Positions 1 to 64,000 of a stretch of 64,000 nucleotides of DNA are shown here, in pieces. The translations under genes were made by a program, and so were the position numbers. Source of the stretch: Enterobacter pseudoroggenkampii (GTDB lineage Bacteria > Pseudomonadota > Gammaproteobacteria > Enterobacterales > Enterobacteriaceae); assembly GCF_026420145.1 (NCBI RefSeq), contig NZ_JAPMLV010000009.1, forward strand, positions 1 through 64,000, given 5' to 3'. Every line of letters starts with the position of its first letter. Position 1 is the first letter of the stretch. Under the pieces are notes generated by a model. That model worked only from the letters and a program-made list of their open reading frames with translations. It searched no databases and was not told the DNA's origin.

Positions 1-474
1 TCGGAACGGCGTGGCGCCATTAAAGCGACGGCATCAGCCGGCGCGGTGAAGGCGTTCCGGACGGCACGGCCGGAGAAGCCGCAGCCTTTGACCTTAGCCA
101 TCAGCCCCTAGCGTCAGCCCGAAACCCGGAGGGGTTCGGCGGAGCCCGGCGGGTGCGCAGCGGAAGCCCTGGCGGAGTGGGGCTCGACGACCGGACAGCA
201 GCGCTGGCCGGGAGCCGAAGGGGGCCAGAAGTAGGATTCAGGTGTTTTCAAAGGATTTGCTGATCGGGTTTCAGAGCCGACAACCACGCCACGCCACGCA
301 GGACCGTATCCGTGACAATTTGCCCTCACAATGCCTTTCATCTGCATCTCCCCGGGCTTACACCAGGGCGGGAGGGGGCAGCGCCGCAGGCGCTGGCCTT
401 GCCGTCCGTCAGCCCGAAGGGATGACAGGGTTTTCGCGCGCGAACAGGCGGCGCCTATGCCCCGCCCGGATTAT
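1..474. other. GC-rich leading-region spacer without a convincing gene
   Basis: No reading frame here has both a ribosome binding site and a recognisable product; the open frames are products of high GC content. The stretch is full of short inverted GC-rich segments, and it resembles in style the spacers at 1661-1910 and 3400-3610, although I could not align it well to them. It probably lies upstream of a further minus-strand gene beyond the left edge. Confidence 0.4.
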
Positions 475-672
475 TTATTGTCCGTCGCCCTGACCGCCCT
501 GGAGAATGAAGTGGCCGCAAAGATAGACGGCGCACTGGCGGGTAGCAGATTCGCAGATCTCTTCCAGCACTTTAGCTGTAGTAACGGGGCTGAGTCCGGA
601 TTCGCGACGTCGCTCGTTGATAAGTGTTTTATACTGGCGCAGGATGCTGCGGGTTTCCGGTGACAGTTGCAT
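475..672 (-). CDS. Small conserved-type leading-region protein, 65 aa, unknown function
   Basis: I do not recognise a family. The frame is supported by a strong Shine-Dalgarno sequence (AAGGAG, six bases before the ATG). It is also the last gene of a minus-strand series that includes klcA and two DUF1380 genes. The product is short and soluble, with an Arg/Glu-rich N-terminal helix (about residues 8-27) and two cysteines near the C-terminus (residues 47 and 52). Genes of this size are common in F-plasmid leading regions, which enter the recipient first during conjugation, so a role in establishment is possible but unproven. Confidence 0.6.
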   Translation of the reverse strand: MQLSPETRSILRQYKTLINERRRESGLSPVTTAKVLEEICESATRQCAVYLCGHFILQGGQGDGQ

Positions 673-721
673 AGTGTTCTCCTTTTTTCAGTTTCCGGAG
701 GCAACGCCTCCGGTTTCTCTG

Positions 722-1132
722 TCAGGCATCGAGCGCCGCGCGCAGGCTCAACATGACCTTATTTTCTTCTTTCAGGGTTTCTTCTGCCGATCCGCCGCCA
801 TCCTCGGCGCATACGGCGATACGCTCCATTTCCTTCCCTGCAAGCTGCATCACCACCGCAAGCGCCGCAGCCGGAATGGTGACATTACGGTGTTTCCGTT
901 TTTCTTCCACCATCACCTCAATAATGTTGTAGATGAGAGGGACACACCCGGAGGGATACAGCTCTGCCTCCAGTCTTTCCATCACCACGTCTATCTCTTC
1001 ATCACTGAGATCCCAGTCAATGCAAAGACCGCGAATATCGTTCCGGCTCCAGCTGGCGAAAACATATTTCTCGCCATCGAGGTCGGAATGTCTGAACATT
1101 TCAAGGGCAATTTCTCTTGCTGTACCAATCAT
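722..1132 (-). CDS. DUF1380 family protein (copy 1)
   Basis: A 136-residue acidic protein that I place in the DUF1380 family, a group of unknown function found in leading regions of F-like plasmids. It begins with a Met-Ile-Gly-Thr motif, is predicted mostly helical, and has a good Shine-Dalgarno sequence (AAAGGAG). A diverged paralogue of similar length lies at 1956-2378; both share the layout of a short N-terminal domain followed by a segment around VTIPAAALAVVMQLAGKEME and its equivalent. It sits between klcA and a small unknown gene on the same strand. The family assignment comes from recognition by eye. The shared position with an antirestriction gene hints at a role in plasmid establishment. 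Confidence 0.65.
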   Translation of the reverse strand: MIGTAREIALEMFRHSDLDGEKYVFASWSRNDIRGLCIDWDLSDEEIDVVMERLEAELYPSGCVPLIYNIIEVMVEEKRKHRNVTIPAAALAVVMQLAGKEMERIAVCAEDGGGSAEETLKEENKVMLSLRAALDA

Positions 1133-1174
1133 GTTTTTCTCCTTTAGTCGGGCGGCATCGCCGTCCGTGGTCAG

Positions 1175-1603
1175 TCAGTCAAGAGCACGCCAGATCGTGG
1201 CGCTTTCCGGATGGGTATCAGCAAATGCCATAAGCTGCTCATAACGGCGACAGAAGTGGCGGCACAGCTCCTCATGGTCATGGTTGCTGTGGTGCCAGCT
1301 CCGGTGATTCAGTACCAGCGCCGTGAGGACGATCCCCGCCACTTCTCCGCTGACAGTCTGCTCAAACCAGTTGTCCGGATTGCACAGGGTCAGGCTCTCC
1401 ACGTCAGGCGCCATATATCCGCCGCCTTCCGGCAGCCGGTAAAACTGCCAGAATCCCCCCTGATACTCAGGGCAGTAACGCTGGGCATAGGCGTACACGG
1501 ATGCCTCGGACGTCATAAAATCGCCGCCAAACAAATCAGGCAGGAAAGTCAGGCGCTGCGCACCCTCAAGACGAACAGCATCACAGGTCACGGTCTGGTT
1601 CAT
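1175..1603 (-). CDS. klcA: KlcA/ArdB-type antirestriction protein
   Basis: This 142-residue protein has the features of the KlcA/ArdB antirestriction family. The N-terminal part contains RLTFLPDLFGG, followed by a segment with Tyr-Ala-rich helix and YQGGFWQFYRLPEGGGYMAP. The family blocks type I restriction enzymes in the recipient cell and so protects incoming plasmid DNA. The start at 1603 is chosen because GGAGG lies just before this ATG; a longer frame upstream lacks a good site and runs into the GC-rich spacer. It is flanked by two DUF1380 genes on the same strand, as usual for F-like leading regions. Confidence 0.85.
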   Translation of the reverse strand: MNQTVTCDAVRLEGAQRLTFLPDLFGGDFMTSEASVYAYAQRYCPEYQGGFWQFYRLPEGGGYMAPDVESLTLCNPDNWFEQTVSGEVAGIVLTALVLNHRSWHHSNHDHEELCRHFCRRYEQLMAFADTHPESATIWRALD

Positions 1604-1660
1604 AGGTCCTCCACGGTTAACATATTCTCGGTTCCGGCATCGCCGTGACGACACGACAGA

Positions 1661-1910
1661 CCGGCGAAAAGCGGAGGACACAGGGGCGACGCCGCAAGCC
1701 GCAGCGCAAAGCCTTCACGGGCTGAATGCACCGTGAAGGGTGCGAACGGGTGAGGACGGAGGCGTCAGCGAACCCTTGTGGCCGATGCGGCCGGGCTACA
1801 GTGAAGTCACGGCGCATGCCGTCACCGCACGGAGCTTCAGGGGAGTTTCATTGTCCCGACGTGGCCCGGAGGGCGGCGGATAAAAGCGGAAGGCACTGAC
1901 ATCCTTATTC
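1661..1910. repeat. GC-rich leading-region spacer repeat, copy A
   Basis: This spacer, upstream of klcA, is closely similar to 3400-3610 upstream of the methylase gene. Shared blocks include GGGGCGACGCCGCAAGCCGC, GGGCTGAATGCACCGTGAA, GTGCGAACGGGTGAGGACGG and the end block around GACATCCTT. Each block contains self-complementary stretches able to fold in single-stranded DNA. The similarity is seen directly; a role as a single-strand promoter of the Frpo type is inference. Confidence 0.7.
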
Positions 1911-1955
1911 GCAGTGGATGGCCACCGGTTGCCGGGGCGTTACCCCGGCGTTCTC

Positions 1956-2378
1956 TCAGGCGGCCAGCGTCTCCTGTAGGGCGCGAACGTTATTCAGCTC
2001 ATCCCTGACAGATTCAGGCTCCTGCCGCCCGGCTTCCCAGGCCATACCGATCCGGTTTTCCAGCTCGCATTCATAGTTACGCAGGACGCGGGAGAGGAGT
2101 ACCGCCGGAACGCTCACCTGACGGTTTGCCGCTTCGCGCTGACGGGTCAGAAGGTCGCTAATGGTCAGATTATTTACCCCCTGCTGACGGTATTGCGTCA
2201 TTTTCATTTCGCCGAGCGCCTTCATCACATTCCGGATTTCAGCCCCGTCCGGTTCTGGCTGGGCTTCACGGCAGGCCACGCTAATCCCCTCTTCCGTCCA
2301 GACCAGCAGGACCAGGAGTTTGTCAGGCGTGAACATGTTTTCAAGATCTTCACAAAGTTCTTCGCGGGTTCCGTACAT
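1956..2378 (-). CDS. DUF1380 family protein (copy 2)
   Basis: A 140-residue protein resembling the gene at 722-1132: the N-terminus MYGTREELCEDLENMF matches in style MIGTAREIALEMF, and a later segment QVSVPAVLLSRVLRNYECEL corresponds to NVTIPAAALAVVMQLAGKEME. I assign it to DUF1380, function unknown. The two copies are clearly diverged, which argues for an old duplication or separate acquisition. It lies between klcA and the methylase operon, all on the minus strand. A weak purine-rich Shine-Dalgarno (AGAGAG) precedes the ATG. Confidence 0.6.
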   Translation of the reverse strand: MYGTREELCEDLENMFTPDKLLVLLVWTEEGISVACREAQPEPDGAEIRNVMKALGEMKMTQYRQQGVNNLTISDLLTRQREAANRQVSVPAVLLSRVLRNYECELENRIGMAWEAGRQEPESVRDELNNVRALQETLAA

Positions 2379-2433
2379 TGTTTTTTCTCTCTTGTAAGGG
2401 GTTACAGGCCGGGCCTCAGCCCGGCAGGGTCAG

Positions 2434-2655
2434 TCAGTCCTGAAAGGTCTCGTCCAGCACCAGGGCTTCGCGGTAGGCTTCCAGAAGCAGGGTGTTGATC
2501 CGGCGCAGGGTCTGCGCTGCCATACGTTCAGTAAGCGTTGCCGCGTCGTGTCGGTGCTGCGATTCGAGGCGGTTCAGCAGCATCCGCACATCACACATGG
2601 CATTGCTGAGCGCAGCCACGTCCGCGCGCAGGTGTTCAAGGCCCGGGTAATTCAT
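2434..2655 (-). CDS. Unknown 73 aa protein coupled to the DNA methylase
   Basis: The start codon overlaps the stop codon of the upstream methylase gene (ATGA, four bases shared), which points to translational coupling. The product is helical and moderately charged, without cysteines near the C-terminus, signal peptide or membrane segment. I do not recognise it. The coupling suggests it is made together with the methylase on transfer into a new host, but no function can be assigned from the sequence. Confidence 0.6.
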   Translation of the reverse strand: MNYPGLEHLRADVAALSNAMCDVRMLLNRLESQHRHDAATLTERMAAQTLRRINTLLLEAYREALVLDETFQD

Positions 2656-3344
2656 GCGGCCTCCGGATAGTCAGGGTAAAACGCGCCGTCATTGGCCGCC
2701 GGCATCCTTCTCGCCCGTTCAACCTGTGCCAGACGGCGGACGCCGGCGGCGTGGTACTGCTCAAGCATCTCGATCCCGATATAGCGGCGGCTGGCTTCGG
2801 CGGCGGCCACGCAGGTGGAGCCGCTGCCGGCGAACGGGTCAAGGACAATGGCCCCCGGACGCGTGAACGATTCAATCAGTGGCCGCAGGCTCTGCACCGG
2901 CTTCTCCGTCGGATGGTGTCGGTTGCCCGTGTATTTCCAGGGGATCACGTCCGGGATGGGACGGTCCGGGGTTTGCGGCCTCCCCTTCGCCAGCAGGTAG
3001 GCGCTTTCATGTGTGTAACCCACGAATGTCGACTTTGAGGCGTAGCTCTTGGCAAAGACGATATGGCCAACCACCCGGAAGCCAGCCGCTTTCCACGCAT
3101 TCAGAAACAGATCCGCGCGGTTCCAGGCATAGAAGCTCACCATAAGGCTGTCGTTTTTCAGCACGCGGTACATTTCATGACATGCGGGCTGGAGCCATTC
3201 GGCAGAGTTGTCCCCGGCCAGGGTGCGGCCGGTACGGTCTTTATAGCCAACCAGATACGGCGGATCGGTAAGAATAAAATCAACGGCACGCGCCGGAAAA
3301 CGGGACATCACCTGCACGCAGTCACCCAGAATAAAACGGGACAT
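2652..3344 (-). CDS. DNA adenine/cytosine methyltransferase (beta class)
   Basis: The 230-residue product has the two hallmarks of amino-methyltransferases in beta-class order. The catalytic motif DPPY lies at residues 27-30 and the AdoMet-binding motif (VLDPFAGSGSTCVAA) is in the C-terminal third. A PTEKPVQSL segment just before it is typical of the family. It transfers a methyl group from AdoMet to an exocyclic amino group in DNA. No partner endonuclease gene is adjacent, so it is probably an orphan that modifies incoming plasmid DNA, as in the leading regions of F-like plasmids. The start at 3344 is preferred over 3350 because GGAG is seven bases upstream; a longer frame reaches into the spacer repeat. 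Confidence 0.85.
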   Translation of the reverse strand: MSRFILGDCVQVMSRFPARAVDFILTDPPYLVGYKDRTGRTLAGDNSAEWLQPACHEMYRVLKNDSLMVSFYAWNRADLFLNAWKAAGFRVVGHIVFAKSYASKSTFVGYTHESAYLLAKGRPQTPDRPIPDVIPWKYTGNRHHPTEKPVQSLRPLIESFTRPGAIVLDPFAGSGSTCVAAAEASRRYIGIEMLEQYHAAGVRRLAQVERARRMPAANDGAFYPDYPEAA

Positions 3345-3399
3345 AGACATACTCCTCTCTGATATGCGGCACCCTGTTGCGCCGTGCCGCCACAAAAAC

Positions 3400-3610
3400 C
3401 CGGCGGAAAGCGGAGGGCGCAGGGGCGACGCCGCAAGCCGCAGCGCAAGCCTTTCACGGGCTGAATGCACCGTGAAAGGTGCGAACGGGTGAGGACGGAG
3501 ACAACGTGAACCCTTGCGACCGCAGCGGCCGGGTTAGCGTGAAGGCACGGCGTTGAACACGCCGCCGACTGGCGGCCATTAAAGAGGAGGGAACCGACAT
3601 CCTTTTATTT
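3400..3610. repeat. GC-rich leading-region spacer repeat, copy B
   Basis: Second copy of the spacer at 1661-1910, in the same orientation relative to the following minus-strand gene (here the methylase). The block order is the same. The two copies differ by scattered substitutions and short indels, so they are old. No coding potential is evident. Confidence 0.7.
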
Positions 3611-3612
3611 GA

Positions 3613-3647
3613 CGGCAGGGATGAAATGTCACCCTGCCGTTTTTTTT
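3613..3647 (+). terminator. Rho-independent terminator (copy 1 of a repeated hairpin)
   Basis: An eight-base stem CGGCAGGG/CCCTGCCG encloses ATGAAATGTCA and is followed by eight T on the plus strand. The same hairpin recurs at 4368-4400. The neighbouring genes run on the minus strand, so this terminator must serve a plus-strand transcript or block antisense reading. Confidence 0.7.
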
Positions 3648-3749
3648 AGTCCTGAAGAGAACAATGCAGGACAGAGGGTTACAGGATTGAGAAAATGAGA
3701 CAATGCCAGCTGAAGACTGGAATCTGGAAGTGGACAGCTGGCACGAAAC

Positions 3750-4130
3750 TTATTTAGCTGTACTGCAGGCTGAGACTAACGATGATCGGAGTACGCGAAA
3801 CTCTATCACGTCGTTACGCCCGAGGAGCTTGAGAGCGTCTGGGGAACAGGCCATTGCAGCCTTCAGTGCCAGTGAAATGGCGAGGCTGCGGTAGCGGTTT
3901 TGCAGCATGATGGGAGCATCAGCAGGCACTGCGTCAGACACCTGTAGATACGCTTTCCATGCATCTGGCTGTGCCAAAGCATCACGTTCCACGGCTTCGA
4001 GCTGGTCTTCACGTTCCTTTTGCTTTTTCGTGGCCATCTGGTCAAGAACCGCCACTGTGGCTGCGGCATTCACCGCACCAGGTATTGCCAGTGTGAGCGC
4101 CACAAACAAAATTGCAGTATTACACTTCAT
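3750..4130 (-). CDS. Unknown exported protein, 126 aa
   Basis: The N-terminus (MKCNTAILFVALTLAIPGAVNA) is a clear Sec signal peptide with a cleavage site after the Ala near residue 22, so the mature protein should be periplasmic. The mature part has a charged helix (KKQKEREDQLEAVERDAL) and two cysteines (about residues 92 and 121) that could form a disulphide. A strong Shine-Dalgarno (GGAGGA) precedes the ATG. No family was recognised. It stands alone between two copies of the same terminator hairpin. Confidence 0.6.
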   Translation of the reverse strand: MKCNTAILFVALTLAIPGAVNAAATVAVLDQMATKKQKEREDQLEAVERDALAQPDAWKAYLQVSDAVPADAPIMLQNRYRSLAISLALKAAMACSPDALKLLGRNDVIEFRVLRSSLVSACSTAK

Positions 4131-4300
4131 TTGTCCTCCTCATTGTGTTCATTTCCTTTATTTCCTGACAGTTCAACAGCTCGCTGGCCGCCGCCAGCGT
4201 CAGCCCCGCTCTCTTAACCTTTTGCATCAGTCTCTCCCTGGCTGTCTGGTTACCACTCTGAACGATGTTCTTGCTCAGGATCGGCTCTTCGCCTTTTTAT

Positions 4301-4375
4301 CGTCAAAAGCCAGGAGATCCCCGATGCCGATCAGCGAGGCATAGCAGACCTGCATCGCGATTGTCACCGGCAGGG
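4301..4375 (-). pseudogene. Duplicated 3' fragment of the small membrane-protein gene at 4657-4920
   Basis: About 75 bases here match 4683-4757 with only a handful of differences, covering the last membrane segment and the C-terminal tail of the intact gene. The fragment has no start codon or 5' part, and it ends exactly where the terminator hairpin at 4368-4400 begins. It is a relic of a recombination or duplication event and not a functional gene. Confidence 0.65.
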
Positions 4376-4400
4376 AGAGATGTCACCCTGCCGTTTTTTT
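4368..4400 (+). terminator. Rho-independent terminator (copy 2 of a repeated hairpin)
   Basis: Stem CGGCAGGG/CCCTGCCG with a ten-base loop, followed by seven T on the plus strand. It is almost identical to the hairpin at 3613-3647, the loop ATGTCA being shared. Its left arm is part of the duplicated gene fragment at 4301-4375, which suggests the duplication carried or created it. Confidence 0.65.
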
Positions 4401-4424
4401 GCCATGAAATGTACGGGGCCGGAT

Positions 4425-4628
4425 TTAACGCGCAGGTGCAGCACCCATACGTCTCAGCGCATCCTGAACTTCACGCAGCCCAAAAATCTCTTCCGGCGGC
4501 TGCTCCTTTCCGGCCAGACTACAGGCCGTAAAGACTGCATTTGATGCGGTTAATCTCTCACGGTGCAGCGCCTGCAATGCCACAACTACCAGCGTGCGTT
4601 CTTCTCCTGTCAGTTCTTCAAGCTGCAT
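4425..4628 (-). CDS. Unknown 67 aa protein
   Basis: A short acidic-to-neutral protein, probably helical (LTGEERTLVVVALQALHRER at residues 5-24), ending in an Ala/Arg tail. AAGGAA lies before the ATG. It follows the small membrane-protein gene by about 30 bases on the same strand and may belong to the stb transcript or to its own. No family was recognised. Confidence 0.45.
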   Translation of the reverse strand: MQLEELTGEERTLVVVALQALHRERLTASNAVFTACSLAGKEQPPEEIFGLREVQDALRRMGAAPAR

Positions 4629-4656
4629 ACAGTTTCCTTCAGGTTAATGTTCATAC

Positions 4657-4920
4657 TCATCCCCGCCCCTCTGGTTTTTTCTCGTCAAACGCCAGGAGAA
4701 CCCCGAGGCCGATCAGCGAGGCGTAGCAGACCTGCATCGCGATTGTCACCGGCAGGGATATGTTATCAGCCAGTACGCCGGGAACGACGACGGCCACGCC
4801 TGCCAGTATCATTCCCCTGCCGGTCTTTTTGACACGTTCCGGCCACTGGGATTCGGGCACGTTCCGGGCGCGCAGAAAGGTATGAATGCACTGTTCTGCC
4901 TTTTGTTTAATCACTGACAT
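4657..4920 (-). CDS. Small inner-membrane protein, 87 aa, unknown function
   Basis: Two hydrophobic segments are visible at about residues 33-51 and 56-78, preceded by a basic cytoplasmic-type N-terminus and followed by a charged tail (DEKKPEGRG). The ATG is eight bases after GGAG, which overlaps the end of the stbB region (stbB stops at 4924). It is thus probably co-transcribed with stbAB. Its 3' end is duplicated as a fragment at 4301-4375. No function is known to me. Confidence 0.55.
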   Translation of the reverse strand: MSVIKQKAEQCIHTFLRARNVPESQWPERVKKTGRGMILAGVAVVVPGVLADNISLPVTIAMQVCYASLIGLGVLLAFDEKKPEGRG

Positions 4921-4923
4921 GTT

Positions 4924-5586
4924 TTAGTCTCCGAATGCCCGTCGCATATTTTTCTTTATCCTGGTCGCGTCACCGGTTAACGGTGCGGCAGGCTCTGCTG
5001 GTTTCTCCGGTACTGCAGCCTTACACGCGCCAGCTGTACCGGCCATCTGCTGAACCAGAACCTGCAGCTCGCTGACCGTGCCGGGCGGTACCGGCATACT
5101 GGCCAGCAGACGCGGCAGCTCCGGTGCGGTCGTATGCAGGGCCAGACCGGTGATAATCAGGTTTCTCAGCAGCTCGCCACGCAGGCGGGATGACACGCCC
5201 GTCAGCACACGCTCAACCCGTTCACTGCTCCGGTCATCCTGAAGCGTCAGGGTGTAACGCCGGCGCTGGTATTCCGTCTCCGGTGACATGGCCAGAGCCG
5301 CCACGCCACCATCAGGCTCATCAGGAAGTCCTGAGAGTGAAGACCAGGAGCCGGATACCAGCGCCATCACGGCACAAAGCCGGATGGCGCTCAGATGCCC
5401 GTCAAAGAATACCGGGATCAGCGCCGGTAAACGGGCATCCGTCTGGTACATCACCGCCCCGGCGGTGGCGGCGGTCCGGATGAAGTCACCGCGCAGGGGC
5501 TGTGAGATGGTGCTGATGGTCGCCATCGCCGCGATGTCGGTGCGATCGTCGCTGTGCAGATAGAAAGAATACTGGCCGTCCGGCAC
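4924..5586 (-). CDS. stbB: StbB/ParR-like plasmid partition adaptor
   Basis: Starts with GTG two bases after the stop of stbA, the usual arrangement of actin-type partition operons where the second gene codes for the centromere-binding adaptor. The basic C-terminal tail (TRIKKNMRRAFGD) is the kind of segment by which ParR proteins contact the growing ParM filament. At 220 residues it is about twice as long as the ParR of R1, and a Pro/Ala-rich linker (about residues 190-205) precedes the tail. The body has no motif I can name. The assignment rests mainly on gene order and the tail. Confidence 0.65.
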   Translation of the reverse strand: MPDGQYSFYLHSDDRTDIAAMATISTISQPLRGDFIRTAATAGAVMYQTDARLPALIPVFFDGHLSAIRLCAVMALVSGSWSSLSGLPDEPDGGVAALAMSPETEYQRRRYTLTLQDDRSSERVERVLTGVSSRLRGELLRNLIITGLALHTTAPELPRLLASMPVPPGTVSELQVLVQQMAGTAGACKAAVPEKPAEPAAPLTGDATRIKKNMRRAFGD

Positions 5587-5588
5587 GT

Positions 5589-6563
5589 TTAGTCCTCTTT
5601 ATTGTAAAGGGCAATCTCTCTGGCCAGCGCCAGTTGCGGATCGCCTATAACCTCAATACGGTCAGGAGCCAGAGGCCAGGCCTGACGGATAGCCTCTTCA
5701 ATGAGGGATGCCCCTCCCCCGACCAGGAATACCCGGTTAACGTTCCTGAAGGCCGTCAGCTCACTGGTGACACGTGCGCCCAGGGAAGTGATTGCCTCTG
5801 TAATTTTGTTCAGCACATCGTCAATTTTTCCGGCATCGTTGATCACACGCTGCAGATACTGACGATCATTGCGGTTGCGGATGACCGTGTCAGCAATAAG
5901 CGCGCTGGTTTCGCTGTCTGCAGCCCGCAGCGCGCCTGCAGCTGCGCGGGTGACCTGTGACACGCCGACAGATGGATTGCCGTGTACTGCACTGATATCA
6001 TCAAACTGTCCGACAATAACACCGGCATCGAGCGTGGTTCCGCCGAGATCGATAATCAGGGTGGTCTCAGCGGGTCCGGGTTTCAGCTCCGCGAGACGGG
6101 AGAACGCCGCCGGCAGTGATTCCGGCATCACCTTCACGTCCGTTACGGTAAATGCCCTGCCCTTATTCAGAACCAGCTCACGCATCAGGTTTTCCCGTTT
6201 GCGTCGGATGTTCTCCTCGTTCCGCTGGCAGTCCCCGTCATAATACTCGCTCAGGGGCAGCGTCACGGTCAGGCTCACCGGCTGCGGCTCAAGCCCGCTG
6301 TTCAGCAGCGCATGATGCACGGCCAGCAGGTTGAGATCACCGTACTGATACTCCACGTTTGTTGTCGGGATGGCATCCCGGCTGACGCTGTCCCAGGTGT
6401 ATTTCAGCGTGCCCACCTGATAGTTGAACGTTGCAGCACTGAACTCCGCCACTTTCCAGCCATGCCGGAAGGAGTTAGCAGAAACCCGGGTCTGCAGCTC
6501 GTTTCCATCAAACCATGCCAGCTTAACATTAGTTGAACCATCATCGCAGTAAATATTCATCAT
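5589..6563 (-). CDS. stbA: StbA/ParM actin-like partition ATPase
   Basis: A 324-residue actin-fold protein. The first phosphate loop is MNIYCDDGSTNVKLAWFD near the N-terminus. The second is LIIDLGGTTLDAGVI near the middle, and the adenosine motif VFLVGGGASLIEEAI is near the C-terminus. In R1 and R100 the homologue forms dynamic filaments that push plasmid copies apart when bound to ParR at the centromere. It is followed at once by stbB. Four related nonamers lie just upstream (6582-6706) and may be the centromere and operator. This is the second partition system in the window besides sopABC. Confidence 0.88.
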   Translation of the reverse strand: MMNIYCDDGSTNVKLAWFDGNELQTRVSANSFRHGWKVAEFSAATFNYQVGTLKYTWDSVSRDAIPTTNVEYQYGDLNLLAVHHALLNSGLEPQPVSLTVTLPLSEYYDGDCQRNEENIRRKRENLMRELVLNKGRAFTVTDVKVMPESLPAAFSRLAELKPGPAETTLIIDLGGTTLDAGVIVGQFDDISAVHGNPSVGVSQVTRAAAGALRAADSETSALIADTVIRNRNDRQYLQRVINDAGKIDDVLNKITEAITSLGARVTSELTAFRNVNRVFLVGGGASLIEEAIRQAWPLAPDRIEVIGDPQLALAREIALYNKED

Positions 6564-6581
6564 TATGCTCCGTCAATTAAA

Positions 6582-6706
6582 CTCAATTTGATACATATTA
6601 TAAGAGCAAAATGGAAAAACAAAAGCCTTATTTCTCATTATGAGCAACAATAAAGAATCAAAATGATATTTACGAACATTTTGAGTAGCTTAGGTTACTC
6701 ATTCTG
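6582..6706. promoter_or_regulatory. Candidate stb centromere/operator: four CTCAWWNTG nonamers
   Basis: Within 125 bases upstream of stbA I see CTCAATTTG (6582-6590), CTCATTATG (6634-6642), the inverted form CATTTTGAG (6677-6685) and CTCATTCTG (6698-6706). The region is AT-rich and lies exactly where R1-type plasmids keep parC. The nonamers are seen directly; binding by StbB is inferred. Confidence 0.4.
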
Positions 6707-6749
6707 TTCATGGCGCAGGCGATCTGGATTATCCTCACGCTGTTAAATA

Positions 6750-6769
6750 TACTGTATAAATAACCAGTA
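6750..6769 (+). promoter_or_regulatory. LexA-binding SOS box
   Basis: TACTGTATAAATAACCAGTA matches the LexA consensus CTG-N10-CAG with AT-rich flanks on both sides. It lies 22 bases before the umuD start and overlaps its probable promoter, so the umuDC pair should be induced by DNA damage. Confidence 0.9.
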
Positions 6770-6791
6770 TATTTAGACATCAGGAGGAAAG

Positions 6792-7223
6792 ATGAAACTG
6801 CAGCTGTTCAGCACCGGGAAAGAACTCCCGCCACAGGCCCATCCGTTGTTTGCAGACCTCGCCTGCTGCGGTTTTCCCAGCCCTGCAGCTGACTATGTCG
6901 AGTCCGACCTGGATCTCCATGATTACTGCATACGGCATCCGAGCGCGACTTACTACCTTCGTGCAAGCGGAGACAGCATGGCTGACGGCAGCCTGTACAA
7001 TGGCGATCTGCTGGTTGTGGACAGTGCCGAGAAGCCCCGGCATGGCGATATTGTTGTGGCCAGCGTGCAGGGGGAATTTACGGTTAAACGGCTGCTGCTG
7101 ACGCCACGACTGACGCTGCAGCCCATGAACGCGGCCTGGTCACCGATTTATCCCGATCCGGACGATCTGGATATCTTTGGCGTCGTCACGCACATCATTC
7201 ACCGTCCCCGGGAGATGTACTGA
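6792..7223 (+). CDS. umuD: UmuD-like subunit of an error-prone polymerase (S24 peptidase)
   Basis: A 143-residue member of the UmuD/MucA/ImpA group. The self-cleavage site Cys26-Gly27 lies in the conserved context [13 protein letters not shown]. The catalytic Ser62 (SGDSM) and Lys99 (FTVKRLL) are both present, so the RecA-stimulated autoproteolysis to UmuD' should work. UmuD' joins UmuC to form DNA polymerase V for translesion synthesis. AGGAGG precedes the ATG and a LexA box lies directly upstream. The stop codon overlaps the umuC start. Confidence 0.92.
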
Positions 7224-8494
7224 TGTTTGCCCTGGCCGATGTGAACAGTTTTTATGCCAGCTGCGAACGTGTTTTCCGCCCGGATTTGAAAGGAAAGCCG
7301 GTTGTGGTGCTCAGTAATAACGATGGCTGCGTAATCGCAAGAAGTGCCGAGGCAAAGCCCTGGATCAAAATGGGCACACCGTGGTTTCAGATGAAAAACG
7401 AAAGGTACCCGGAAAAAATATACGCGTTCTCAAGCAACTATGAACTTTATGCCTCGATGTCGGCGCGCGTGATGAGCTGCCTGGAGGAGCTGGCCCCCAG
7501 GGTGGAACAGTATTCGATTGACGAGATGTTCCTCGACCTGACCGGCGTTGAGCATTGTATGGACCTGGAGGACTTCGGCCGGCAGCTGCGCCAGCACGTG
7601 TATGACTGTACCCGTCTGACCATCGGCGTGGGCGCCGGACCAACGAAAACGCTGGCAAAATCAGCCCAGTGGGCCTCAAAGGAGTGGAAACAGTTTCGTG
7701 GCGTGCTCGCCCTGACCCGGGGGAATCCTCAGCGAACGCGGAAACTGCTTTCACTGCAGCCGGTCGAAGAGATTTGGGGCGTGGGAAACCGTATTGCACG
7801 CAAACTCAATGTACTGGGCATTAAGACCGCGCTCGATCTGGCCCTGACGAACCCGGCCTTCATCCGCAAAAATTTCTCCGTGGTCCTCGAGCGAACGGTG
7901 CGGGAACTGAACGGGGAAAGTTGCATGTCGCTTGAGGAAGCCCCGCCGACAAAGCAGCAGATAGTCTGCAGCCGCAGCTTTGGTGAGAAGGTCACTGAAT
8001 ACGATTCGCTGCGGCAGGCTGTCTGTCAGTACGCAGAGCGGGCCTCAGAAAAGCTGCGTAAAGAGCGCCAGTACTGCCGGCATATTTCCGTTTTCATCAA
8101 AACGTCTCCGTTCGCCGTTAAAGAGCCTTACTACGGCAACGTGGCCACGGAGAAACTGCTTACACCCACTCAGGACACCCGGGACATTATTGCGGCCGCC
8201 ACAACGGCTCTGGAGCGTATCTGGAAGGACGGGCACCGGTATGCCAAAGCCGGTGTGATGCTGAATGACTTCACCGGCTCCGGCGTTTCGCAGCTGCAGC
8301 TGTTCGACGAACGTCCGCCACGTCCTCACAGCGCCGAGCTGATGAAGGTTCTCGATGGCATTAATCATTCCGGTCTGGGACAGGTCTGGTTTGCCGGACG
8401 AGGGATTGCGCCTGCATGGCAAATGAAACGCAATATGCTCTCCCCTGCGTACACCACCCGCTGGAAAGATATTCCCGTTGCGAGGATCAGATAA
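7223..8494 (+). CDS. umuC: UmuC-like Y-family DNA polymerase
   Basis: A 423-residue Y-family polymerase, full length for UmuC. The N-terminus [17 protein letters not shown] carries the first catalytic Asp. [12 protein letters not shown] carries the second acidic pair (Asp-Glu). The helix-hairpin-helix region follows at [16 protein letters not shown]. The C-terminal little-finger domain ends in [15 protein letters not shown], typical for UmuC/MucB/ImpB. It copies past DNA lesions with low fidelity. It is translationally coupled to umuD (ATG overlaps TGA) and shares its LexA control. Plasmid copies of this kind raise damage tolerance and mutation in the host. Confidence 0.93.
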
Positions 8495-8670
8495 ATTCTG
8501 CTTTCAGAGAGAGCCAGTAGTGCTCGCCGCAGCCGAACGACATGGCGAAGCCCGCGAGTGAGCGAGGAAGCACCAGGGAACAAAACGAACATAATCTTCT
8601 TACGCGCCGAATACAGGAATCACTGTAACAATCTCAAAATCGGTATTGTGATAGAAACAACTGAACAGAG

Positions 8671-8948
8671 TGGGACCATGGTCCCAGTTAAATCCGGCGT
8701 GTGGAATCGATATTCCCGGTGGGGTTTGACGGGTGAGTTCTGCCACGCAAGTATGAGGTGGGACCGTGGTCCCAGTTAAATCCGGTGTGTGGAATCGATA
8801 TTCCGGGCGGGGTTGACGGGTGAGTTCTGACACGTAAGTAGGAGGTGGGACCATGGTCCCAGTTAATCTGGTGTGTAGAATCAGTATTCCGGGATGGGTT
8901 AGCGTCTGAGTTCTAATATGCAGGTTGAGGGGTGAACCGTGGAACTAG
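8671..8948. repeat. sopC-type centromere: four repeats of about 87 bp with SopB sites
   Basis: The 16-mer palindrome TGGGACCATGGTCCCA occurs at 8671-8686 and 8846-8861, and with a GT centre at 8759-8774. A decayed form lies at 8933-8948. Spacing is 88, 87 and 87 bases, and the spacers share CAGTTAAATC, GTGTGGAATCGATATTCC and a TGAGTTCTG block. The palindrome matches the SopB-binding element of F sopC, and the array lies downstream of sopB as in F. F has twelve 43-bp units, so this array is short and has a doubled period. Confidence 0.9.
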
Positions 8949-9142
8949 TTAAGAAAAAGTAGCAGGAACTAGATTTTAAATTATGGTAACAATCAGGTTG
9001 AGAGAAGAAAACAGACCTTTTTAACAGCTCAGGGCTATAGTGCAGATAATAGCTGCTCCGGATGTATATATTTCGAAGCAGCATGTAACGCATTAAGGAT
9101 ATTGGAAATTAACGATAACGCTCGCTTGTATCATTAAACAAG

Positions 9143-10105
9143 CTAAACTTTTTGTAGGTCGCGCAGTATGTTTTCTATCTTCTCGATACACTCGGCAGGC
9201 AAACGAGATTTATCGAGATTAAAAATCACCTTATCGCCTTTGTATAGGGCTGTCGCACCAGGTACAAATTGATGACGGGTATTAAGATTAACTTTTTTAC
9301 CTGATGGCTCTTTCAGAACATCCGTCAGTAAACCAATAACTTCCTCGGATTCAAAGATAACTCCCGCTTTCTTTTGCTCATGAAGCTGTTGTGTCCGTTG
9401 CAACAATAAAGCTTCTTTTCCCGAAAATGCTTTGTACAGCGCCTCCCCTGAGCGGGCGGAAAGTTCACCAGGATGAGTAAACAGGGCAACCACTGATTTT
9501 GGCAAATGGGCTGTGTTGATGCAACGCGTGATGATTTTACGGGAAATATTCTCAGCTTCAGCCAAAGCAGAGATATTGCCGTTAAAATCATTTTCCAACC
9601 GCTGTGCATAGCGCTTACCCCGTTCATAAGCACTGACTGGGCGGTAATCATTACCCAACCTAGATAACGACATCATCTGTTCGTCATCGAGATCGCCCAC
9701 GAGAACGCGATAATCCGATGATGTCATTATGGCGGCTTTACGGCGACGACTGCCATCTGCAATCTCAATTACACCTTCTACCCGTCGTCCGAACGCAGGC
9801 GTCTGCTGACCACTCAGGAGAAAAGAGGGGATCAGATCATCAAGCGCGTCTTCGGTCAGTAGTTCCTGGTCACGTTCATTACCTGACCAGACTCTTGATA
9901 CCGTTTCAACACTCTCGCCCGGGATGGCTTCAAGAACAAATTTCACTTCCCGACCACAAACCGGAAGCAGAATGGTATTCCCGCGGGCCATGGCTCCCAC
10001 CCGTGCAATTAATGAATCAACCATCGGTGCAGCGGGTGCCGACTGTTCAGTTTCGGGGCGGATATCTTTTACGGTATGTTTTGGAATGACTGGTGCACGT
10101 TTCAT
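9143..10105 (-). CDS. sopB: SopB/ParB centromere-binding partition protein
   Basis: A 320-residue ParB-family protein, close to the 323 residues of F SopB. The N-terminus is basic with the sequence [12 protein letters not shown] typical of SopB. The central part has the ParB-like arginine patch region ([14 protein letters not shown]) and the helix-turn-helix near [22 protein letters not shown]-terminal dimerisation segment follows. It binds the palindromes at 8671-8948, spreads, and stimulates SopA. Its ATG overlaps the end of sopA, and the repeats lie just downstream, giving the complete sopABC order. Confidence 0.93.
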
Positions 10106-11271
10106 TATCTGATCTCCCAGCGAGGTTTAATCAGGCGATCAAAAATTTCATTACAAACAGGCTCCCAGATAGCCAGCGCATTTCGCCAGGCTCCTGTAGA
10201 TGAGCGCTGATCGATAGCCTGCTCAAATACCGTTCTCATACGGATCTGACCTTTACCGACTTCGTCGGTCTCGCGTACAACATTTTTCAGTACCATGCTT
10301 CCCCAGGCATCGCGGATCTGTTCTTCCATCCAGGGTGACTGTGAGCCATTGTTATTGCTGTATTTGGTCAGAAGAATTCTGACGTCAGGTTCAAAACCCT
10401 GCAGGTCCACGTTTTTTAACAGATCGCGCAGCATGTCAAAAAACTGAAGGGCAGAGGTGTAATCAAATAACTCTGCTGGCGTTGGCACGATGAGTACATC
10501 AGCAGCACAGACGACATTGATGGTACCAATACCGAGGTTCGGTGCACTGTCGATAACAATGACATCATAATCATGAGCCACCGTTTCGATGGCCAAGCGA
10601 AGCATCATATGAGGTTCTGTCGGCAGTTTTCCGTTGTCAAACCTTCCCATGAGCTCTGTCTCAATGCGGTGCAGGGCAAGGCATGACGGAATGATGTCGA
10701 GACCCGGCCAGCAGGTGGTTTTGACGGCATAGGCTGCATCATCGCGCTCACCGAGATAAAAAGGCAGCAGTGTATCTTCGGCATGGATATGCAAATCAGG
10801 GACCCAGCCGTGGTACATGGAGGCTGTGCCCTGTGGATCATTCCCTTCGACAAGCAGTACCCGCAACCCTTTCAGCGCTAGATCCTGTGCCAGGTGGACA
10901 GATACCGATGTCTTATAGACACCCCCTTTATGTGCTGCCACCGCGATGACGGGCGGAACGCTGTCATCAGGACGGCGCAGACGGGTGCCAAATACATCCC
11001 GCATATGGTTGATTTGTTCAATGGTGTAGCCCACCCGCTGCTCCACACGTCCACGCATTTCCATATCAGGATGGGGAAGGCGTCCTGCTTTTTCTGCATC
11101 ACGGATTGCCTGAGAAGAAACGCCAATCAGATCGGCGGCCTCACCCACACGCCAGCGACGGGTAATTTTCCTGGCTTCCGGGCTATCATCGTTAAACTGT
11201 GCAATCGCGATTGCTTTCGTCATTTCATGACCGGCCGTAATGCACTGGTCAAGCGTTTCCATCAGTCCCAT
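10105..11271 (-). CDS. sopA: SopA/ParA partition ATPase (type Ia)
   Basis: 388 residues with an N-terminal winged-helix DNA-binding domain ([24 protein letters not shown]) and a deviant Walker A motif KGGVYKT at residues 115-121. The Walker B region is [12 protein letters not shown]. This layout is that of type Ia ParA proteins such as F SopA, where ATP-bound protein on the nucleoid positions the plasmid and ADP-bound protein represses the sop promoter. Several CTTTGC hexamers, the motif bound by SopA in F, lie upstream at 11292-11386 in both orientations. Confidence 0.93.
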
Positions 11272-11291
11272 TCTCTGTTCCTTGTTATCAT

Positions 11292-11386
11292 CTTTGCATT
11301 AATCTATTAAATCTTGGTGAAAGGCGCAAAGCAACATTAAAATTGCAAACCGTCTCAAAAATTGCAAAGCTGATCAAAATGCAACC
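11292..11386. promoter_or_regulatory. sopA promoter region with CTTTGC-type SopA boxes
   Basis: CTTTGC occurs at 11292-11297, and its inverse GCAAAG at 11326-11331 and 11364-11369. One-mismatch forms are at 11345-11350 (GCAAAC) and 11381-11386 (GCAACC). SopA of F represses its promoter through repeated CTTTGC motifs, so this cluster most likely serves autoregulation. Confidence 0.65.
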
Positions 11387-11568
11387 GTATTCCGTTCAGC
11401 ATCCGCTTGAAGGTTGCCGCATGCTTCAGTCAATATAATCCGCTCGCCGCAGAAAGCGTGCGCACGCAGGCGCATGCGTCGAGGAAGCGGAATTACTGAT
11501 TACTAGCAGGGTGTGGCTGACGCTCTGAAGCTAACGAAGATCCACCGAATGGATCTGAATGGTGAGGA

Positions 11569-11995
11569 ATTGACTACGGTATGCAGATTATTGACTGCGG
11601 TATGAATCACAATAGGAACAGGGAAGGGTAATGAAATGCATTTCTCTGCATATCACAGTCAATATTATTGACTTTCAGGGTGTTGTATTACCGGGTTGTT
11701 GTACCAGGATTCATATTGTGTCATGTCAGTCGTCCATATGTACGGGATGCTGTCAGTTATTCCATATTTCGATCCAGTAATTGATCCTTAAGGAGATCAT
11801 GGTGAGATCAAAAAGAGATCCCCGGATCGTGCAGCGCCCCGCTACGCCTGAGCCCGGAGACTGTCTACATTAACTGTGGTGTGTGGTATGTTGACTGTTA
11901 TGTGCGGGATCACCTATTGCGGTATGCAATTGTATTAACTGGGGTATGTATTTCCGTTGACTGTGATATGCGTATATACTTTCCTTTGTGGATAA
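11569..11995. repeat. RepFIB origin region: upstream iterons and a DnaA box
   Basis: Copies of TTGACTGNGRTATGC occur at 11569, 11590, 11869, 11890, 11934 and 11956, with one inverted copy at 11648-11662 and a weaker one near 11914. A perfect DnaA box TGTGGATAA lies at 11987-11995, just before the repB start. Repeats before and after the initiator gene are typical of RepFIB, where they act as origin and as operator for the Rep promoter. The stretch 11400-11560 shows only GC-rich hairpins and no gene. Confidence 0.85.
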
Positions 11996-12010
11996 CCGCG
12001 GGTTAATAAA

Positions 12011-13021
12011 ATGGCTATGGAAAATAATGAGTTACCCCTGAATCTTCAGGAGGTCAACAAGACAACGGGCGAAGTTGTTAAGCTGGATGTCAACAGCGCC
12101 AGTACTGTTCAGCCTGTTGCGCTCATGAGGCTTGGTTTGTTCGTTCCTACCCTGAAATCAACCTCCAGGAGTAAGACGAACCGCAAAAACGTCACGGATG
12201 CGACTGAGGAGCTCGTACAGCTGTCCATTGCCCGGAGTGAAGGGTATACCGATGTCAGGATCACCGGATCGCGCCTCGATATGGATACGGACTTCAAAGT
12301 CTGGCTTGGGATCATCCGTTCAATGTATGATTTTGGCGTCAAGGACGACACGCTCAAGCTGTCTTTTGTTGAGTTCGTTAAAATGTGTGGTTTTGACTCC
12401 CGGCGCTCTAACAAGAAAATGCGCGACAGGATCAGCAACTCCCTGTTCAAGCTGGCATCCGTAACCCTCAAGTTTCAGAGTGAAACGAAAGGGTGGACTA
12501 CGCACTTGGTTCAGTCAGCCTATTACGACATCACTGCCGATGTTGTGGAGATCAGGGCAGAGCCCAAGCTCTTTGAGCTTTATCAAATGGACAGGCGGGT
12601 CCTGTTGCGTCTGAAGGCCATCGATGCCCTGCAGCGCAAGGAATCCGCACAGGCACTCTATACCTACATCGAAAGCCTGCCACAGAATCCGGCCCCTATC
12701 TCCATGAAGCGTATGCGAGACAGACTCAACCTAACATCTAACCTCTACACGCAGAACCACACGGTGCGCAAAGCCATGGCGCAGCTGAAGGATATCGGCT
12801 ATCTGGATTACACTGAATTCAAACGCGGCCGGGCCACCTACTTCAGCGTGCATTACCGTAATCCTAAACTCATTAGTAGCAAGGTCGTTGTTCCCCGTGA
12901 GCCGGAAGAGGAAGTACCTGAGCAGAACTATGACGAAGTGATTAAAGCCCTGAAGGCTGCAGGTATTGATCCTCAGAAACTGGCAAAAGCGCTCGCCAGC
13001 GTGAAACCGGAAAATGACTGA
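12011..13021 (+). CDS. repB: RepFIB-type replication initiator
   Basis: A 336-residue initiator of the Rep_3/RepB superfamily with two winged-helix domains. The first spans about residues 80-190, including MDTDFKVWLGIIRSMYDFGV and LSFVEFVKMCGF. The second spans about 190-290, including RKAMAQLKDIGYLDYTEFKRGR. The protein binds the iterons on both sides of its gene, starts replication and limits its own synthesis. The N-terminus and overall length fit IncFIB initiators, including those of the Klebsiella-type plasmids. A DnaA box is immediately upstream. Confidence 0.92.
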   Translation: MAMENNELPLNLQEVNKTTGEVVKLDVNSASTVQPVALMRLGLFVPTLKSTSRSKTNRKNVTDATEELVQLSIARSEGYTDVRITGSRLDMDTDFKVWLGIIRSMYDFGVKDDTLKLSFVEFVKMCGFDSRRSNKKMRDRISNSLFKLASVTLKFQSETKGWTTHLVQSAYYDITADVVEIRAEPKLFELYQMDRRVLLRLKAIDALQRKESAQALYTYIESLPQNPAPISMKRMRDRLNLTSNLYTQNHTVRKAMAQLKDIGYLDYTEFKRGRATYFSVHYRNPKLISSKVVVPREPEEEVPEQNYDEVIKALKAAGIDPQKLAKALASVKPEND

Positions 13022-13042
13022 GATATGCCGTTCTAGGGTTTG

Positions 13043-13235
13043 TTGACTGTGGTATGCGTTCTGCATACCACAGTCAATTTATACTGATTCATCATCACCT
13101 TCAGGTTTTGCCCGCCTTGACTGCGATATGCGGATACGCCTACCGGGGTATTGATATTGACTGCGGTGTGTGGGAAAGCGGGCAGTCTGCTGAACATCTT
13201 CACTGCGATATGTTTCCCTTCATCACTCAGTCAAT
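13043..13235. repeat. RepFIB downstream iterons
   Basis: TTGACTGTGGTATGCG at 13043-13058, its inverse at 13063-13077, then direct copies at 13117-13132, 13157-13172 and a variant at 13199-13214; a partial inverted copy lies near 13227. The first two face each other with a gap of four bases and could form a hairpin. Downstream iterons in RepFIB act in copy number control and incompatibility. Confidence 0.8.
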
Positions 13236-13243
13236 ATTGTGCG

Positions 13244-13513
13244 TCAGGCCGGATGCCCTGAGCCCGGTACTTTCACAAAGGGTCTTAACCCGTCGAGATC
13301 AAAGGATTTCGGGGTCAGCGTCCGGGATTCACCGATCCGCACATCCGTGTTACAGAAAGTGGAGAACAGCATGTGATGGCACAGGTCCGGCATATAGAAG
13401 AGCAGGGCTTTCACTTCGGAGGCGAGGAGGTACGCCAGGGGGGCGACGGTTAAGGTGGCCATCCTTCTGAGTGCGACCGCGGTCGCAAAGTCAACCCCAT
13501 GGGCTATCGGCAA
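13244..13513 (-). pseudogene. Decayed N-terminal fragment of a second integrase
   Basis: The 89-residue frame aligns with the first 90 residues of the intact integrase at 13713-14501. Paired segments are [20 protein letters not shown] against LAPEVSALLHYVPDLHRKML, and [15 protein letters not shown] against LWNTGARINEALALT. It has no ATG (only TTG), the catalytic domain is missing and the conserved Gly-Ala-Arg context is damaged. It is a relic of a duplicated or replaced recombinase gene. Confidence 0.75.
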
Positions 13514-13712
13514 CAGTGAAATGCGTTCTGGTTAAATGGGGTAATGCCAGGATGAGCAGGATCGGAACGAGAAGGTAAATAATGAAGAAGAGCTAAAGTG
13601 TGCTACGTGAATTCCGGCTATGTACCCTGTCAGTTTTCACGTAACGCAAGATTAATTTATTATCGGATAAGTGGGTTTCGTTACAACTGTCTGTAAACGT
13701 TAAAAAATTTAG

Positions 13713-14501
13713 TTATCTGATTTTCAGCATTGCAACAGCATCAGCCTCTGCCATTGAAAATTGCACTCGATGCCGTGCCGCCACATCCAGGGCAAAAACC
13801 TTCGTATAGACCTCAGTCGAACTGACCGACTTATGTCCCATTAAGCTCTGCAGCACCTTAAGCGGAATACCGGCGTACAGCATGTGCATCGCGTAGCTGT
13901 GGCGGAACGTGTGCGGGGTCACCGGCACTGAGAACGTCACCCCGTCGGCGGCAGCCGCATCAACTGCTTCATTTATCCAAGTCCTGACCGTCCTGTCTGT
14001 GATTTCCCAGATCCGTGCCTTCTCGGTTCTGCCGGTGCGTTTATTACGGCGCTCCAGCGGAATTTTCAGGGTGGCCACCATCATTTCCAGCTGGCTGGCA
14101 TACTGTGGATCGGAAAGTGGAACGATACGATGAGGCTGGCTACCGGCCGGAGCACGGCCGGCCGTTCTGGTGGCTTTTTCGGTCCGCTGTTTGAGCGTGG
14201 CCAGCTGCACGAAAGGGTAGGGCGGTGCCAGCGAAAAATCCCCACGCGTAAGCGCCAGGGCTTCATTGATACGCGCGCCGGTATTCCAGAGGGTTGCCAG
14301 TAGCATTTTGCGGTGGAGATCTGGCACGTAGTGGAGCAGGGCGCTCACTTCCGGCGCCAGCAAGTATTTTGGCAGTTCGTCCTGAACCAGAGCCATCTGA
14401 CGAAGAGCAAGTGCTGCCGGATAGTCAATAGCAACCGGCAGTTGCATCGATGCCATGCCTCCTGGGGCAGAGAGAAAACCAGAGACAGCGGGCAAAGTCA
14501 T
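13713..14501 (-). CDS. Tyrosine recombinase of the RepFIB region (plasmid dimer resolution)
   Basis: 262 residues with the catalytic residues of the lambda-integrase family: Arg in NTGARINEAL, His-x-x-Arg in HTFRHSYAMHML, His in LMGHKSVSSTEVYTKVF, and the Tyr in the same segment. Integrases of this size sit next to RepFIB and RepFIA replicons (ResD-like) and resolve plasmid multimers, or allow replicon fusion, at a nearby site. The 190 bases between this gene and the decayed copy (13514-13712) hold no gene and are the likely place for the recombination site. A neighbouring unknown gene ends just 4 bases into it. Confidence 0.87.
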   Translation of the reverse strand: MTLPAVSGFLSAPGGMASMQLPVAIDYPAALALRQMALVQDELPKYLLAPEVSALLHYVPDLHRKMLLATLWNTGARINEALALTRGDFSLAPPYPFVQLATLKQRTEKATRTAGRAPAGSQPHRIVPLSDPQYASQLEMMVATLKIPLERRNKRTGRTEKARIWEITDRTVRTWINEAVDAAAADGVTFSVPVTPHTFRHSYAMHMLYAGIPLKVLQSLMGHKSVSSTEVYTKVFALDVAARHRVQFSMAEADAVAMLKIR

Positions 14502-15205
14502 GGTGAGTTACCTTTCTGAGCAGAGGAGGAAGTCGTTTTTACCTGGATAACGGGCATTATTACGCGGTGATGCGCGTATCTGATAACCCGTTCAAGAGCG
14601 CTCCCCCTGGCAATACACAACTTTGGCCATAATGACCAGGAATATTCTTCAAGCCGATCATCAGGCATTGAGTTCAGTATTCTGAGCTGGCGGGACAGGT
14701 GGATAGCTCTTATTCCCAGGCGGCTGGCCTGATTGTTCAGCTCAACAATACCATCGTCGTCATAGGGGGAGCTTTCAATAAAAGCAGAGCTCACTGCCGA
14801 AACGCCCTCTTCCCTGAGAACCTCAAGTTGCTGAATCTGGTATAAGAGAGCTTGAGGTAAGGATCGCCAGTCCCCAGCGACTGAGGCAAAACTTAGTTCG
14901 GGGATCTGAAAGTTTGCAGTGATGCGGGCCTCATCATCACGTTCACCTTCATCCTGTGCTGCATGTAAGCAACGCTGCGCAAATCGCTCCAGCAAAAAAA
15001 CTAGACCGGTACTGATATAAAGGCGTTCACTTTCTAGTTTCGCAGATGCAGTTCTTTCCTCACGCTTACGGGTAAAATGATGAGTCAGACCCACGCCACC
15101 CAAGGCTGCACCTATCGACGAAACCGCCGTAATGATCTGCGGCCACAGGCTGGCACCTTCCTTCACCACCTTCACGCCTTCAGTCGCAATAAACCAGTCA
15201 GCCAT
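14498..15205 (-). CDS. Unknown membrane-anchored protein, 235 aa
   Basis: The start at 15205 gives MADWFIATEGVKVVKEGASLW, followed by one hydrophobic segment (about residues 21-42, IITAVSSIGAALGGVGL) and then a long charged, helical cytoplasmic domain. A longer upstream frame overlaps the neighbouring gene and has no ribosome site. There is no recognised family. The gene overlaps the integrase start by 4 bases, so the two may be co-transcribed. The single N-terminal anchor with a helical domain is also seen in some phage-defence and stress proteins, but this is not evidence of function. Confidence 0.6.
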   Translation of the reverse strand: MADWFIATEGVKVVKEGASLWPQIITAVSSIGAALGGVGLTHHFTRKREERTASAKLESERLYISTGLVFLLERFAQRCLHAAQDEGERDDEARITANFQIPELSFASVAGDWRSLPQALLYQIQQLEVLREEGVSAVSSAFIESSPYDDDGIVELNNQASRLGIRAIHLSRQLRILNSMPDDRLEEYSWSLWPKLCIARGSALERVIRYAHHRVIMPVIQVKTTSSSAQKGNSP

Positions 15206-15255
15206 ATGTGTCCCTTTATTGATAAATCCCGCCCGTGCGTTTTTACCGACCGGGT

Positions 15256-15558
15256 TCAGAATCCGTCCTTCATTCGCCGCTGCACTGACAGCCAGGTGAG
15301 CTCTTCCAGCCCGTCCGGGACGATCCGCTCCGGATTGGTGTAGATGGCGCTGGCATCCCCGGTCAGCCACCAGGAGCCGGAGGCCCGGATACGTTCGGCC
15401 ACCGTCAGGCCGTCCCAGGTCACAATCAGCCAGGTGTGCACGCCATGATCCTCAGGGGGGCGGAGCCAGAGTCGCTGATGGCCGAGGGCGGTCAGCGCCC
15501 GCCAGACGGTTTCAAGTGAAACCGGGACGCGCTCGCTTTCGTGGAGGGATTTATTCAT
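15256..15558 (-). CDS. Unknown 100 aa protein, Trp-rich
   Basis: A soluble, tryptophan-rich protein (seven Trp) with the pattern VPVSLETVWRALTALGHQRL near the N-terminus, suggesting a small alpha/beta domain. The start ATG at 15558 is used because the three-base longer form would need TTG. It precedes the membrane-anchored gene by 50 bases on the same strand. No family recognised. Confidence 0.5.
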   Translation of the reverse strand: MNKSLHESERVPVSLETVWRALTALGHQRLWLRPPEDHGVHTWLIVTWDGLTVAERIRASGSWWLTGDASAIYTNPERIVPDGLEELTWLSVQRRMKDGF

Positions 15559-16000
15559 GTGCAACAGTCACTATTGGTTATTGTTTTCGTGACATCCCTG
15601 ATGATGATCGTCCTTAAATTACCCTGTCGTAATCATTACTAATATGATAAAAAGCCTGCGTATAGCAACTCTTGTAAATTACCGGACGCCCGTTTCAGGG
15701 TGATCCGACTTTCATGAATATAGCAACTTTCCGGAAGTTTACCACGCACACGGAATAACCACACCGCCCTTTTATGGGGGTGAGCGGGCGGTCACGGGGC
15801 AGGGCAGGAACACAACATATAGCGTCATTCGCAGCTGAAGGTACCGCTACATCTTGTGTCATGGGGCCGCTGCGCGCCTGTGGGTTCTGAAAGATCCGGA
15901 ACTCAGGGTTTTCGGATCTGTGCGAAAATAAGAAGGGGCGGGCGTTGCTGTAGCATTACAATCATCGCATTCAGTAATTCATACCGCATCACAAACTACA
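15559..16000. other. Non-coding region upstream of pifC
   Basis: No gene is supported. The motif TATAGCAACT occurs twice (near 15661 and 15719), each time followed by a TTTACC/TAAATTACC-like block, so short repeats are present. In F the corresponding area next to pifC holds the primary origin oriV-1, but I found neither a clear iteron set nor a DnaA box here. Confidence 0.35.
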
Positions 16001-16051
16001 GCTTTAAATTAGATTAATTTGTAGCTCTTTTCATAAATGCTAGGTTAGCAT
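16001..16051. promoter_or_regulatory. Candidate pif operator: two inverted repeats before pifC
   Basis: The first palindrome at 16001-16025 has arms GCTTTAAATTA and TAATTTGTAGC (nine of eleven pairs match, spacer of three). The second at 16037-16051 is a perfect ATGCTA-GGT-TAGCAT. Both lie within 70 bases upstream of pifC, as the PifC operator pifO does in F. PifC binding is inferred from position. Confidence 0.55.
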
Positions 16052-16082
16052 AAAGAATAAAACAAAGATGAAAGGAACGATG

Positions 16083-17171
16083 ATGCTCAGCCAGCTTAAC
16101 CTGCGTTTTCGCAAAAAGCTGATCGAGGCGCTGAAAATGCGCGCCGGTCGGGAAAATACTTCGGTCAATGCCCTGGCCGAACGCTTCCTCGATAACGGGC
16201 TGAAAACGGCCGCCGCCGGCGATGGATATTTTCAGCTGGTCGCCGATCCGGAGGCGACGGTCCGGCAGCTGTACCGGCATATCATTCTCGGCCAGACCTT
16301 CGGCACTGCTCCGGTCTCCCGGGATGAGCTGCGCTTCATCCTGGCGTATGCCCGGGAGGCCTTTATTTGCGGCCGGAACAGAGTGGCCACGCTCCCGGCT
16401 CTGGACACACTGCTCGACATCACCCGCGACCTGCTGGCCTGGCAGGTGGAGCATGACCGCCCGGTGGACGGTCATTACCTGAAGGGGATCTTCCGCCTGT
16501 CCGGGGAAAACTGGATGGAAGAGTTTGACGCCTTCCGGGCAGAGCTGCGCCCCGTTGTGGACCAGATGTATGCCGAACACCTCCTGCGTCCGCTGGAGAG
16601 CGACTGTTTCAACCTCGCCGATATTCCCGACAGTGCTCTCGCCAGGATTTTCACCCTGCCGCGGCTGAAAACCGTTTTCCCGCTGATGCTGCGCGGGCTG
16701 GACTGGAGCGGGGAGAAGGCCCGAGATCTGGCTCAGGAGCTGCGCCCGGTGATCCCGGCCGTCACGCAAACCATTGAGGCCGGCACGCTGCGCCTTGAAA
16801 TCCGCATTGACGGCCAGCACCCCGGAGAACGCCCTGGGGCCTGGTACACCACGCCCCGTCTGCACCTGCTGATCACCGGCCAGGACTTCGTGGTGCCGTA
16901 CGGCTGGGAGACCTTCTCCGAACTGCTGGGCCTGTTCACTCTGTATACCCGCCATCCGGAAGCCCTGGCGCACGGTCACCAGGGGGAGCGCGTGATGTTC
17001 TCCCCGCCCGGGCACGTCACGAAGGAGGGATTTTTCGGAATAGACGGCCTGCGGATTTTTATGCCGGCAGAGGCGTTTGAGACACTGGTCCGGGAATTCA
17101 CCGCTAAATGCGCGGAAGGTATGCTCACGGAGGCCCTGACCGGGCTGCGCTGCCTGTACGGAGATCTGTAG
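16083..17171 (+). CDS. pifC: PifC-like transcriptional repressor
   Basis: This 362-residue protein begins MLSQLNLRFRKKLIEALKMR and has an N-terminal DNA-binding segment of ribbon-helix-helix type (about residues 3-45: LRFRKKLIEAL followed by ENTSVNALAERFL). The length equals that of PifC of F, which represses the pif operon and also binds near oriV-1. The next gene starts directly after its stop codon and codes for the PifA-like exclusion protein, the same order as in F. The start is set at the second of two adjacent ATG codons because AAGGA is then six bases away. The operator-like palindromes at 16001-16051 support autoregulation. Confidence 0.82.
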   Translation: MLSQLNLRFRKKLIEALKMRAGRENTSVNALAERFLDNGLKTAAAGDGYFQLVADPEATVRQLYRHIILGQTFGTAPVSRDELRFILAYAREAFICGRNRVATLPALDTLLDITRDLLAWQVEHDRPVDGHYLKGIFRLSGENWMEEFDAFRAELRPVVDQMYAEHLLRPLESDCFNLADIPDSALARIFTLPRLKTVFPLMLRGLDWSGEKARDLAQELRPVIPAVTQTIEAGTLRLEIRIDGQHPGERPGAWYTTPRLHLLITGQDFVVPYGWETFSELLGLFTLYTRHPEALAHGHQGERVMFSPPGHVTKEGFFGIDGLRIFMPAEAFETLVREFTAKCAEGMLTEALTGLRCLYGDL

Positions 17172-19379
17172 ATGGCGACTGAAAATGTTCTGTCTCGCGC
17201 CGGCTTTGAAGGCCCGGTACTGAAGGCTGAAGATGACCGTTACGGGTATACGGCGATAGCAGAGGGGCTGGCGCGCAGCATCAGCGCCCTGGATGAAAAT
17301 GTCAGCACCGTGATTGGTATCGAAGGGCAGTGGGGTTCCGGCAAAACCAGCCTGCTGAACTTACTGACTGAACACCTGAAGACTCAGGTTCCGACCACCA
17401 CGCAGATTGTGGTTTTCTCTCCCTGGGTCAACTCACCGGATGAAAGCCCGGTAAGCGCGCTGATGATGACCATCGCAGCCAGGCTGACCAGTCTGGATAC
17501 GTCGGCCATGGTGCTGGCAGAAAAGGCAGTGCCACTCGCAGAGAATATTCTCAACTACGCGCAGCAGACTTCGCGCCGGCTTGCGCCTGTGACGCGATTC
17601 GCCGGTAATTTTGTTCCGGGCCTGGGACTTGTCGCCGACGGCATGGACGCCCTGGCGGAAACCAGCCTGAAGGGACGGGAACAGACTGCGGCTGAACTCC
17701 GGGCTGACATTGAAGGTAAAATTGCTGCGCTGGACATCAGCTTTATCGTTGTGATTGACGATCTGGATCGTCTGGAGCCTGCGCAGGCGGTGGAAGTGCT
17801 TCGTATGGTACGGTCGGTCGCGGACTTCTCGCGATTCCGCTACGTCATGTGCTACGACCGGGATGTGCTGGCGCATGCGGTTGAATCTGGTCTCGGTGTG
17901 CAGAACGGCAAGCTCTATCTGCAGAAAATCATCCCGCTGTCGTTCAGTCTTCCCAGACCGGAAAGTTTTGATTTGCGCAGGGAATTTATGGCGGGTGTGA
18001 TCAGACTCTACACCTCTGTCTGCCGGACCGACCCCGATGAGACACTTCTTCAGGAGCTGAGAACGGTCACGGATATGTACGGGGCAGGTCTGAAAACTCC
18101 CCGAGAGGTTCAGCTTACGCTTAATGCGCTGGCCTTCCGCTACAGTGGCCTCAGGGATTATGTCTGGCTACCGGACCTGTGCTTCCTGCAGCTCATCCGG
18201 ACAGTCAACCCGGATCTTTATGACTGGATCGAGCACTATCTCACCGAAAGGGCCGTGGTGGAGTCCGGCGACGGTACCGTCAGCGAGGCGGAGCAGGCTG
18301 AGATGGTCACCAGCCTTGGCCAACACCTTTCACTGTTCCGATCGTCAGAAGCGAAATCCGTGACATCACTGCGTCACTGGGTCCCGGGTATATCAGGTTA
18401 TAAAACTGAGCATCTGAAGCTGTTCGTTCAGGTGGACGATGACGCAAAAGCCGTCCTGACGGCCAACCGGCGCCTCGGCAGTGCTGTCTACTGGCGTTAC
18501 TATTTTGCGTACTCCTCCCCGCAGAATGTCCTGCCACCTGACTATTTCACCGAACTCTTCCGTAAGGCAGGAAACCCGGCTGAACACCCCGCTCAGGCAG
18601 AAGAGCTGCTGAGCCGCATCAACAGCAACAACATTTCCTCCCGGACCTGGTTCGAGCATATACTTAGTCAGCTGACCTGGCCGGTAATTGCCGCGCGTAC
18701 AACTGAAGAATGCGAAGGCTTCTTGCGATTCTTCTTTGAGCACGGCGATGAGGTTATTAAGCGTTACACCATCCGTAATGAATGGTTCGAACCCCATAAT
18801 CTCGATATGAACAGTGTGGCTGTCCGCCTGCTGGAGAGGATCTGCGAAGACAAGCGCTGGCCTGTTCAGGAACATTTGAGCGAAATGCTGGATACGGGAA
18901 AGTCGTGGCGCTGGATAGCGGACTTCTTTCGCCAGTTACTCTGGTTGCACGGCCTTGCCGGAAACAAGGCGACGGATGAACAAAAGCAGTTTCTACCCCC
19001 GGAAGAATTAAGACTATTGCAGCGCCGGCTGGCTTTCCGTCTTGATGCTCCTGATATTACCGGTCAGTTTAGTCTGGACGGTCTGCTGCAGTCCCATATC
19101 TGGGCGTGGTGCGATATTAGTGGACTGGAAAGCGTAAAGGCATGGGTACAGAATGAAACTGCAGAGGATGAAAAATTTCTCAGATTTCTGCTTGCCCTGC
19201 GTTACCGCGGGATAAGCTCTGCAACCGGGCATTACAGGGCGCTTAGCCTGACTCAGATCGCGGAGTTTACAGGCAGTGAGGAACAGATCAAAAGCAGGCT
19301 GACAAAAATAGAGGGGCAGGGGAATTACAGTGATCTTGTTTCAGAGGTGAAAGCTGCGATATCCCGTAACCGATTCTGA
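17172..19379 (+). CDS. pifA: PifA-like KAP-family P-loop NTPase (phage exclusion)
   Basis: 735 residues. Walker A is GQWGSGKTS at residues 53-60, and the KAP-type Walker B VVIDDLDRLEP is at about 193-203. The segment between them (about 135-160) is amphipathic and may touch the membrane, as KAP NTPases are usually membrane-associated. F PifA belongs to this family and aborts T7 infection by causing membrane leakage when T7 gene products are sensed. The gene follows pifC with no gap. The long C-terminal part (about 330-735) has no motif I recognise and may carry the sensing function. Only the phage range remains open. Confidence 0.85.
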   Translation: MATENVLSRAGFEGPVLKAEDDRYGYTAIAEGLARSISALDENVSTVIGIEGQWGSGKTSLLNLLTEHLKTQVPTTTQIVVFSPWVNSPDESPVSALMMTIAARLTSLDTSAMVLAEKAVPLAENILNYAQQTSRRLAPVTRFAGNFVPGLGLVADGMDALAETSLKGREQTAAELRADIEGKIAALDISFIVVIDDLDRLEPAQAVEVLRMVRSVADFSRFRYVMCYDRDVLAHAVESGLGVQNGKLYLQKIIPLSFSLPRPESFDLRREFMAGVIRLYTSVCRTDPDETLLQELRTVTDMYGAGLKTPREVQLTLNALAFRYSGLRDYVWLPDLCFLQLIRTVNPDLYDWIEHYLTERAVVESGDGTVSEAEQAEMVTSLGQHLSLFRSSEAKSVTSLRHWVPGISGYKTEHLKLFVQVDDDAKAVLTANRRLGSAVYWRYYFAYSSPQNVLPPDYFTELFRKAGNPAEHPAQAEELLSRINSNNISSRTWFEHILSQLTWPVIAARTTEECEGFLRFFFEHGDEVIKRYTIRNEWFEPHNLDMNSVAVRLLERICEDKRWPVQEHLSEMLDTGKSWRWIADFFRQLLWLHGLAGNKATDEQKQFLPPEELRLLQRRLAFRLDAPDITGQFSLDGLLQSHIWAWCDISGLESVKAWVQNETAEDEKFLRFLLALRYRGISSATGHYRALSLTQIAEFTGSEEQIKSRLTKIEGQGNYSDLVSEVKAAISRNRF

Positions 19380-19672
19380 ATGAGAACCCGGGTATAATCC
19401 GTGAAGACGTGTTAATCCGGTTGTGCGCTGCTATCAGACCGGCCCGGACGAAAGACGATCACCGGATACGCCATCGCGACCTTTGCCATACTGGTAGCAA
19501 ATGATACTAGGAAGTTTAAACCGGGTGCCTGAACTCATACAGGAAGAGTCAGTCAGTTGCAGGCTGGCTTATGTAAAAAGTAAGCGTGGTGCCAGATGTG
19601 GTACTTTTTTATATCACCCAAGGAGAGTATGGGAAATTGTGAATCCTCAGATACCCCTCGATGGCCTTCAAG

Positions 19673-19695
19673 AAAAAAACCTCCTTTCGGAGGTT
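19673..19695 (-). terminator. Rho-independent terminator
   Basis: The stem AACCTCC/GGAGGTT with loop TTTC is followed on the minus strand by seven T. It starts two bases beyond the stop codon of the small membrane-protein gene at 19697-19927 and also offers a weaker U-tract (TTTT) on the plus strand, so it may also stop transcripts coming from pifA. The 290 bases between pifA and this hairpin hold no supported gene. Confidence 0.75.
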
Positions 19696-19696
19696 T

Positions 19697-19927
19697 TCAG
19701 GTTCCGTTACTATTTTCTCTTCCGATCACAGCAATAAGTTTCCTCATTAAATGGATCAAAGCCAGAGCGATACTGACAAGTGCGCCTATTGCTCGTTCAT
19801 TCATTTCTGCTATCCCTAATCCAATCAAAAAAAGCAGGATCAAGTTTGCAGAAATCGCCAAAAAGAAAATGGAAGTAACTGAAAAATATACAATTTTGAC
19901 AAGTGGATCGTCAGATTGTGGTCGCAT
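19697..19927 (-). CDS. Small two-helix membrane protein, 76 aa
   Basis: Two hydrophobic helices are visible, at about residues 12-36 (YFSVTSIFFLAISANLILLF and following) and 46-66 (AIGALVSIALALIHLM), with charged ends. AAGGGG lies eight bases before the ATG, and a perfect terminator follows the stop codon. These three features together make it likely to be real. The region is more AT-rich than the surrounding genes. It stands alone between pifA and the RloC-like gene; proteins of this size can act in superinfection exclusion or as toxins, but nothing in the sequence decides this. Confidence 0.5.
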   Translation of the reverse strand: MRPQSDDPLVKIVYFSVTSIFFLAISANLILLFLIGLGIAEMNERAIGALVSIALALIHLMRKLIAVIGRENSNGT

Positions 19928-20167
19928 TTAAGTCCCCTTAAATGCGCAGAAGTCCGTCACCAGGCGTTCAACTCTGGTGACGGAGAGAGTATGTATGTAT
20001 GAATTCAAAAGATCAACAACCACTGAATTGATGTGGATGAGGCAGCGTTGTCCATAAGAAGCGGTGTTCACTTCAGTCTCTTCGGAATCACTTTAAGGTG
20101 GTAAAAATTTTTGAATGATGTACCAAAAGACCTCCCCTTCGGAAATTCAGCTGGGGAGGCAGGTGAC

Positions 20168-22306
20168 TCAGGCAGTACGGGCAATGATGCCCTGATTAGC
20201 TGCAGGTGGCAGGGCGATGAGTTTGTCACACTCCACGATTACGTACTCCGGGATGAGATCGAACCTGGACGGATCCAGCTGACATATGAACTCATTTTCT
20301 ATGTGGTACGTTTCGTTAACGAATTTTCGTATTACCGGATGATCCTGATCCAGCTCCAGTAAACGGAATACCTGTAGTTTTTCATAGCCGTTACGGCAGC
20401 GACGGTACAGGTTTTTTATTTCTTCCGGACTACTTACGAGTGCATGAAGTCGCGGGTAATCAAAGCTGTCCACATACTCCCGGATATCCTGCCGGGCCTG
20501 CTGAATTTTCTCCGGCACCATTTCGGGGTAGCCCGTGCCCGCAGCGGCAGGCTCGCGATGATCCAGCGGAACTACGCGACGATGGAACAGATTGGACAGG
20601 AGCTGATAAGCATCGCCACGTTCGTCAACGATTTCAAAGTAGCGGCGAAGATAGATGAGCTTAATGATCTCCTCACAGTCTGCTGATACGGTGATGGATT
20701 TGCAGATCTGCATGAACGTCATGATATCGCGGTCGTTAACGGGTAATTCCTCTATGACTCCGGCAGACAGACGCAGGCAGGAGGCGGTCACCAGATTACT
20801 GAACAGCTTTCTGACCGACTTCAGCGTGTCAATCACAGGCTCCACGTCATGCGTCAGCATGAGTACAGTCCGGTTCTTCAGGCATTCACCGCTGTCCCGC
20901 CTGAACAGCATTTCGAGAATGGCAAACTTCTTGTTTTTGTCAAAAGAGGAAATGGGATCGTCCAGGATAATCAGTCCCGGATTTTTTGACAGGCATTCAT
21001 ACATGAACAACACAATCGCAAAGGCGTTCCGTTCTCCGTAGCTGAGATGCTGGCTGCCGCCGCTGACATACCCGTCAAAATCCATGTGTCGTAGCCTGAG
21101 CTTTCTCTGAGCGCCCTCACCGGAAATATCCACCCTGTATTTATAGCCGGCATAGGTGAGGAAATTATTGATGTTTGTTTTGTGCTGGGCGATCAGCCGG
21201 ACCATGCTGTCCCGGTGCCGGTTAATTTTTCCCTGCAGCGGTCCGGCAAGGTTTATCAGGTCCTGAAGGGCCGCGTTCAGTCTGTTGGTGATCCCCTGCG
21301 TGAGCTCGCACTGCAGATCGGGGAAGAACTGCAGGTCAATCAGCCTGGCAGTGAGCACCTCCCGAACATTCTGCTGTTCCTGCAGTGTGAAAACATTCAG
21401 GCCTCTCAGTGCAGTGAGTTTCTCCGTCAGTGTGTCGGTCTGGCGTTTCAGCGCTATCAGGTACTCGATATGTTCTGCTTCCGGACCGTTTTGAAGCTGC
21501 GTGATGGCCAGAAGGCGTTCTCTGGCGTCCTCCGTCAGGTAATTACCAAGGTTTTCTACCAGTCTGATGATGGCGGTCAGGTTTTTAATGGTGGATTTAT
21601 CGTACTCCTCGCTGACCTGGCGGATTTGCGCTTCCTTTTCCCTGATATCACCGGTACAGAACGGACAGCAGCCATCTGAAAGGGGGGAAAACTCAAGTCC
21701 CTTTGTCTGCCAGTCAATCCAATCAACGCGGCGTTCACTGCGGATGTAGGGTTGATAGTTCTCAAGACCTGCCGGAATGTGGTGTATTTTATTACCACCT
21801 GACAGCCCTCTCATGCCGGTTGAAGCACGTGAAATTCCGGAACTGGTTGATTTAAAGGCAGTACTGAGTTCCTGCAGGTGGTCTATCAGCGAATTCAGCT
21901 CGGCGTGATCCGTGAAAACCACCCGGATCGTTTGTGTCATTTCTTCTATTTCACGCTCTCTTTCCGCATGGGCTTCATTGCGGATAAGAATATTAAAGCT
22001 GTCACTGATGAGCTCGTCCGGCTGGAACGTAAACTGGCCGACGTACTCTTCGTTAAAGCACATCACGTCTCCAATCCCCTCAGCACCGATGACAACAGGC
22101 CCGGCACTATCGGGATTTTCTCCGCGCAGCCGGAAGGGCATCAGCGCCTGCAGTCCCTGAGTATCGTTCCGTGCCGCACAGCTTATGGCCCGGGAGAGCG
22201 TGCTTTTGCCGGTACCGTTGGGCGCAAATTTGATATTCAGTTTATCTTCCGTGAGGGTGATACGGGCCCGCTCGATGTTATTGCAGTGGTGTATTTCAAT
22301 TTCCAT
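20168..22306 (-). CDS. RloC/PrrC-like ABC-type ATPase with putative anticodon-nuclease domain
   Basis: A 712-residue protein of the AAA_13 type. Walker A is APNGTGKST at residues 28-36. A CPFC motif at 214-217 sits inside the helical insert, like the zinc hook of Rad50 and RloC. The ABC signature region is LSYGERNAF at 421-429, Walker B LIILDDP at 445-451 and the switch His at 486. The C-terminal domain has Arg554-x3-Glu558 and His575 within LRRYFEIVDER...NLFHRR, matching the Arg-x3-Glu...His layout of the tRNA-cutting domain of PrrC and RloC. Such proteins cleave tRNA anticodons when phage or DNA damage is sensed. The gene stands alone, without a restriction-modification partner. The helical insert is short compared with RloC. 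Confidence 0.75.
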   Translation of the reverse strand: MEIEIHHCNNIERARITLTEDKLNIKFAPNGTGKSTLSRAISCAARNDTQGLQALMPFRLRGENPDSAGPVVIGAEGIGDVMCFNEEYVGQFTFQPDELISDSFNILIRNEAHAEREREIEEMTQTIRVVFTDHAELNSLIDHLQELSTAFKSTSSGISRASTGMRGLSGGNKIHHIPAGLENYQPYIRSERRVDWIDWQTKGLEFSPLSDGCCPFCTGDIREKEAQIRQVSEEYDKSTIKNLTAIIRLVENLGNYLTEDARERLLAITQLQNGPEAEHIEYLIALKRQTDTLTEKLTALRGLNVFTLQEQQNVREVLTARLIDLQFFPDLQCELTQGITNRLNAALQDLINLAGPLQGKINRHRDSMVRLIAQHKTNINNFLTYAGYKYRVDISGEGAQRKLRLRHMDFDGYVSGGSQHLSYGERNAFAIVLFMYECLSKNPGLIILDDPISSFDKNKKFAILEMLFRRDSGECLKNRTVLMLTHDVEPVIDTLKSVRKLFSNLVTASCLRLSAGVIEELPVNDRDIMTFMQICKSITVSADCEEIIKLIYLRRYFEIVDERGDAYQLLSNLFHRRVVPLDHREPAAAGTGYPEMVPEKIQQARQDIREYVDSFDYPRLHALVSSPEEIKNLYRRCRNGYEKLQVFRLLELDQDHPVIRKFVNETYHIENEFICQLDPSRFDLIPEYVIVECDKLIALPPAANQGIIARTA

Positions 22307-22539
22307 TCGTCTGTCCTTAACCGTAAATTCTAGGTTCCGTTATATCCTGACGTAAGGTAAGCGTTGTTGCTGTGATGTAGGCGCATATTACGTTTCGTTT
22401 GTAATGTGATTTATGCATTCCCGGGATTTTTTACATTGACGAACATAGAGTAGATCCGGCTTCACCAGAAATCGGATCTGCCCGGAAAAGGAGGAAGTAC
22501 CATGGTGTTTATGTTGCTATGTAGGAGCTAAATTTACTG

Positions 22540-22557
22540 TGTAGCATATTTACTACA
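22540..22557. promoter_or_regulatory. Candidate operator of the ribbon-helix-helix/metallopeptidase pair
   Basis: TGTAGCATATTTACTACA is an imperfect palindrome with five-base arms TGTAG/CTACA. A further TGTAG lies at about 22520. It is placed 50 bases before the start of the gene at 22610, which encodes an N-terminal ribbon-helix-helix. The rest of the 300-base intergenic region between the two divergent genes shows only AT-rich promoter-like sequence. Confidence 0.4.
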
Positions 22558-22609
22558 TCTGTGTTTGGTGGTAAAAAATAACACACAGGAAAACAGGAGA
22601 GCATATAAG

Positions 22610-23563
22610 ATGGCAGCCATAAACATAAAGATAGATGATGTACTCAAGGATGGCGGAGATGACGTTCTGCGGGAGCATGGTCTGAACACAACGCAGGCTA
22701 TTACACTATTCTGGCAGTACCTCGTCCAGCACCGCAGGCTGCCTTTCATCGCTGAGACCAGACTTTTCACAGCAACCGATCTTACCCTGGCCATTGCCAC
22801 CCAGTATGGCGATGCGCTCAACCAGATGCATAAAATCCAGGACATGCTCAGTTCCGGCGCGACAGAATTCGCTGAACTTGCCGCCGCAAAACTGGAGCTC
22901 TCCCGTCATGCCGCAGCCATTCAGCAGAATGGCTGGCGACTGGAGTCCCTGCCCGAGGACAATGATTTATCAGCCTCAGCACGGCGGATGCTCCCCCGCA
23001 TTCACTACCACCTGACCGGATGTGACTTTGCATTGTCTGACTTACCGTCCTGCCCCCCGATCCCGGTCCGGATGGTTAACGGGTTTAGCACTGCACTACA
23101 GCAATACGAAACTGAGTTTTCCAGGCTACAGGCGGTACTGCGTGATTCAGGCCTGCTGGCACGCCCTGAGCCGCTGCGTGAATTTGTTTACCGGGACGAC
23201 AACGTCATGATATCGGTCATACAGCAGCATGATTATCACCACGGGGCATGGATTGTGCGGATGCAGGCCAAAACCCTGGAACATGAAAATGCCCTGGAGG
23301 ATGCCGGCCTGACTTTCCCGGAACTGGAGGGCAGGGTGTTTCTGCCCGGTAGCGTGTACGGAAAAGCGGTACGCAATTCGCAGACCGGAAAATATGAGAT
23401 GGGATTCCGGTTTCTCTCCGGCGTCACAGAGTTTCATATGTACTCCAGCGGGCACGAGGAGGACGGGAATCCAACCTCAGCGGATCAGGTGGCGGCCAGC
23501 CTCGCCGTAACGGTGGACACTTATCTTGTAACGTTGCTCCATGAAATGGCCGGCAAAAATTAA
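22610..23563 (+). CDS. RelB/DinJ-like ribbon-helix-helix protein with long unknown C-terminal domain
   Basis: 317 residues. The first 50 (MAAINIKIDDVLKDGGDDVL through LNTTQAITLFWQYLVQHRRLPF) look like a DinJ/RelB antitoxin: a beta strand followed by two helices, ending in the typical LPF. Free-standing antitoxins end at about 90 residues; here 220 more residues follow with no motif I recognise. The start at 22610 is preferred because of GGAG upstream and because the fold starts there; a GTG at 22565 lacks support. The next gene, a metallopeptidase-like protein, follows after 15 bases, so the pair is an operon. It could be a toxin-antitoxin-like or protease-regulated defence unit. Confidence 0.65.
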   Translation: MAAINIKIDDVLKDGGDDVLREHGLNTTQAITLFWQYLVQHRRLPFIAETRLFTATDLTLAIATQYGDALNQMHKIQDMLSSGATEFAELAAAKLELSRHAAAIQQNGWRLESLPEDNDLSASARRMLPRIHYHLTGCDFALSDLPSCPPIPVRMVNGFSTALQQYETEFSRLQAVLRDSGLLARPEPLREFVYRDDNVMISVIQQHDYHHGAWIVRMQAKTLEHENALEDAGLTFPELEGRVFLPGSVYGKAVRNSQTGKYEMGFRFLSGVTEFHMYSSGHEEDGNPTSADQVAASLAVTVDTYLVTLLHEMAGKN

Positions 23564-23578
23564 CCCTGGAGATAAAAA

Positions 23579-24181
23579 ATGAATAATAACCACGGTATTC
23601 CTGACCATCTTTTCAATGATCATACTGGTGCATACAAAAATTCCACGACTCTCGCCACTTATATTCATCTGATTATGAATAAGATAGAGTCTGATTACGG
23701 TCCGCGTGACAGGAACTGGTGGTTGGCTGGAGTTGAGTTTCATGAGGGCGTCCCACAAGTCTGGTACCCTGAATCCGATGTAAATTCGGTTAGTGGTTCT
23801 ATTGTCATAATGCTAGGGGCAAAAACCTTTACGGATGTCAAACGCGCCGTCTATCAGCTTGCCCACGAATGCGTCCATACGCTGAGCACGGTGATCGGCG
23901 TAAAGGCACCGGTACTTGAAGAAGGGCTGGCCACCGCCTTTTCTGAAGACATCATTGAACAGTGGTTCGGCGATACTGACAAGAAGGCCTACACTGATGA
24001 TGTTCGTTACCGTGATGCGGCTGCAAACGTCCGCACGTTATTGCAGCTGGAACCGGATGCTATCAGGCGCCTTCGGGAAAAAGAACCTGCGTTCAAGCGG
24101 ATGACTGCGGCAACGTTTTCTGACGCAGGTCTGGACCAGATCCCGCAGCCGCTGATTAATGAGCTGCTACGGACTTTTTAA
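23579..24181 (+). CDS. HExxH zinc metallopeptidase-like protein
   Basis: 200 residues. His96-Glu97-Cys98-Val99-His100 (LAHECVHTL) is a zinc-binding HExxH motif, and Glu114 or Glu115 (LEEGLATAF) is at the right distance for the third ligand of a gluzincin-type site. There is no signal peptide or membrane segment, so it acts in the cytoplasm. GGAG lies ten bases before the ATG. Pairing with a DNA-binding protein recalls ImmA-type peptidases that cut a repressor (ImmR), or COG2856-type toxins. The family cannot be fixed by eye. It ends one base before the stop codon of the convergent gene at 24183. Confidence 0.7.
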   Translation: MNNNHGIPDHLFNDHTGAYKNSTTLATYIHLIMNKIESDYGPRDRNWWLAGVEFHEGVPQVWYPESDVNSVSGSIVIMLGAKTFTDVKRAVYQLAHECVHTLSTVIGVKAPVLEEGLATAFSEDIIEQWFGDTDKKAYTDDVRYRDAAANVRTLLQLEPDAIRRLREKEPAFKRMTAATFSDAGLDQIPQPLINELLRTF

Positions 24182-24182
24182 G

Positions 24183-25049
24183 TCACCGGATGCAGTGTTT
24201 ACTGCCCTCCCCGCCGGCAGCCGGCGGCTGGGGAGAGATCCTGCGAGGGGTTGCCCATGCCCCCGGAAACCCCTCTTTATACAGCCTGGTGCGTATCATT
24301 TTGACCCGCTCATTACTGATGTTATCGGTATCGAGCGATACCGTGACCAGTATTGCCAGACTGGCATCGGTGAGGGTAAAGCGAGCCGGAAGTTTCCAGC
24401 AGCTGCTCCGGGCTGTTTCAATGCCTTCAAACAGCACCCGCAGGTAGTCCGGCACGGCTTCCCCTCTGCCGTCGACAATAGCTTTCTCGCTCCGGTGTAA
24501 AAATTCGGCTTCAGGAATGTCCCTGGCGGCGACGTTGAGGATCTGTTCAAGAGAGGGCCAGTATTTGCCGTCATACTGGCTGCGCAAGGCGTCGAGAGGA
24601 TCACGCAAATACGAACGATAGTGCCCGTTCTGCGCTGAGGCCATCTCAATCAGATCGACAATATGCGTCGTGCGCTCCAGTGAAAAGGCGTTACGATTGA
24701 GTATCTGGCCCTGCTCTGTCAGCAGCGCAGACAACGCTGCCGCCTGCGCGGCGATTTTCTCATTCAGCTCGGTCAGCCTGCGGTAGTCAGCTTTCAGCCG
24801 GCTGTTATGATCCTGAGTGCCATACGCTCCCGCAAAAAAAATCTGCTCCAGCAGGGTGTGGCACTGCTGCCAGCTGAGCCGCTGCTGCGCAATGTTTTCC
24901 CATACCGGCATCATTTCTGTTTCACGGGAAATAAGCCTGTCCAGCAACGGCCAGTGCGGTTTTCGCAGCGAATGTTCGTGGAGGTCATCACTGTATGCTT
25001 TAAGTGTATTAAGCACGTCATCGGCAGTACGGGTATGCAGGTAATGCAT
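24183..25049 (-). CDS. Unknown helical protein, 288 aa
   Basis: A soluble, largely helical protein with possible coiled coil around residues 82-110 (SRLKADYRRLTELNEKIAAQ). GAGGAAAAG precedes the ATG. No family recognised. The last 20 residues (PRRISPQPPAAGGEGSKHC) are encoded by a strong GC-rich inverted repeat at about 24204-24235 (arms CTCCCC-GCCGGC / GCCGGC...GGGGAG), which probably also serves as a terminator between this gene and the convergent metallopeptidase gene. The C-terminal tail may therefore be an accidental extension. Confidence 0.55.
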   Translation of the reverse strand: MHYLHTRTADDVLNTLKAYSDDLHEHSLRKPHWPLLDRLISRETEMMPVWENIAQQRLSWQQCHTLLEQIFFAGAYGTQDHNSRLKADYRRLTELNEKIAAQAAALSALLTEQGQILNRNAFSLERTTHIVDLIEMASAQNGHYRSYLRDPLDALRSQYDGKYWPSLEQILNVAARDIPEAEFLHRSEKAIVDGRGEAVPDYLRVLFEGIETARSSCWKLPARFTLTDASLAILVTVSLDTDNISNERVKMIRTRLYKEGFPGAWATPRRISPQPPAAGGEGSKHCIR

Positions 25050-25330
25050 GTCTTTTCCTCATCAGGTCCGGTTCCGGCAATTATGTCCGGGCACCACGCG
25101 ATTGTCGGTAACGCAGGAGAGAAATATTTACTGGCGCTGCGTTACTTCGCTTCCGGCTCAGCCGCTTTTCGGATCTCAGGAAAGGAAGAGAGAGATTATT
25201 GCAGGATACGCAGAAAAAACGGTGAATTGTTGTGATACGTAGATTATTGCTATAAGTATCGCAATTTGAATTAATTATTAACAACAAAGCAATTTAACAG
25301 CGACCCCATCCGGGGTCACCTTAACTTTGC

Positions 25331-28300
25331 TCAGCGATGTTCAAACCGGGCCACCAGTGGACCAGTGATTTCCATCTCCATTTCCCAGAGCGTTGTCATC
25401 ACTCCTTCAAGTGGATTGTCACTACTGCGGTAGAAGGTGTTAAAAAGGGTTCCATCCGGGTACCTGAACAGCCTGAGTTCACCGAAGGATTCCGCGCTGA
25501 CCATAACCGAAAATTCCTGTTCGGAATTGAGGACAAGGTAAATAAGACAGTTATTGATCCTGAAGGGCAGAGTGCGGCTACCTCTGGCCGACACATCAAC
25601 CTGTATGCTAAACGCGTCATGCCTTTCCGGCTGATAAACCAGTTCCCTCAGTTCTTCGCTAAAGCGGGAACCGTAGCTCACCAGTATGTAATTCTGCTGA
25701 TCGGCGGACCGTTGCGCGACTTTCATTAACAGTGTTTCGAGGTTTTTGACCTTCATCGTTAATTTAGCCTGTGATTGCCACAGTAAATTATGCAGTCTGT
25801 GGTAAATATTTGTCCTTACATCTGATATAGACGGAAAATCTCCGTAGAAATTACTATTAAGTTCTCTGGCAACATAATCTTTGGGAACACTCATGGGAAT
25901 GTATCTCACCAGCCAGTTGCGATCGCATTCTGAATTTTGAGAAAAAGTGAAGTAGTTAAGCAGAGTCTCTTCAGACAATGCCCCAGGAAGTTCTTTTGTC
26001 AGACGAGTGTCGGTATTCCTGAGACGTTCAAGATCTACTTCGGCAGCAACGATATCTGCCGCTTTGCTGCGACTGAAGACCTCAATGTATTTATCCAGAA
26101 CGTCATTAAAGAAAACCACGTTCGTTGCATAATCCGCTTCTGAAATGATATAGCCTTCATAAGGGACTGAAGGATCACGTTTCAGCCGTTCAAGAACAGA
26201 AATTATTCTCACTTTACTGAAATAGGAAAACAACCCTCCCGCAAGGGCGTCATTAGCACGCTGCGTAACCTGCTCAGCAGGTCTGGCGAGCTTTATAGCC
26301 AGCAAGGAAAATGCTCCGTAGAGGCTCCCTAAATCCTCATGTACTCCTGTATACGTACGCCCCGGAATGTAAGGCCTTTCATTATATGAGTTCATAACCT
26401 CAATGGTTTCTGATAGCCCGCTGTACCAGTTTGTATTCGCATGAAGATTACAGTGCTCAATTCTCAGTATCATATCAATGATATCGACAGAACGTCTGAA
26501 CGCAGATGTCAGCGTATCATGAGTGTCTCTTTCTTCATATAATTCAGACGTAATGATATGGTTAATAAGATCAGCTAAATCTATCTTTTCTTGGGGTTCA
26601 AAATGCGCAATGAGATAACCTGCCATTAACAGGCGTAAATCAGACAAGGCATTTGCAAACATAATGGATAAGGCCGCATCTTTTTTATATGGACGCCCCC
26701 TGAGTAACATTGCCCACTGCGAGTCTGTTTCATCCAGAGACAGATAATCCGGGGTCAGGAAGAAACTGTGCCAGTGGTACTCTTCCTCCCAGTGCCGTGG
26801 AAACCGGCTCTGGTTAAACCAGAGACACAGAACGTCGTGAGCATATCGTACGGAAGAAGCATTATCTGCAACCACTGACGGAATAAGCAGCCTGGCGGTG
26901 TTATGCAGATGATACATCAGGCGGCCAGTAGAATCTTCGCTCCCTGGTTTGCCAATGATCGAGCTCATACTCCAGCCCTCCCACAGACCAATAAAATGGC
27001 GTACAAGTTCTTGATGAGTCTGCTCCTGGCTGGCCGAGAGTGTGACACCCAGTCCTGCTTTCCACTCGTTTAACACATGCCATACTCTGAAAAGCGACAG
27101 TAAAAATTGTTGGAAATCGGTAAAACGAGTACTCTGTGTTTTTCTGTACACATGTAATGGAATGGCCATAGATTCATAGAAATACTCGCCTGAATATTCG
27201 GTTGACTTTACGGTTTCACGAACAAACCTTCTCAAATCATAATGGAATGAATCACTGAATGTGTGGCTGAACCCCGATTCTTTTACTTCATCAAGATAAT
27301 TTCCATCACTACTGTAACTATAACTTCTTTTAATAGAGGTATAGATATCCGTTAATCGATTAACACCTGTTCTGAATACGCTAATATTTTTATCGTTAAG
27401 TGCATCGTAAGCCTCGCCAAAGAAATCAAAAGTAATATCATCCAGACTTCTGTTATTCCCAGAATGCCCTGTCACAATACAACGGCGAAATAAATATCGC
27501 CATAATTTTGAAACAGGCATGATACCTTTCGATGATAATAATGTCAGTTCACCAGAACGAACACCAAAGGAGGGCAAAATAATAATTTCTGCATCCTGTC
27601 CATCCACCTTTTTAAGTCTTCTCAGCAGAAACAAAAGTGGTCTTATATAGACATCTATAATAACATCATTTTTCCTGAAATTAAATTTAACATGGGTCAT
27701 TTCTTCCTTTTCAGAGAGTGAGTAAGGAAGTATTTTAATACAGCCAAGATAATCCCCCCCAATATTAACCCCAGGATATCGGAGCCATGCAAGTATATAG
27801 GAATTTTGAATGTAGTCATCCACTACCTGTGACAAAAAATACTTATTCAGAAGACGATCGCGCTTGTTCTCATCCAGAACATTCAAACTGCTGACAAAGA
27901 ACCAGATAGATAGGAAAATATTAAATAACATCCACACAAAAGCTGTTACGGCGAAAGAAGTATTAAGATATCCATCACCTATAGATAACGTCATACCGCC
28001 CAACACGATAAATGCAGCTAGTGAAAGACCACTCAGGCCCGCAAACATATATCCAGAATGAAGTTGATACGCGGACTGAATATGGATCCTTGCTGATTTC
28101 TTTTGAAACAAAACACTTATAAGACCCACAACCAGCGGAAATACAATACCGATTATAGTCAACTGGCTACCCAGTAAATTAGACATCCAATCTGAAAGCT
28201 TGGTAATGCCCTTAAAATGCTGCACAGCGAAAGGTTGCAATACAGGGCGAAAATATTCGACCACGCCAACAGCCCCGAAGGCTGCGGACCAAAGAACCAG

Positions 28301-28450
28301 CATAGCCCGGATGTAATGGGTGGAGCAGGAAACAAGTATTCTCTCCACCGGGTTCCAGCGTAGTTTTTTGTAATCCCGGTTCGACTTCAGGCTCCGCCGG
28401 AGCTCAGCTCTGACCTGCCATGAGACACTCTTTAGAAGTTTTCCAAACAT
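25331..28450 (-). CDS. Very large membrane protein, 1039 aa, unknown function
   Basis: Four hydrophobic helices are visible in the first 200 residues (about 48-68, 92-115, 130-152 and 160-188). A cytoplasmic domain of more than 800 residues follows, with no motif I recognise. AGGAT lies before the ATG. The gene is clearly more AT-rich than the plasmid backbone, with many ATA and AAT codons in its middle, which suggests recent acquisition. It is the last gene of the 16-28.5 kb island that also holds pifCA and the RloC-like ATPase. Large membrane proteins of this shape occur among phage-defence effectors, but the link here is only by location. Confidence 0.65.
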   Translation of the reverse strand: MFGKLLKSVSWQVRAELRRSLKSNRDYKKLRWNPVERILVSCSTHYIRAMLVLWSAAFGAVGVVEYFRPVLQPFAVQHFKGITKLSDWMSNLLGSQLTIIGIVFPLVVGLISVLFQKKSARIHIQSAYQLHSGYMFAGLSGLSLAAFIVLGGMTLSIGDGYLNTSFAVTAFVWMLFNIFLSIWFFVSSLNVLDENKRDRLLNKYFLSQVVDDYIQNSYILAWLRYPGVNIGGDYLGCIKILPYSLSEKEEMTHVKFNFRKNDVIIDVYIRPLLFLLRRLKKVDGQDAEIIILPSFGVRSGELTLLSSKGIMPVSKLWRYLFRRCIVTGHSGNNRSLDDITFDFFGEAYDALNDKNISVFRTGVNRLTDIYTSIKRSYSYSSDGNYLDEVKESGFSHTFSDSFHYDLRRFVRETVKSTEYSGEYFYESMAIPLHVYRKTQSTRFTDFQQFLLSLFRVWHVLNEWKAGLGVTLSASQEQTHQELVRHFIGLWEGWSMSSIIGKPGSEDSTGRLMYHLHNTARLLIPSVVADNASSVRYAHDVLCLWFNQSRFPRHWEEEYHWHSFFLTPDYLSLDETDSQWAMLLRGRPYKKDAALSIMFANALSDLRLLMAGYLIAHFEPQEKIDLADLINHIITSELYEERDTHDTLTSAFRRSVDIIDMILRIEHCNLHANTNWYSGLSETIEVMNSYNERPYIPGRTYTGVHEDLGSLYGAFSLLAIKLARPAEQVTQRANDALAGGLFSYFSKVRIISVLERLKRDPSVPYEGYIISEADYATNVVFFNDVLDKYIEVFSRSKAADIVAAEVDLERLRNTDTRLTKELPGALSEETLLNYFTFSQNSECDRNWLVRYIPMSVPKDYVARELNSNFYGDFPSISDVRTNIYHRLHNLLWQSQAKLTMKVKNLETLLMKVAQRSADQQNYILVSYGSRFSEELRELVYQPERHDAFSIQVDVSARGSRTLPFRINNCLIYLVLNSEQEFSVMVSAESFGELRLFRYPDGTLFNTFYRSSDNPLEGVMTTLWEMEMEITGPLVARFEHR

Positions 28451-28850
28451 AGATATCCTGCGTTTTCCATAAGAAATTTCATGAATAATAAGCGGTAGGG
28501 ACCTTTTTTTCTCTGGAAAACGTCACCCGATGCCCTTCATGCAAAGTTCGTCACCCTGTTATCCGATTTAATGAGTTTTCGGCTCTCTGTAGCGAAAGAG
28601 ATAATTAAATGCACTGTACGCAACAAATAACACATTTTATTGCAATATTAGCATTATTGCAGAAAGAGCAAGATTCAGGGAGGTAACTGACTGAAATAGC
28701 AATAAAGTGGAAAGAGATGTTATTCAGGTGATGTATCGATCGCTCTCTGACGTCCCGAATCGCCAGCGATTTGACATGCACCGCATGGGTGATTTATGGA
28801 GTCTGCCCCGTAGTCGCCTTTTCCATTCTCATGGATCAGTAAAAATATTG
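28451..28850. other. AT-rich boundary between the defence-like island and the metabolic cargo
   Basis: No gene is supported. The region changes from AT-rich to balanced composition and ends at the TetR-type operators at 28856-28906. I see no insertion-sequence ends or target-site duplication. Confidence 0.35.
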
Positions 28851-28855
28851 ACTAT

Positions 28856-28906
28856 GTAGAACGATCGTTCTACCCTTAAATTAAGATGTAGACAGACTGT
28901 TCTACA
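28856..28906 (+). promoter_or_regulatory. TetR-type operators before the TPP-enzyme gene
   Basis: GTAGAACGATCGTTCTAC at 28856-28873 is a perfect 18-base palindrome. A second, imperfect one (TGTAGACAGACTGTTCTACA) lies at 28887-28906. The same perfect palindrome, with one more base pair on each side, precedes the TetR gene at 35120. The sites lie about 110-160 bases before the start at 29014. They indicate that the TetR protein at 35.1 kb also controls this gene. Confidence 0.75.
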
Positions 28907-29013
28907 TAAAGCTCATATTGCAGGTCATGACCGATACACGAGAAAAGATATCGCAGACTGGCGCGATGCAGCCTGAATGTCGTTCCTGACAACTGACTCC
29001 GAGGTTAAACAAG

Positions 29014-30657
29014 ATGGCTAAGGCCTCCGATATTGTTGTGCGGTGCCTGGAAAGCGAAGGCGTTAAGTATGTGTTCGGCATTCCCGGTGAGGAAAACCTC
29101 AGCTTGCTGGAGTCTCTTCGTGAGTCGCCGATCAGGCTGGTGCTGACCCGTCATGAGCAGTCCGCCGGTTTCATGGCTGCCACCTACGGCCGCCTGACCG
29201 GCAGGGCAGGAGTCAGCTTGTCCACTCTTGGCCCTGGCGCCACCAACCTGGCTACTGCGGGCGCTTACGCGTATCTGGGTGGCATGCCTATGCTTATGAT
29301 CACCGGTCAGAAACCGATCAAAAATCCCAGGCAGGGTCGCTTTCAGATTATCGACGTATGCAGCATGATGGACCCCATCACCAAATACACTCACCAGCTT
29401 GCTTCGGCAGACAATATCCCTTCACGCATGCGTGAAGCGTTTCGCCTGGCTGAAGAAGAAAAACCGGGTGCCGTGCACCTGGAGCTGCCGGAGGACATCG
29501 CCGCTGAGCAGACTGACAGCATACCGATCCCGCGCAGCCTCAACCGATGGCCACTGGCAGAACATTCCGCTATTGACGCGGCCGTAGCGAAGCTGCGGAA
29601 GGCCCGCAGCCCGATCCTGGTGATCGGTGCGGGGGCCAGCCGCAAAATGGCTGCAAGGGCCCTGAAGCAGCTGATCGACAAGACCGGCATCCCGTTCGTT
29701 ACCACACAACTCGGCAAGGGGGTCGTGGACGAGCGTCACCCACGCTTTGTGGGGAACGCTGCACTGTCCACCGGAGACTTCGTCCATCGGGCCTTCGAAT
29801 CTGCTGACCTGATCGTCAATGTCGGTCATGACCTGAGTGAGAAACCACCGTTTCTGATGGTTCGCGGCAGTACCGAAGTCATTCATATCGACTACCGGTC
29901 CGCCGAAGCCGATGCCCTGTATTTTCCGCAGCTCGAAGTGACCGGTGATATCGCTGATGCTGTGTTGAGGATCGGCGATGCACTGAACAACACTGTACAG
30001 TGGGATTTCACCCGCCTTCTGGCGATTCGGGAGGCTAATGAGGTGCAGATTGCCGAAGGCGCAGATGATGACCGCTATCCGCTGTACCCACAGCGTCTGG
30101 TGGCCGACGTTCGTCGTGCAATGCCGTCTGAAGGCATCGTGGCACTGGACAACGGTATTTATAAGATCTGGTTTGCCCGCAACTACAAGGCACACAAACC
30201 GAATACGGTCCTGCTCGACAATGCCCTGGCGACCATGGGAGCTGGCCTGCCGTCAGCGATGGCCGCGCATCTGGTTTATCCGGATCGGCCGGTGATTGCC
30301 GTGTGCGGCGATGGCGGCTTCATGATGAACAGCCAGGAGCTTGAAACCGCACTGCGCTTAGGCATGCACATAACCGTCATCATACTGCGTGACGACGGTT
30401 ATGGCATGATCCGCTGCAAGCAAACCAGAATGGGTTACGCCGAATTCGCTGTGGGCTACGGTAACCCGGACTTTGTGAAATATGCAGAAGCGTACGGCGC
30501 CAGTGGTTACCGTGTTGAAAGCGCCGGAGCCCTGCTCCCCCTGCTGGAACACTGCGTTAAGACCCCAGGCGTTCACGTAATCGACTGCCCGGTCGACTAC
30601 GGCGAGAATGATCGGATCCTTAATGATGAATTGCGCGCGAGGTCGCTGGCCGTCTGA
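29014..30657 (+). CDS. Thiamine-diphosphate enzyme, acetolactate-synthase-like large subunit
   Basis: 547 residues, with the three-domain layout of the TPP/ALS family. The N-terminal Pyr domain has the catalytic Glu in TRHEQSAGFMAATYGRLTG (about residue 49). The middle domain has the segment PILVIGAGASRKMAARALK. The C-terminal PP domain has the TPP motif GDGGFMMNSQELETA. The usual Asn-Asn end of the TPP motif is replaced by RDDGYG. Enzymes of this group condense pyruvate to acetolactate or act on related 2-keto acids. No small regulatory subunit and no acetolactate decarboxylase are nearby, so the substrate is uncertain. TetR operators lie upstream. Confidence 0.82.
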   Translation: MAKASDIVVRCLESEGVKYVFGIPGEENLSLLESLRESPIRLVLTRHEQSAGFMAATYGRLTGRAGVSLSTLGPGATNLATAGAYAYLGGMPMLMITGQKPIKNPRQGRFQIIDVCSMMDPITKYTHQLASADNIPSRMREAFRLAEEEKPGAVHLELPEDIAAEQTDSIPIPRSLNRWPLAEHSAIDAAVAKLRKARSPILVIGAGASRKMAARALKQLIDKTGIPFVTTQLGKGVVDERHPRFVGNAALSTGDFVHRAFESADLIVNVGHDLSEKPPFLMVRGSTEVIHIDYRSAEADALYFPQLEVTGDIADAVLRIGDALNNTVQWDFTRLLAIREANEVQIAEGADDDRYPLYPQRLVADVRRAMPSEGIVALDNGIYKIWFARNYKAHKPNTVLLDNALATMGAGLPSAMAAHLVYPDRPVIAVCGDGGFMMNSQELETALRLGMHITVIILRDDGYGMIRCKQTRMGYAEFAVGYGNPDFVKYAEAYGASGYRVESAGALLPLLEHCVKTPGVHVIDCPVDYGENDRILNDELRARSLAV

Positions 30658-30831
30658 GGGGGATTCAAAGCCGCCGGATTACGGCGCCTGTTGGGTCACG
30701 TCCGGCCACCGGCGTGTTGCCGCTTTCGGTTCGGGGTGTGTAAAAACGTGGCTGACCACTGGCAACGAGCAGGCCGGTCCGCGTCCTGTGCAGATACCAC
30801 ACAAAACGGACAGAGGAAGACTGCCGTCGCC

Positions 30832-30865
30832 TGAGCGAGTCAGGCGGTGCTGCCCGACTCGCTCA
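30832..30865. terminator. Hairpin between convergent genes, likely bidirectional stop
   Basis: TGAGCGAGTC and GACTCGCTCA form a perfect ten-base stem around a 14-base loop, between the ends of the TPP-enzyme and reductase genes. No strong T-run follows, so it may act as a mixed or Rho-dependent terminator. The remaining 230 bases of this gap show no gene. Confidence 0.5.
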
Positions 30866-30893
30866 AAACCCGTCCCCGAAAATCCGGAACCGT

Positions 30894-32906
30894 TCACAGT
30901 TCTATTTCTACGTACCCTTCCGCAGGAACAGCACAGCAAACCAGCACCTCGCCGTCGGCGGGAGCGATCGCCGGCTGGCGTGGATAATGCACGCTTCCGG
31001 AAACCAGCCGGGCGGCGCATGAGCCACATTTGCCTGAACGGCAGTTGTAGCCGGGCCTGAGACCCGCAGCCTCAGCAACGTCCAGAAGAGTCCCACTCTG
31101 ACTCGTCCATTCGGCGTTGACTTCAGATGAGGTAAAAGTGATCTGTGCACTCTCGGGAAGTACTGTGGCCGGGAATACCTCCCCGGGTTCCCCGAGCTCG
31201 CCGGCACCGAAGAACTCATGGTGGATATGTGAAGGGTCCACGCCAATTTCACGTAACCCCGCATAAAGTGATTGCATGAAACTTTCCGGCCCGCACAAGT
31301 AAAACTGATAGCCGCCAAAGGGGAGCAGCCTGCTGAGAGCATCCACGCTGAGCCGCACCTCAGTGTCGTGTGTATCCCCCAGTTTGTCCTCCGGGCCGGG
31401 AGCACTGTATGCCGTGAAGAGGCGAAGCCAGTCGTATCTTTGGGCCATGGCCCTGAGCTCGCGACGAAACGCCTGACTGGCGCTGTTCTTTGTCGCATGA
31501 ACGAAGTAAACCATGCGACGGGATGCCCCTTTTTCAAGGGCCAGTATCTGCGCATCAAGCATGGCCATCATGGGTGTTATACCCACCCCCCCGGAAAGCA
31601 TGACGATCGGCTGGGTGCTGTCATCCAGCACGAAGCTGCCCGCAGGTGACCCTACCTCGATGACGTCCCCGGCTTCACAATGGTCGTGCAGCAGCCGGGA
31701 CGCCACCCCGTATTCTTCCCGCTTGACCGAGAGGCGATAGTTCTGCCCGTTTGGTCCCTGCGAAATTGTGTAACTACGCTGAAATACCTCACCATTGCTT
31801 CGAAGCCGTACCAGCAGGAACTGTCCCGCCTGATGCATTTCAACCGAACCACCATCTGCAGGTGTAAGGTAGAAAGAGGTGATGTTCTCGCTCTCTTTAA
31901 TCTTCGACGCTACCCGGAAGCGCCTGTAGCCACCCGTTTTGAGTGCGGTCAGACGCGCATCGTTCCAGGTGCCCGTGGCAACAAGTCCGGGCCACGGCTC
32001 GGACTCGGGCCCGATAACCGGCATCACGGCACTGGCATGCCAGATTTCTTCCGGTACCACGTCTACGATGCGCTCGGCACCTTCAAACGACCTGATACGG
32101 TCGGGGTCCCAGTCGACGGAACCGCGCCCCGTGAGTACCACTGCCTCACCCGTTTCAAAATCCGGTACAAACAGGCCGACCCGGCCGTCGCTCTCGATGT
32201 TGCCCAGCGTGTTGAAAAAGCGATTGCCGGAGAAATCGGGAAAGGAGAGCGTGCCGTCCCCGTTGATACCGAGAAATCCCGGACGCCCGCCCCGGTGCGA
32301 GGCATCGACACCGGCGCTTCCACCATCCAGCGAACCAGCCGCACGTGAGGCGATAAAGAAAGTGTCAGCGGCCTCAATAATCCGACGAACTTCCGGATCG
32401 GTCAGGCTGCCGCGCCGGCGACTCACAGCTCCCGGCTCGTCCTTGCCAGGAGGCAGCTGCCGGGCCTGAATATACTGCGGACAGTTTCCGAAGCTCTGAT
32501 CGACCCCGATGGTCATTACACCTGCTGCGGCATGCTGTATCCGGCCATTCACTCGATTGCGGCGTCTGCTTAACAGGTCAATCCCGAGCGCGCCAACGCT
32601 GGCACCGGGTGACAGATCCAGGTCGAGTTCACGTGAAAGAACGGGGGCCCGGTGGATCTCGAGTGTGTCCGGAGTGGTGGAAACCAGAAAACCTGGTGAC
32701 CCGAGAGCCGGAACGCACCACGGCCGGCCGTCTGAATCGAGCAGTCCCAGAATCAGCATCTGCAGATTTTCAAAGAAGTTACGATGTTGCAGAGGCATCT
32801 CGGTGCGTACAAAACTTTCCACCTGCTTAAGCCATTCCTCTGGCACTTCGGCACGTGCCTGTACTGCACGTTCACCGTCATGAAAGACACTGCGTGTCTG
32901 CTGCAT
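30894..32906 (-). CDS. PNPOx-like / ferredoxin reductase / 2Fe-2S ferredoxin fusion protein
   Basis: 670 residues in three parts. Residues about 20-330 resemble the pyridoxamine-phosphate-oxidase (FMN-binding split barrel) family. Residues about 335-575 form a ferredoxin-reductase module with the FAD motif RSYTIS and the pyridine-nucleotide motif GGVGITPMMAMLDA. The C-terminal 80 residues are a plant-type ferredoxin with Cys-x4-Cys-x2-Cys (CRSGKCGSC) and a later Cys in LVCCAVP. Such fusions pass electrons from NAD(P)H through FAD and the iron-sulphur cluster to the N-terminal flavin domain. It follows the glyoxalase-like gene and a small Cys-rich gene on the same strand. Its partner substrate is unknown. 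Confidence 0.85.
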   Translation of the reverse strand: MQQTRSVFHDGERAVQARAEVPEEWLKQVESFVRTEMPLQHRNFFENLQMLILGLLDSDGRPWCVPALGSPGFLVSTTPDTLEIHRAPVLSRELDLDLSPGASVGALGIDLLSRRRNRVNGRIQHAAAGVMTIGVDQSFGNCPQYIQARQLPPGKDEPGAVSRRRGSLTDPEVRRIIEAADTFFIASRAAGSLDGGSAGVDASHRGGRPGFLGINGDGTLSFPDFSGNRFFNTLGNIESDGRVGLFVPDFETGEAVVLTGRGSVDWDPDRIRSFEGAERIVDVVPEEIWHASAVMPVIGPESEPWPGLVATGTWNDARLTALKTGGYRRFRVASKIKESENITSFYLTPADGGSVEMHQAGQFLLVRLRSNGEVFQRSYTISQGPNGQNYRLSVKREEYGVASRLLHDHCEAGDVIEVGSPAGSFVLDDSTQPIVMLSGGVGITPMMAMLDAQILALEKGASRRMVYFVHATKNSASQAFRRELRAMAQRYDWLRLFTAYSAPGPEDKLGDTHDTEVRLSVDALSRLLPFGGYQFYLCGPESFMQSLYAGLREIGVDPSHIHHEFFGAGELGEPGEVFPATVLPESAQITFTSSEVNAEWTSQSGTLLDVAEAAGLRPGYNCRSGKCGSCAARLVSGSVHYPRQPAIAPADGEVLVCCAVPAEGYVEIEL

Positions 32907-32926
32907 GGGGCACCCCCTGGGATCGT

Positions 32927-33139
32927 TTACCGTTGCTGTAAGGCCAGAACCCGCTTCGACGAAGCGAAATAATCACTGGCACCTGAAGCGAGAAAATTGC
33001 CTTCACTGTAGGCGTAAAAAGCCTGCCAAATGCCCCAGGGATCCCATGCCACATCATTCTTAATGCATGGCTCATGCAGAGGAGCAGGACGGCAATCGCA
33101 CAGGCAACAGCCGCCAGGGACTTCTCCCTGATATAGCAT
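32927..33139 (-). CDS. Small Cys-rich protein, 70 aa
   Basis: Lies between the glyoxalase-fold gene and the fusion reductase gene on the same strand, with 20 bases to the latter. The product has clustered cysteines (GGCCLCDCRPAPLHEPC) followed by an aromatic segment (WDPWGIWQAFYAYSEG), which suggests a metal site or redox role. The start at 33139 is chosen because AGGGAC lies upstream; an ATG at 33166 lacks a good site. No family was recognised. The frame fits neatly between its neighbours, which is the main support. Confidence 0.45.
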   Translation of the reverse strand: MLYQGEVPGGCCLCDCRPAPLHEPCIKNDVAWDPWGIWQAFYAYSEGNFLASGASDYFASSKRVLALQQR

Positions 33140-33176
33140 CACGGTAATGTCCCTGGCACAGGGCATCAGAAACTAC

Positions 33177-33569
33177 TTAACCCGGGTAATAGAATTCAAC
33201 CCGTATGCCGCTCGGTTCGTAGCACATCATGTGCATAGACGGCCCCTCGCGGAGCAGGGTGGGCTCAAATTCAATTTCAACCTGATTTGCCTTCAACACT
33301 TCAAGGATCTGGTAAAGACCCTCTTTAGTCTCCACCTGCAAAGCCAGGTGATGGAGCCCGACATTGTTTTTACGATTGAACTGAATGGGTTCTTCTGTTT
33401 GTGTTTTCCAGAGTGTGAGCATCACTGCACCGTCTTTCACGAAGATGGCCGGGTAATCGTCACGCCGTTTGACTTCCTGCCAGCCCAGTAAATCAGTGAA
33501 GAACGCTGCGCTCTCTTCAAGATTTGATACGGCTAAACCAACATGTTGTACACCATGAGTTAACGGCAT
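33177..33569 (-). CDS. VOC/glyoxalase-fold protein
   Basis: 130 residues forming two beta-alpha-beta-beta-beta modules typical of the VOC superfamily. It begins THGVQHVGLAVSNLEESAAFF and has a second His-containing strand in VGLHHLALQVE. The C-terminal MMCYEPSGIRVEFYYP carries the usual metal Glu. Members act as lyases, dioxygenases or binding proteins on small molecules. It is the first gene of the minus-strand group with the Cys-rich protein and the fusion reductase, suggesting one pathway. Confidence 0.82.
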   Translation of the reverse strand: MPLTHGVQHVGLAVSNLEESAAFFTDLLGWQEVKRRDDYPAIFVKDGAVMLTLWKTQTEEPIQFNRKNNVGLHHLALQVETKEGLYQILEVLKANQVEIEFEPTLLREGPSMHMMCYEPSGIRVEFYYPG

Positions 33570-33733
33570 TGTTCCTGTCCTCTTGTTAATGGCTCTGTTA
33601 AGGCTCGATCGTCAACCGACAAGCGCGCCTGTGGTATGTGAAATTTCTGTTTAGCTTCGGACAGCCGCGTCTCTCATCGGGAAAACAGTGGCTACCCATT
33701 TCTTTAAGCGAGTCTATTCACCATTACTGCCCG

Positions 33734-33761
33734 CCAGGCTCCAGGCTCCAGGCTCCAGGCT
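33734..33761. repeat. Heptamer tandem repeat (CCAGGCT x4)
   Basis: Four perfect consecutive copies of CCAGGCT in the 450-base non-coding gap between the glyoxalase gene and the CGNR gene. It is a short slippage-prone repeat. The remainder of this gap (33570-34019) contains no supported gene. Confidence 0.8.
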
Positions 33762-34019
33762 GCTGAATGCCTGAAGTGGATCAACCCGACTGACGGACGT
33801 GGCGGTCAAGAAATTCCCGGACGGCCTCGCGGTAAAAAATATTAACGTTACCTGCCCGCCTGTCGCGGTAGTGCATCTGCGCCGTTGCGTTGTCTGCTAT
33901 CGATAATCCCGAATGTGAAGGCGACATAGCAATTATCGAGTAACTATTAAAGTGCTTAATTGAAGGTTACACACAATTCTGGTAACCTGTCAAAATTATT
34001 TAATGAGTTACAGGTGCGT

Positions 34020-34595
34020 ATGGAAATCAAAAATCTTTCTTCCCCGCCTCTCTTCCTGGCCGATAATCTCGCGCTGGACTTCATCAACAGTGAATACGGG
34101 ACGGGCGAAAACCGGCATGATTGCTTTGATGACGCCCGGAGCGTTATCGACTGGCTGCAAAGGGTGGACCTTGTGCCGAAAGGAACTATGGCTCCGCGTG
34201 GGCTACTCGAGGAGGCTCGCCAGCTGCGGGGTGCAGCCCGCGCGGTCGTGCATGCTGCCATGAAGTCCAGTGAGTCAGACCTGACGGTGATTAACCGAAT
34301 TCTCGAGACAGGGCGCCCTGAAACGCGGCTGAAATGGGATCAGGATACACAACGCTATCGTGTGGATGTGTATTCAGATGCTGGCAGCCCGGCAGACCTC
34401 CTCTGGCCCATAGCCGATGCACTTGTGAAGCTGGTCACGGATGAAAAGTTCAAATATGTGCGGCAGTGTGAAGCCCATAACTGCATTTTACTCTTTCACG
34501 ATCTGAGTAAATCCCATCGCCGGCGCTGGTGCAGCATGGCCACCTGCGGCAATCGCATGAAAGTGGCCGCATTCCGAAACAGGAAAGCTTCATAG
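34020..34595 (+). CDS. CGNR zinc-finger transcriptional regulator
   Basis: 191 residues. The C-terminal RRRWCSMATCGNRMKVAAFR is the defining CGNR motif, with the second cysteine pair supplied by the preceding CEAHNC-like segment (QCEAHNCILLF). The N-terminal half is the stress-response ABATE domain (LADNLALDFINSEYG). Proteins of this family are DNA-binding regulators. The start at 34020 follows AGGTG; a longer form is possible. It lies divergently to the glyoxalase-reductase group and may control it. Confidence 0.82.
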   Translation: MEIKNLSSPPLFLADNLALDFINSEYGTGENRHDCFDDARSVIDWLQRVDLVPKGTMAPRGLLEEARQLRGAARAVVHAAMKSSESDLTVINRILETGRPETRLKWDQDTQRYRVDVYSDAGSPADLLWPIADALVKLVTDEKFKYVRQCEAHNCILLFHDLSKSHRRRWCSMATCGNRMKVAAFRNRKAS

Positions 34596-34682
34596 CCACT
34601 CAAGTGCGGCTTCAGGACATGCAGGTAACAACATCAGTGTCCGGGTCTGCGGACACATTATTCTCCAAGAAATGAATGTAAC

Positions 34683-34877
34683 GTGAACTGGATTATCCTG
34701 AATAACAAACGCTATGTAATAAACCTGATGCCCTTAAATGGCGGGTACAGGTTGGCGGTAGCCGGTGAGCGCACGAGTATTTCTCTCGACAGCGCTCAGA
34801 TGGAACGAACTATCAGGAAGCATCTGGGTTTATCAGGTAAGAACCATAGTACAGAGTTAACCAGCAGCGCAGCTTGA
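34683..34877 (+). CDS. Unknown 64 aa protein
   Basis: A GTG-initiated frame (MNWIILNNKRYVINLMPLNG) with a plausible small beta-rich fold and a Ser/Thr-rich tail. No clear ribosome binding site and no family recognised. It is kept because it lies in an otherwise empty gap on the same strand as the CGNR gene, but it could be chance. Confidence 0.3.
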   Translation: MNWIILNNKRYVINLMPLNGGYRLAVAGERTSISLDSAQMERTIRKHLGLSGKNHSTELTSSAA

Positions 34878-35065
34878 AGCTGCCTTGTTGTATATACCCC
34901 GCCCAATCCGGGCCCTCATTCCGGATACTCTTTCCCCGTCAACAATTTCTTTTCAAAAAAACAGCTGATCGCAAAAATAAATTTATTAGCAATTTAATGA
35001 TTTATAAGACTTATTTAACCACTATTTCACCCGTAAATAAATAATCAAAAATTAGTGCTTGACCA

Positions 35066-35085
35066 GGTAGAACGATCGTTCTACC
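35066..35085 (+). promoter_or_regulatory. TetR-type operator before the TetR gene
   Basis: GGTAGAACGATCGTTCTACC is a perfect 20-base palindrome, 34 bases before the TetR start at 35120. Its inner 18 bases are identical to the site at 28856-28873. Autoregulation by the adjacent TetR protein is the natural reading. Confidence 0.85.
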
Positions 35086-35119
35086 TTTAAGGCATGAACG
35101 AGAGGTTAGCGAGAAGATC

Positions 35120-35695
35120 ATGAACAAGAAGCCAACGGATACCCGGGAAAAAATCCTCACTACTGCTGAACAACTGATCTATCAGAACGGCATCCACGCC
35201 ATGGGCATGGACCTTCTGGTGAAGACCTCAGGCGTCGCAAGAAAGAGTATTTATCGTCATTTCTCGAACAAGGAGGACGTGGCATCGGCCGCGCTGAATG
35301 GGCGCGACGAACGCTGGATGCAGTGGTTCAGAACCGAGTCTGATAAAGGTGAAACGCCTCAGGATCGCATTCTCAACATGTTCACTGTTCTGAAAAGCTG
35401 GTTCGAGTCCGAAGGCTTCCGTGGCTGCGCCTTTATCAACACAGCCGGGGAAGTGGGAGATCCGGATGACCCCGTGCGCCTGATAGCGAAAGTGCATAAG
35501 CAGAAGCTGCTGGATTATGCGCTCGAGCTCAGTGGGCAACTGAGCACCGGACACGCTGAGGAACTGGCCAGGCAACTGCTGATTCTGATGGAGGGGGCTA
35601 TCACCGTAACATACGTGATGGGCGACCGGGATGCCGCTGACAACGCACGGGACGTTGCGAAAGTTTTGCTGGAACGGGTCTCTGCCGGGACCTGA
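35120..35695 (+). CDS. TetR/AcrR-family repressor
   Basis: 191 residues. The N-terminal helix-turn-helix is DTREKILTTAEQLIYQNGIH...LVKTSGVARKSIYRHFSNKE, and the C-terminal ligand-binding helices span about 75-190. The perfect palindrome just upstream and its copy at 28856 mark its probable operators. The next gene, an NTF2-fold protein 50 bases downstream, is probably co-transcribed. The inducer is unknown; the targets (TPP enzyme and NTF2-fold protein) suggest a small organic molecule. Confidence 0.88.
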   Translation: MNKKPTDTREKILTTAEQLIYQNGIHAMGMDLLVKTSGVARKSIYRHFSNKEDVASAALNGRDERWMQWFRTESDKGETPQDRILNMFTVLKSWFESEGFRGCAFINTAGEVGDPDDPVRLIAKVHKQKLLDYALELSGQLSTGHAEELARQLLILMEGAITVTYVMGDRDAADNARDVAKVLLERVSAGT

Positions 35696-35745
35696 ATGAA
35701 GAATATTGCTATTAACTACAAACCGGAATTAACAGGAGTTTTACC

Positions 35746-36222
35746 ATGACTAATACACAAGTTCGTCCGCCGCTTCCGCCATTTACACTGGAAACGGCTA
35801 TCGAGAAAGTTCGCCTGGCTGAAGATGGCTGGAACAGTCGCGACGCTGCAAAAGTCGCACTGGCTTACTCACTGGACACCAAATGGCGTAACCGTGCGGA
35901 GTTCGCGAATAATCGTGATGAAGCCGAAGCGTTCCTCGCCCGTAAGTGGAAAAAAGAGCACGAGTACCGCCTCATTAAGGAACTGTGGGCGTTTACCGGG
36001 AACCGCATCGCCGTCCGTTACGCATACGAGTGGCATGATGACTCGGGTAACTGGTTCCGCTCTTACGGCAATGAAAACTGGGAATTTGAGGCCGATGGCC
36101 TGATGAAGCGCCGCTTCGCGTGCATCAATGACATGCCTATCCAGGAAAGCGAGCGCAAGTTCTTCTGGCCGCTGGGACGCCGTCCTGACGATCATCCGGG
36201 CCTGTCTGACCTGGGTCTGTAA
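35746..36222 (+). CDS. NTF2-like protein of the DUF1348 family
   Basis: 158 residues with the DUF1348 pattern: [20 protein letters not shown] near the N-terminus, then [10 protein letters not shown], and [12 protein letters not shown] followed by [13 protein letters not shown]. It forms the cone-shaped NTF2 fold that binds small hydrophobic ligands. The exact role is unknown. AGGAG lies upstream, and the gene follows the TetR gene on the same strand, which suggests that the repressor controls it. Confidence 0.85.
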
Positions 36223-36245
36223 GTTATTCAGCTATCCCGCGTAAG

Positions 36246-36275
36246 GCCCGCGACCACTGTCCTGGTCGGGCTTTT
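36246..36275 (+). terminator. Terminator after the NTF2-like gene
   Basis: GCCCGCGACCA pairs with TGGTCGGGC around a short loop, and CTTTTCTC follows. It lies about 25 bases past the stop codon of the DUF1348 gene. Confidence 0.75.
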
Positions 36276-36428
36276 CTCAACCGGTCGATGTAAAAATGCG
36301 AGCTGGTTGAGGCGGGGGCTCTTAAGTTTTTCCCGGTGCGTGGTATTCAGAAACAGGTAAAGCCGGTGTGCTTTGCCTATTTATATAGCGCACTATTTTA
36401 TAGCGAACAATATTATTAAGGTCGTACT

Positions 36429-37436
36429 ATGAATATGAAATCTGTGTTGCTGACTGCCGCAATGGCAGCCGTTTCCGCCAACAGCTTTGCCGACGCGTCT
36501 CAGCCGGAGCATCACGTGCAGGAATTTCTCAATGCCCTGAACGGTGCCGGCGGTAAGCCTATTGAACAGTTGTCTCCGCAGGACGCGCGTCAGGTGCTGA
36601 TCAGCGCCCAGAAAGGTGCGAAACTGCCTGCTGCTGACGTCACTGATAAAACGATCAACGTTGATGGCGGCTCCATCAAACTTCACATTGTGAAGCCTCA
36701 TAACGCACAGGGTACCCTGCCGGTCTTTATGTTCTTCCACGGCGGCGGCTGGATACTGGGCGATTTTGCGACGCACGAACGTCTTGTTCGTGACCTGGTG
36801 ACTGAGTCTGGTGCAGCAGCCGTCTTTGTCGACTATACGCCATCACCGGAAGCGCATTTCCCGGTTGCAATTAATCAGGCTTATGCAGCAACCCGCTGGG
36901 TTGCCGAGCACGGTAGCGAAATTGGCGTTGACGGCAGTCGTCTGGCGCTGGTAGGTAACAGCGTCGGCGGTAACATGGTTGCAGCCGTAGCGCTCCAGGC
37001 CAAACAGCATAAAGCGCCGGCGATCCGCTACGAAGTCATGCTCTGGCCTGTAACTGACGCGAATTTCAATACCGGGTCTTATAACCAGTATGAGAACGGG
37101 TATTTCCTGTCGCGTAATATGATGAAATGGTTCTGGGATGCCTACACCACTAAAGAAAGCGATCGTAACAACATCCTGGCGTCGCCGCTGCGCGCCACGC
37201 CTGAACAACTGAAGGGGCTGCCTCCTACTCTGATTCAGACAGCCGAATTTGACGTGCTGCGCGATGAAGGTGAGGCGTTTGGCCGCAAACTAGATGCCGC
37301 AGGTGTCGACGTGACGGTGACACGCTACAACGGGTTGATTCATGACTACGGCCTGCTGAACGCGCTGAGCGACGTGCCTGCTGTGCGGACCGCACTTGCT
37401 CAGGCCGGCGATGAGCTCAAAGAACACCTGAAATAA
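36429..37436 (+). CDS. Exported alpha/beta hydrolase of the hormone-sensitive-lipase type
   Basis: 335 residues. The N-terminus MNMKSVLLTAAMAAVSANSF followed by ADAS is a Sec signal peptide, so the enzyme should be periplasmic. The oxyanion motif HGGGW and the nucleophile motif GNSVGGN (Ser in the usual GxSxG position) are present. The catalytic Asp and His lie near EFDVLRDEG and LIHDYGLLN. Family members cleave carboxylic esters. A perfect terminator follows. It stands alone between the TetR/NTF2 unit and the divergent amidotransferase gene. Confidence 0.88.
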   Translation: MNMKSVLLTAAMAAVSANSFADASQPEHHVQEFLNALNGAGGKPIEQLSPQDARQVLISAQKGAKLPAADVTDKTINVDGGSIKLHIVKPHNAQGTLPVFMFFHGGGWILGDFATHERLVRDLVTESGAAAVFVDYTPSPEAHFPVAINQAYAATRWVAEHGSEIGVDGSRLALVGNSVGGNMVAAVALQAKQHKAPAIRYEVMLWPVTDANFNTGSYNQYENGYFLSRNMMKWFWDAYTTKESDRNNILASPLRATPEQLKGLPPTLIQTAEFDVLRDEGEAFGRKLDAAGVDVTVTRYNGLIHDYGLLNALSDVPAVRTALAQAGDELKEHLK

Positions 37437-37443
37437 CTGCCTG

Positions 37444-37475
37444 GACCGGCCGGTTTCATCGGCCGGTCGGTTTTT
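37444..37475 (+). terminator. Terminator after the hydrolase gene
   Basis: GACCGGCCG/CGGCCGGTC stem with a seven-base loop, followed by GG and five T, directly after the stop codon of the hydrolase gene. Confidence 0.85.
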
Positions 37476-37648
37476 GCCCTCTGCCACTGTCCGGACCGCC
37501 GCACGAACTTTATGGAACCGGACTATTTAGCTTTTTTGTACTTCCCCCGTTAAGCGTACGACCTGTTGCCTGCCGGGGGCTTTTTTTTTCGACTCAGCAA
37601 TGTCGTCAGTCATCGACCCGGCTCGTGATCCTGCTGCAGGTCATGAAA

Positions 37649-38374
37649 TCATGACCCGGTCCGACGGTAGCGCGACTCGAGCTTGTCGAGAAAAGTAAAC
37701 AACACTTTATTCATTTCTGTGTAGTCGTGGGTCCTTAACTTTTCCGCTGACTGGACAAACCGATAGTCTGCCGCCCGGCTCAGGTCATCGCCGGAATGTG
37801 CAATCAGTAATTCAACCACGGACCGCGTGAGTTCCATATGGCACTGAAACCCGTAGACCAAATCAGAATAAGCCACTATCTGTCGCGGGCAGCCTTCGCT
37901 CCAGGCGATGATTTCGGCCCCCGGCGTAAGTCCCGGCATATCGTTGTGCCAGTGCCCGACGTCAAGCTGATGTCCGAAATGAGAAAACAGCGGGTTGTGC
38001 TCACTCGCAGCGGTCATAAATACCGGAAACTTGCCGATTTCTTTTTCCGGACTGTGGGCGAACGGAGCCCCCAGGGCTTCCCCAATCAACTGAGCGCCCA
38101 GGCAAACACCGATGACGGCTTTACCCAGAAGAACTGCAGAGGCAATGAGCGCCTGCTCGGCAAGGGAATCAAAATGCGGACATTCATCAGGGGTGACGGA
38201 CGGATCCTGTGGCCCTCCCATCACTACCAGCAGATCGATGTTCCGTACATCGGCAGGTAGCTTTTGACCCGCATACACGCGCGAAAAGGTTACCTTGTGG
38301 CCACGAGCCATAGCCCAGGTTTCAAACGCCCCGGGTGCTTCAAAATCTTCATGCACAATAAAATGTACTTGCAT
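37649..38374 (-). CDS. Class I glutamine amidotransferase
   Basis: 241 residues with the GATase class I nucleophile elbow IGVCLGAQLIGEALG (Cys) and the His-x-Glu pair in YGFQCHMELT. These residues cleave glutamine to ammonia; there is no synthetase domain, so it is a stand-alone amidotransferase-like protein, similar to GMP-synthase-like proteins of unknown use. It is divergent from the AraC gene at 38461, so the AraC protein may once have controlled it. Confidence 0.8.
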   Translation of the reverse strand: MQVHFIVHEDFEAPGAFETWAMARGHKVTFSRVYAGQKLPADVRNIDLLVVMGGPQDPSVTPDECPHFDSLAEQALIASAVLLGKAVIGVCLGAQLIGEALGAPFAHSPEKEIGKFPVFMTAASEHNPLFSHFGHQLDVGHWHNDMPGLTPGAEIIAWSEGCPRQIVAYSDLVYGFQCHMELTRSVVELLIAHSGDDLSRAADYRFVQSAEKLRTHDYTEMNKVLFTFLDKLESRYRRTGS

Positions 38375-38460
38375 AGGCTTATATCCTTCTGAGTCCTGTT
38401 GAGTAATAGGTCAGGTGCACTCCTCCCGCGAAATACCGGTCGGGTGACGCCAGTCGGAAC

Positions 38461-39255
38461 ATGATAGACGTGAGGTTTGAATCTGAAATGCCAGTAAGCA
38501 TCGATAAAGCGCCAAGACACGATGAATCAGCGGGCTGGTCAGCCACGGCCATTTCCTATCGGCGCGGGGAAGAGGATCCCCCTCATTATCACCTGGAAGG
38601 ACAACTTTTATACGCCAGCAGTGGCGTTCTGCTGGTTGAGGCTGCAGGCAGGCGATGGGTTATTCCCCCTCAGCGGGCACTCTGGCTCCCGCCGTTGATT
38701 GAACATTCTTACAGACTTCTGTCGCATACGGAGCTGCGCGCGGTTTACCTCAGCGGCAGCCTGATTTCTGAGTGCACACATTTCTCAGAGAATAACCGGG
38801 TACACGTCATCGAGGTGGTCCCGCTGGTAAAGGAGTTAATAGCCGGCCTGTTTATAAATGATTACCACACGATCACGAAGCGAAAAATGGCGCTTTTACT
38901 TCTGGAAATCATCGGTGAAGCGCCCTCCGTACCCGCAGAGCTACCGATGCCGCAGGATGACCGATTATTACGTGCAGCAGGGGAGCTGATGCTCAGCCAT
39001 CGCTGGGAAAGCACGTTATCTGATATGGCTGACATAGCAAACATGTCGGAAAGGTCTTTTTCCCGCCTGTTTTTACGCGATACGGGGTTCAGCTTCCGGA
39101 CATGGAAACAGCGGGCAAGAATATACGCATCACTGGATCTTCTTTCCGAAAACGTATCAGTTAAACAGGTTGCCTAGCAGCTTGGCTTTTCTTCGCCTGC
39201 CGCATTTTCAGCCGCATTCCGTGCAGTTATGGGGGTAACACCCGGTGAGTTTTGA
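38461..39255 (+). pseudogene. AraC-family regulator interrupted by an amber codon
   Basis: The frame encodes an AraC/XylS regulator of the cupin type (PPHYHLEGQLLYASSG... with a C-terminal double helix-turn-helix). An in-frame TAG lies at 39175-39177, after ENVSVKQVA. The frame then continues without further stop to QLGFSSPAAFSAAFRAVMGV and TPGEF, exactly the second helix-turn-helix and end of this family, stopping at 39255. The codon is probably mutated from TGG or TTG. Without suppression the product lacks its last 27 residues and should not bind DNA properly. A sequencing error is also possible. Confidence 0.8.
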
Positions 39256-39386
39256 CGGGGGTGGCCGGGGCACGACGGCACACCGGGCATTGCCGCTATC
39301 CGGCACCGTGACGATGCTGGCACAGCAACTTTCAGGCGCTCAACGAGGGGGCGGCAGCGCAGCATCGCGACCGGAAAAGCAGGCAG

Positions 39387-39411
39387 CCCGGCACTTCAGA
39401 TGCCGGGCTGG
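39387..39411. terminator. Hairpin at the end of the cynTS operon
   Basis: AGCCCGGCA pairs perfectly with TGCCGGGCT around a seven-base loop, 12 bases after the cynS stop on the minus strand. The T-tract is poor, so termination may be weak. Confidence 0.6.
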
Positions 39412-39423
39412 ATACTGAGGGGA

Positions 39424-39894
39424 TCAGAAAGGCTTGGTTGGCAGGTACTTGCCGTCCAGGGTGATCACCGCACGGTGTCCACCGTCCGGATCTTCAACTT
39501 TTTTGATGTCCAGTTTGAAGTTAATGGCGCTGATTATGCCGTCGCCGAACTTCTCATGGACCAGTGCCTTGAGGGTAGGACCGTAAACTGACATCATCTC
39601 GTAGAAACGGTAGATTGTCGGATCGGTCGGGATTCCATCGGCAAAGCTGCCGCGAACAGGCACCGACTGCAGCAGCTTAACTTCATCGGCATTCAGGTCA
39701 AGCTTTCTGCCGACAACCACTGCCGCATCAGCGGGCAGCGGATGCTGACCGAGCAGAGCTGCGGTAACGAAGGCTTCCGACAGACCTGTGCCGTCAACGA
39801 TTTCGGCTAAGGAGAGATCCTTACGGGCCTTAGCCAGAATAATGGTTTCGGTGAGTGCCTGACGTGCAGCCTGGGTAACTTGAGTCTGGATCAT
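39424..39894 (-). CDS. cynS: Cyanase (cyanate hydratase)
   Basis: 156 residues, full length. The catalytic residues Arg96, Glu99 (IYRFYEM) and Ser122 (IISAINF) are all in place, as in E. coli CynS. The enzyme converts cyanate and bicarbonate to ammonia and two CO2 (via carbamate). It follows cynT after 27 bases on the same strand. Here cynX, the third gene of the E. coli operon, is missing. Confidence 0.97.
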
Positions 39895-39921
39895 GGTCTT
39901 TTCTCCTGGTAGGTAAGGGGT

Positions 39922-40581
39922 TCAGGCAACATGCCTGGATTGTGAGGAAACGGCGTTAACTTCTGGATTTTCAGCAAGAGACACGAAGGCACCGGTTCTG
40001 CCATCAAAAGCATCAATACGACCGCTCTCAATGTCATAGATCCAGCCGTGCAGGGTCACCCGGCCTTCTTCAAGCGCCAGACGAACGGACGGATGAGTCT
40101 GGATATTAGCCAGCTGAGCGATGACGTTTTCGCGCACCATAGCTGCGACTTTGGCTGACTGGTCGGAATGCTGTCGGGCTTCATTGACCACACGGGCAGA
40201 GTCGGCATAGCGCAACCAGCTCGATACGGCGGGCATATGGTCGAGGCATTTACAGGTGGCAACGGCGGTCATGGCGCCGCAGTCAGAGTGGCCGCAAATC
40301 ACGATGTCATTCACCTGGAGCGCGGCGACTGCATACTCCACTGAGGCTGAAACCCCGCCCGGTTCGGGACCGTAGGACGGCACAATGTTACCGGCGTTGC
40401 GGATCACGAATAAATCGCCAGGTTCGCGCTGGGTAACCAACTCGGGCACCAGACGGCTGTCAGAGCAGGAAATGAACAATGCTCTCGGGCTTTGCTGATT
40501 AGCCAGGCTCTTGAACAGCTTGACCCGCTCGGGGAAAGCGTTTTTCTGGAACTTCAGAAAACCTTCAATAATCTCTTTCAT
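39922..40581 (-). CDS. cynT: Beta-carbonic anhydrase of the cyn operon
   Basis: 219 residues. Zinc ligands and partners are Cys39 and Asp41 ([10 protein letters not shown]), His98 and Cys101 (CGHSDCGAM). It returns CO2 made by cyanase to bicarbonate, which cyanase needs as a co-substrate. First gene of the minus-strand operon, divergent from cynR as in E. coli, with the conserved intergenic operator region between them. Confidence 0.96.
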
Positions 40582-40633
40582 GGTTGCAATCTCAGTGTCG
40601 GTTGTGTGTGACTGAGATTAAACAACCCGTAGC

Positions 40634-40680
40634 ATAAGGTAAAAGTCTATATTATTATGGATTAATTCAGATAATCTTAT
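40634..40680. promoter_or_regulatory. CynR-type operator between cynR and cynT
   Basis: A 47-base AT-rich segment beginning ATAAGGTAAAAGTCT and ending AGATAATCTTAT. Its ends are inverted repeats (ATAAG/CTTAT). A copy with 41 of 47 identical bases lies at 42018-42064 before the DUF1471 gene. In E. coli CynR binds a site in the cynR-cynT gap, so this is its probable counterpart. Confidence 0.65.
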
Positions 40681-40691
40681 GATGGTAAGTT

Positions 40692-41579
40692 ATGCTCGCA
40701 CGTCACATACGGTATTTTCAGGCGGTTGCTGAACATCTCAGCTTCACCAAAGCTGCGGCTGCACTGCACGTCTCTCAGCCAGCCCTCTCGCAGCTGGTAA
40801 AGCAACTGGAAGAAGAGCTCGGCACCCAGTTGTTTGACCGGTCTGGTCGTACAACACGTCTGACGGATACCGGACATGCTTATCTTCAGTATGTACGCCG
40901 TGCATCTCAGGAGTTGCGGGAAGCCTCACGGGCGATCCACGACGTGAACGATCTCAGCCGTGGTTCGCTTCGCTTAGCCGTGACGCCAACGTTCACAACG
41001 TATCTTGTCGGGCCGCTGGTCGAGGCATTCCACCTTCGCTACCCGGAGATCACCCTCAATGTACGGGAGATTTCACAGGAAAGTATGGAAGAGCTTCTAC
41101 AGGAAGGGGAGCTGGACGTGGGGATAGCATTCGGGGATGTTCACTGCCCGGACATCGACGCGATACCGTTGCTGGATGAAACGCTTGCACTCGTGGTAAA
41201 CAGCGGGCACAGGCTTGCGAAGGAAAAATCTGTCGGGCTACAGGCTTTGAACACCGAGTCACTGGTATTACTCAGCAAGGAATTCGCGACCCGCGAACAG
41301 ATTGACAGCTACTGCCGTAGACACAGCATTCATCCAAAGGTGCTGATGGAAGCTAACGCTCTCGGGGCGGTAATAGAAATTGTCCGCAGGACATCTTTGT
41401 CCACGCTCCTGCCCGCCAGGACGGCCCTGGCCCGGGATAATCTGGTGGCGATCGCCCTGGAACCCGAGCGCCTGACGCGTACAGCGGTCCTGATGCGTCG
41501 AAAGGACGCCTATCAGAGCTTTGCTGCCCGGGCATTTACTGAACTGGCAGCAGAAATATCCGCGCATCTGAACGGGTAA
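40692..41579 (+). CDS. cynR: LysR-type regulator of cyanate metabolism
   Basis: 295 residues with an N-terminal LysR helix-turn-helix ([28 protein letters not shown]) and a C-terminal effector-binding domain. Position and orientation (divergent from cynT) match E. coli CynR, which activates cynTS when cyanate binds. Probably the same protein reads the second operator-like copy at 42018-42064. Confidence 0.93.
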
Positions 41580-41676
41580 TTGCCTTTTTACAGTGACAGA
41601 CGCAGGCAGGACTGGTGCTTGTGCCTGGCAGCCGCCGTCAGTAAGAAATAGCTATACCGCAGTCTCAAAAGCAGAA

Positions 41677-41700
41677 AGGGCCGCCCGTCGGGCGGCCCTT
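41677..41700. terminator. Bidirectional terminator between cynR and the DUF1471 gene
   Basis: AAGGGCCGCC and GGGCGGCCCTT form a perfect GC-rich stem. On the minus strand CTTTCTGCTTTT follows, and on the plus strand CC, so it serves the DUF1471 gene best and may also stop cynR. Confidence 0.7.
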
Positions 41701-41727
41701 CCCGGCACCTCCTTGTACGACCATTCC

Positions 41728-41943
41728 TTATTTGTGCAGCTTAGCTGTCATGTGTACGACGTCATTGCTGCTGGCTTCAGTGATGGTGTACTGAGCACCC
41801 TGTTGCTGAGCCTGCGCAGCAATCTTAGCCTCAGCGTCGTCGAGCGTCAGCGCAGTCGCGGTAATGCTCTGCGCCGATACTGAGGCCGACATCAGTGATA
41901 GAGTGGTCACGGCTATGATTGACAAAGTTTTGATAATTTTCAT
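41728..41943 (-). CDS. DUF1471 (YhcN/BhsA/McbA-like) periplasmic stress protein
   Basis: 71 residues. The N-terminal signal peptide MKIIKTLSIIAVTTLSLMSA with ASVSAQS cleavage leaves a mature protein of about 47 residues. It shows the DUF1471 pattern ITATALTLDDAEAKIAAQAQ and VVHMTAKLHK. Members such as BhsA and YhcN are small periplasmic proteins made under acid, oxidative or metal stress. The upstream region carries a near copy of the CynR-type operator, suggesting cyanate-linked control, which to my knowledge is not described for the family. Confidence 0.85.
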   Translation of the reverse strand: MKIIKTLSIIAVTTLSLMSASVSAQSITATALTLDDAEAKIAAQAQQQGAQYTITEASSNDVVHMTAKLHK

Positions 41944-42017
41944 GGTTTTAATCCTTAGGTTATATGGTCAGAGGAGTGTTCTCCTTCGCTGTAACACAAG
42001 GTTAAGGAATTCATCTT

Positions 42018-42064
42018 ATAAGGTAAAAGTCTCATTTGTTATAGATTAATTTAGATAATCTTAT
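42018..42064. promoter_or_regulatory. Second CynR-type operator, before the DUF1471 gene
   Basis: 47 bases with 41 identical to 40634-40680, including both ends (ATAAGGTAAAAGTCT and AGATAATCTTAT). It lies 75 bases before the DUF1471 start, placed as in the cynT promoter. Duplication of a whole operator suggests that CynR controls this gene. Confidence 0.65.
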
Positions 42065-42167
42065 ACATACATAAGAGCTGAAGAACGAAGCTGTGATTGA
42101 TAACAGAGCGTGAAAACGTTGCCGGCAACGGATAGCTCTTTGCCAGTAGAGAATAAACATATTGAAT

Positions 42168-42224
42168 GCCTGTATGCCGGGACTGCTTCAGGTTTTTCGG
42201 GAGCAGTTCACTCGGCATACAGGC
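42168..42224. repeat. Large imperfect hairpin in the cyn-vapBC gap
   Basis: GCCTGTATGCCG (42168-42179) and CGGCATACAGGC (42213-42224) are perfect 12-base arms. Inside, ACTGCT and AGCAGT form a second stem around TCAGGTTTTTCGGG. The whole can fold as one long interrupted hairpin. It has no T-run. It may be a mobile-element relic, a recombination site or an RNA structure. The surrounding gap 42065-42387 contains no gene. Confidence 0.6.
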
Positions 42225-42387
42225 GCAAGCTCTTCGCTCAAAAAAGACAGTGTAGCCTGCGCCAGCAGTACGCCATTCAGAGGAAAATTCACTTTACCAC
42301 TTGCCTCCTTAATCTCTCTTAATCGTTAACCTGCACAGATCCGACTTTACCTTTTTTCGGATCTCAGCGGAAAAAGAGAAGAAAGCG

Positions 42388-42540
42388 TATAGGTCATGCA
42401 TATCCATATGCCTGACATCTGCATAGGTAATGCATACGCATATACTCACCATCTGCATATGCTTTACCTATACAGATCTGTTCCGGAGGCATATACTTCA
42501 CCTATGCGGGAATACTCCCTGGCACACTCAGCATATGAGG
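42388..42540. promoter_or_regulatory. vapB promoter region with many GCATA/TATGC and ACCTAT motifs
   Basis: Within 150 bases there are over ten overlapping copies of GCATA/TATGC-type motifs, including GCATATGC. ACCTATAC, ACCTATGC and their inverses GTATAGGT and GCATAGGT also occur. Antitoxin-toxin complexes of VapBC type bind paired inverted repeats upstream of their genes, so this cluster is probably an extended operator. It ends just before the vapB start. Confidence 0.6.
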
Positions 42541-42547
42541 AAAAACC

Positions 42548-42778
42548 ATGCGCACAGTCTCTATTTTTAAAAACGGCAACAACCGCGCCATCCGTCTGCC
42601 CCGCGATCTGGATTTTGAGGGGGTGAGCGAGCTGGAGATCGTCCGGGAAGGGGACAGCATCATCCTGCGTCCCGTCCGGCCGACCTGGGGCTCGTTCGCG
42701 CAGCTCGAAAAAGCTGACCCGGACTTTATGGCGGAGCGCGAGGACGTTGTCAGCGACGAAGGACGGGTTAACCTGTGA
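42548..42778 (+). CDS. vapB: VapB antitoxin
   Basis: 76 residues with an AbrB/SpoVT swapped-hairpin N-terminus (MRTVSIFKNGNNRAIRLPRD LDFEGVSELEI) typical of plasmid VapB/MvpA. A flexible acidic C-terminus wraps the toxin. The stop overlaps the vapC start, and both are read from the repeat-rich promoter. Together they form an addiction module that stabilises the plasmid. Confidence 0.92.
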   Translation: MRTVSIFKNGNNRAIRLPRDLDFEGVSELEIVREGDSIILRPVRPTWGSFAQLEKADPDFMAEREDVVSDEGRVNL

Positions 42779-43191
42779 ACAAAATCTATATGCTCGACAC
42801 GAACATCTGCTCGTTCATCATGCGCGAGCAGCCGGAAGCCGTGCTGAAGCGCCTGGAGCAGGCGGTGCTGCGGGGTCACCGCATCGTGGTTTCGGCCATT
42901 ACCTACGCCGAGATGCGCTTCGGCGCCACCGGGCCGAAGGCCGCGCCGCGTCACGTCCAGCTGGTTGACGCGTTCTGCGCCCGCCTCGATGCCATCCTGC
43001 CCTGGGATCGCGCCGCGGTGGACGCCACCACGGAGATTAAGGTGGCGCTGCGCATGGCCGGCACGCCGATTGGCCCGAACGACACGGCGATTGCCGGACA
43101 CGCCATCGCCGCCGGCGCCGTGCTGGTGACGAATAATACGCGGGAATTTGAGCGGGTGCCGGGTCTTGTGCTGGAAGACTGGGTAAGATAA
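42775..43191 (+). CDS. vapC: VapC toxin (PIN-domain ribonuclease)
   Basis: 138 residues, starting with GTG overlapping the vapB stop. The PIN acidic residues are Asp8 (YMLDTN), Glu46 (TYAEMRF) and Asp103 (GPNDTAIAGHA), followed by VTNNTREF near the end. Enteric plasmid VapC (MvpT) cuts initiator tRNA-fMet in the anticodon loop; the same activity is expected here. Confidence 0.94.
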   Translation: MNKIYMLDTNICSFIMREQPEAVLKRLEQAVLRGHRIVVSAITYAEMRFGATGPKAAPRHVQLVDAFCARLDAILPWDRAAVDATTEIKVALRMAGTPIGPNDTAIAGHAIAAGAVLVTNNTREFERVPGLVLEDWVR

Positions 43192-43263
43192 CGCTGAAAA
43201 CAAAACAGGCGGTCTGGCGCTGCCGGACACTCTTTCAGTCAGCGGTATATAAAGGAATAAAAG

Positions 43264-44826
43264 ATGCCTCTGATCACGCGGCTTATGCTGCAAAACTTTA
43301 AAAAGTTTCCGGAACTGGACCTGCGCTTCACTCATGACCGTAACATTCTGGTCGGGGACAATGAGTCCGGGAAAAGCACGATTCTGCTGGCCCTTGACCT
43401 TGTGCTGAGTGACAGCCGGCACCGGGTCGAGGCACTGGGTGTGGAATCGCTCCTGTCCCAGTCAGCCGTCAGGCAGTTTCAGGAAGGTGAGCGCCGCGCC
43501 GATCGGTTACCCGTGCTGACAGCTGACGTTTTCCTGAGTAACGGGGGAGATCCTGACCTGAACGGCAGGCAAAATCTGGCGGGTATCGATGCGGATGGTC
43601 TCAGAATGCGCATTGCACCCATGACGGAGGAATACGCTCAGGATATTCACCATGTCCTGCAGCAGGATCCCGATAATTTTCCCTATGAATACTATTCCGT
43701 GCGGTTCAGCACCTTCTCCGGCGGTCATTTCGCCGGCTTCAGACGCTATCTGCGCCATCTGCTGTTAGACAGTGCACGCATCGATAACGAGCACGCCGCA
43801 CAGGAATATACGCGCACGGTTTACAGCGTCAATGTGCCGGTGGCCGATCGGTACCGGCTTGAAAACAGTTACCGGCAACAGAAAATGCACTTCTGCACCC
43901 GGCATCTGTCCGCCATAAACGACACGCTGGAAACGTATCAGTTTGGCGTGCGTTCCGGTGCCAAATCAGGTCTTGAGGCGAATCTGGACATTACCGAGGA
44001 CGGTATTTCCATTCGTCACCGTGGAAAAGGAAGGCAGTGCTTCATCAAAACGGAGTTTGCACTGCAGCGGCATCAGCAGCAGGGAGAGCTCCACGCACTG
44101 TTGCTTGAGGAGCCGGAGAATCATCTCAGCCATGTCAGTATGAAGAGGCTGGTTAATCAGCTTGCCGCTGAACGGCAGACGCAGGTGTTTATTGCCACAC
44201 ACAGCAGCCATATCTCCTCCCGCCTCGATCTGCGTAAGGCAATCCTCCTCGGGCCTGCCCGGCCGGTACTGATGAATGAACTTTCCGCTGAGACTGCCGC
44301 CTTCTTTATGAAAGCACCGGATAATAACGTGCTGGAATTTGCGCTGGCCAGACGTGTGCTGCTCGTGGAGGGGGATGCTGAGTTTATTCTGATCGAGGCC
44401 TTTTATCGCCGCCTGTATGGCAGGGCGCCGGAGGATGACGGGGTTCACATCATCGCTATCGGCGGAACGAGTTTCCGTCGTTATCTTGAGCTGGCCCGTC
44501 TTCTGGAAAATCGCGTCGCGGCCCTTCGTGATAATGACGGCAACTACCAGCAAAATTGCGATGAACGCTATGCTGACGTGCTTTGTTCCCGCACCCGGGT
44601 ATTTGCCGATCGCGACAACACCCGATCCACATTTGAAATCTGCCTGTATCAGGATAACGCTGGTCTGTGTGATGCGCTTTTCCGCGGAACCCGCCGGACA
44701 CTCACGGTGCAGGAATACATGCTGGCCAATAAGGCAGAAGCAGCATTCCGGCTGTTACAGCTGCACGCCGAAGAGCTGACAGTACCTGATTATATTCAGA
44801 GGGCACTGGCATGGATAAGAGAGTGA
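43264..44826 (+). CDS. OLD-family ATP-dependent nuclease (GajA-like)
   Basis: 520 residues. Walker A is GDNESGKST (31-39), and the Walker B region is LLLEEPENHLS (279-289). The C-terminal Toprim domain has Glu369 (VLLVEGDAEF) and Asp423-Asn-Asp425 (LRDNDGN). This is the layout of class 2 OLD nucleases, which occur with a UvrD-like helicase. GajA of the Gabija system is the best-known example and nicks phage DNA when nucleotides are depleted. The helicase gene starts 16 bases before this stop codon, so the two are coupled. It lies right after vapBC. Confidence 0.85.
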   Translation: MPLITRLMLQNFKKFPELDLRFTHDRNILVGDNESGKSTILLALDLVLSDSRHRVEALGVESLLSQSAVRQFQEGERRADRLPVLTADVFLSNGGDPDLNGRQNLAGIDADGLRMRIAPMTEEYAQDIHHVLQQDPDNFPYEYYSVRFSTFSGGHFAGFRRYLRHLLLDSARIDNEHAAQEYTRTVYSVNVPVADRYRLENSYRQQKMHFCTRHLSAINDTLETYQFGVRSGAKSGLEANLDITEDGISIRHRGKGRQCFIKTEFALQRHQQQGELHALLLEEPENHLSHVSMKRLVNQLAAERQTQVFIATHSSHISSRLDLRKAILLGPARPVLMNELSAETAAFFMKAPDNNVLEFALARRVLLVEGDAEFILIEAFYRRLYGRAPEDDGVHIIAIGGTSFRRYLELARLLENRVAALRDNDGNYQQNCDERYADVLCSRTRVFADRDNTRSTFEICLYQDNAGLCDALFRGTRRTLTVQEYMLANKAEAAFRLLQLHAEELTVPDYIQRALAWIRE

Positions 44827-45833
44827 TATTTGCGGTTGCCGGCTCGGGCAAGACCACGCTGCTGATACGACGGTTGAGTGAGGACCGGCGGACGCTGCTC
44901 CTGACCTTCACAGTGAATAATGAAGCGCATCTGCGGGCGCAGATTATCAGACGTTTTGGCTTTATCCCGGACGGGATCAGGGTGATGACCTGGTTTGAGT
45001 TTCTGCACGGTTTTTGCTTCCGGCCTTTCCTGCAGGAGCAGCTGGCATCGCGTGGCCTGAGCTTCGACCAGCCCCCACCCGGAATACCGCGCACGAATGC
45101 CCGGCATTATCAGGATCCCGCCGGACGGCTGTATCACCGGCGGCTCGCACACCTGCTGACAGCCCGGGGGCTGCTGCCGGATATCCGTACCCGGCTTGCC
45201 CGTTACTACGATGAACTGCTTGTCGATGAAGTCCAGGACTTTGCCGGACATGACTTTAATTTTCTGCTGGAGCTCTGCCGCGCGGAAATCACTGTGCTCT
45301 GTTGCGGCGATTTTTATCAGCATACCTTTGACACAAGCCATGACGGCAACGTTAATTCAACGCTGCACGATGACATTACGCGATATGAGGCCCGCTTCGA
45401 TGCAGCCGGTTTCACGGTTGACCGGGACACGCTCAACCGGACATGGCGTTGCTCGGCTTCAGTGTGCGAGTTTATCACCGGGCAGCTGAACATCCGTATC
45501 GCTGCCCATGGGACACATGCCACCCTGATTGAAACGATCGCAGATGCAGAGCGCGCTGCCACCCTGCACGCTGATAATACGGTGATTAAGCTCTTCTATC
45601 GTGAACATCACCGTTACGGCTGTTACTCGCTGAACTGGGGCGTCAGTAAAGGGCTCGACCACTTTCAGGATGTCTGCATTGTGATGGGACCCACACACTG
45701 GAAGCTTCTGAATCGTCAGGAACTGGCAGCCCTTCCGCCGTCGTCCCGTAACAGGCTGTACGTGGCATGCTCACGGGCGCGCGGCAACATTTATTTTGTC
45801 TCAGAAACTCATCTGCGCCGATTCAGGGTCTGA
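44811..45833 (+). CDS. Short UvrD-like helicase paired with the OLD nuclease
   Basis: 340 residues, shorter than the 490-500 residues of GajB. The Walker A motif AVAGSGKTT is at the very N-terminus, LLVDEVQDF is motif II, and NRLYVACSRARGNIYFV near the C-terminus is motif VI. GVSKGLDHFQDV resembles the motif V region (TAHKSKGLE type). The short length means that domains 1B and 2B are small or missing. The gene overlaps the OLD gene by 16 bases, so the two proteins should act together, probably in anti-phage defence. Confidence 0.82.
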   Translation: MDKRVIFAVAGSGKTTLLIRRLSEDRRTLLLTFTVNNEAHLRAQIIRRFGFIPDGIRVMTWFEFLHGFCFRPFLQEQLASRGLSFDQPPPGIPRTNARHYQDPAGRLYHRRLAHLLTARGLLPDIRTRLARYYDELLVDEVQDFAGHDFNFLLELCRAEITVLCCGDFYQHTFDTSHDGNVNSTLHDDITRYEARFDAAGFTVDRDTLNRTWRCSASVCEFITGQLNIRIAAHGTHATLIETIADAERAATLHADNTVIKLFYREHHRYGCYSLNWGVSKGLDHFQDVCIVMGPTHWKLLNRQELAALPPSSRNRLYVACSRARGNIYFVSETHLRRFRV

Positions 45834-45968
45834 ATCAGTTGATCCTCCATTGCGCAATATCCAGTAAAACAAGCTCTTCTTGGCCGCACACACCTGTATT
45901 TCGTTCAGATTCGGAAGGGATTTCATAAGCACTCCGGATGTAGTAGACAACGCCTGTTTCTGCGTGTA

Positions 45969-45987
45969 ATCTACCATCTAGTTGATT
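45969..45987. promoter_or_regulatory. Redox-regulon operator A (before osmC-like gene)
   Basis: ATCTACCATCTAGTTGATT, which differs at two positions from the site in front of the TetR gene at 46747. It lies 55 bases before the OsmC-family start. Confidence 0.7.
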
Positions 45988-46041
45988 GGTTGATTTTCAA
46001 TTAATCATTAATTAAATCCGCACTGTATCTCAGGAGTTAAA

Positions 46042-46599
46042 ATGACTGATTTAAAAAAACCTTTTGCTGACGCTAATGTTATTCGCGGTACACGAGAAGC
46101 TATTCGCCAGCATCCAGAACTGGGCAATCTCACCTTTAACATGAAGAGTAAATCCAACGGTGGAGTATCCGTCCGAGTGGAAACTCATGCGACTATCCAG
46201 AACGGCAAGGTTGATACCAGTCGCTCCGGAAAATTTGCTAATGTTGGCGATGAACCTGCTGATTTATCGGGTACTGATAGCGGTATGGGCCCAGCTGAAT
46301 ACATTTTGCAGGCACTTGCCGGTTGTTATACCGCGACTCTGACTGTGATGGCGGCAGAAAAGGGCATTGAACTTGATGGTATTGAACTTGACCTGAATTT
46401 CGACATTAATCTGAACGGTTTCCTGGGTCTTGACGAAAAAGTTCGCAATGGGGCGAAAGCGATCCGTGTTGGCGTTAAGCTCTCCAGTCCGACCGCCAGC
46501 CGTGAACAGCTTGAAGAAATGGTTCGTGCTCTCCCAGAAAGCTCGCCGATCCACGATACCCTGGCGAACCCGGTCAGTATTGATACCCGGTTGGTGTAG
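46042..46599 (+). CDS. OsmC-family peroxidase-like protein
   Basis: 185 residues. The OsmC fold is seen in GMGPAEYILQALAGCYTATL, which carries the second catalytic cysteine (Cys in AGCYTA). The first redox cysteine position is less clear and may be absent. OsmC/Ohr proteins reduce organic hydroperoxides or bind thiol adducts. The related alpha/beta hydrolase at 55.5 kb is fused to an OsmC domain in some other bacteria, so the two products may work together. Operator A lies upstream. Confidence 0.82.
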   Translation: MTDLKKPFADANVIRGTREAIRQHPELGNLTFNMKSKSNGGVSVRVETHATIQNGKVDTSRSGKFANVGDEPADLSGTDSGMGPAEYILQALAGCYTATLTVMAAEKGIELDGIELDLNFDINLNGFLGLDEKVRNGAKAIRVGVKLSSPTASREQLEEMVRALPESSPIHDTLANPVSIDTRLV

Positions 46600-46746
46600 G
46601 TAAAACTCAGAGAGGGAAATGCCTGAACACTGTCATTTCCCTACTGCCTGATGGCTATTAACTCCGACCAAAACGCGTTATCAGAGAAGGTTAAATTACT
46701 GTTGTGAACTGATGTCCCCTTGCAGGGAACAACAGGCGCAGATAAT

Positions 46747-46765
46747 ATCTACCAACTAGTAGATT
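46747..46765. promoter_or_regulatory. Redox-regulon operator B (before tetR)
   Basis: ATCTACCAACTAGTAGATT, a palindrome with arms ATCTAC/GTAGAT, 18 bases before the TetR start and overlapping its promoter. It is the best-conserved of five related sites and points to autoregulation. Confidence 0.75.
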
Positions 46766-46782
46766 ATAATTGTGAGGATTAT

Positions 46783-47352
46783 ATGTCAGTCATGACACGA
46801 GAAAGGCTTCTGAATGAAGCGGACCATCTGATGCGCGAACGGGGTTACTCTGCATTCAGCTATGCTGATTTGTCAAAGAGTATTGGTATCACTAAGGCCA
46901 GTATTCATCACCACTTCCCAACCAAAGACGTTTTGGGCGAACAAGTGGTGATTCAGGCCCATACCGATACCAAAAACCGATTTGAACAGATTGAAAAGAC
47001 GGAGAATACGGTTGCGCAGATGCTTACCGCTTACGTGGAGCTTTTCATCGAGAGCTATCGCACGTCGCGTATGCCGCTGTGCTGTGCTTTGTCTGCGGAA
47101 ATGGCCAATCTGCCACCGAATATCAGAGTTCAGGCGACCGAATATTTCGATATGCAGATTGCCTGGTTGACCAAAATTGTCAGCCGTGGCGTTGATGCAG
47201 GGGAACTGACTGCTGACTTGCCGCCATCAAAAATGGCGCTGCTTATTTTGAATTTATGCGAGGGCGCTAGCGTTGTTTCCCGGGCGATTAATAAGCCTGA
47301 GCTTTTCAACGATACGCTTGAACAGATCCTAATGATTGTTAAAAGAAAATAA
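46783..47352 (+). CDS. TetR-family regulator, probable master of the redox regulon
   Basis: 189 residues. The DNA-binding region is TRERLLNEADHLMRERGYSA...LSKSIGITKASIHHHFPTKD, like NemR, AcrR-type and similar sensors. Cysteines at SRMPLCCALSAEM lie in the ligand domain and could sense electrophiles, as in NemR. The start at 46783 is chosen because GAGG is upstream; the longer frame would cover the operator. The AhpD-like gene follows 16 bases later, so both are co-transcribed. Confidence 0.88.
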   Translation: MSVMTRERLLNEADHLMRERGYSAFSYADLSKSIGITKASIHHHFPTKDVLGEQVVIQAHTDTKNRFEQIEKTENTVAQMLTAYVELFIESYRTSRMPLCCALSAEMANLPPNIRVQATEYFDMQIAWLTKIVSRGVDAGELTADLPPSKMALLILNLCEGASVVSRAINKPELFNDTLEQILMIVKRK

Positions 47353-47368
47353 TTCTGGAGATGACCCC

Positions 47369-47707
47369 ATGTTAGATTGGAATGAATACCGCTCAGAAGT
47401 GATGCAACGTGTTGGTGATCTGGGTAAGCTGACCCCGGAAACGCTAAAAGGCGTCATGGCTTTGGGCAACGCCGGCAATAAGACCAACCTTCTGGGCGCG
47501 AAAGTGCGTGAACTGATTGCACTGGCTTGTGCGGTGACGACTCGCTGTGATGGTTGCATCGCCGTCCATGCCGAAGCTGCCGTTAAAGCTGGCGCCACAG
47601 AAGAAGAAATTGCTGAAGCCCTGGGTGTGGCGATCAACCTGAATGCAGGCGCTGCAGTTGTCTATTCAGCACGTACGCTGGATGCGATTAAGCAACTGAA
47701 AGCGTAA
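47369..47707 (+). CDS. AhpD/carboxymuconolactone-decarboxylase-family protein
   Basis: 112 residues. The CMD/AhpD motif is present: ALACAVTTRCDGCIAVHAEAAV with Cys-x2-Cys (CDGC) and the following His. Members reduce thiol or peroxide adducts using this Cys pair. GGAG lies eight bases before the ATG. It forms an operon with the TetR gene, and its terminator lies at 47731. Confidence 0.88.
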   Translation: MLDWNEYRSEVMQRVGDLGKLTPETLKGVMALGNAGNKTNLLGAKVRELIALACAVTTRCDGCIAVHAEAAVKAGATEEEIAEALGVAINLNAGAAVVYSARTLDAIKQLKA

Positions 47708-47730
47708 TAGTTATCGCGCTGAAAATATAA

Positions 47731-47752
47731 AAGGGCATGACTGCCCTTTTTT
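47731..47752 (+). terminator. Terminator after the tetR-ahpD-like operon
   Basis: GGGCA-TGAC-TGCCC followed by six T, 25 bases past the stop codon. Confidence 0.85.
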
Positions 47753-47837
47753 CACTTCTGACAGACATTGTCATCATGCTCTCTGGCATTAGGTCTGATA
47801 TGGCTTTCATTGCCCCTTTTCAGAACGAAAACAGACT

Positions 47838-48740
47838 TTATTTCTCGTTAAACACATTTCTCACCCATTCGGCCAAAGCCCGAACGCCCGGTCGGTTAAG
47901 GTTTTCTCGTGGCATAATGAGGTCATATCCTCGCCCGGCGGGTATTTCTATTTCAAAAGGGGCGACCAGTCGGCCCTCATCGAGGTAATGTCGAATGAGT
48001 CGTTTTCTGCCCATGATGATACCGCCGCCATTGAGTGCCGCTTCAATCGACATCTGACAATTGTTGAAGCTTAAAAAATTATCTTCAACGGGCAGGTTTT
48101 TGCCAGACTCCCTGCACCATTCTCGCCATTCTGAAAAAACATTCTGGGAGTCAACGGATTCAGAGGTATGAATGAACGGGACTTCAGCTAACCAATGGTT
48201 TGCTTGCCTGATTTTTTTTGCAAGAGATGGAATACAGACGGGAACCAGCATCTCTTCAGATAACCGTTCGCAGTAGAGATCGGGGTATTTCAGATTACTG
48301 TAGTAGATAGCGACATCTACCCGTTCAAGATTAAAATCTACCAGACCGGCCCTCACTCTGAAATTGATATTCAGCCCTGGCCACCGTTCGGTAAATACCG
48401 GTAAGCGCGGCATCAGCCAGAGAAAAGCGAAGGTAGGTGGAAGGCCGACAGACAAGGTTCCTCTCAACCCCTGCACGCGAATATCTTCTATTTCATCACT
48501 GATGCGTTTAAGTGAAAACGCGAGTACGCCAAGTAAACGCTCCCCTTCATCGGTCAACTGAAGTTTTCTGGTCATTCTGATAAACAGTCTGAATCCGAGC
48601 ATGGATTCAAGAGAACGAATGCGTTGGCTAACGGCCCCTTGCGTCAGATTGAGGGTTGTCGCCGCCTTAGTAAAGCTCATATGCAGTGCTGCCGTTTCAA
48701 ACGTATGCAATAGTGCCAGTATGTTCTGTTGAGCGAGCAT
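47838..48740 (-). CDS. LysR-family regulator (next to the GH4 gene)
   Basis: 300 residues. The N-terminal helix-turn-helix is LHMSFTKAATTLNLTQGAVSQRIRSLESMLGFRLF. The C-terminal domain is of the general GcvA/AmpR-like type. It is divergent from the phospho-glucosidase gene, and a 25-base palindrome between them (48767-48791) is its probable operator. Hence it is likely to control that gene and itself. Confidence 0.88.
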   Translation of the reverse strand: MLAQQNILALLHTFETAALHMSFTKAATTLNLTQGAVSQRIRSLESMLGFRLFIRMTRKLQLTDEGERLLGVLAFSLKRISDEIEDIRVQGLRGTLSVGLPPTFAFLWLMPRLPVFTERWPGLNINFRVRAGLVDFNLERVDVAIYYSNLKYPDLYCERLSEEMLVPVCIPSLAKKIRQANHWLAEVPFIHTSESVDSQNVFSEWREWCRESGKNLPVEDNFLSFNNCQMSIEAALNGGGIIMGRKRLIRHYLDEGRLVAPFEIEIPAGRGYDLIMPRENLNRPGVRALAEWVRNVFNEK

Positions 48741-48766
48741 TCATTATTTTCCTTCTTAATTTTTCT

Positions 48767-48791
48767 TATGCATTATTTACAGTAATGCATA
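48767..48791. promoter_or_regulatory. LysR-type operator (palindrome)
   Basis: TATGCATTA and TAATGCATA form perfect nine-base arms with a seven-base spacer, between the divergent LysR and GH4 genes. It contains the T-N11-A core expected for LysR sites. Confidence 0.75.
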
Positions 48792-48881
48792 CCCCGGAAT
48801 TGATCGTTTGTCCACTAAGCCCCTTGTCCTCTTTAATTGGCCCAACAGACGTCCTGACAACAACGATGAGGGGAATATCTA

Positions 48882-50201
48882 ATGAAGGGTCTTAAGTTAG
48901 TGGTTATTGGAGCGGGTTCAAGCTACACACCTGAACTGATGGAAGGCATTATCAAACGTCAAAATGAATTTCCGATCCGCGAGTTATGGCTGGTTGATAT
49001 TGAGGATGGCCGTGAAAAAATGGCGATCATTGCGGGCCTCACCCGACGGATGCTGGAAAAAAATGGGCTGGATATACCGGTTTATGAAACCCTTGACCGC
49101 ACAGAAGCACTGACCGGTGCCGATTTTGTTTGTTCTCAGTTCAGGGCCGGCTGCCTGGAAGCACGGATCAGCGACGAAAGGATATCGCTGAAATACGACA
49201 TGATCGGTCAGGAAACCAATGGGCTGGGTGGGTTTGCCAATGCATGCCGCACTATCCCGATTGCATTGGCTATAGCGAAAGAAATGGAACAACTGTGCCC
49301 GGATGCCTGGTTGCTGAACTTTACTAACCCGTCGGGAATGGTCACGGAAGCGATACTGAAATACAGCAAAGTCAAAACCGTAGGGCTGTGCAATGTGCCT
49401 GTTATCATGCAAAAAGGTATTGCCAGTGCTTTAGGTATCAGTGACATCAATGAATTTATCATGCAGGTCGCGGGACTTAATCACTTCATTTTTGCGCGCC
49501 ATATTTTTCATGAAGGTAAGGATAAGCTGCCTCAGGTTATTGAGCTGATTTCAGAGGGGAATGATCCGTTGGTGCCTAAAAATATTCCTCCTTTCAAATG
49601 GCCGGATCGGTTGTTGGCGAATATGGGAATGATACCTTGCCCCTACCTGCGTTATTACTACATGAGCGACGACATGTACCGTCAGGAGCTTGGCGAAGCA
49701 CAAGGGGAAGGGACTCGTGGTGAGATCGTAAAGGAGCTCGAAAGAGAACTATTCGAAATTTATCGAAACCCGGAACTCGCCGAGAAACCGAAAGCGCTGG
49801 AAGGTCGGGGAGGACAGTACTATTCGGATGCGGCATGTGAATTGATGAGCGCAATATATAACGACAAACGCATCATCATGCATGTCAATACGCGAAACGA
49901 TGGTGCGATTGCGGGCCTGCCGGATGACTGTGCGGTTGAGGTCAGTTCAATGATCACCCGTTCAGGACCTATGCCACTGAATGTCGAACCTTTCCCGGAA
50001 GATGTACTTCGTCTGATTCAACTGATGAAAAGCTTTGAGCAATTGACCATTGAGGCAGCCATCAGTGGTAATCGGTATACGGCATGGCGCGCCTTGGTTA
50101 TTAATCCCCTGGTCAAAAGCGGTCAACTGCTTGAAAATGCATTGGATGAAGTGATCGAACATAACAAAGCGTTGATGCCGGCCTTCCAGCGCAATAAATA
50201 A
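48882..50201 (+). CDS. Family 4 glycoside hydrolase (6-phospho-beta-glucosidase type)
   Basis: 439 residues. The NAD-binding N-terminus is LKLVVIGAGSSYTPELMEGII. The metal/catalytic region includes QETNGLGGFANACRTIPIAL, FTNPSGMVTEAIL, GLCNVPV and NHFIF, as in CelF/LicH-like GH4 enzymes that use NAD+ and Mn2+. They cleave phosphorylated disaccharides imported by a PTS. No dedicated PTS is adjacent; the one at 60-62 kb is Gat-type. A LysR regulator is divergent. Confidence 0.9.
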   Translation: MKGLKLVVIGAGSSYTPELMEGIIKRQNEFPIRELWLVDIEDGREKMAIIAGLTRRMLEKNGLDIPVYETLDRTEALTGADFVCSQFRAGCLEARISDERISLKYDMIGQETNGLGGFANACRTIPIALAIAKEMEQLCPDAWLLNFTNPSGMVTEAILKYSKVKTVGLCNVPVIMQKGIASALGISDINEFIMQVAGLNHFIFARHIFHEGKDKLPQVIELISEGNDPLVPKNIPPFKWPDRLLANMGMIPCPYLRYYYMSDDMYRQELGEAQGEGTRGEIVKELERELFEIYRNPELAEKPKALEGRGGQYYSDAACELMSAIYNDKRIIMHVNTRNDGAIAGLPDDCAVEVSSMITRSGPMPLNVEPFPEDVLRLIQLMKSFEQLTIEAAISGNRYTAWRALVINPLVKSGQLLENALDEVIEHNKALMPAFQRNK

Positions 50202-50301
50202 CGCTAAGCAGACTGGTCGGTTATTTTATAACAAAGCGGTTATCACTCTGAACGAGGGGGAACCGCTTGCCGATGATGCATCAGACCGCTAAGAGATAGA
50301 T

Positions 50302-50325
50302 AAAAAGGCATTACTGCCCTTTTTT
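50302..50325. terminator. Bidirectional hairpin at the end of the thioredoxin gene
   Basis: AAAAAGGCA-TTAC-TGCCCTTTTTT is a near-symmetric hairpin with T-runs on both strands. It overlaps the stop codon of the minus-strand thioredoxin gene and also lies 100 bases past the GH4 gene, so it can end both. Confidence 0.75.
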
Positions 50326-50643
50326 CAGCTCTGACAATGCTTGCTGATAAAACCCTGCCGATTTAACACCCGGTATACGCTGGACCAACTGCCCATCCTT
50401 GAACATCAGTACGGACGGCAGCCCCCAAATTTCATATTTGGTGGTCAGCACCGGTGCCAGATCCACATTCACTTTGCCGACTTTGACGTCGCTGTCAGTC
50501 TGCTCGGCAAAATGGTTAAAAATGTCTTCGCTCATCTGGCAAGGCGGACACCAGGGGGCAGAGAAGCGCACCACCGCAACCCCTTCATGCCTCTCGATTT
50601 CTCTAAAATTATCTTCATTGTAAAGGGCTAATTCACGCATCAT
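50311..50643 (-). CDS. Thioredoxin
   Basis: 110 residues with the active site WCPPC (in RFSAPWCPPCQMSEDIF) and the cis-Pro segment IWGLPSVLMF. The motif CPPC differs from the CGPC of Trx1/2 and implies a different redox potential. Cytoplasmic, no signal. Operator C lies just upstream on its own promoter. Confidence 0.9.
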   Translation of the reverse strand: MMRELALYNEDNFREIERHEGVAVVRFSAPWCPPCQMSEDIFNHFAEQTDSDVKVGKVNVDLAPVLTTKYEIWGLPSVLMFKDGQLVQRIPGVKSAGFYQQALSELKKGQ

Positions 50644-50672
50644 TCACTCCAGTACGTTGTAATTTGTGAACA

Positions 50673-50696
50673 ATTCTACCTACCAGTTGGTAGAAT
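50673..50696. promoter_or_regulatory. Redox-regulon operator C (before thioredoxin)
   Basis: A perfect palindrome with arms ATTCTACC/GGTAGAAT. Inside it is CTACCAGTTGGTAG, which matches CTACCA-N4-GTAG of operator B. It lies about 30 bases before the thioredoxin start. Confidence 0.7.
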
Positions 50697-50928
50697 TGAT
50701 TAACATAAAAAGCTATCATCAATTGAAAGGTACTTAAGCGAAGACAATGCCATGTTTTATCAATGGTTAAGCCTCATCTTATGTGGACGGCGTGCTGAGA
50801 ATTGTGATATTTCACTCCATCTGAATGAGAAAACTGACGTATTGTAAAATCGGGATTACTTTATAAAAAAGCAAGCCCATCCATAAAGTGTCGGCCTACA
50901 GGGCTGGCCTATTCCTTTTCGTAAGGCG

Positions 50929-51774
50929 ATGATGGAAAGAACATTATCCAGTCGTATTAATGTGGGGAGTACAGCGCATGTGCTGCATACGCAGCCCCTG
51001 ATGATGCGCCATATCACTATAGATGAACCCACAATCATCCTGGTCCGCCATGGCAGGAAAATAATCCGCTGGGCGCAAGAGGAGATAACGCTGGAAGCGG
51101 GTGACGCGGTGGTCATCGGGGAGGGGCACTCTTTTGATATCATCAATACACCATCACCTTTAACGGGTACGTACGAAGCATCATGGCTGAGTTTTTGTGC
51201 CGATTTCGTCCAAAACTACTGCTTCATGCATGCCCCACGTATGAGCATGCACGAAGCAAATAAAATGGCGGAGCCAGGCAACAGTTTTCGCCAGGCCTTT
51301 TATCACACTGCACAGGCCATTACAGATACTGAAAACATACCTGAAAGTATCGTGGCCAGGCGTATGGAAGAGATGCTGAGTTGGCTGGATGAATACCGCA
51401 TTTTCTTCGCGCTGAAACAACATACCGGACTGGCGATAAAAATCCGCAAACTCGTTGCAGCAGACATATCACAAGACTGGAATACTGCGCAGGTAGCGGC
51501 TGCATTTGGTATGTCGGCCACCACCCTGAGACGCCATCTGCATGCCGAAAATACGTCATTCACCCATCTGGTGACTGACATTCGCATGTGCCGCGCCCTG
51601 ACACTTTTGCAGGTGACAGATCTTTCAGTCACCCGCATATCCCTGGAAGTCGGCTATGAAAATCCGTCTAAGTTCGCCGCCAGATTTCGAACTCGCTTCG
51701 GATTCAGCCCCAGCCTGGTCCGGGTTTCCGGCCAGGCTATCGGCAACCTGGCTGCGGTTAGCGGCCCTGCGTAA
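50929..51774 (+). CDS. AraC-family transcriptional regulator
   Basis: 281 residues. The N-terminal sensing domain includes LMMRHITIDEPTIILVRHGR and a cupin-like LEAGDAVVIGEG. The C-terminal double helix-turn-helix is WNTAQVAAAFGMSATTLRRHL and RISLEVGYENPSKFAARFRTRFGFSPS. The adjacent convergent YbhB-like gene overlaps its end by 17 bases. Its target is not evident from the sequence. Confidence 0.88.
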   Translation: MMERTLSSRINVGSTAHVLHTQPLMMRHITIDEPTIILVRHGRKIIRWAQEEITLEAGDAVVIGEGHSFDIINTPSPLTGTYEASWLSFCADFVQNYCFMHAPRMSMHEANKMAEPGNSFRQAFYHTAQAITDTENIPESIVARRMEEMLSWLDEYRIFFALKQHTGLAIKIRKLVAADISQDWNTAQVAAAFGMSATTLRRHLHAENTSFTHLVTDIRMCRALTLLQVTDLSVTRISLEVGYENPSKFAARFRTRFGFSPSLVRVSGQAIGNLAAVSGPA

Positions 51775-52321
51775 TCTGAAGATGCGCTTCGCCCAGTGAG
51801 TTCGCTTTTGCCATAAAGCCGACCAGGGCGGGCGTCGAGTCCGCCGTTATTCCCGGAAGTTTGTCGACACGAAGTGCCGTCAGCGTGATCTCATAACGGT
51901 GCGTTTCACCCTTCGGCGGGCAAGGGCCGCCATAACCCGGGATACCGAAATCAGTCCTGGTCTGAAGAGCCCCTTGCGGGAGGTTTTTGTTATCCGCCGT
52001 TATCCCCGCCGGTAACGAATGAAGCGATGAGGGAATATTAACCACCTGCCAGTGGATCCAACCGAGGCCTGTCGGCGCGTCCCGATCATAGATTTTGAGA
52101 GCGAAGCTTTGGGTTCCTGCCGGCGCGCCACTCCAGTTAAAAGAGGGGGCAAGGTTTCCACCACTGCACCCAAATCCATAAGGTGAACTCAGGGTTTGAG
52201 CCACGGGGAAATGGTTTTTTTCAAGCTCATGACTTGTCAGCGTAAAACCGGCTGCAAAAGCGACCTGACTCGACAACGCCAGGCATAATGTACTGATAAC
52301 TGTAAGGTGATGTCTGGACAT
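51758..52321 (-). CDS. Exported YbhB/YbcL-type PEBP protein
   Basis: 187 residues with a signal peptide (MSRHHLTVISTLCLALSSQV then AFA) and the PEBP motifs FGCSGGNLAPSFNWSGAP, DRDAPTGLGWIHWQVVNIP and CPPKGETHRYEITLTAL. It belongs to the bacterial Raf-kinase-inhibitor-like group, here periplasmic as in E. coli YbcL. Its role is unknown, and it may bind small ligands. Confidence 0.88.
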   Translation of the reverse strand: MSRHHLTVISTLCLALSSQVAFAAGFTLTSHELEKNHFPVAQTLSSPYGFGCSGGNLAPSFNWSGAPAGTQSFALKIYDRDAPTGLGWIHWQVVNIPSSLHSLPAGITADNKNLPQGALQTRTDFGIPGYGGPCPPKGETHRYEITLTALRVDKLPGITADSTPALVGFMAKANSLGEAHLQITQGR

Positions 52322-52545
52322 TTACTCTTCTCCATAGGGGGGTGATTAATATCCGAATGATAAGAGGAGAGAAAGAGCCCGCGCCGCCCTGAACCGGCCA
52401 GTCTTAGCTCCATAACGCCCAAAAATGATATTTGTAATTCTCTGATTTCACAGGATGACGACCATCTCGCCGACGGCAGCTCACCTTACGCGGTATTCCC
52501 GGTGCCTGTCTGCTGTGACAAAAGAACAGCATGATTTGTTCTTTT

Positions 52546-52575
52546 ACCTATTGACCAATCAACTAGTAGGTAGGT
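52546..52575. promoter_or_regulatory. Redox-regulon operator D (before Old Yellow Enzyme)
   Basis: Contains CAACTAGTAGGTAGGT, sharing CAACTAGTAG with operator B, within outer arms ACCTA (52546-52550) and TAGGT (52567-52571). It lies about 120 bases before the oxidoreductase start. Confidence 0.65.
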
Positions 52576-52648
52576 ATAGTGCAACCATGCGCTTAACCGG
52601 CATCAGGTAGCGATCGTCAGCTCCCCGGCCCGCTAAGTATTAACTCCG

Positions 52649-52665
52649 GCCCCAGCGGGGCTTTT
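52649..52665 (+). terminator. Terminator-like hairpin in the Old Yellow Enzyme leader
   Basis: GCCCC-AGC-GGGGC followed by TTTTCTCTC lies between operator D and the start codon at 52692. It may attenuate transcription or end an upstream short transcript. The loop of three bases is tight. Confidence 0.45.
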
Positions 52666-52691
52666 CTCTCTTTCGCCTTGCGAGGTACATG

Positions 52692-53798
52692 ATGAGTAAG
52701 TTGTTCACCCCCTACAATCTGTCAGGCATGCAGTTAAAAAACCGCGTGGTCATGGCCCCGATGACCCGCACCCGCACAATGAACGACGTGCCGGATGACG
52801 TCGTTGCACTTTACTACGCCCAGCGCGCCTCTGCGGGGCTGCTTATCACCGAAGGCATGCCCGTTTCTGAAGAAGGGCGCGGCTATCTGTATACCCCGGG
52901 GATCTACAACGCTGCACACGTTCAGGGCTGGCGCAAAGTGACCGATGCGGTACATGCGAAGGGCGGCCGTATTTTTGCTCAGTTGTGGCATGTGGGCCGT
53001 ATGTCTCACGTCTCTCTTCAGCCAGGTCACATAGCGCCGGTTTCAGCGGGCACCGTTCAGGCGGTCAATACCACCGTTTTTGCGCTGACCGAATCCGGAG
53101 AACCGGGCCCGGTTGTACCAAGCCAGCCGCGCGCGCTGGAAACGCATGAAGTGAAACGCATCACGGCAGACTTCGTGCACTCCGCACGCCTGGCGATGGA
53201 GGCCGGTTTTGACGGCGTGGAAATCATGGCGGCGAACGGCTTCATTTTCGACCAGTTCCTCAGCAGTGAGCTGAACCCTCGCACTGATGAATACGGTGGC
53301 TCTGTGGAAAACCGTCAGCGGTTCCTGCTGGAAACGGTTGATGCCATCTCTGCGGCTATTGGTAGCAATAAGGTGGGCTTGCGCATTTCACCGTTCGGGC
53401 GGATTTACGACCTGGCGCCATATGAAGGTGAAGAAGAGATTTGGGCCAGTATCGCAGCGGCTCTCGGCCAGCGTCAGCTGGCTTATGTACATCTCTATTA
53501 TCAGCCTGTTTATACCCAGGCACCGGTTCCTGCCGGGTTCAAAGCCGCGTTCCGTAAAACTCTGGGGGGCACGGTTATTGCCGCCGGCGGCTTCACCCGC
53601 GAGATTGCCGAAACGGCACTTGAGGCAGACGAACTGGATCTTGTCGCGTTTGGCGTGCCGTACATCGCCAACCCTGATCTGGTCGAAAGAATGCAGAACG
53701 GCTGGCCGCTGGCCGAAAGCGATCGCACGACGTATTACGGCGTGACGGGGTCACCAGAGAAAGGCTACACCGATTATCCCGCCTGGAAAGCCAACTAA
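52692..53798 (+). CDS. Old Yellow Enzyme family alkene reductase (NemA-like)
   Basis: 368 residues. Motifs of the OYE family are VVMAPMTRTRTMNDVP, QLWHVGRMSHVSLQPG, the active-site segment AANGFIFDQFLSSELNPRTDEYGGSVENR and the FMN-phosphate loop TVIAAGGF. The enzyme uses FMN and NAD(P)H to reduce alpha,beta-unsaturated carbonyls, N-ethylmaleimide and related electrophiles. It starts the plus-strand group OYE-DsbA-SDR-hydrolase behind operator D. The second ATG of a tandem pair is preferred by spacing from GAGG. The usual His-Asn (or His-His) pair was not located: the family segment around DGVEIMAANGF is offset from the standard HGAHGYL and has no His. Confidence 0.88.
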   Translation: MSKLFTPYNLSGMQLKNRVVMAPMTRTRTMNDVPDDVVALYYAQRASAGLLITEGMPVSEEGRGYLYTPGIYNAAHVQGWRKVTDAVHAKGGRIFAQLWHVGRMSHVSLQPGHIAPVSAGTVQAVNTTVFALTESGEPGPVVPSQPRALETHEVKRITADFVHSARLAMEAGFDGVEIMAANGFIFDQFLSSELNPRTDEYGGSVENRQRFLLETVDAISAAIGSNKVGLRISPFGRIYDLAPYEGEEEIWASIAAALGQRQLAYVHLYYQPVYTQAPVPAGFKAAFRKTLGGTVIAAGGFTREIAETALEADELDLVAFGVPYIANPDLVERMQNGWPLAESDRTTYYGVTGSPEKGYTDYPAWKAN

Positions 53799-53879
53799 CG
53801 CCACGAAGCCGGTGGTATTTGCGGTGCCCACATAAACAGGCACCGCCAGACGAAATTAATAGGGTATTCAGGAGCCAAT

Positions 53880-54581
53880 ATGCAAACCCTTAAGCCGATT
53901 ATTACGATAGATATCTGGTCAGATCTGGTCTGCCCCTGGTGCTGGATTGCCAAAAAGCGTTTCGAACAGGGCCTTGCCGCCTTTGAACACAAGGAACAGG
54001 TCGTGGTCCGCCACCACAGTTTCCGTATTTCCGGCGACCGGCCTGCCGTGCCGTTCCGCAAAGCCCTTTACAAGAAGTTTGGCGGGGAACATGGGGCGGA
54101 ACTGATGATGAATCAGGTGGGCACGGCCGGGAAGACAGAAGGGCTCCAGTATAACTTTGACACCATGCTTTTTGGCGATACCGAAGATGCCCATACGCTG
54201 CTCGCGGCTGCGCGTCACGCCAATATGGGCGACGCCATGGCAGAACGGTTTTATCGGGCCAGTGTGACTGAGGGGCGTTCCATTTTCGATCCGCTGGAGC
54301 TCATTGCGTTAGCTACAGAAGTGGGCATGTCCAGAGCCGACGCTGTAAGTGCCCTTGCCAATGAGGCCTTCCGTGCATCGGTGGCCGAAGATGAAGCCCA
54401 TGCCCGGTCGATCGGGGTCAGCGGGGTCCCGCTGTTCCTGCTCAATGAAAAATATGCTATCAGCGGCGCGCAATCTGCGGACAACTTCCTGAACGTGTTG
54501 AAGCAAGTCTGGGAAGAAAAAGCGGCTGAACTGGCAAAAACTGACGGCCAGACCTGCGGCGCTGACGGTTGCAGCATCTGA
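53880..54581 (+). CDS. DsbA/FrnE-family oxidoreductase
   Basis: 233 residues. The active site CPWC is in [20 protein letters not shown], and the C-terminal [16 protein letters not shown] contains the cis-Pro loop. No signal peptide, so it is a cytoplasmic FrnE-like protein that handles oxidised or adducted thiols. A Cys-rich tail (TCGADGCSI) is an additional possible metal or redox site. It is in one plus-strand run with the OYE and SDR genes. Confidence 0.9.
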
Positions 54582-54643
54582 CACCTGAACGAGCCGGCTG
54601 CATGACTGCCGGCAAATCTACCCTGCAAATAACGGAGTTCAAA

Positions 54644-55417
54644 ATGAGCGATTATTTTAAAGGCAAAAAACTGCTTGTCGTGGGTGGCACCAGCGGTATG
54701 GGTCTGGAAACGGCGCGTATGGTGCTGAAAGCCGGTGGCAGCGTGGTACTGACGGGCAATAAAAAAGACAAGGCAGAAGCGGTTCAGAAAGAGCTGAGCC
54801 CACTGGGTTCCGTGTCCGTGATTGCGGCAAACCTGATGACTGAAGAGGGCATGAACGCCATTCGTCAGGAGATTAATGCTAATCATCGCGATATTAGCCT
54901 GATGGTCAATGCGGCCGGGATCTTCATGCCGAAAGGCTTTACCGAGCATTTGGAAGCCGATTACGACATGTACCTGATGTTGAACCGGGCAACCTTCTTC
55001 ATCACGCAGGACGTGGTGAAGAACATGCTGGCCGACGGCCGTGAAGGGGCGATTGTGAACGTGGGCTCCATTGGCGCGCAAGCCGCACTCGGCGACTCAC
55101 CGGCTTCCGCGTACTCCATGGCCAAAGCCGGTCTCCACGCCTTGACACGCAACCTGGCCATTGAGCTGGCCAGTGCGGGTATCCGCGTGAACGCGGTCTC
55201 GCCAGGGATCGTGCATACCCCGATTTATGAAGGCTTCATGGCGAAAGAAGACATTGCCAGCGCAATGCAATCGCTGAACGCTTTCCATCCGCTGGGGCGT
55301 GTCGGCACGCCGGAAGATGTGGCCAATACCATCTTCTTCCTGTTGTCCGACAAAGCCTCCTGGGTGACTGGCGCAATCTGGGATGTCGATGCCGGTATCA
55401 TGGCCGTTCGCAGATAA
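54644..55417 (+). CDS. Short-chain dehydrogenase/reductase
   Basis: 257 residues. The cofactor motif GGTSGMGLE ([16 protein letters not shown]), the NAAG segment and the catalytic Tyr-x3-Lys (YSMAKAG) are all in place, and Ser is in VNVGSIGAQ. The substrate is unknown; in this setting it may reduce aldehydes or ketones derived from electrophiles. GGAG precedes the ATG. Strong hairpin after the stop. Confidence 0.9.
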
Positions 55418-55427
55418 GCTCGTCGTA

Positions 55428-55464
55428 ACCTATCAGCCGCCCCATGATGGGGCGACTGATAGGT
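55428..55464. terminator. Strong hairpin between SDR and hydrolase genes
   Basis: ACCTATCAG pairs with CTGATAGGT and, inside, GCCCC with GGGGC. No T-run follows, so it may be an RNA-stability or protein-binding element more than a classical terminator. Confidence 0.5.
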
Positions 55465-55502
55465 ATCTTGCTTGTAATTCAACCATTCTGAAAGTTAACA
55501 TA

Positions 55503-56255
55503 ATGAAAAAATTGAAATTTACCTTCAAAAATGCAGAAGGTGAGGAACTTGCCGGGTTGCTTGAATTGCCAGAAAATCCAAAAGCCTTTGCCCTGTTGGC
55601 GCACTGCTTTACCTGCGGGAAGGATCTGAAAGGTGCTGCACGCATTGCCAGGAAACTGACAGAAAATTCAATTGCGGTGCTTCGCTTTGATTTTACCGGG
55701 TTAGGCAACAGCGAAGGCGATTTTTCCAATACCAATTTTTCCTCGAATATTTCTGACCTGCTGTGCGCGGTCGATTATCTTCGTCGGGAATACGAGGCTC
55801 CTTCGCTGCTGATTGGTCACAGCCTTGGCGGTTCGGCAATCCTCTCTATTGCAGCCAAAGTGCCTGAAGCCAGAGCGGTCGTAACCATAGGTTCGCCAGG
55901 CGAATTGACGCATGTACAGCGGTTGTTCAAAGACAATATCGAAGATATCAGGAACCATGGCGCTTTCCCGGTAGAGCTTGCAGGCCGGGTATTCACGCTC
56001 AAAAAGCAAATGCTGGATAACATTCAGGAGCATAAAATAGCGGAGAAGGTATTTACCATGAATAAGCCGCTGCTGATTTTTCATGCTCCCAATGATGATA
56101 CCGTGCTGATTGAACAGGCAGAGAAAATTTTTAAAGCCGCCAGACACCCCAAAAGCTTTATCTCACTGGGTGAAGCAGATCATCTTCTGACGCATCCTCA
56201 GGATGCGGAATATGTTGCCGGGATTATCGTTGCCTGGAGTTCTGCTTACATTTAG
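55503..56255 (+). CDS. Alpha/beta hydrolase, N-terminal half of the hydrolase-OsmC type
   Basis: 250 residues, with the nucleophile motif GHSLGGSAI and the oxyanion region AHCFTCGKDLKGAARIARKL. In several bacteria an equivalent protein is fused to an OsmC domain; here it stands alone and an OsmC protein is encoded at 46.0 kb. Cysteines flank the oxyanion region (AHCFTCG). It probably acts on acyl or thiol adducts in the same pathway. Confidence 0.85.
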   Translation: MKKLKFTFKNAEGEELAGLLELPENPKAFALLAHCFTCGKDLKGAARIARKLTENSIAVLRFDFTGLGNSEGDFSNTNFSSNISDLLCAVDYLRREYEAPSLLIGHSLGGSAILSIAAKVPEARAVVTIGSPGELTHVQRLFKDNIEDIRNHGAFPVELAGRVFTLKKQMLDNIQEHKIAEKVFTMNKPLLIFHAPNDDTVLIEQAEKIFKAARHPKSFISLGEADHLLTHPQDAEYVAGIIVAWSSAYI

Positions 56256-56364
56256 AGGGCGTGTAAAGCTTCGTGAAGCTGCAGGTGCTGTCGTTGGCCA
56301 CTGAATAAACGGGCGTAGCATTTTGGTTGCACATACAAGACTGCGTAGCATGCTTTCTTTACGC

Positions 56365-56392
56365 GAAAAAAGCCCTGCTTAGATGCAGGGCT
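56365..56392 (-). terminator. Terminator after the thioredoxin-family gene
   Basis: AGCCCTGC/GCAGGGCT stem with a six-base loop, and six T on the minus strand, about 110 bases after the stop of the gene at 56500-56994. Confidence 0.75.
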
Positions 56393-56499
56393 AAGGGCAT
56401 TGTTGCTATGGTTTATTTTTATTATTTCCCTGGCATTGCTCAACTTCCAGGTTTATTACCTTCAGGTTGAGATTCAATTAATTTAACTTTAACGCTCTC

Positions 56500-56994
56500 T
56501 TATTTTCCTGGAAAAATTGAAGCCACTTCGCGGGCAGTATCGACCAGAAGTTCACCGTTTTTGTAGCTCTCGCTCACTTCTCCGTTCTTGCCGATAGCGG
56601 TTTTAGGCCGTTCAATAAACTGCCCCAGCGGAGTCACGTTCTCATCCAGTACCACGGCAAACGGAATTTTGACTTTATCGACACCAAAGTGTGCTTTAAA
56701 GACGTCTTCGGCCTTGTCGCGGGTGATAATACCCAGACGTATTGCCGGCGTTGACGCGGCAATGGCATGGATTACAGGCAAGTTTTTATGGCAGTCGGGG
56801 CACCACATTTCAGCAGCTACCAGAATGCTGTACGAACCCGGAAGTTGCGAGAGCTTACTGATGACATCGTCAGGTAATGCCTCGTTGGCAAGCCCCTCAA
56901 AATGCCGCAATGCGTTGCGGTCTTCTTCTGCTCCGCTGCCAACAAATTCGTTATAATCTGATGCTGCTTCGAGCAGTACGTTGAAATCTTGCAT
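56500..56994 (-). CDS. Thioredoxin-family protein with CPDC motif
   Basis: 164 residues with the redox motif MWCPDCHKNLPVIHAIAAST and the downstream KIPFAVVLDENV strand. No signal peptide. It is similar to bacillithiol/thioredoxin-family proteins (DUF1128/YtpP-like set) that reduce adducted protein thiols, but the exact group is not clear. Divergent from the EamA gene, with operator E between them. Confidence 0.8.
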   Translation of the reverse strand: MQDFNVLLEAASDYNEFVGSGAEEDRNALRHFEGLANEALPDDVISKLSQLPGSYSILVAAEMWCPDCHKNLPVIHAIAASTPAIRLGIITRDKAEDVFKAHFGVDKVKIPFAVVLDENVTPLGQFIERPKTAIGKNGEVSESYKNGELLVDTAREVASIFPGK

Positions 56995-57127
56995 ATGTTC
57001 TCCTTTGTTAGTAACGGGTCTACGGCTTTACATAAATCTGGCAATGATAAAGGTCAATGCTCCAGGCATGACCTGAAAAGGCGTACCATTTTAGTCTGGC
57101 TGCCATAAGTAGATATTGCCATCCTAC

Positions 57128-57143
57128 CTACTAATTGATAGAT
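57128..57143. promoter_or_regulatory. Redox-regulon operator E (between thioredoxin-family and EamA genes)
   Basis: CTACTAATTGATAGAT, sharing 12 of 16 bases with the core of operator B. It lies between two divergent genes and could serve both. It is the weakest of the five sites. Confidence 0.5.
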
Positions 57144-57179
57144 TATCACGTAATTTGTTAATTTTGAGGCGTCACGCTG

Positions 57180-58028
57180 ATGGGGCGGTCTGTTGGATTC
57201 AAGATAGTGATAGCAATGATGGCATTCGCAGCCAATTCTGTGCTCTGTCGGATTGCGTTGAAAGGCGAACATATTGATCCGGTGACGTTCAGTGACCTTC
57301 GCCTGATGAGCGGGGCGGTGGTCTTGTTACCACTGTTGTTGAGACGTGAGGGGAAAAAGCAGGGCATCTGGAGCTTGAAAAGCGGGTTCTTTCTTATGGC
57401 CTACGCCCTGTGTTTCTCCCTTGCCTATATCCATTTGGATACAGGAACAGGTGCTTTGCTCTTGTTTGGCGTTGTGCAACTGGCGATGGTGGCCCATGGC
57501 CTTTTCCATGGGGAAAGGCTGTCTTTTTCCAGAGCAACGGGGCTTGGGCTGGCTGTAGCCGGCATGGCTGCTCTTCTCTTACCTGGTGCCAAAGCGCCCC
57601 CCTTGGGCAGCGCTGTTCTGATGGCGCTTTCAGGCCTTGCCTGGGCGGCTTATACCCTCTGCGGAAAGCGCTCTCCTGATGCTGCGCAGGCAACTGCGGC
57701 AAACTTCATCCTTGCTGTACCTTTTGCCCTGGTGTTGTCGCCGTTCATTAGCCAGGGAGCGCACTTCGACGGTATCGGAATTGTCCTGGCAATACTCTCT
57801 GGTGCCGGTGCTTCTGCCGGAGCCTATGTACTCTGGTATTCACTTTTACCTCGTCTTGAGTCTGTTGCAGCCAGTACGGTTCAGTTGAGTGTGCCCTGTC
57901 TGGCGATGCTGGGAGGCGTAACATTTTTGGGCGAGTCACTGAGCCTCAGAATGGCTTTTTCAACCCTGGCAGTTCTTGCAGGCATTCTGTTGGTGATCAA
58001 GGCTCCGGGTCAGAAAATACGGCACTGA
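57180..58028 (+). CDS. EamA/DMT-family exporter
   Basis: 282 residues with about ten hydrophobic helices in two EamA repeats, beginning VGFKIVIAMMAFAANSVLCR and ending FSTLAVLAGILLVIKAP. Such transporters export metabolites or drugs, driven by the proton gradient. It is transcribed divergently from the thioredoxin-family gene over operator E. Likely substrate: a small product of the redox pathway. Confidence 0.88.
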   Translation: MGRSVGFKIVIAMMAFAANSVLCRIALKGEHIDPVTFSDLRLMSGAVVLLPLLLRREGKKQGIWSLKSGFFLMAYALCFSLAYIHLDTGTGALLLFGVVQLAMVAHGLFHGERLSFSRATGLGLAVAGMAALLLPGAKAPPLGSAVLMALSGLAWAAYTLCGKRSPDAAQATAANFILAVPFALVLSPFISQGAHFDGIGIVLAILSGAGASAGAYVLWYSLLPRLESVAASTVQLSVPCLAMLGGVTFLGESLSLRMAFSTLAVLAGILLVIKAPGQKIRH

Positions 58029-58159
58029 TATTAACGTGCCAGTCATGACTTGATCACTCTGCAAATGGTTTTTTAGGTTTTAAAGCAATGGAATATCTAA
58101 TTGTTAGCAAAAGTCAGTGGCGCTGTAACCTCATTGGATAAACTAACCGGGTAACCTCT

Positions 58160-59395
58160 ATGAAATACGATTTTGATGAAGTAGTGGACAGGACTGGAAC
58201 AGATAGCTTAACCGTCGACGGCTGGCGCGAATATATGTTCGGTGACCATGAAAGTCCCGTGCCGGAAGTACCGGCCACTGGTTTTATAAACCTCTGGGTA
58301 GCAGACATGGCTTTTTCCACCCCCGAGCCGGTGCTTGAAGCCATACGTTCCCGGTTAGATAAAAAAATTCTTGGCTACACCCGCGTTTATGACAGGGACT
58401 ACTATGAGATTTTTGGGGCCTGGTGTGAAAGGAATTACGGATACCGGTTTCAGGAAGAAAGCATTGTTTTCTCCCCCGGTATTATCCCTGCACTTAACCG
58501 ATTGGTGCCGTTACTCACCCACGAAGAAGATAGCATCCTCATCCTGACCCCTTCTTACGCACCGTTTAAAAAAGCCGGAGACTATAGCGGTCGTCGCGTC
58601 GTCGATTGCCCGCTTAGAAATAACGAAGGCCACTGGGCGGTAGATTTTGAGGCAATGGAACAAGCCCTGAGCGATGACCAGCAGCGAATTAAAGCCTTCT
58701 TTCTCTGTAACCCGCATAATCCCACCGGACGTGTCTGGCGACGTGATGAGTTGCAGAAAATGATAACGTTATGCCTTAAACATGATGTGTGGGTTATTTC
58801 TGATGAAATACACTGTGATTTATCCCGCTCGGGCGTCACGCATATTCCCGCCGCGTCAGTCTTTCCTGAAAATCATAAAATTATCACCTGCATGTCGACC
58901 AGCAAGACGTTCAACCTGGCGGGTAATCTGCTGGCAAATATCATGATCCCTGATGCCTCAGTGAGAGCAGAATGGCTTCGCCTGCATGATGATTTTATCT
59001 CACCGTTGAGTCTGGTGGCTAACAAGGCCGCCTGGTCCGAGTGCGATGAGTGGTTGACTCAGCTCAGGCTCTACATTGACGAGAATTTCCGTTTTCTACA
59101 GGACTATCTGAGGACATATCATCCGCTGGCCCGTTTTATCATTCCGGAAGGGACCTATCTGGCATGGATTGATATCTCTCCTCTGCTGGATGTCAGTAAT
59201 CAGGAAGAAGTAACCCTCTTTTTTGCCAGACATGCGGGTGTATTGCTTGAAGGGGGACAAATGTTTGTCAGTAACGGAGACGGGTACATACGTCTTAATC
59301 TGGCTTGTCCACGCGCCGTGCTTGCCGAAGGGCTTAGCCGCATAAGCAACGCATTGAGTGCCAGTTCTACCGGAACCATAGCCGCAACAATGTAG
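58160..59395 (+). CDS. PatB/MalY-type cystathionine beta-lyase (PLP aminotransferase fold)
   Basis: 411 residues. The PLP-binding Lys is in STSKTFNLAGN, and FFLCNPHNPTGRVWRRDEL and ISDEIHCDLSRSG are the conserved active-site segments. PatB/MalY enzymes cleave C-S bonds of cystathionine or Cys conjugates. In the context of electrophile handling it may also break down cysteine S-conjugates. No own regulator is adjacent. Confidence 0.9.
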   Translation: MKYDFDEVVDRTGTDSLTVDGWREYMFGDHESPVPEVPATGFINLWVADMAFSTPEPVLEAIRSRLDKKILGYTRVYDRDYYEIFGAWCERNYGYRFQEESIVFSPGIIPALNRLVPLLTHEEDSILILTPSYAPFKKAGDYSGRRVVDCPLRNNEGHWAVDFEAMEQALSDDQQRIKAFFLCNPHNPTGRVWRRDELQKMITLCLKHDVWVISDEIHCDLSRSGVTHIPAASVFPENHKIITCMSTSKTFNLAGNLLANIMIPDASVRAEWLRLHDDFISPLSLVANKAAWSECDEWLTQLRLYIDENFRFLQDYLRTYHPLARFIIPEGTYLAWIDISPLLDVSNQEEVTLFFARHAGVLLEGGQMFVSNGDGYIRLNLACPRAVLAEGLSRISNALSASSTGTIAATM

Positions 59396-59628
59396 CCAGG
59401 AGAACAGGATGACGAAACACTATGACCAGAGAGACTGGATAGGACGCTGAACAGTTCTGATTTTAGCATGCCAGCGTATCAATTGTGTGCGACAAAGAAA
59501 CTGATTGGGGTCGTTGGGGGCGAAAAAGACGAAGGTATTATTGACGCTCTTAAATGTGCTGATTGCTGATTTTGATACGGCTATTAGGCTCCTGGGGTAA
59601 TAGCCGCTTGTACTTTGCCTCGCCTGTA
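59396..59628. other. Short gap with a hairpin after the C-S lyase gene
   Basis: A tiny frame (MTKHYDQRDWIGR) at 59410 is too short to support. CGGCTATTA and TAATAGCCG (59578-59606) form a nine-base stem around CTATTAGGCTCCTGGGG-type sequence and may end transcription from either side. Nothing else is seen. Confidence 0.4.
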
Positions 59629-60150
59629 TCACTCAATATCGGCGTGCCGTTCCTTCATTGTCTCATTCGTTTCATTAAGATTGGCCATTAATGCCAGAAC
59701 CATACTGTCATAGGTCAGCAGGGAAGCCTGTTCGAAGAGAGAGGCCATCGGTTGAACGCTATGGACTGCCGGGATAGTGAGCACGTAATCCGCCAGGGTC
59801 GCCAGAGTTGAATCTGGTGAGGTAGTGATGAGCGCAATATAAACGCCATTATTCTTAGCAATTTTCACCTGGTTGATCAGGCGTTGGGTCTCTCCGGAGC
59901 CTGAACCAACGATCATCAGGTCGTTTTTGCGGGAATGTGGAGCGCTGATTTCCCCGACCACACTGACGGACAGGCCAAGATGCATCAGCCGGTTAGCAAA
60001 AGCGTTTATCATTTGCCCTGAACGTCCAGCACCGGCAAGAAATACATGACCGGCAGTAATAATAGAATCAACAAGTGTGCTAAATTCTTTCTCATCGATT
60101 TTATCCACAAGTGAAGATAACTCTTTCAAAACGAGGGAGTACTTTTTCAT
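59629..60150 (-). CDS. SIS-domain protein, 6-phospho-3-hexuloisomerase-like
   Basis: 173 residues from the ATG at 60150. SIS-domain motifs are HVFLAGAGRSGQMINAFANRL and LMIVGSGSGETQ, followed by AKNNGVYIALITTSPDSTLA. Length and motifs fit HxlB/PHI, which interconverts 3-hexulose-6-phosphate and fructose-6-phosphate. No 3-hexulose-6-phosphate synthase (HxlA) is present. Last gene of the minus-strand sugar operon. Confidence 0.82.
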   Translation of the reverse strand: MKKYSLVLKELSSLVDKIDEKEFSTLVDSIITAGHVFLAGAGRSGQMINAFANRLMHLGLSVSVVGEISAPHSRKNDLMIVGSGSGETQRLINQVKIAKNNGVYIALITTSPDSTLATLADYVLTIPAVHSVQPMASLFEQASLLTYDSMVLALMANLNETNETMKERHADIE

Positions 60151-60204
60151 TATGGTCATTCTTTTATTGAAAAAGGCAGACAGGGTATATCTGCCTTTTG
60201 TTTA

Positions 60205-60666
60205 TCAGGATGCGGCAAGCATTTCTTCAACATATTTCCCGACTTCGTGCGTTTTAAGGTTACGGCACGACTCGATGAACGAAATATCCTGGAAGAGCGT
60301 AAAGAGTCGACGCAGCACAGACATATGCTGATCGCTTGTGGCGAATGCGAGATTAAACATAATGCTGCATTCTACTGTGAGGTCAGCATCTTCCATCTGA
60401 CCAAACACGACCTCTTTATCAAAACGTACAATGCTTATGCTGTTGGTTTTTACCAGCGTATAGTCCGCATGTGGAATGGCAATGCCCTGACCGTTCGCCA
60501 TCAATAAACCGGTTGGATAAGTCTTCTCACGCTCCAGGCAGGCCTGTATATAGACGGGCGTGATATAGCCTTTTTCCAGCAGCTTCTGGCCTGCAAACTC
60601 AATTGCAGCATGCCAGTCAGCGATCGTACCCTCGACGTCGTTTACCAGAATCTCAAGTTTCATCAT
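60205..60666 (-). CDS. PTS EIIA (galactitol/fructose-type) subunit
   Basis: 153 residues with the phospho-His in GIAIPHADYTLV. EIIA passes phosphate from HPr to EIIB. ATGA overlap with the upstream EIIB gene indicates coupling. Belongs with the IIB and IIC genes to a Gat-family permease. Confidence 0.88.
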   Translation of the reverse strand: MMKLEILVNDVEGTIADWHAAIEFAGQKLLEKGYITPVYIQACLEREKTYPTGLLMANGQGIAIPHADYTLVKTNSISIVRFDKEVVFGQMEDADLTVECSIMFNLAFATSDQHMSVLRRLFTLFQDISFIESCRNLKTHEVGKYVEEMLAAS

Positions 60667-60956
60667 TTCACCTGGCCAAGCATTTCTTCTTTAACAGCAT
60701 CAAAGATTTCATCTTCGCCCAGACCCGTTAACAGGCCTGCTCCCACAATCACACGCGTGGTGATGCCCGGGTTATCCAGCTTGGTTGAAGAAACGATCAG
60801 GTCATAGCTGTTAAACGTGTCCGTGGTACAGGCCATTAAAGAGGATTTATCTACCTGCGCTTCGATATTCTGTTCTTTCAGATAGTCCTGCAGGACAGAA
60901 ACCATAATGGAAGAGGAGGCAATACCGTTTCCGCATACAACTAAAATCTTTTTCAT
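60663..60956 (-). CDS. PTS EIIB (galactitol-type) subunit
   Basis: 97 residues, beginning MKKILVVCGNGIASSSIM, in which Cys8 is the phosphorylation site (CxNGxxSS motif). It carries phosphate from EIIA to the sugar. Overlaps the EIIA gene; follows EIIC by 21 bases. Confidence 0.9.
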   Translation of the reverse strand: MKKILVVCGNGIASSSIMVSVLQDYLKEQNIEAQVDKSSLMACTTDTFNSYDLIVSSTKLDNPGITTRVIVGAGLLTGLGEDEIFDAVKEEMLGQVK

Positions 60957-60977
60957 TTTCAGGTACCTTCTGAGGTT

Positions 60978-62348
60978 TTAAGCCGTTTTTTCTGCCTCAG
61001 TTTTCAACTGACGGCGCGCTTTCTGTTTGAGTAAGTAGCCTACGGACAACAACAACACAGCGGCGAGAGCATAGCCTGCGATACCAACATGGCTGAGGCC
61101 AGCAAAAAGGCCGGTGAACGGGTTAGCTGACGGGTTAAGCGATGAGTACATCACGCTGGCATCAGGATTTGTGCCGAATTTCTGGAACACTTCATTCGTT
61201 GCCGGAGCCATCCAGGAAGCGATGTATAAGCCGCTGCCAAACAGGATGATGGAGGTCACCCAGGTTCTAATAATGTTGCCATTAAAAACAGGCACCATAC
61301 AGGCAATAAAGAATACGAACTGTGAGAGGTCCCCCAGTGGCATCACGCGGTTGCCAGGAAGAACAACGGCGAGGATAACAATGACCGGGATCAGCAGCAG
61401 TGCAGGCGCAATAACTGAAGGATGACCAACAATCAACGCGGTATCCATCCCGACAGTGATCTCACGATCCGGGAAACGTTTAACCAGTTTCTTACGCGCC
61501 ACGTTGGACAACGGAACCAGACCTTCCATCATGATTGAGGTCATGCGTGGCAGCAGGAGCATCACTGCGGCAAGGTACATACCCAGCTGCAGGCTGGCGA
61601 TAATGGTGTGATACGGAGATTCCCAACCATAACCACAGAAGCCAAGAAGAATACCAATAATGAAACCAACCATGGTCGGATCGCCCAGGATACCAAAGCG
61701 TTTCTGAATGCTTTCCGCTGTAACGTTCAGATTACGGAACCCAGGTATGCGATCGTAGATCCAGTTAAACGGATAAGCGAAAAGCAAATAGGTATTTGCA
61801 ACCGGATGGGAGATGGCAACGCCTTTTGGCAGGTTGAAGAATTTCTCGTTGTTTTTGGCACCCAGGTCAGCCGCAATAAGTGCCCAGACATGGAACAATG
61901 CAGCCGTAAGAACACCATAAAGGAAGCTGCCGGAATAAACCCCAACGATCGCTCCCATAGAGGCATTCTGATGAAGATTAAACACGTCAACGTTTACACA
62001 GTCCGTTAGACGGGCCACCAACATGGCAATATTCACGGCAACGCACAGAGGAATAATTATCGCCCCCATGTTTGAGCCAAAACCCATTACGGCGGTGGCT
62101 GCGCCACCAACGTCAATGGCGCTCAGTGAGGAACCGGTAGCCTCAGCAAGTCCCGTAACCGCTGGCTGCATTTTTTCAAGCATCAGCTTGATGGTCATGG
62201 TTAATGCAATAAAGCCGATGCCGACTTTAATGGCTGATGATATACACTCTGACAGGGGGCGCCCCAGAAGTTTCATCAGAATAAGGAAGATGACCGGTAT
62301 AAAAATAAAATTACCCAGGTCATTGATAAACTGTGTGATCAGTTCCAT
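60978..62348 (-). CDS. PTS EIIC (galactitol-type) permease
   Basis: 456 residues, with more than ten hydrophobic helices, as in GatC/SgcC-type permeases. MELITQFINDLGNFIFIPVI starts the protein. It imports and phosphorylates a hexitol or related sugar with IIA and IIB. The substrate cannot be told; the partners (RpiB-like and HxlB-like isomerases) suggest a ketose or pentose product. It lies 3 bases after the RpiB-like gene. Confidence 0.9.
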   Translation of the reverse strand: MELITQFINDLGNFIFIPVIFLILMKLLGRPLSECISSAIKVGIGFIALTMTIKLMLEKMQPAVTGLAEATGSSLSAIDVGGAATAVMGFGSNMGAIIIPLCVAVNIAMLVARLTDCVNVDVFNLHQNASMGAIVGVYSGSFLYGVLTAALFHVWALIAADLGAKNNEKFFNLPKGVAISHPVANTYLLFAYPFNWIYDRIPGFRNLNVTAESIQKRFGILGDPTMVGFIIGILLGFCGYGWESPYHTIIASLQLGMYLAAVMLLLPRMTSIMMEGLVPLSNVARKKLVKRFPDREITVGMDTALIVGHPSVIAPALLLIPVIVILAVVLPGNRVMPLGDLSQFVFFIACMVPVFNGNIIRTWVTSIILFGSGLYIASWMAPATNEVFQKFGTNPDASVMYSSLNPSANPFTGLFAGLSHVGIAGYALAAVLLLSVGYLLKQKARRQLKTEAEKTA

Positions 62349-62351
62349 TTT

Positions 62352-62888
62352 TTAGCCCTCAGATTTCTCATCATCTGGTCTGAAACCCATATTCCATCGA
62401 ACATCTTCAGGTTTCGTCAGTAATGCGTTGTCACTCCGTTCTGCTTCCAGTAGATTCTTTTTGGAATTTTCCCTTGCAGTTGCAAAGTCGAACGCGTTGT
62501 CATACCAGGCATCAACGATCATTTTTGTGTATTCAAGATCATTAACTCTGCAGCCAAGTCCAATCACCTGTGCATTGTTACTGAGTCTTGCTCGCTTGGC
62601 CGAGTAGGGATTGGTGACGGCGACAGCACGGATCCCCCAGTGCTTATTTATCTGGCATGTAAAGCCAATTCCGGTACCGCAAATGTAGATACCGAGGCGG
62701 CATTCGTCCCGCTGAATCACACCTGCCATTTCATCCGCAAGACGAGCGAAATTGTTGAAACCGTCTTCTTTGCGTTTCACGGGATCGTACACGACCTCGG
62801 CATTTTTCTCTTCTTCGAGATACTTTTTAATTTCCTCCTTACGATCAAATCCAACATCATCACATGCGATTGCAATTTTCGTTTTCAT
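62352..62888 (-). CDS. RpiB/LacAB-family sugar-phosphate isomerase
   Basis: 178 residues from the ATG at 62888. RpiB motifs are KIAIACDDVGFDRKEEIKKY and GIYICGTGIGFTCQINK, with the catalytic Cys in CGTGIG, plus NAQVIGLGCRVN. These enzymes convert ribose-5-phosphate or galactose-6-phosphate types of aldose-phosphate to ketose-phosphate. The C-terminal 30 residues exceed RpiB and resemble the tail of LacB-type proteins. It is the first gene of the operon behind a CRP-like site. TTG at 62897 is a less likely start. Confidence 0.87.
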   Translation of the reverse strand: MKTKIAIACDDVGFDRKEEIKKYLEEEKNAEVVYDPVKRKEDGFNNFARLADEMAGVIQRDECRLGIYICGTGIGFTCQINKHWGIRAVAVTNPYSAKRARLSNNAQVIGLGCRVNDLEYTKMIVDAWYDNAFDFATARENSKKNLLEAERSDNALLTKPEDVRWNMGFRPDDEKSEG

Positions 62889-62951
62889 CTCAAACAACCT
62901 GTCATTAAGAACTTAAGCCAAGTATGATGTTGGTATATATTGGTTGTCAAC

Positions 62952-62967
62952 TGAGATCAAAATCACA
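62952..62967. promoter_or_regulatory. CRP-like site before the sugar operon
   Basis: TGAGATCAAAATCACA fits TGTGA-N6-TCACA with one mismatch. It lies 64 bases before the RpiB-like start in the gap with the DeoR gene, so catabolite control is likely. The rest of the gap also holds a doubled GATGTAAATT near 63071-63090, a candidate DeoR site. Confidence 0.6.
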
Positions 62968-63258
62968 AAATTTATAACTTATTGATTTATATTGAATTAA
63001 AAACCAACAAAAGCTAATATTAGCCAATTTAATGGTGTTATACAGGAGGGAGAGATTTACCGGCTGTGTTGATGTAAATTGATGTAAATTTATTAATCAT
63101 CTGATTTTAATGAGTTTTAATGAATTTAACCCTTGTTCTCACGAACGACAGTTCCCAGAACTCTGGCTACTCATCTTTCCCTTTGGTTTGTTTTAGTTTG
63201 CATCTTATGTGCTATGATTCGCTTCATTACATTGAGTTGAAAGGTTATAGGGGGAAGG

Positions 63259-64000
63259 ATGTACCTGGTTGAAGAAAGGAGAAAGTTGATCCTTGAAGAG
63301 ATTATTTCGGCGGGTACCGTTTATGTTAGCGACCTTGCCAAAAAGTATGAGGTCACTTATGAAACCATCCGTAAAGATCTCACCCATCTTGAAAAAAAAG
63401 GTCTGCTGGTTAAAAGCCACGGAGGGGCGACATTAAAACAGGGCGCTGTCGAGCATCCTTTCCAGGTCAGGGAAAAGGAAAACAGTACTTTCAAACAAGC
63501 CATAGCCAGAAAAGCTCTGGAATTTATCCCCCCCAATAGCTCAATGATCATTGGTACCGGGAGTTCTAACTATGAACTGGCCAATTTGTTGTGCATGAAA
63601 TCTGGCTTTAAAATTTTTACCGATTCTTTGCCCGTGGCCAGCGTGCTGATCGAGTCAGAAAACCAGGTCTTTTTGTTCGGCGGAGAACTGAGGAAGAAAA
63701 GCTCTTCTGTCTTTGGTGGGTGGGCTGTGTCAATGATTAATGATATTAACGTTGATCTCTGCTTCATCGGCACTGATGGCTTCAACAATATGACAGGTCC
63801 ATCAACTCCGTCCTCCTCGGATGCCTTTCTGGATCGAACGATCATTGCCCATTCCGAGAAGAAATATATCCTGGGCGATTATACTAAATTCCAACGAAGT
63901 AGCTTATTTAAGATCTGCGACTGGTCTGAGATTACCGCGCTGATAACGAATGATATTGCTGATAAAGACGGTATTGCCGAGGTTGCGAAGCATACGACAG
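63259..64000 (+). CDS. DeoR-family regulator of the sugar operon (3' end outside the window)
   Basis: At least 247 residues. The N-terminus MYLVEERRKLILEEIISAGT and the winged helix VSDLAKKYEVTYETIRKDLTHLEKKGLL are typical of DeoR/GlpR proteins. The sugar-phosphate-binding domain includes IIGTGSSNYELANLL and LCFIGTDGFN. GGGGGA is close before the ATG. It is divergent from the PTS operon and is its likely repressor. The protein is cut by the window end but only a few residues are missing. Confidence 0.9.
   Translation, partial: MYLVEERRKLILEEIISAGTVYVSDLAKKYEVTYETIRKDLTHLEKKGLLVKSHGGATLKQGAVEHPFQVREKENSTFKQAIARKALEFIPPNSSMIIGTGSSNYELANLLCMKSGFKIFTDSLPVASVLIESENQVFLFGGELRKKSSSVFGGWAVSMINDINVDLCFIGTDGFNNMTGPSTPSSSDAFLDRTIIAHSEKKYILGDYTKFQRSSLFKICDWSEITALITNDIADKDGIAEVAKHTT

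Follow-up and report, generated by a model that had tools for sequence, protein, structure and literature searches.

The window, by which we mean the whole 64,000-nucleotide stretch of Enterobacter pseudoroggenkampii DNA analysed here, holds a run of redox genes in which similar palindromic sites recur, and the question it raises is which repressor these sites serve and what would release it. The genes and putative operators are listed below; percentages are identities to the homologue in the alt cluster of Pantoea ananatis.

45967..45992, + strand: putative AltR-type operator before OsmC, fitting the joint consensus as published (YWAYCWAC[N6]GTWGRTWR) with 0 mismatches
46042..46599, + strand: OsmC-family protein (Pfam OsmC), 65%
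46745..46768, + strand: putative AltR-type operator before altR, core ATCTAC[CAACTA]GTAGAT as in the published AltR box
46783..47352, + strand: TetR-family repressor, AltR orthologue (TetR_N; Cys100, Cys101, Cys159), 62-64% to AltR of strain PNA 97-1R
47369..47707, + strand: AhpD-like carboxymuconolactone decarboxylase-family protein (Pfam CMD), 82%
47838..50201, interleaved LysR regulator (- strand) and GH4 6-phospho-beta-glucosidase (+ strand), not alt genes
50311..50640, - strand: thioredoxin (Pfam Thioredoxin), 69%
50672..50697, - strand: putative AltR-type operator before thioredoxin, from pattern scans of the window and genome G001
50929..52321, interleaved AraC-family regulator (+ strand) and PEBP/YbhB-like protein (- strand), without counterpart in the P. 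ananatis cluster
52552..52577, + strand: putative AltR-type operator before OYE, between TTGACC and TATAGT
52692..53798, + strand: Old Yellow Enzyme (OYE)/alkene reductase (Pfam Oxidored_FMN), 82%
53880..54581, + strand: DsbA-family (FrnE-like) oxidoreductase (Pfam DSBA), 72%
54644..55417, + strand: SDR oxidoreductase, 90%
55503..56255, + strand: alpha/beta hydrolase, absent from PNA 97-1R; also in loci L002, L003 and L022 and in cluster L023 of Vibrio furnissii
56500..56994, - strand: second thioredoxin-family protein (Pfam Thioredoxin_9), 51%
57120..57145, no strand assigned: putative AltR-type operator common to the divergent thioredoxin-family gene and EamA, from pattern scans
57180..58028, + strand: EamA/DMT-family transporter, 68%
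58160..59395, + strand: PatB-type C-S lyase, an alt member in P. ananatis, 66%; beyond the range first described

Clusters of the alt kind are known from onion-rotting bacteria and are thought to shield cells from toxic sulfur compounds made by onion and garlic. Ten alt proteins of P. ananatis PNA 97-1R have homologues in the window, at 51-90% identity. The members common to both clusters (OsmC, AltR, CMD, Trx, OYE, DsbA, SDR, the thioredoxin-family protein, EamA and PatB) are accompanied by the same box, the same three cysteines and the same site at the divergent thioredoxin-family/EamA pair (PMC13178969). The window has the common redox genes together with a TetR of AltR type, and an AltR box before altR and further alt genes (five sites). 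Judged by homology, the cluster is of the alt type (allicin/thiosulfinate tolerance) and so of a published kind rather than a new one. We call it alt-like, thiosulfinate tolerance being predicted by analogy; a 2025 paper cautions that clusters resembling it may show no tolerance phenotype.

The two clusters differ in gene order, and the window adds LysR-GH4, AraC-PEBP and the hydrolase; the Pantoea cluster contains gor, which was not seen in the window cluster. Trx and OYE have separate sites in the window but one common site in P. ananatis, and PatB, unlike its P. ananatis counterpart, has no site of its own (positions 58029-58159, scanned at <=3 mismatches). The target range given by an earlier, sequence-only reading stands for its five units, and the gene set probably extends past its end at 57143 to the PatB-type C-S lyase. 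The interleaved transcription units it described (LysR/GH4, AraC, PEBP) are indeed present and lack counterparts in the Pantoea cluster; the LysR/GH4 unit is missing in the Raoultella terrigena copy L022, which is otherwise collinear. Plasmid pEcWSU1_A of Enterobacter ludwigii EcWSU1 carries what PMC7988079 names a homologous alt cluster: a 12-kb stretch of it runs collinear with the window, with 90.6% identity at the DNA level and the same five sites, and its flanking DNA is unlike that of the window. The allicin-resistance regions of Pseudomonas fluorescens PfAR-1 (PMC7119367) share osmC, sdr, tetR, dsbA, trx, ahpD and oye with the window, and their conserved sets also hold dmt and cystathionine beta-lyase. 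They differ in having kefF, kefC and 4-ot and a TetR 39% identical to that of the window, and no operator at <=3 mismatches lies directly before tetR in the two loci compared (L054, L080). A literature search for an arsenic- or Tn3-linked version of the cluster found no paper. A redox cluster of Klebsiella, Enterobacter and E. coli plasmids is hereby tied to a worked-out plant-defence tolerance system, and because of that tie the likely inducer, thiosulfinates, is open to direct testing.

Scanning the window with CTACCWACTAGTWGRT at <=3 mismatches gave 10 strand matches at five places (45971, 46749, 50676, 52556 and 57124), whereas 100 dinucleotide shuffles gave a mean of 1.12 and a largest value of 5, so that 10 was matched in none. 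All five sites are intergenic, with their centres 64 bp before OsmC, 27 bp before TetR, 39-43 bp before thioredoxin and 122-126 bp before OYE; the fifth lies 45-49 bp before EamA and 136-140 bp before the divergent thioredoxin-family gene. Scan, shuffles and distances together confirm the sites that the sequence-only reading had placed before these genes. In G001, a 4.6-Mb genome carrying the cluster, YWACCWACTAGTWGRTWR at <=1 mismatch matched five places only, all of them the cluster sites. Two further places appeared at 2 mismatches, and at <=3 mismatches the reversed pattern, with 90 strand matches, outnumbered the true one, with 56, which shows that level to be background. On the shuffles and the rarity elsewhere in G001, a chance origin was rejected. 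The sites are also conserved beyond their surroundings: against pEcWSU1_A, 115/128 site bases are kept versus 807/1076 in the remainder of those intergenic stretches (p=5e-5), and against K. pneumoniae pK55602_1, 119/128 versus 896/1084 (p=0.001). The operator before OsmC recurs in L002, L012, L008, L010, L004, L009 and L005, and the divergent thioredoxin-family/EamA arrangement in L008, L010 and L004. The altR operator overlaps a TATAAT, and sigma-70-like pairs are not enriched in the region (13 versus 14.9 in shuffles).

Five similar sequences within 11 kb might instead stem from a repeat, mobile or structural, that plays no part in regulation, but we give this hardly any credence. It was rejected because the similarity is limited to ~26 bp, the sites stand before the same genes even where a cluster is ordered differently, and they are absent elsewhere in G001 at <=1 mismatch. 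TetR relatives of other phyla also have such sites upstream and, according to PMC13178969, the box before altR is required for repression in P. ananatis, repression being lost on its mutation.

The protein encoded at 46783 has a TetR_N domain (PF00440, E 5.8e-11) and carries Cys100, Cys101 and Cys159 at the same positions as PNA 97-1R AltR. In P. ananatis, according to PMC13178969, AltR represses the alt gene set and is released by allicin and dimethyl thiosulfinate; Cys100 is required, with Cys101 and Cys159 tuning. In their letters, the five window sites are matches to the AltR box that this paper published in 2026. We infer repression by, and thiosulfinate release of, the window TetR from its P. 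ananatis orthologue.

We therefore regard as highly probable, taken as a whole, the explanation that the locus represents a thiosulfinate tolerance cluster of the alt type, carried by a plasmid of Klebsiella/Enterobacter type, that its five sites are AltR-type operators, and that AltR bound at these promoters is released via modification of Cys100. AltR would bind a CTAG-centred operator (~CTACCWACTAGTWGGTAG) at the five promoters and block transcription until Cys100 is modified by a thiosulfinate, for instance allicin, whereupon AltR would leave the DNA. OsmC, AltR-AhpD (the AhpD-like gene starts 17 bp past altR), thioredoxin, OYE-DsbA-SDR-hydrolase, the second thioredoxin and EamA would then be expressed, PatB probably along with EamA. 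The products would resolve mixed disulfides, reduce or degrade adducts and export products, in a division of labour that is itself conjectural. The explanation draws on the sites, their rarity in the carrier genome, conservation, gene content, orthology and the cysteines, and on the clustered sites in AltR-carrying genomes described below. Against it stand PatB without an own site, gor not seen, sigma-70-like pairs no commoner than in shuffles, and locus L007 (below). Orthology and the comparative data favour the original proposal that roughly a dozen redox genes on a plasmid form one regulon with five operators under a single TetR-type sensor.

What becomes doubtful is the broad thiol and electrophile trigger put forward with that proposal. 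Escherichia coli NemR-NemA also pairs a TetR repressor with an OYE target, and Cys100 aligns with NemR Cys106, in a column that does not vary among five sequences, that of K-12 NemR being one of them. A NemR-like general electrophile or bleach regulon, triggered by reactive chlorine, quinones, NEM or methylglyoxal, would fit this alignment, the NemA-type OYE, and the frequent isolation of carriers from clinical material or sewage rather than in association with Allium. We nevertheless consider it improbable. Pantoea AltR answered thiosulfinates and was not released by NEM, diamide, H2O2 or disulfides, in a compound set that, in the accessible part of PMC13178969, did not include hypochlorite, quinones or methylglyoxal. 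NemR is, moreover, only 22% identical to the window TetR and has another recognition helix (VPKGSFYHYF against ITKASIHHHF). Upstream of K-12 nemR stands a TAGACC...GGTCTA repeat and no AltR-type site, nor was such a site found upstream of nemR at any of 20 loci, all from one genus. Membership in the NemR group was rejected on operator and recognition helix, in line with the earlier remark that the site differs from NemR's; thiosulfinate-released AltR is the reading we keep.

Another way to view the sites is through the two motifs of the published system, the 'AltR box' and 'IR2', binding at IR2 having been left open by the authors of PMC13178969. The two appear to be registers of a single CTAG-centred operator, offset from each other by 4 bp. 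The CTAG symmetry was largely imposed by our search pattern, from which only the extra position -9 and the count of dyads are free. That AltR uses only AltR-box-type sites and IR2-type sites serve another factor (e.g. AraC/LysR), giving two regulons, could draw on this open point and on the AraC and LysR genes inside the window locus. We judge it very unlikely: both site types occur in the P. ananatis cluster, which is without AraC/LysR genes, in the OsmC site of E. ludwigii an AltR-box core (ATCTAC) is paired with an IR2 core (GTTGGT), and the same operator stands upstream of distant TetR relatives. Searching the literature by the letters of the palindrome returned nothing relevant. The comparisons give grounds for an answer to the question, raised by the 2026 paper, of a single operator behind AltR box and IR2. 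The alt regulon being already published in kind, the additions made here are the one-operator registers and the occurrence of operator and Cys100 in distant TetR relatives.

These relatives, 33-45% identical, come from Proteobacteria, two cyanobacteria, one actinobacterium and one planctomycete, and mostly have no alt genes. A broader family, to which the window repressor seems to belong, shares one DNA target even in distant bacteria. We lean, with some reserve, towards AltR being a branch of a widespread TetR clade (Cys100, KASIHHHF-type recognition helix) that uses one operator, ~CTACCWACTAGTWGGTAG, across phyla for varied thiol/electrophile gene sets, with AltR box and IR2 as overlapping dimer registers. 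If so, the operator could serve as a search motif for this sensor clade and would let such regulons be read from DNA alone.

How far the motif can carry such a search was seen in 198 genomes of the bacterial family. Five clustered sites at <=1 mismatch occurred only in G001 and G021, both AltR carriers, and AltR itself at E<=1e-30 in 3/198. A single match at <=1 mismatch was rejected as evidence, being found in 44/198 genomes against ~52/198 for the reversed control pattern. Among nine matched regions with strong palindromes or paired sites, chosen by eye from the matches rather than blind and without a random-region control, six had an AltR relative (27-43% identical) and three had none; the relative lay within ~350 bp of the site in 5/6 and ~2 kb away in L127. 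In L007, which holds a 41-43%-identical relative, neither tetR nor osmC is preceded by a site, and in L134, on aerobactin-type plasmids with a TetR 27.6% identical, none of AltR type was found at <=3 mismatches. Searching E. coli with L125 gave no match, and a search of phages no AltR match. The gene sets that members of the proposed clade would control are alt on plasmids and in plant-associated bacteria, the neighbouring metallo-beta-lactamase and SoxYZ in Hyphomicrobium, and elsewhere OsmC, DJ-1, SDR and others.

The five putative operators that the sequence-only reading had placed in the window were confirmed at those positions, with 10 strand matches at 5 places where 1.12 were expected and none of 100 shuffles reaching 10. 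All five are intergenic, lying before the genes for OsmC, the TetR regulator, a thioredoxin (Trx) and the Old Yellow Enzyme (OYE), and before the thioredoxin-family/EamA pair. When a 4.6-Mb genome carrying the cluster was scanned with YWACCWACTAGTWGRTWR, only these five places matched at up to one mismatch; two mismatches added two places, and at three mismatches the total of 56 strand matches was fewer than for the reversed control (90). The K. pneumoniae plasmid NZ_CP055006.1, 99.9% identical to the window across the cluster stretch, held no places besides the five at up to two mismatches. Compared with two relatives, operator bases are more conserved than adjacent intergenic bases.

A megablast of window positions 45800-58100 against PLSDB gave 544 records with some match, 34 of them containing at least 80% of the stretch, and the hosts of carriers among the matches listed were Klebsiella and Enterobacter. 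A collinear relative at 90.6% identity lies on pEcWSU1_A of Enterobacter ludwigii, a locus termed a homologous alt cluster in PMC7988079. The alt locus of Pantoea ananatis PNA 97-1R has homologues in the window of OsmC, AltR, the AhpD-like protein CMD, Trx, OYE, DsbA, SDR, the thioredoxin-family protein, EamA and PatB (51-90% identity), but it has an extra gor and lacks the window hydrolase. In the terminology of PMC12306174, the window cluster is an 'alt-like cluster', and because that paper already lists K. pneumoniae among the prevalent carriers of such clusters, their occurrence in Klebsiella is no novelty. The proposed stress regulon appears real by comparative evidence, although it is not of a new kind, alt and its TetR regulator AltR being already known; the general-electrophile trigger suggested for it is doubtful. 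The window TetR (46783..47352, + strand) shares 62-64% identity with the AltR of PNA 97-1R, and cysteines occupy its positions 100, 101 and 159. We infer the trigger in Klebsiella or Enterobacter from orthology, with dietary or sewage-borne Allium compounds a possible source of exposure.

Besides the AltR box, PMC13178969 describes a second inverted repeat, IR2 (TTACCAAC[N6]GTTGGTAA), and the excerpted text leaves AltR binding to it undecided. We scanned the joint consensus of that paper over twelve loci. In the left register the 'N6' spacer is scarcely variable across these loci, reading CWACTA, CATCTA or CWACCA nearly always. For most sites, 4 of the window's 5 among them, the consensus can be aligned at up to three mismatches in either of two registers, which are offset by 4 bp and symmetric about a CTAG-like centre; the window altR site fits in a single register. 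At the OsmC gene, the E. ludwigii site is a hybrid of an AltR-box core (ATCTAC) and an IR2 core (GTTGGT), the window site has ATCTAC plus a mixed core GTTGAT, and both cores of the orthologous Pantoea site are of AltR-box type. On this reading the AltR box and IR2 would be variant forms and registers of a single operator, and this common operator, with its range outside alt, is the part worth following.

The OYE operator is flanked by TTGACC and TATAGT, and those of EamA and altR overlap a TTGCCA-17-TAGATT pair and a TATAAT, respectively. These positions, judged from sequence, are those a polymerase-blocking repressor would need; across the region promoter-like pairs were not enriched (13 vs 14.9 in shuffles). 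In Pantoea, Erwinia and Tn3-linked clusters (L004, L005, L008, L009 and L010; OYE is missing from the annotation table of L004) one site lies between divergent Trx and OYE genes. In window-type clusters AraC-PEBP separates the two genes and each has its own site, an arrangement that would fit selection for retaining both in the regulon. A Raoultella terrigena copy lacks the pair of LysR and GH4 (6-phospho-beta-glucosidase) genes and is otherwise collinear, so the pair may be a later insertion. On NZ_CP055006.1, at 14039-16771 of locus L001, an IS91-family element interrupts the cluster's LysR gene.

Beyond alt, a scan with an alignment of eight AltR proteins, requiring stretches like YSAFSYAD or KASIHHHF, supplied TetR relatives of 33-99% identity at 79 loci, taken from the best 80 among the matches listed. 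Within -300..+20 of the TetR start, YACCWACTAGTWGGTR occurred at up to two mismatches in 39 of these 79 best-match loci and at up to three in 49, with none in 30; 200 control palindromes with a shuffled half-site gave, over the same loci, a mean of 0.08 (maximum 3) and of 0.98 (maximum 20), respectively. By a count in which some contigs are short, no more than one of nine alt proteins is encoded at 34 of the 39 positive loci, and the 39 include Methylobacterium, Rhizobium, Hyphomicrobium, two cyanobacteria, Actinokineospora and a planctomycete. A simple picture of autoregulation is disfavoured by the 20 Pseudomonas loci: all lack a site immediately upstream of tetR at up to three mismatches, and in 18 a site at up to two mismatches lies elsewhere in the locus. 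A motif-free dyad count over 47 dereplicated 200-bp upstream stretches from 76 more distant loci, related loci still included, ranked TAC N6 GTA first (24 stretches vs 1.1 expected), with ACC N8 GGT (22 vs 2.3) and TAC N10 GTA (18 vs 1.1) among the next.

Cys100 is kept in 79 of the 80 aligned best-match proteins, Cys101 in 5 and Cys159 in 4. Cys106 of NemR falls in the Cys100 column, whereas its recognition helix is unlike that of AltR, and 20 nemR loci, all of one genus, gave no AltR-type operator at up to two mismatches. Around distant members, at hand-chosen loci, 27 reading frames (six without a Pfam match) included CMD, OsmC, SDR, EamA, DJ-1, metallo-beta-lactamase, SoxYZ, GST, ChrR-like cupin, glyoxalase-like, FAD oxidoreductase, PNPOx-like, methyltransferase and CobW proteins, functions often, though not exclusively, of redox or electrophile type. 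In Hyphomicrobium (L028, 8992-11973) an AltR-clade TetR gene with an upstream operator adjoins genes for a metallo-beta-lactamase, a SoxY-SoxZ fusion and a CMD protein, a set hinting at a sulfur-oxidation regulon. On pKPN-QL24 (L134, 4702-7912) a TetR 27.6% identical to AltR belongs to a YdgH-like/TetR/DUF417/CMD/DM13 set adjoining iutA, in which an AltR-type site was not found at up to three mismatches.

Among 72,556 PLSDB records, AltR at 95% identity or more occurred in 36 and relatives at 60-80% in 502, clinical Klebsiella being numerous among the matches listed. Four inspected members of this commoner type (L005, L006, L011 and L013) have OsmC-AltR-CMD-Trx, with varying annotation of OYE, DsbA and SDR; a recombinase gene adjoins OsmC in the first three, L005 and L006 have a Tn3 transposase, and L005 adjoins arsenic genes. 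OsmC-AltR-CMD matched 131 of 5,426 complete E. coli genomes, 121 across at least 80% of the query, and 109 of 133 places were plasmid-borne.

Elsewhere in the window (29014-32906), a thiamine-pyrophosphate enzyme gene adjoins a PNPOx/FAD/2Fe-2S oxidoreductase gene, and an upstream AltR-type site was not found there at up to two mismatches. Immediately before the cluster (43264-45833), GajA (PADLOC E 1e-101) and GajB (E 1e-46) form an anti-phage pair of the Gabija type. Downstream (59629-62897), one gene encodes an SIS-domain (HxlB-like) protein and another a PTS EIIC-GAT permease, and a sugar-PTS operon is annotated next to the cluster on pEcWSU1_A and pK55602_1 as well.
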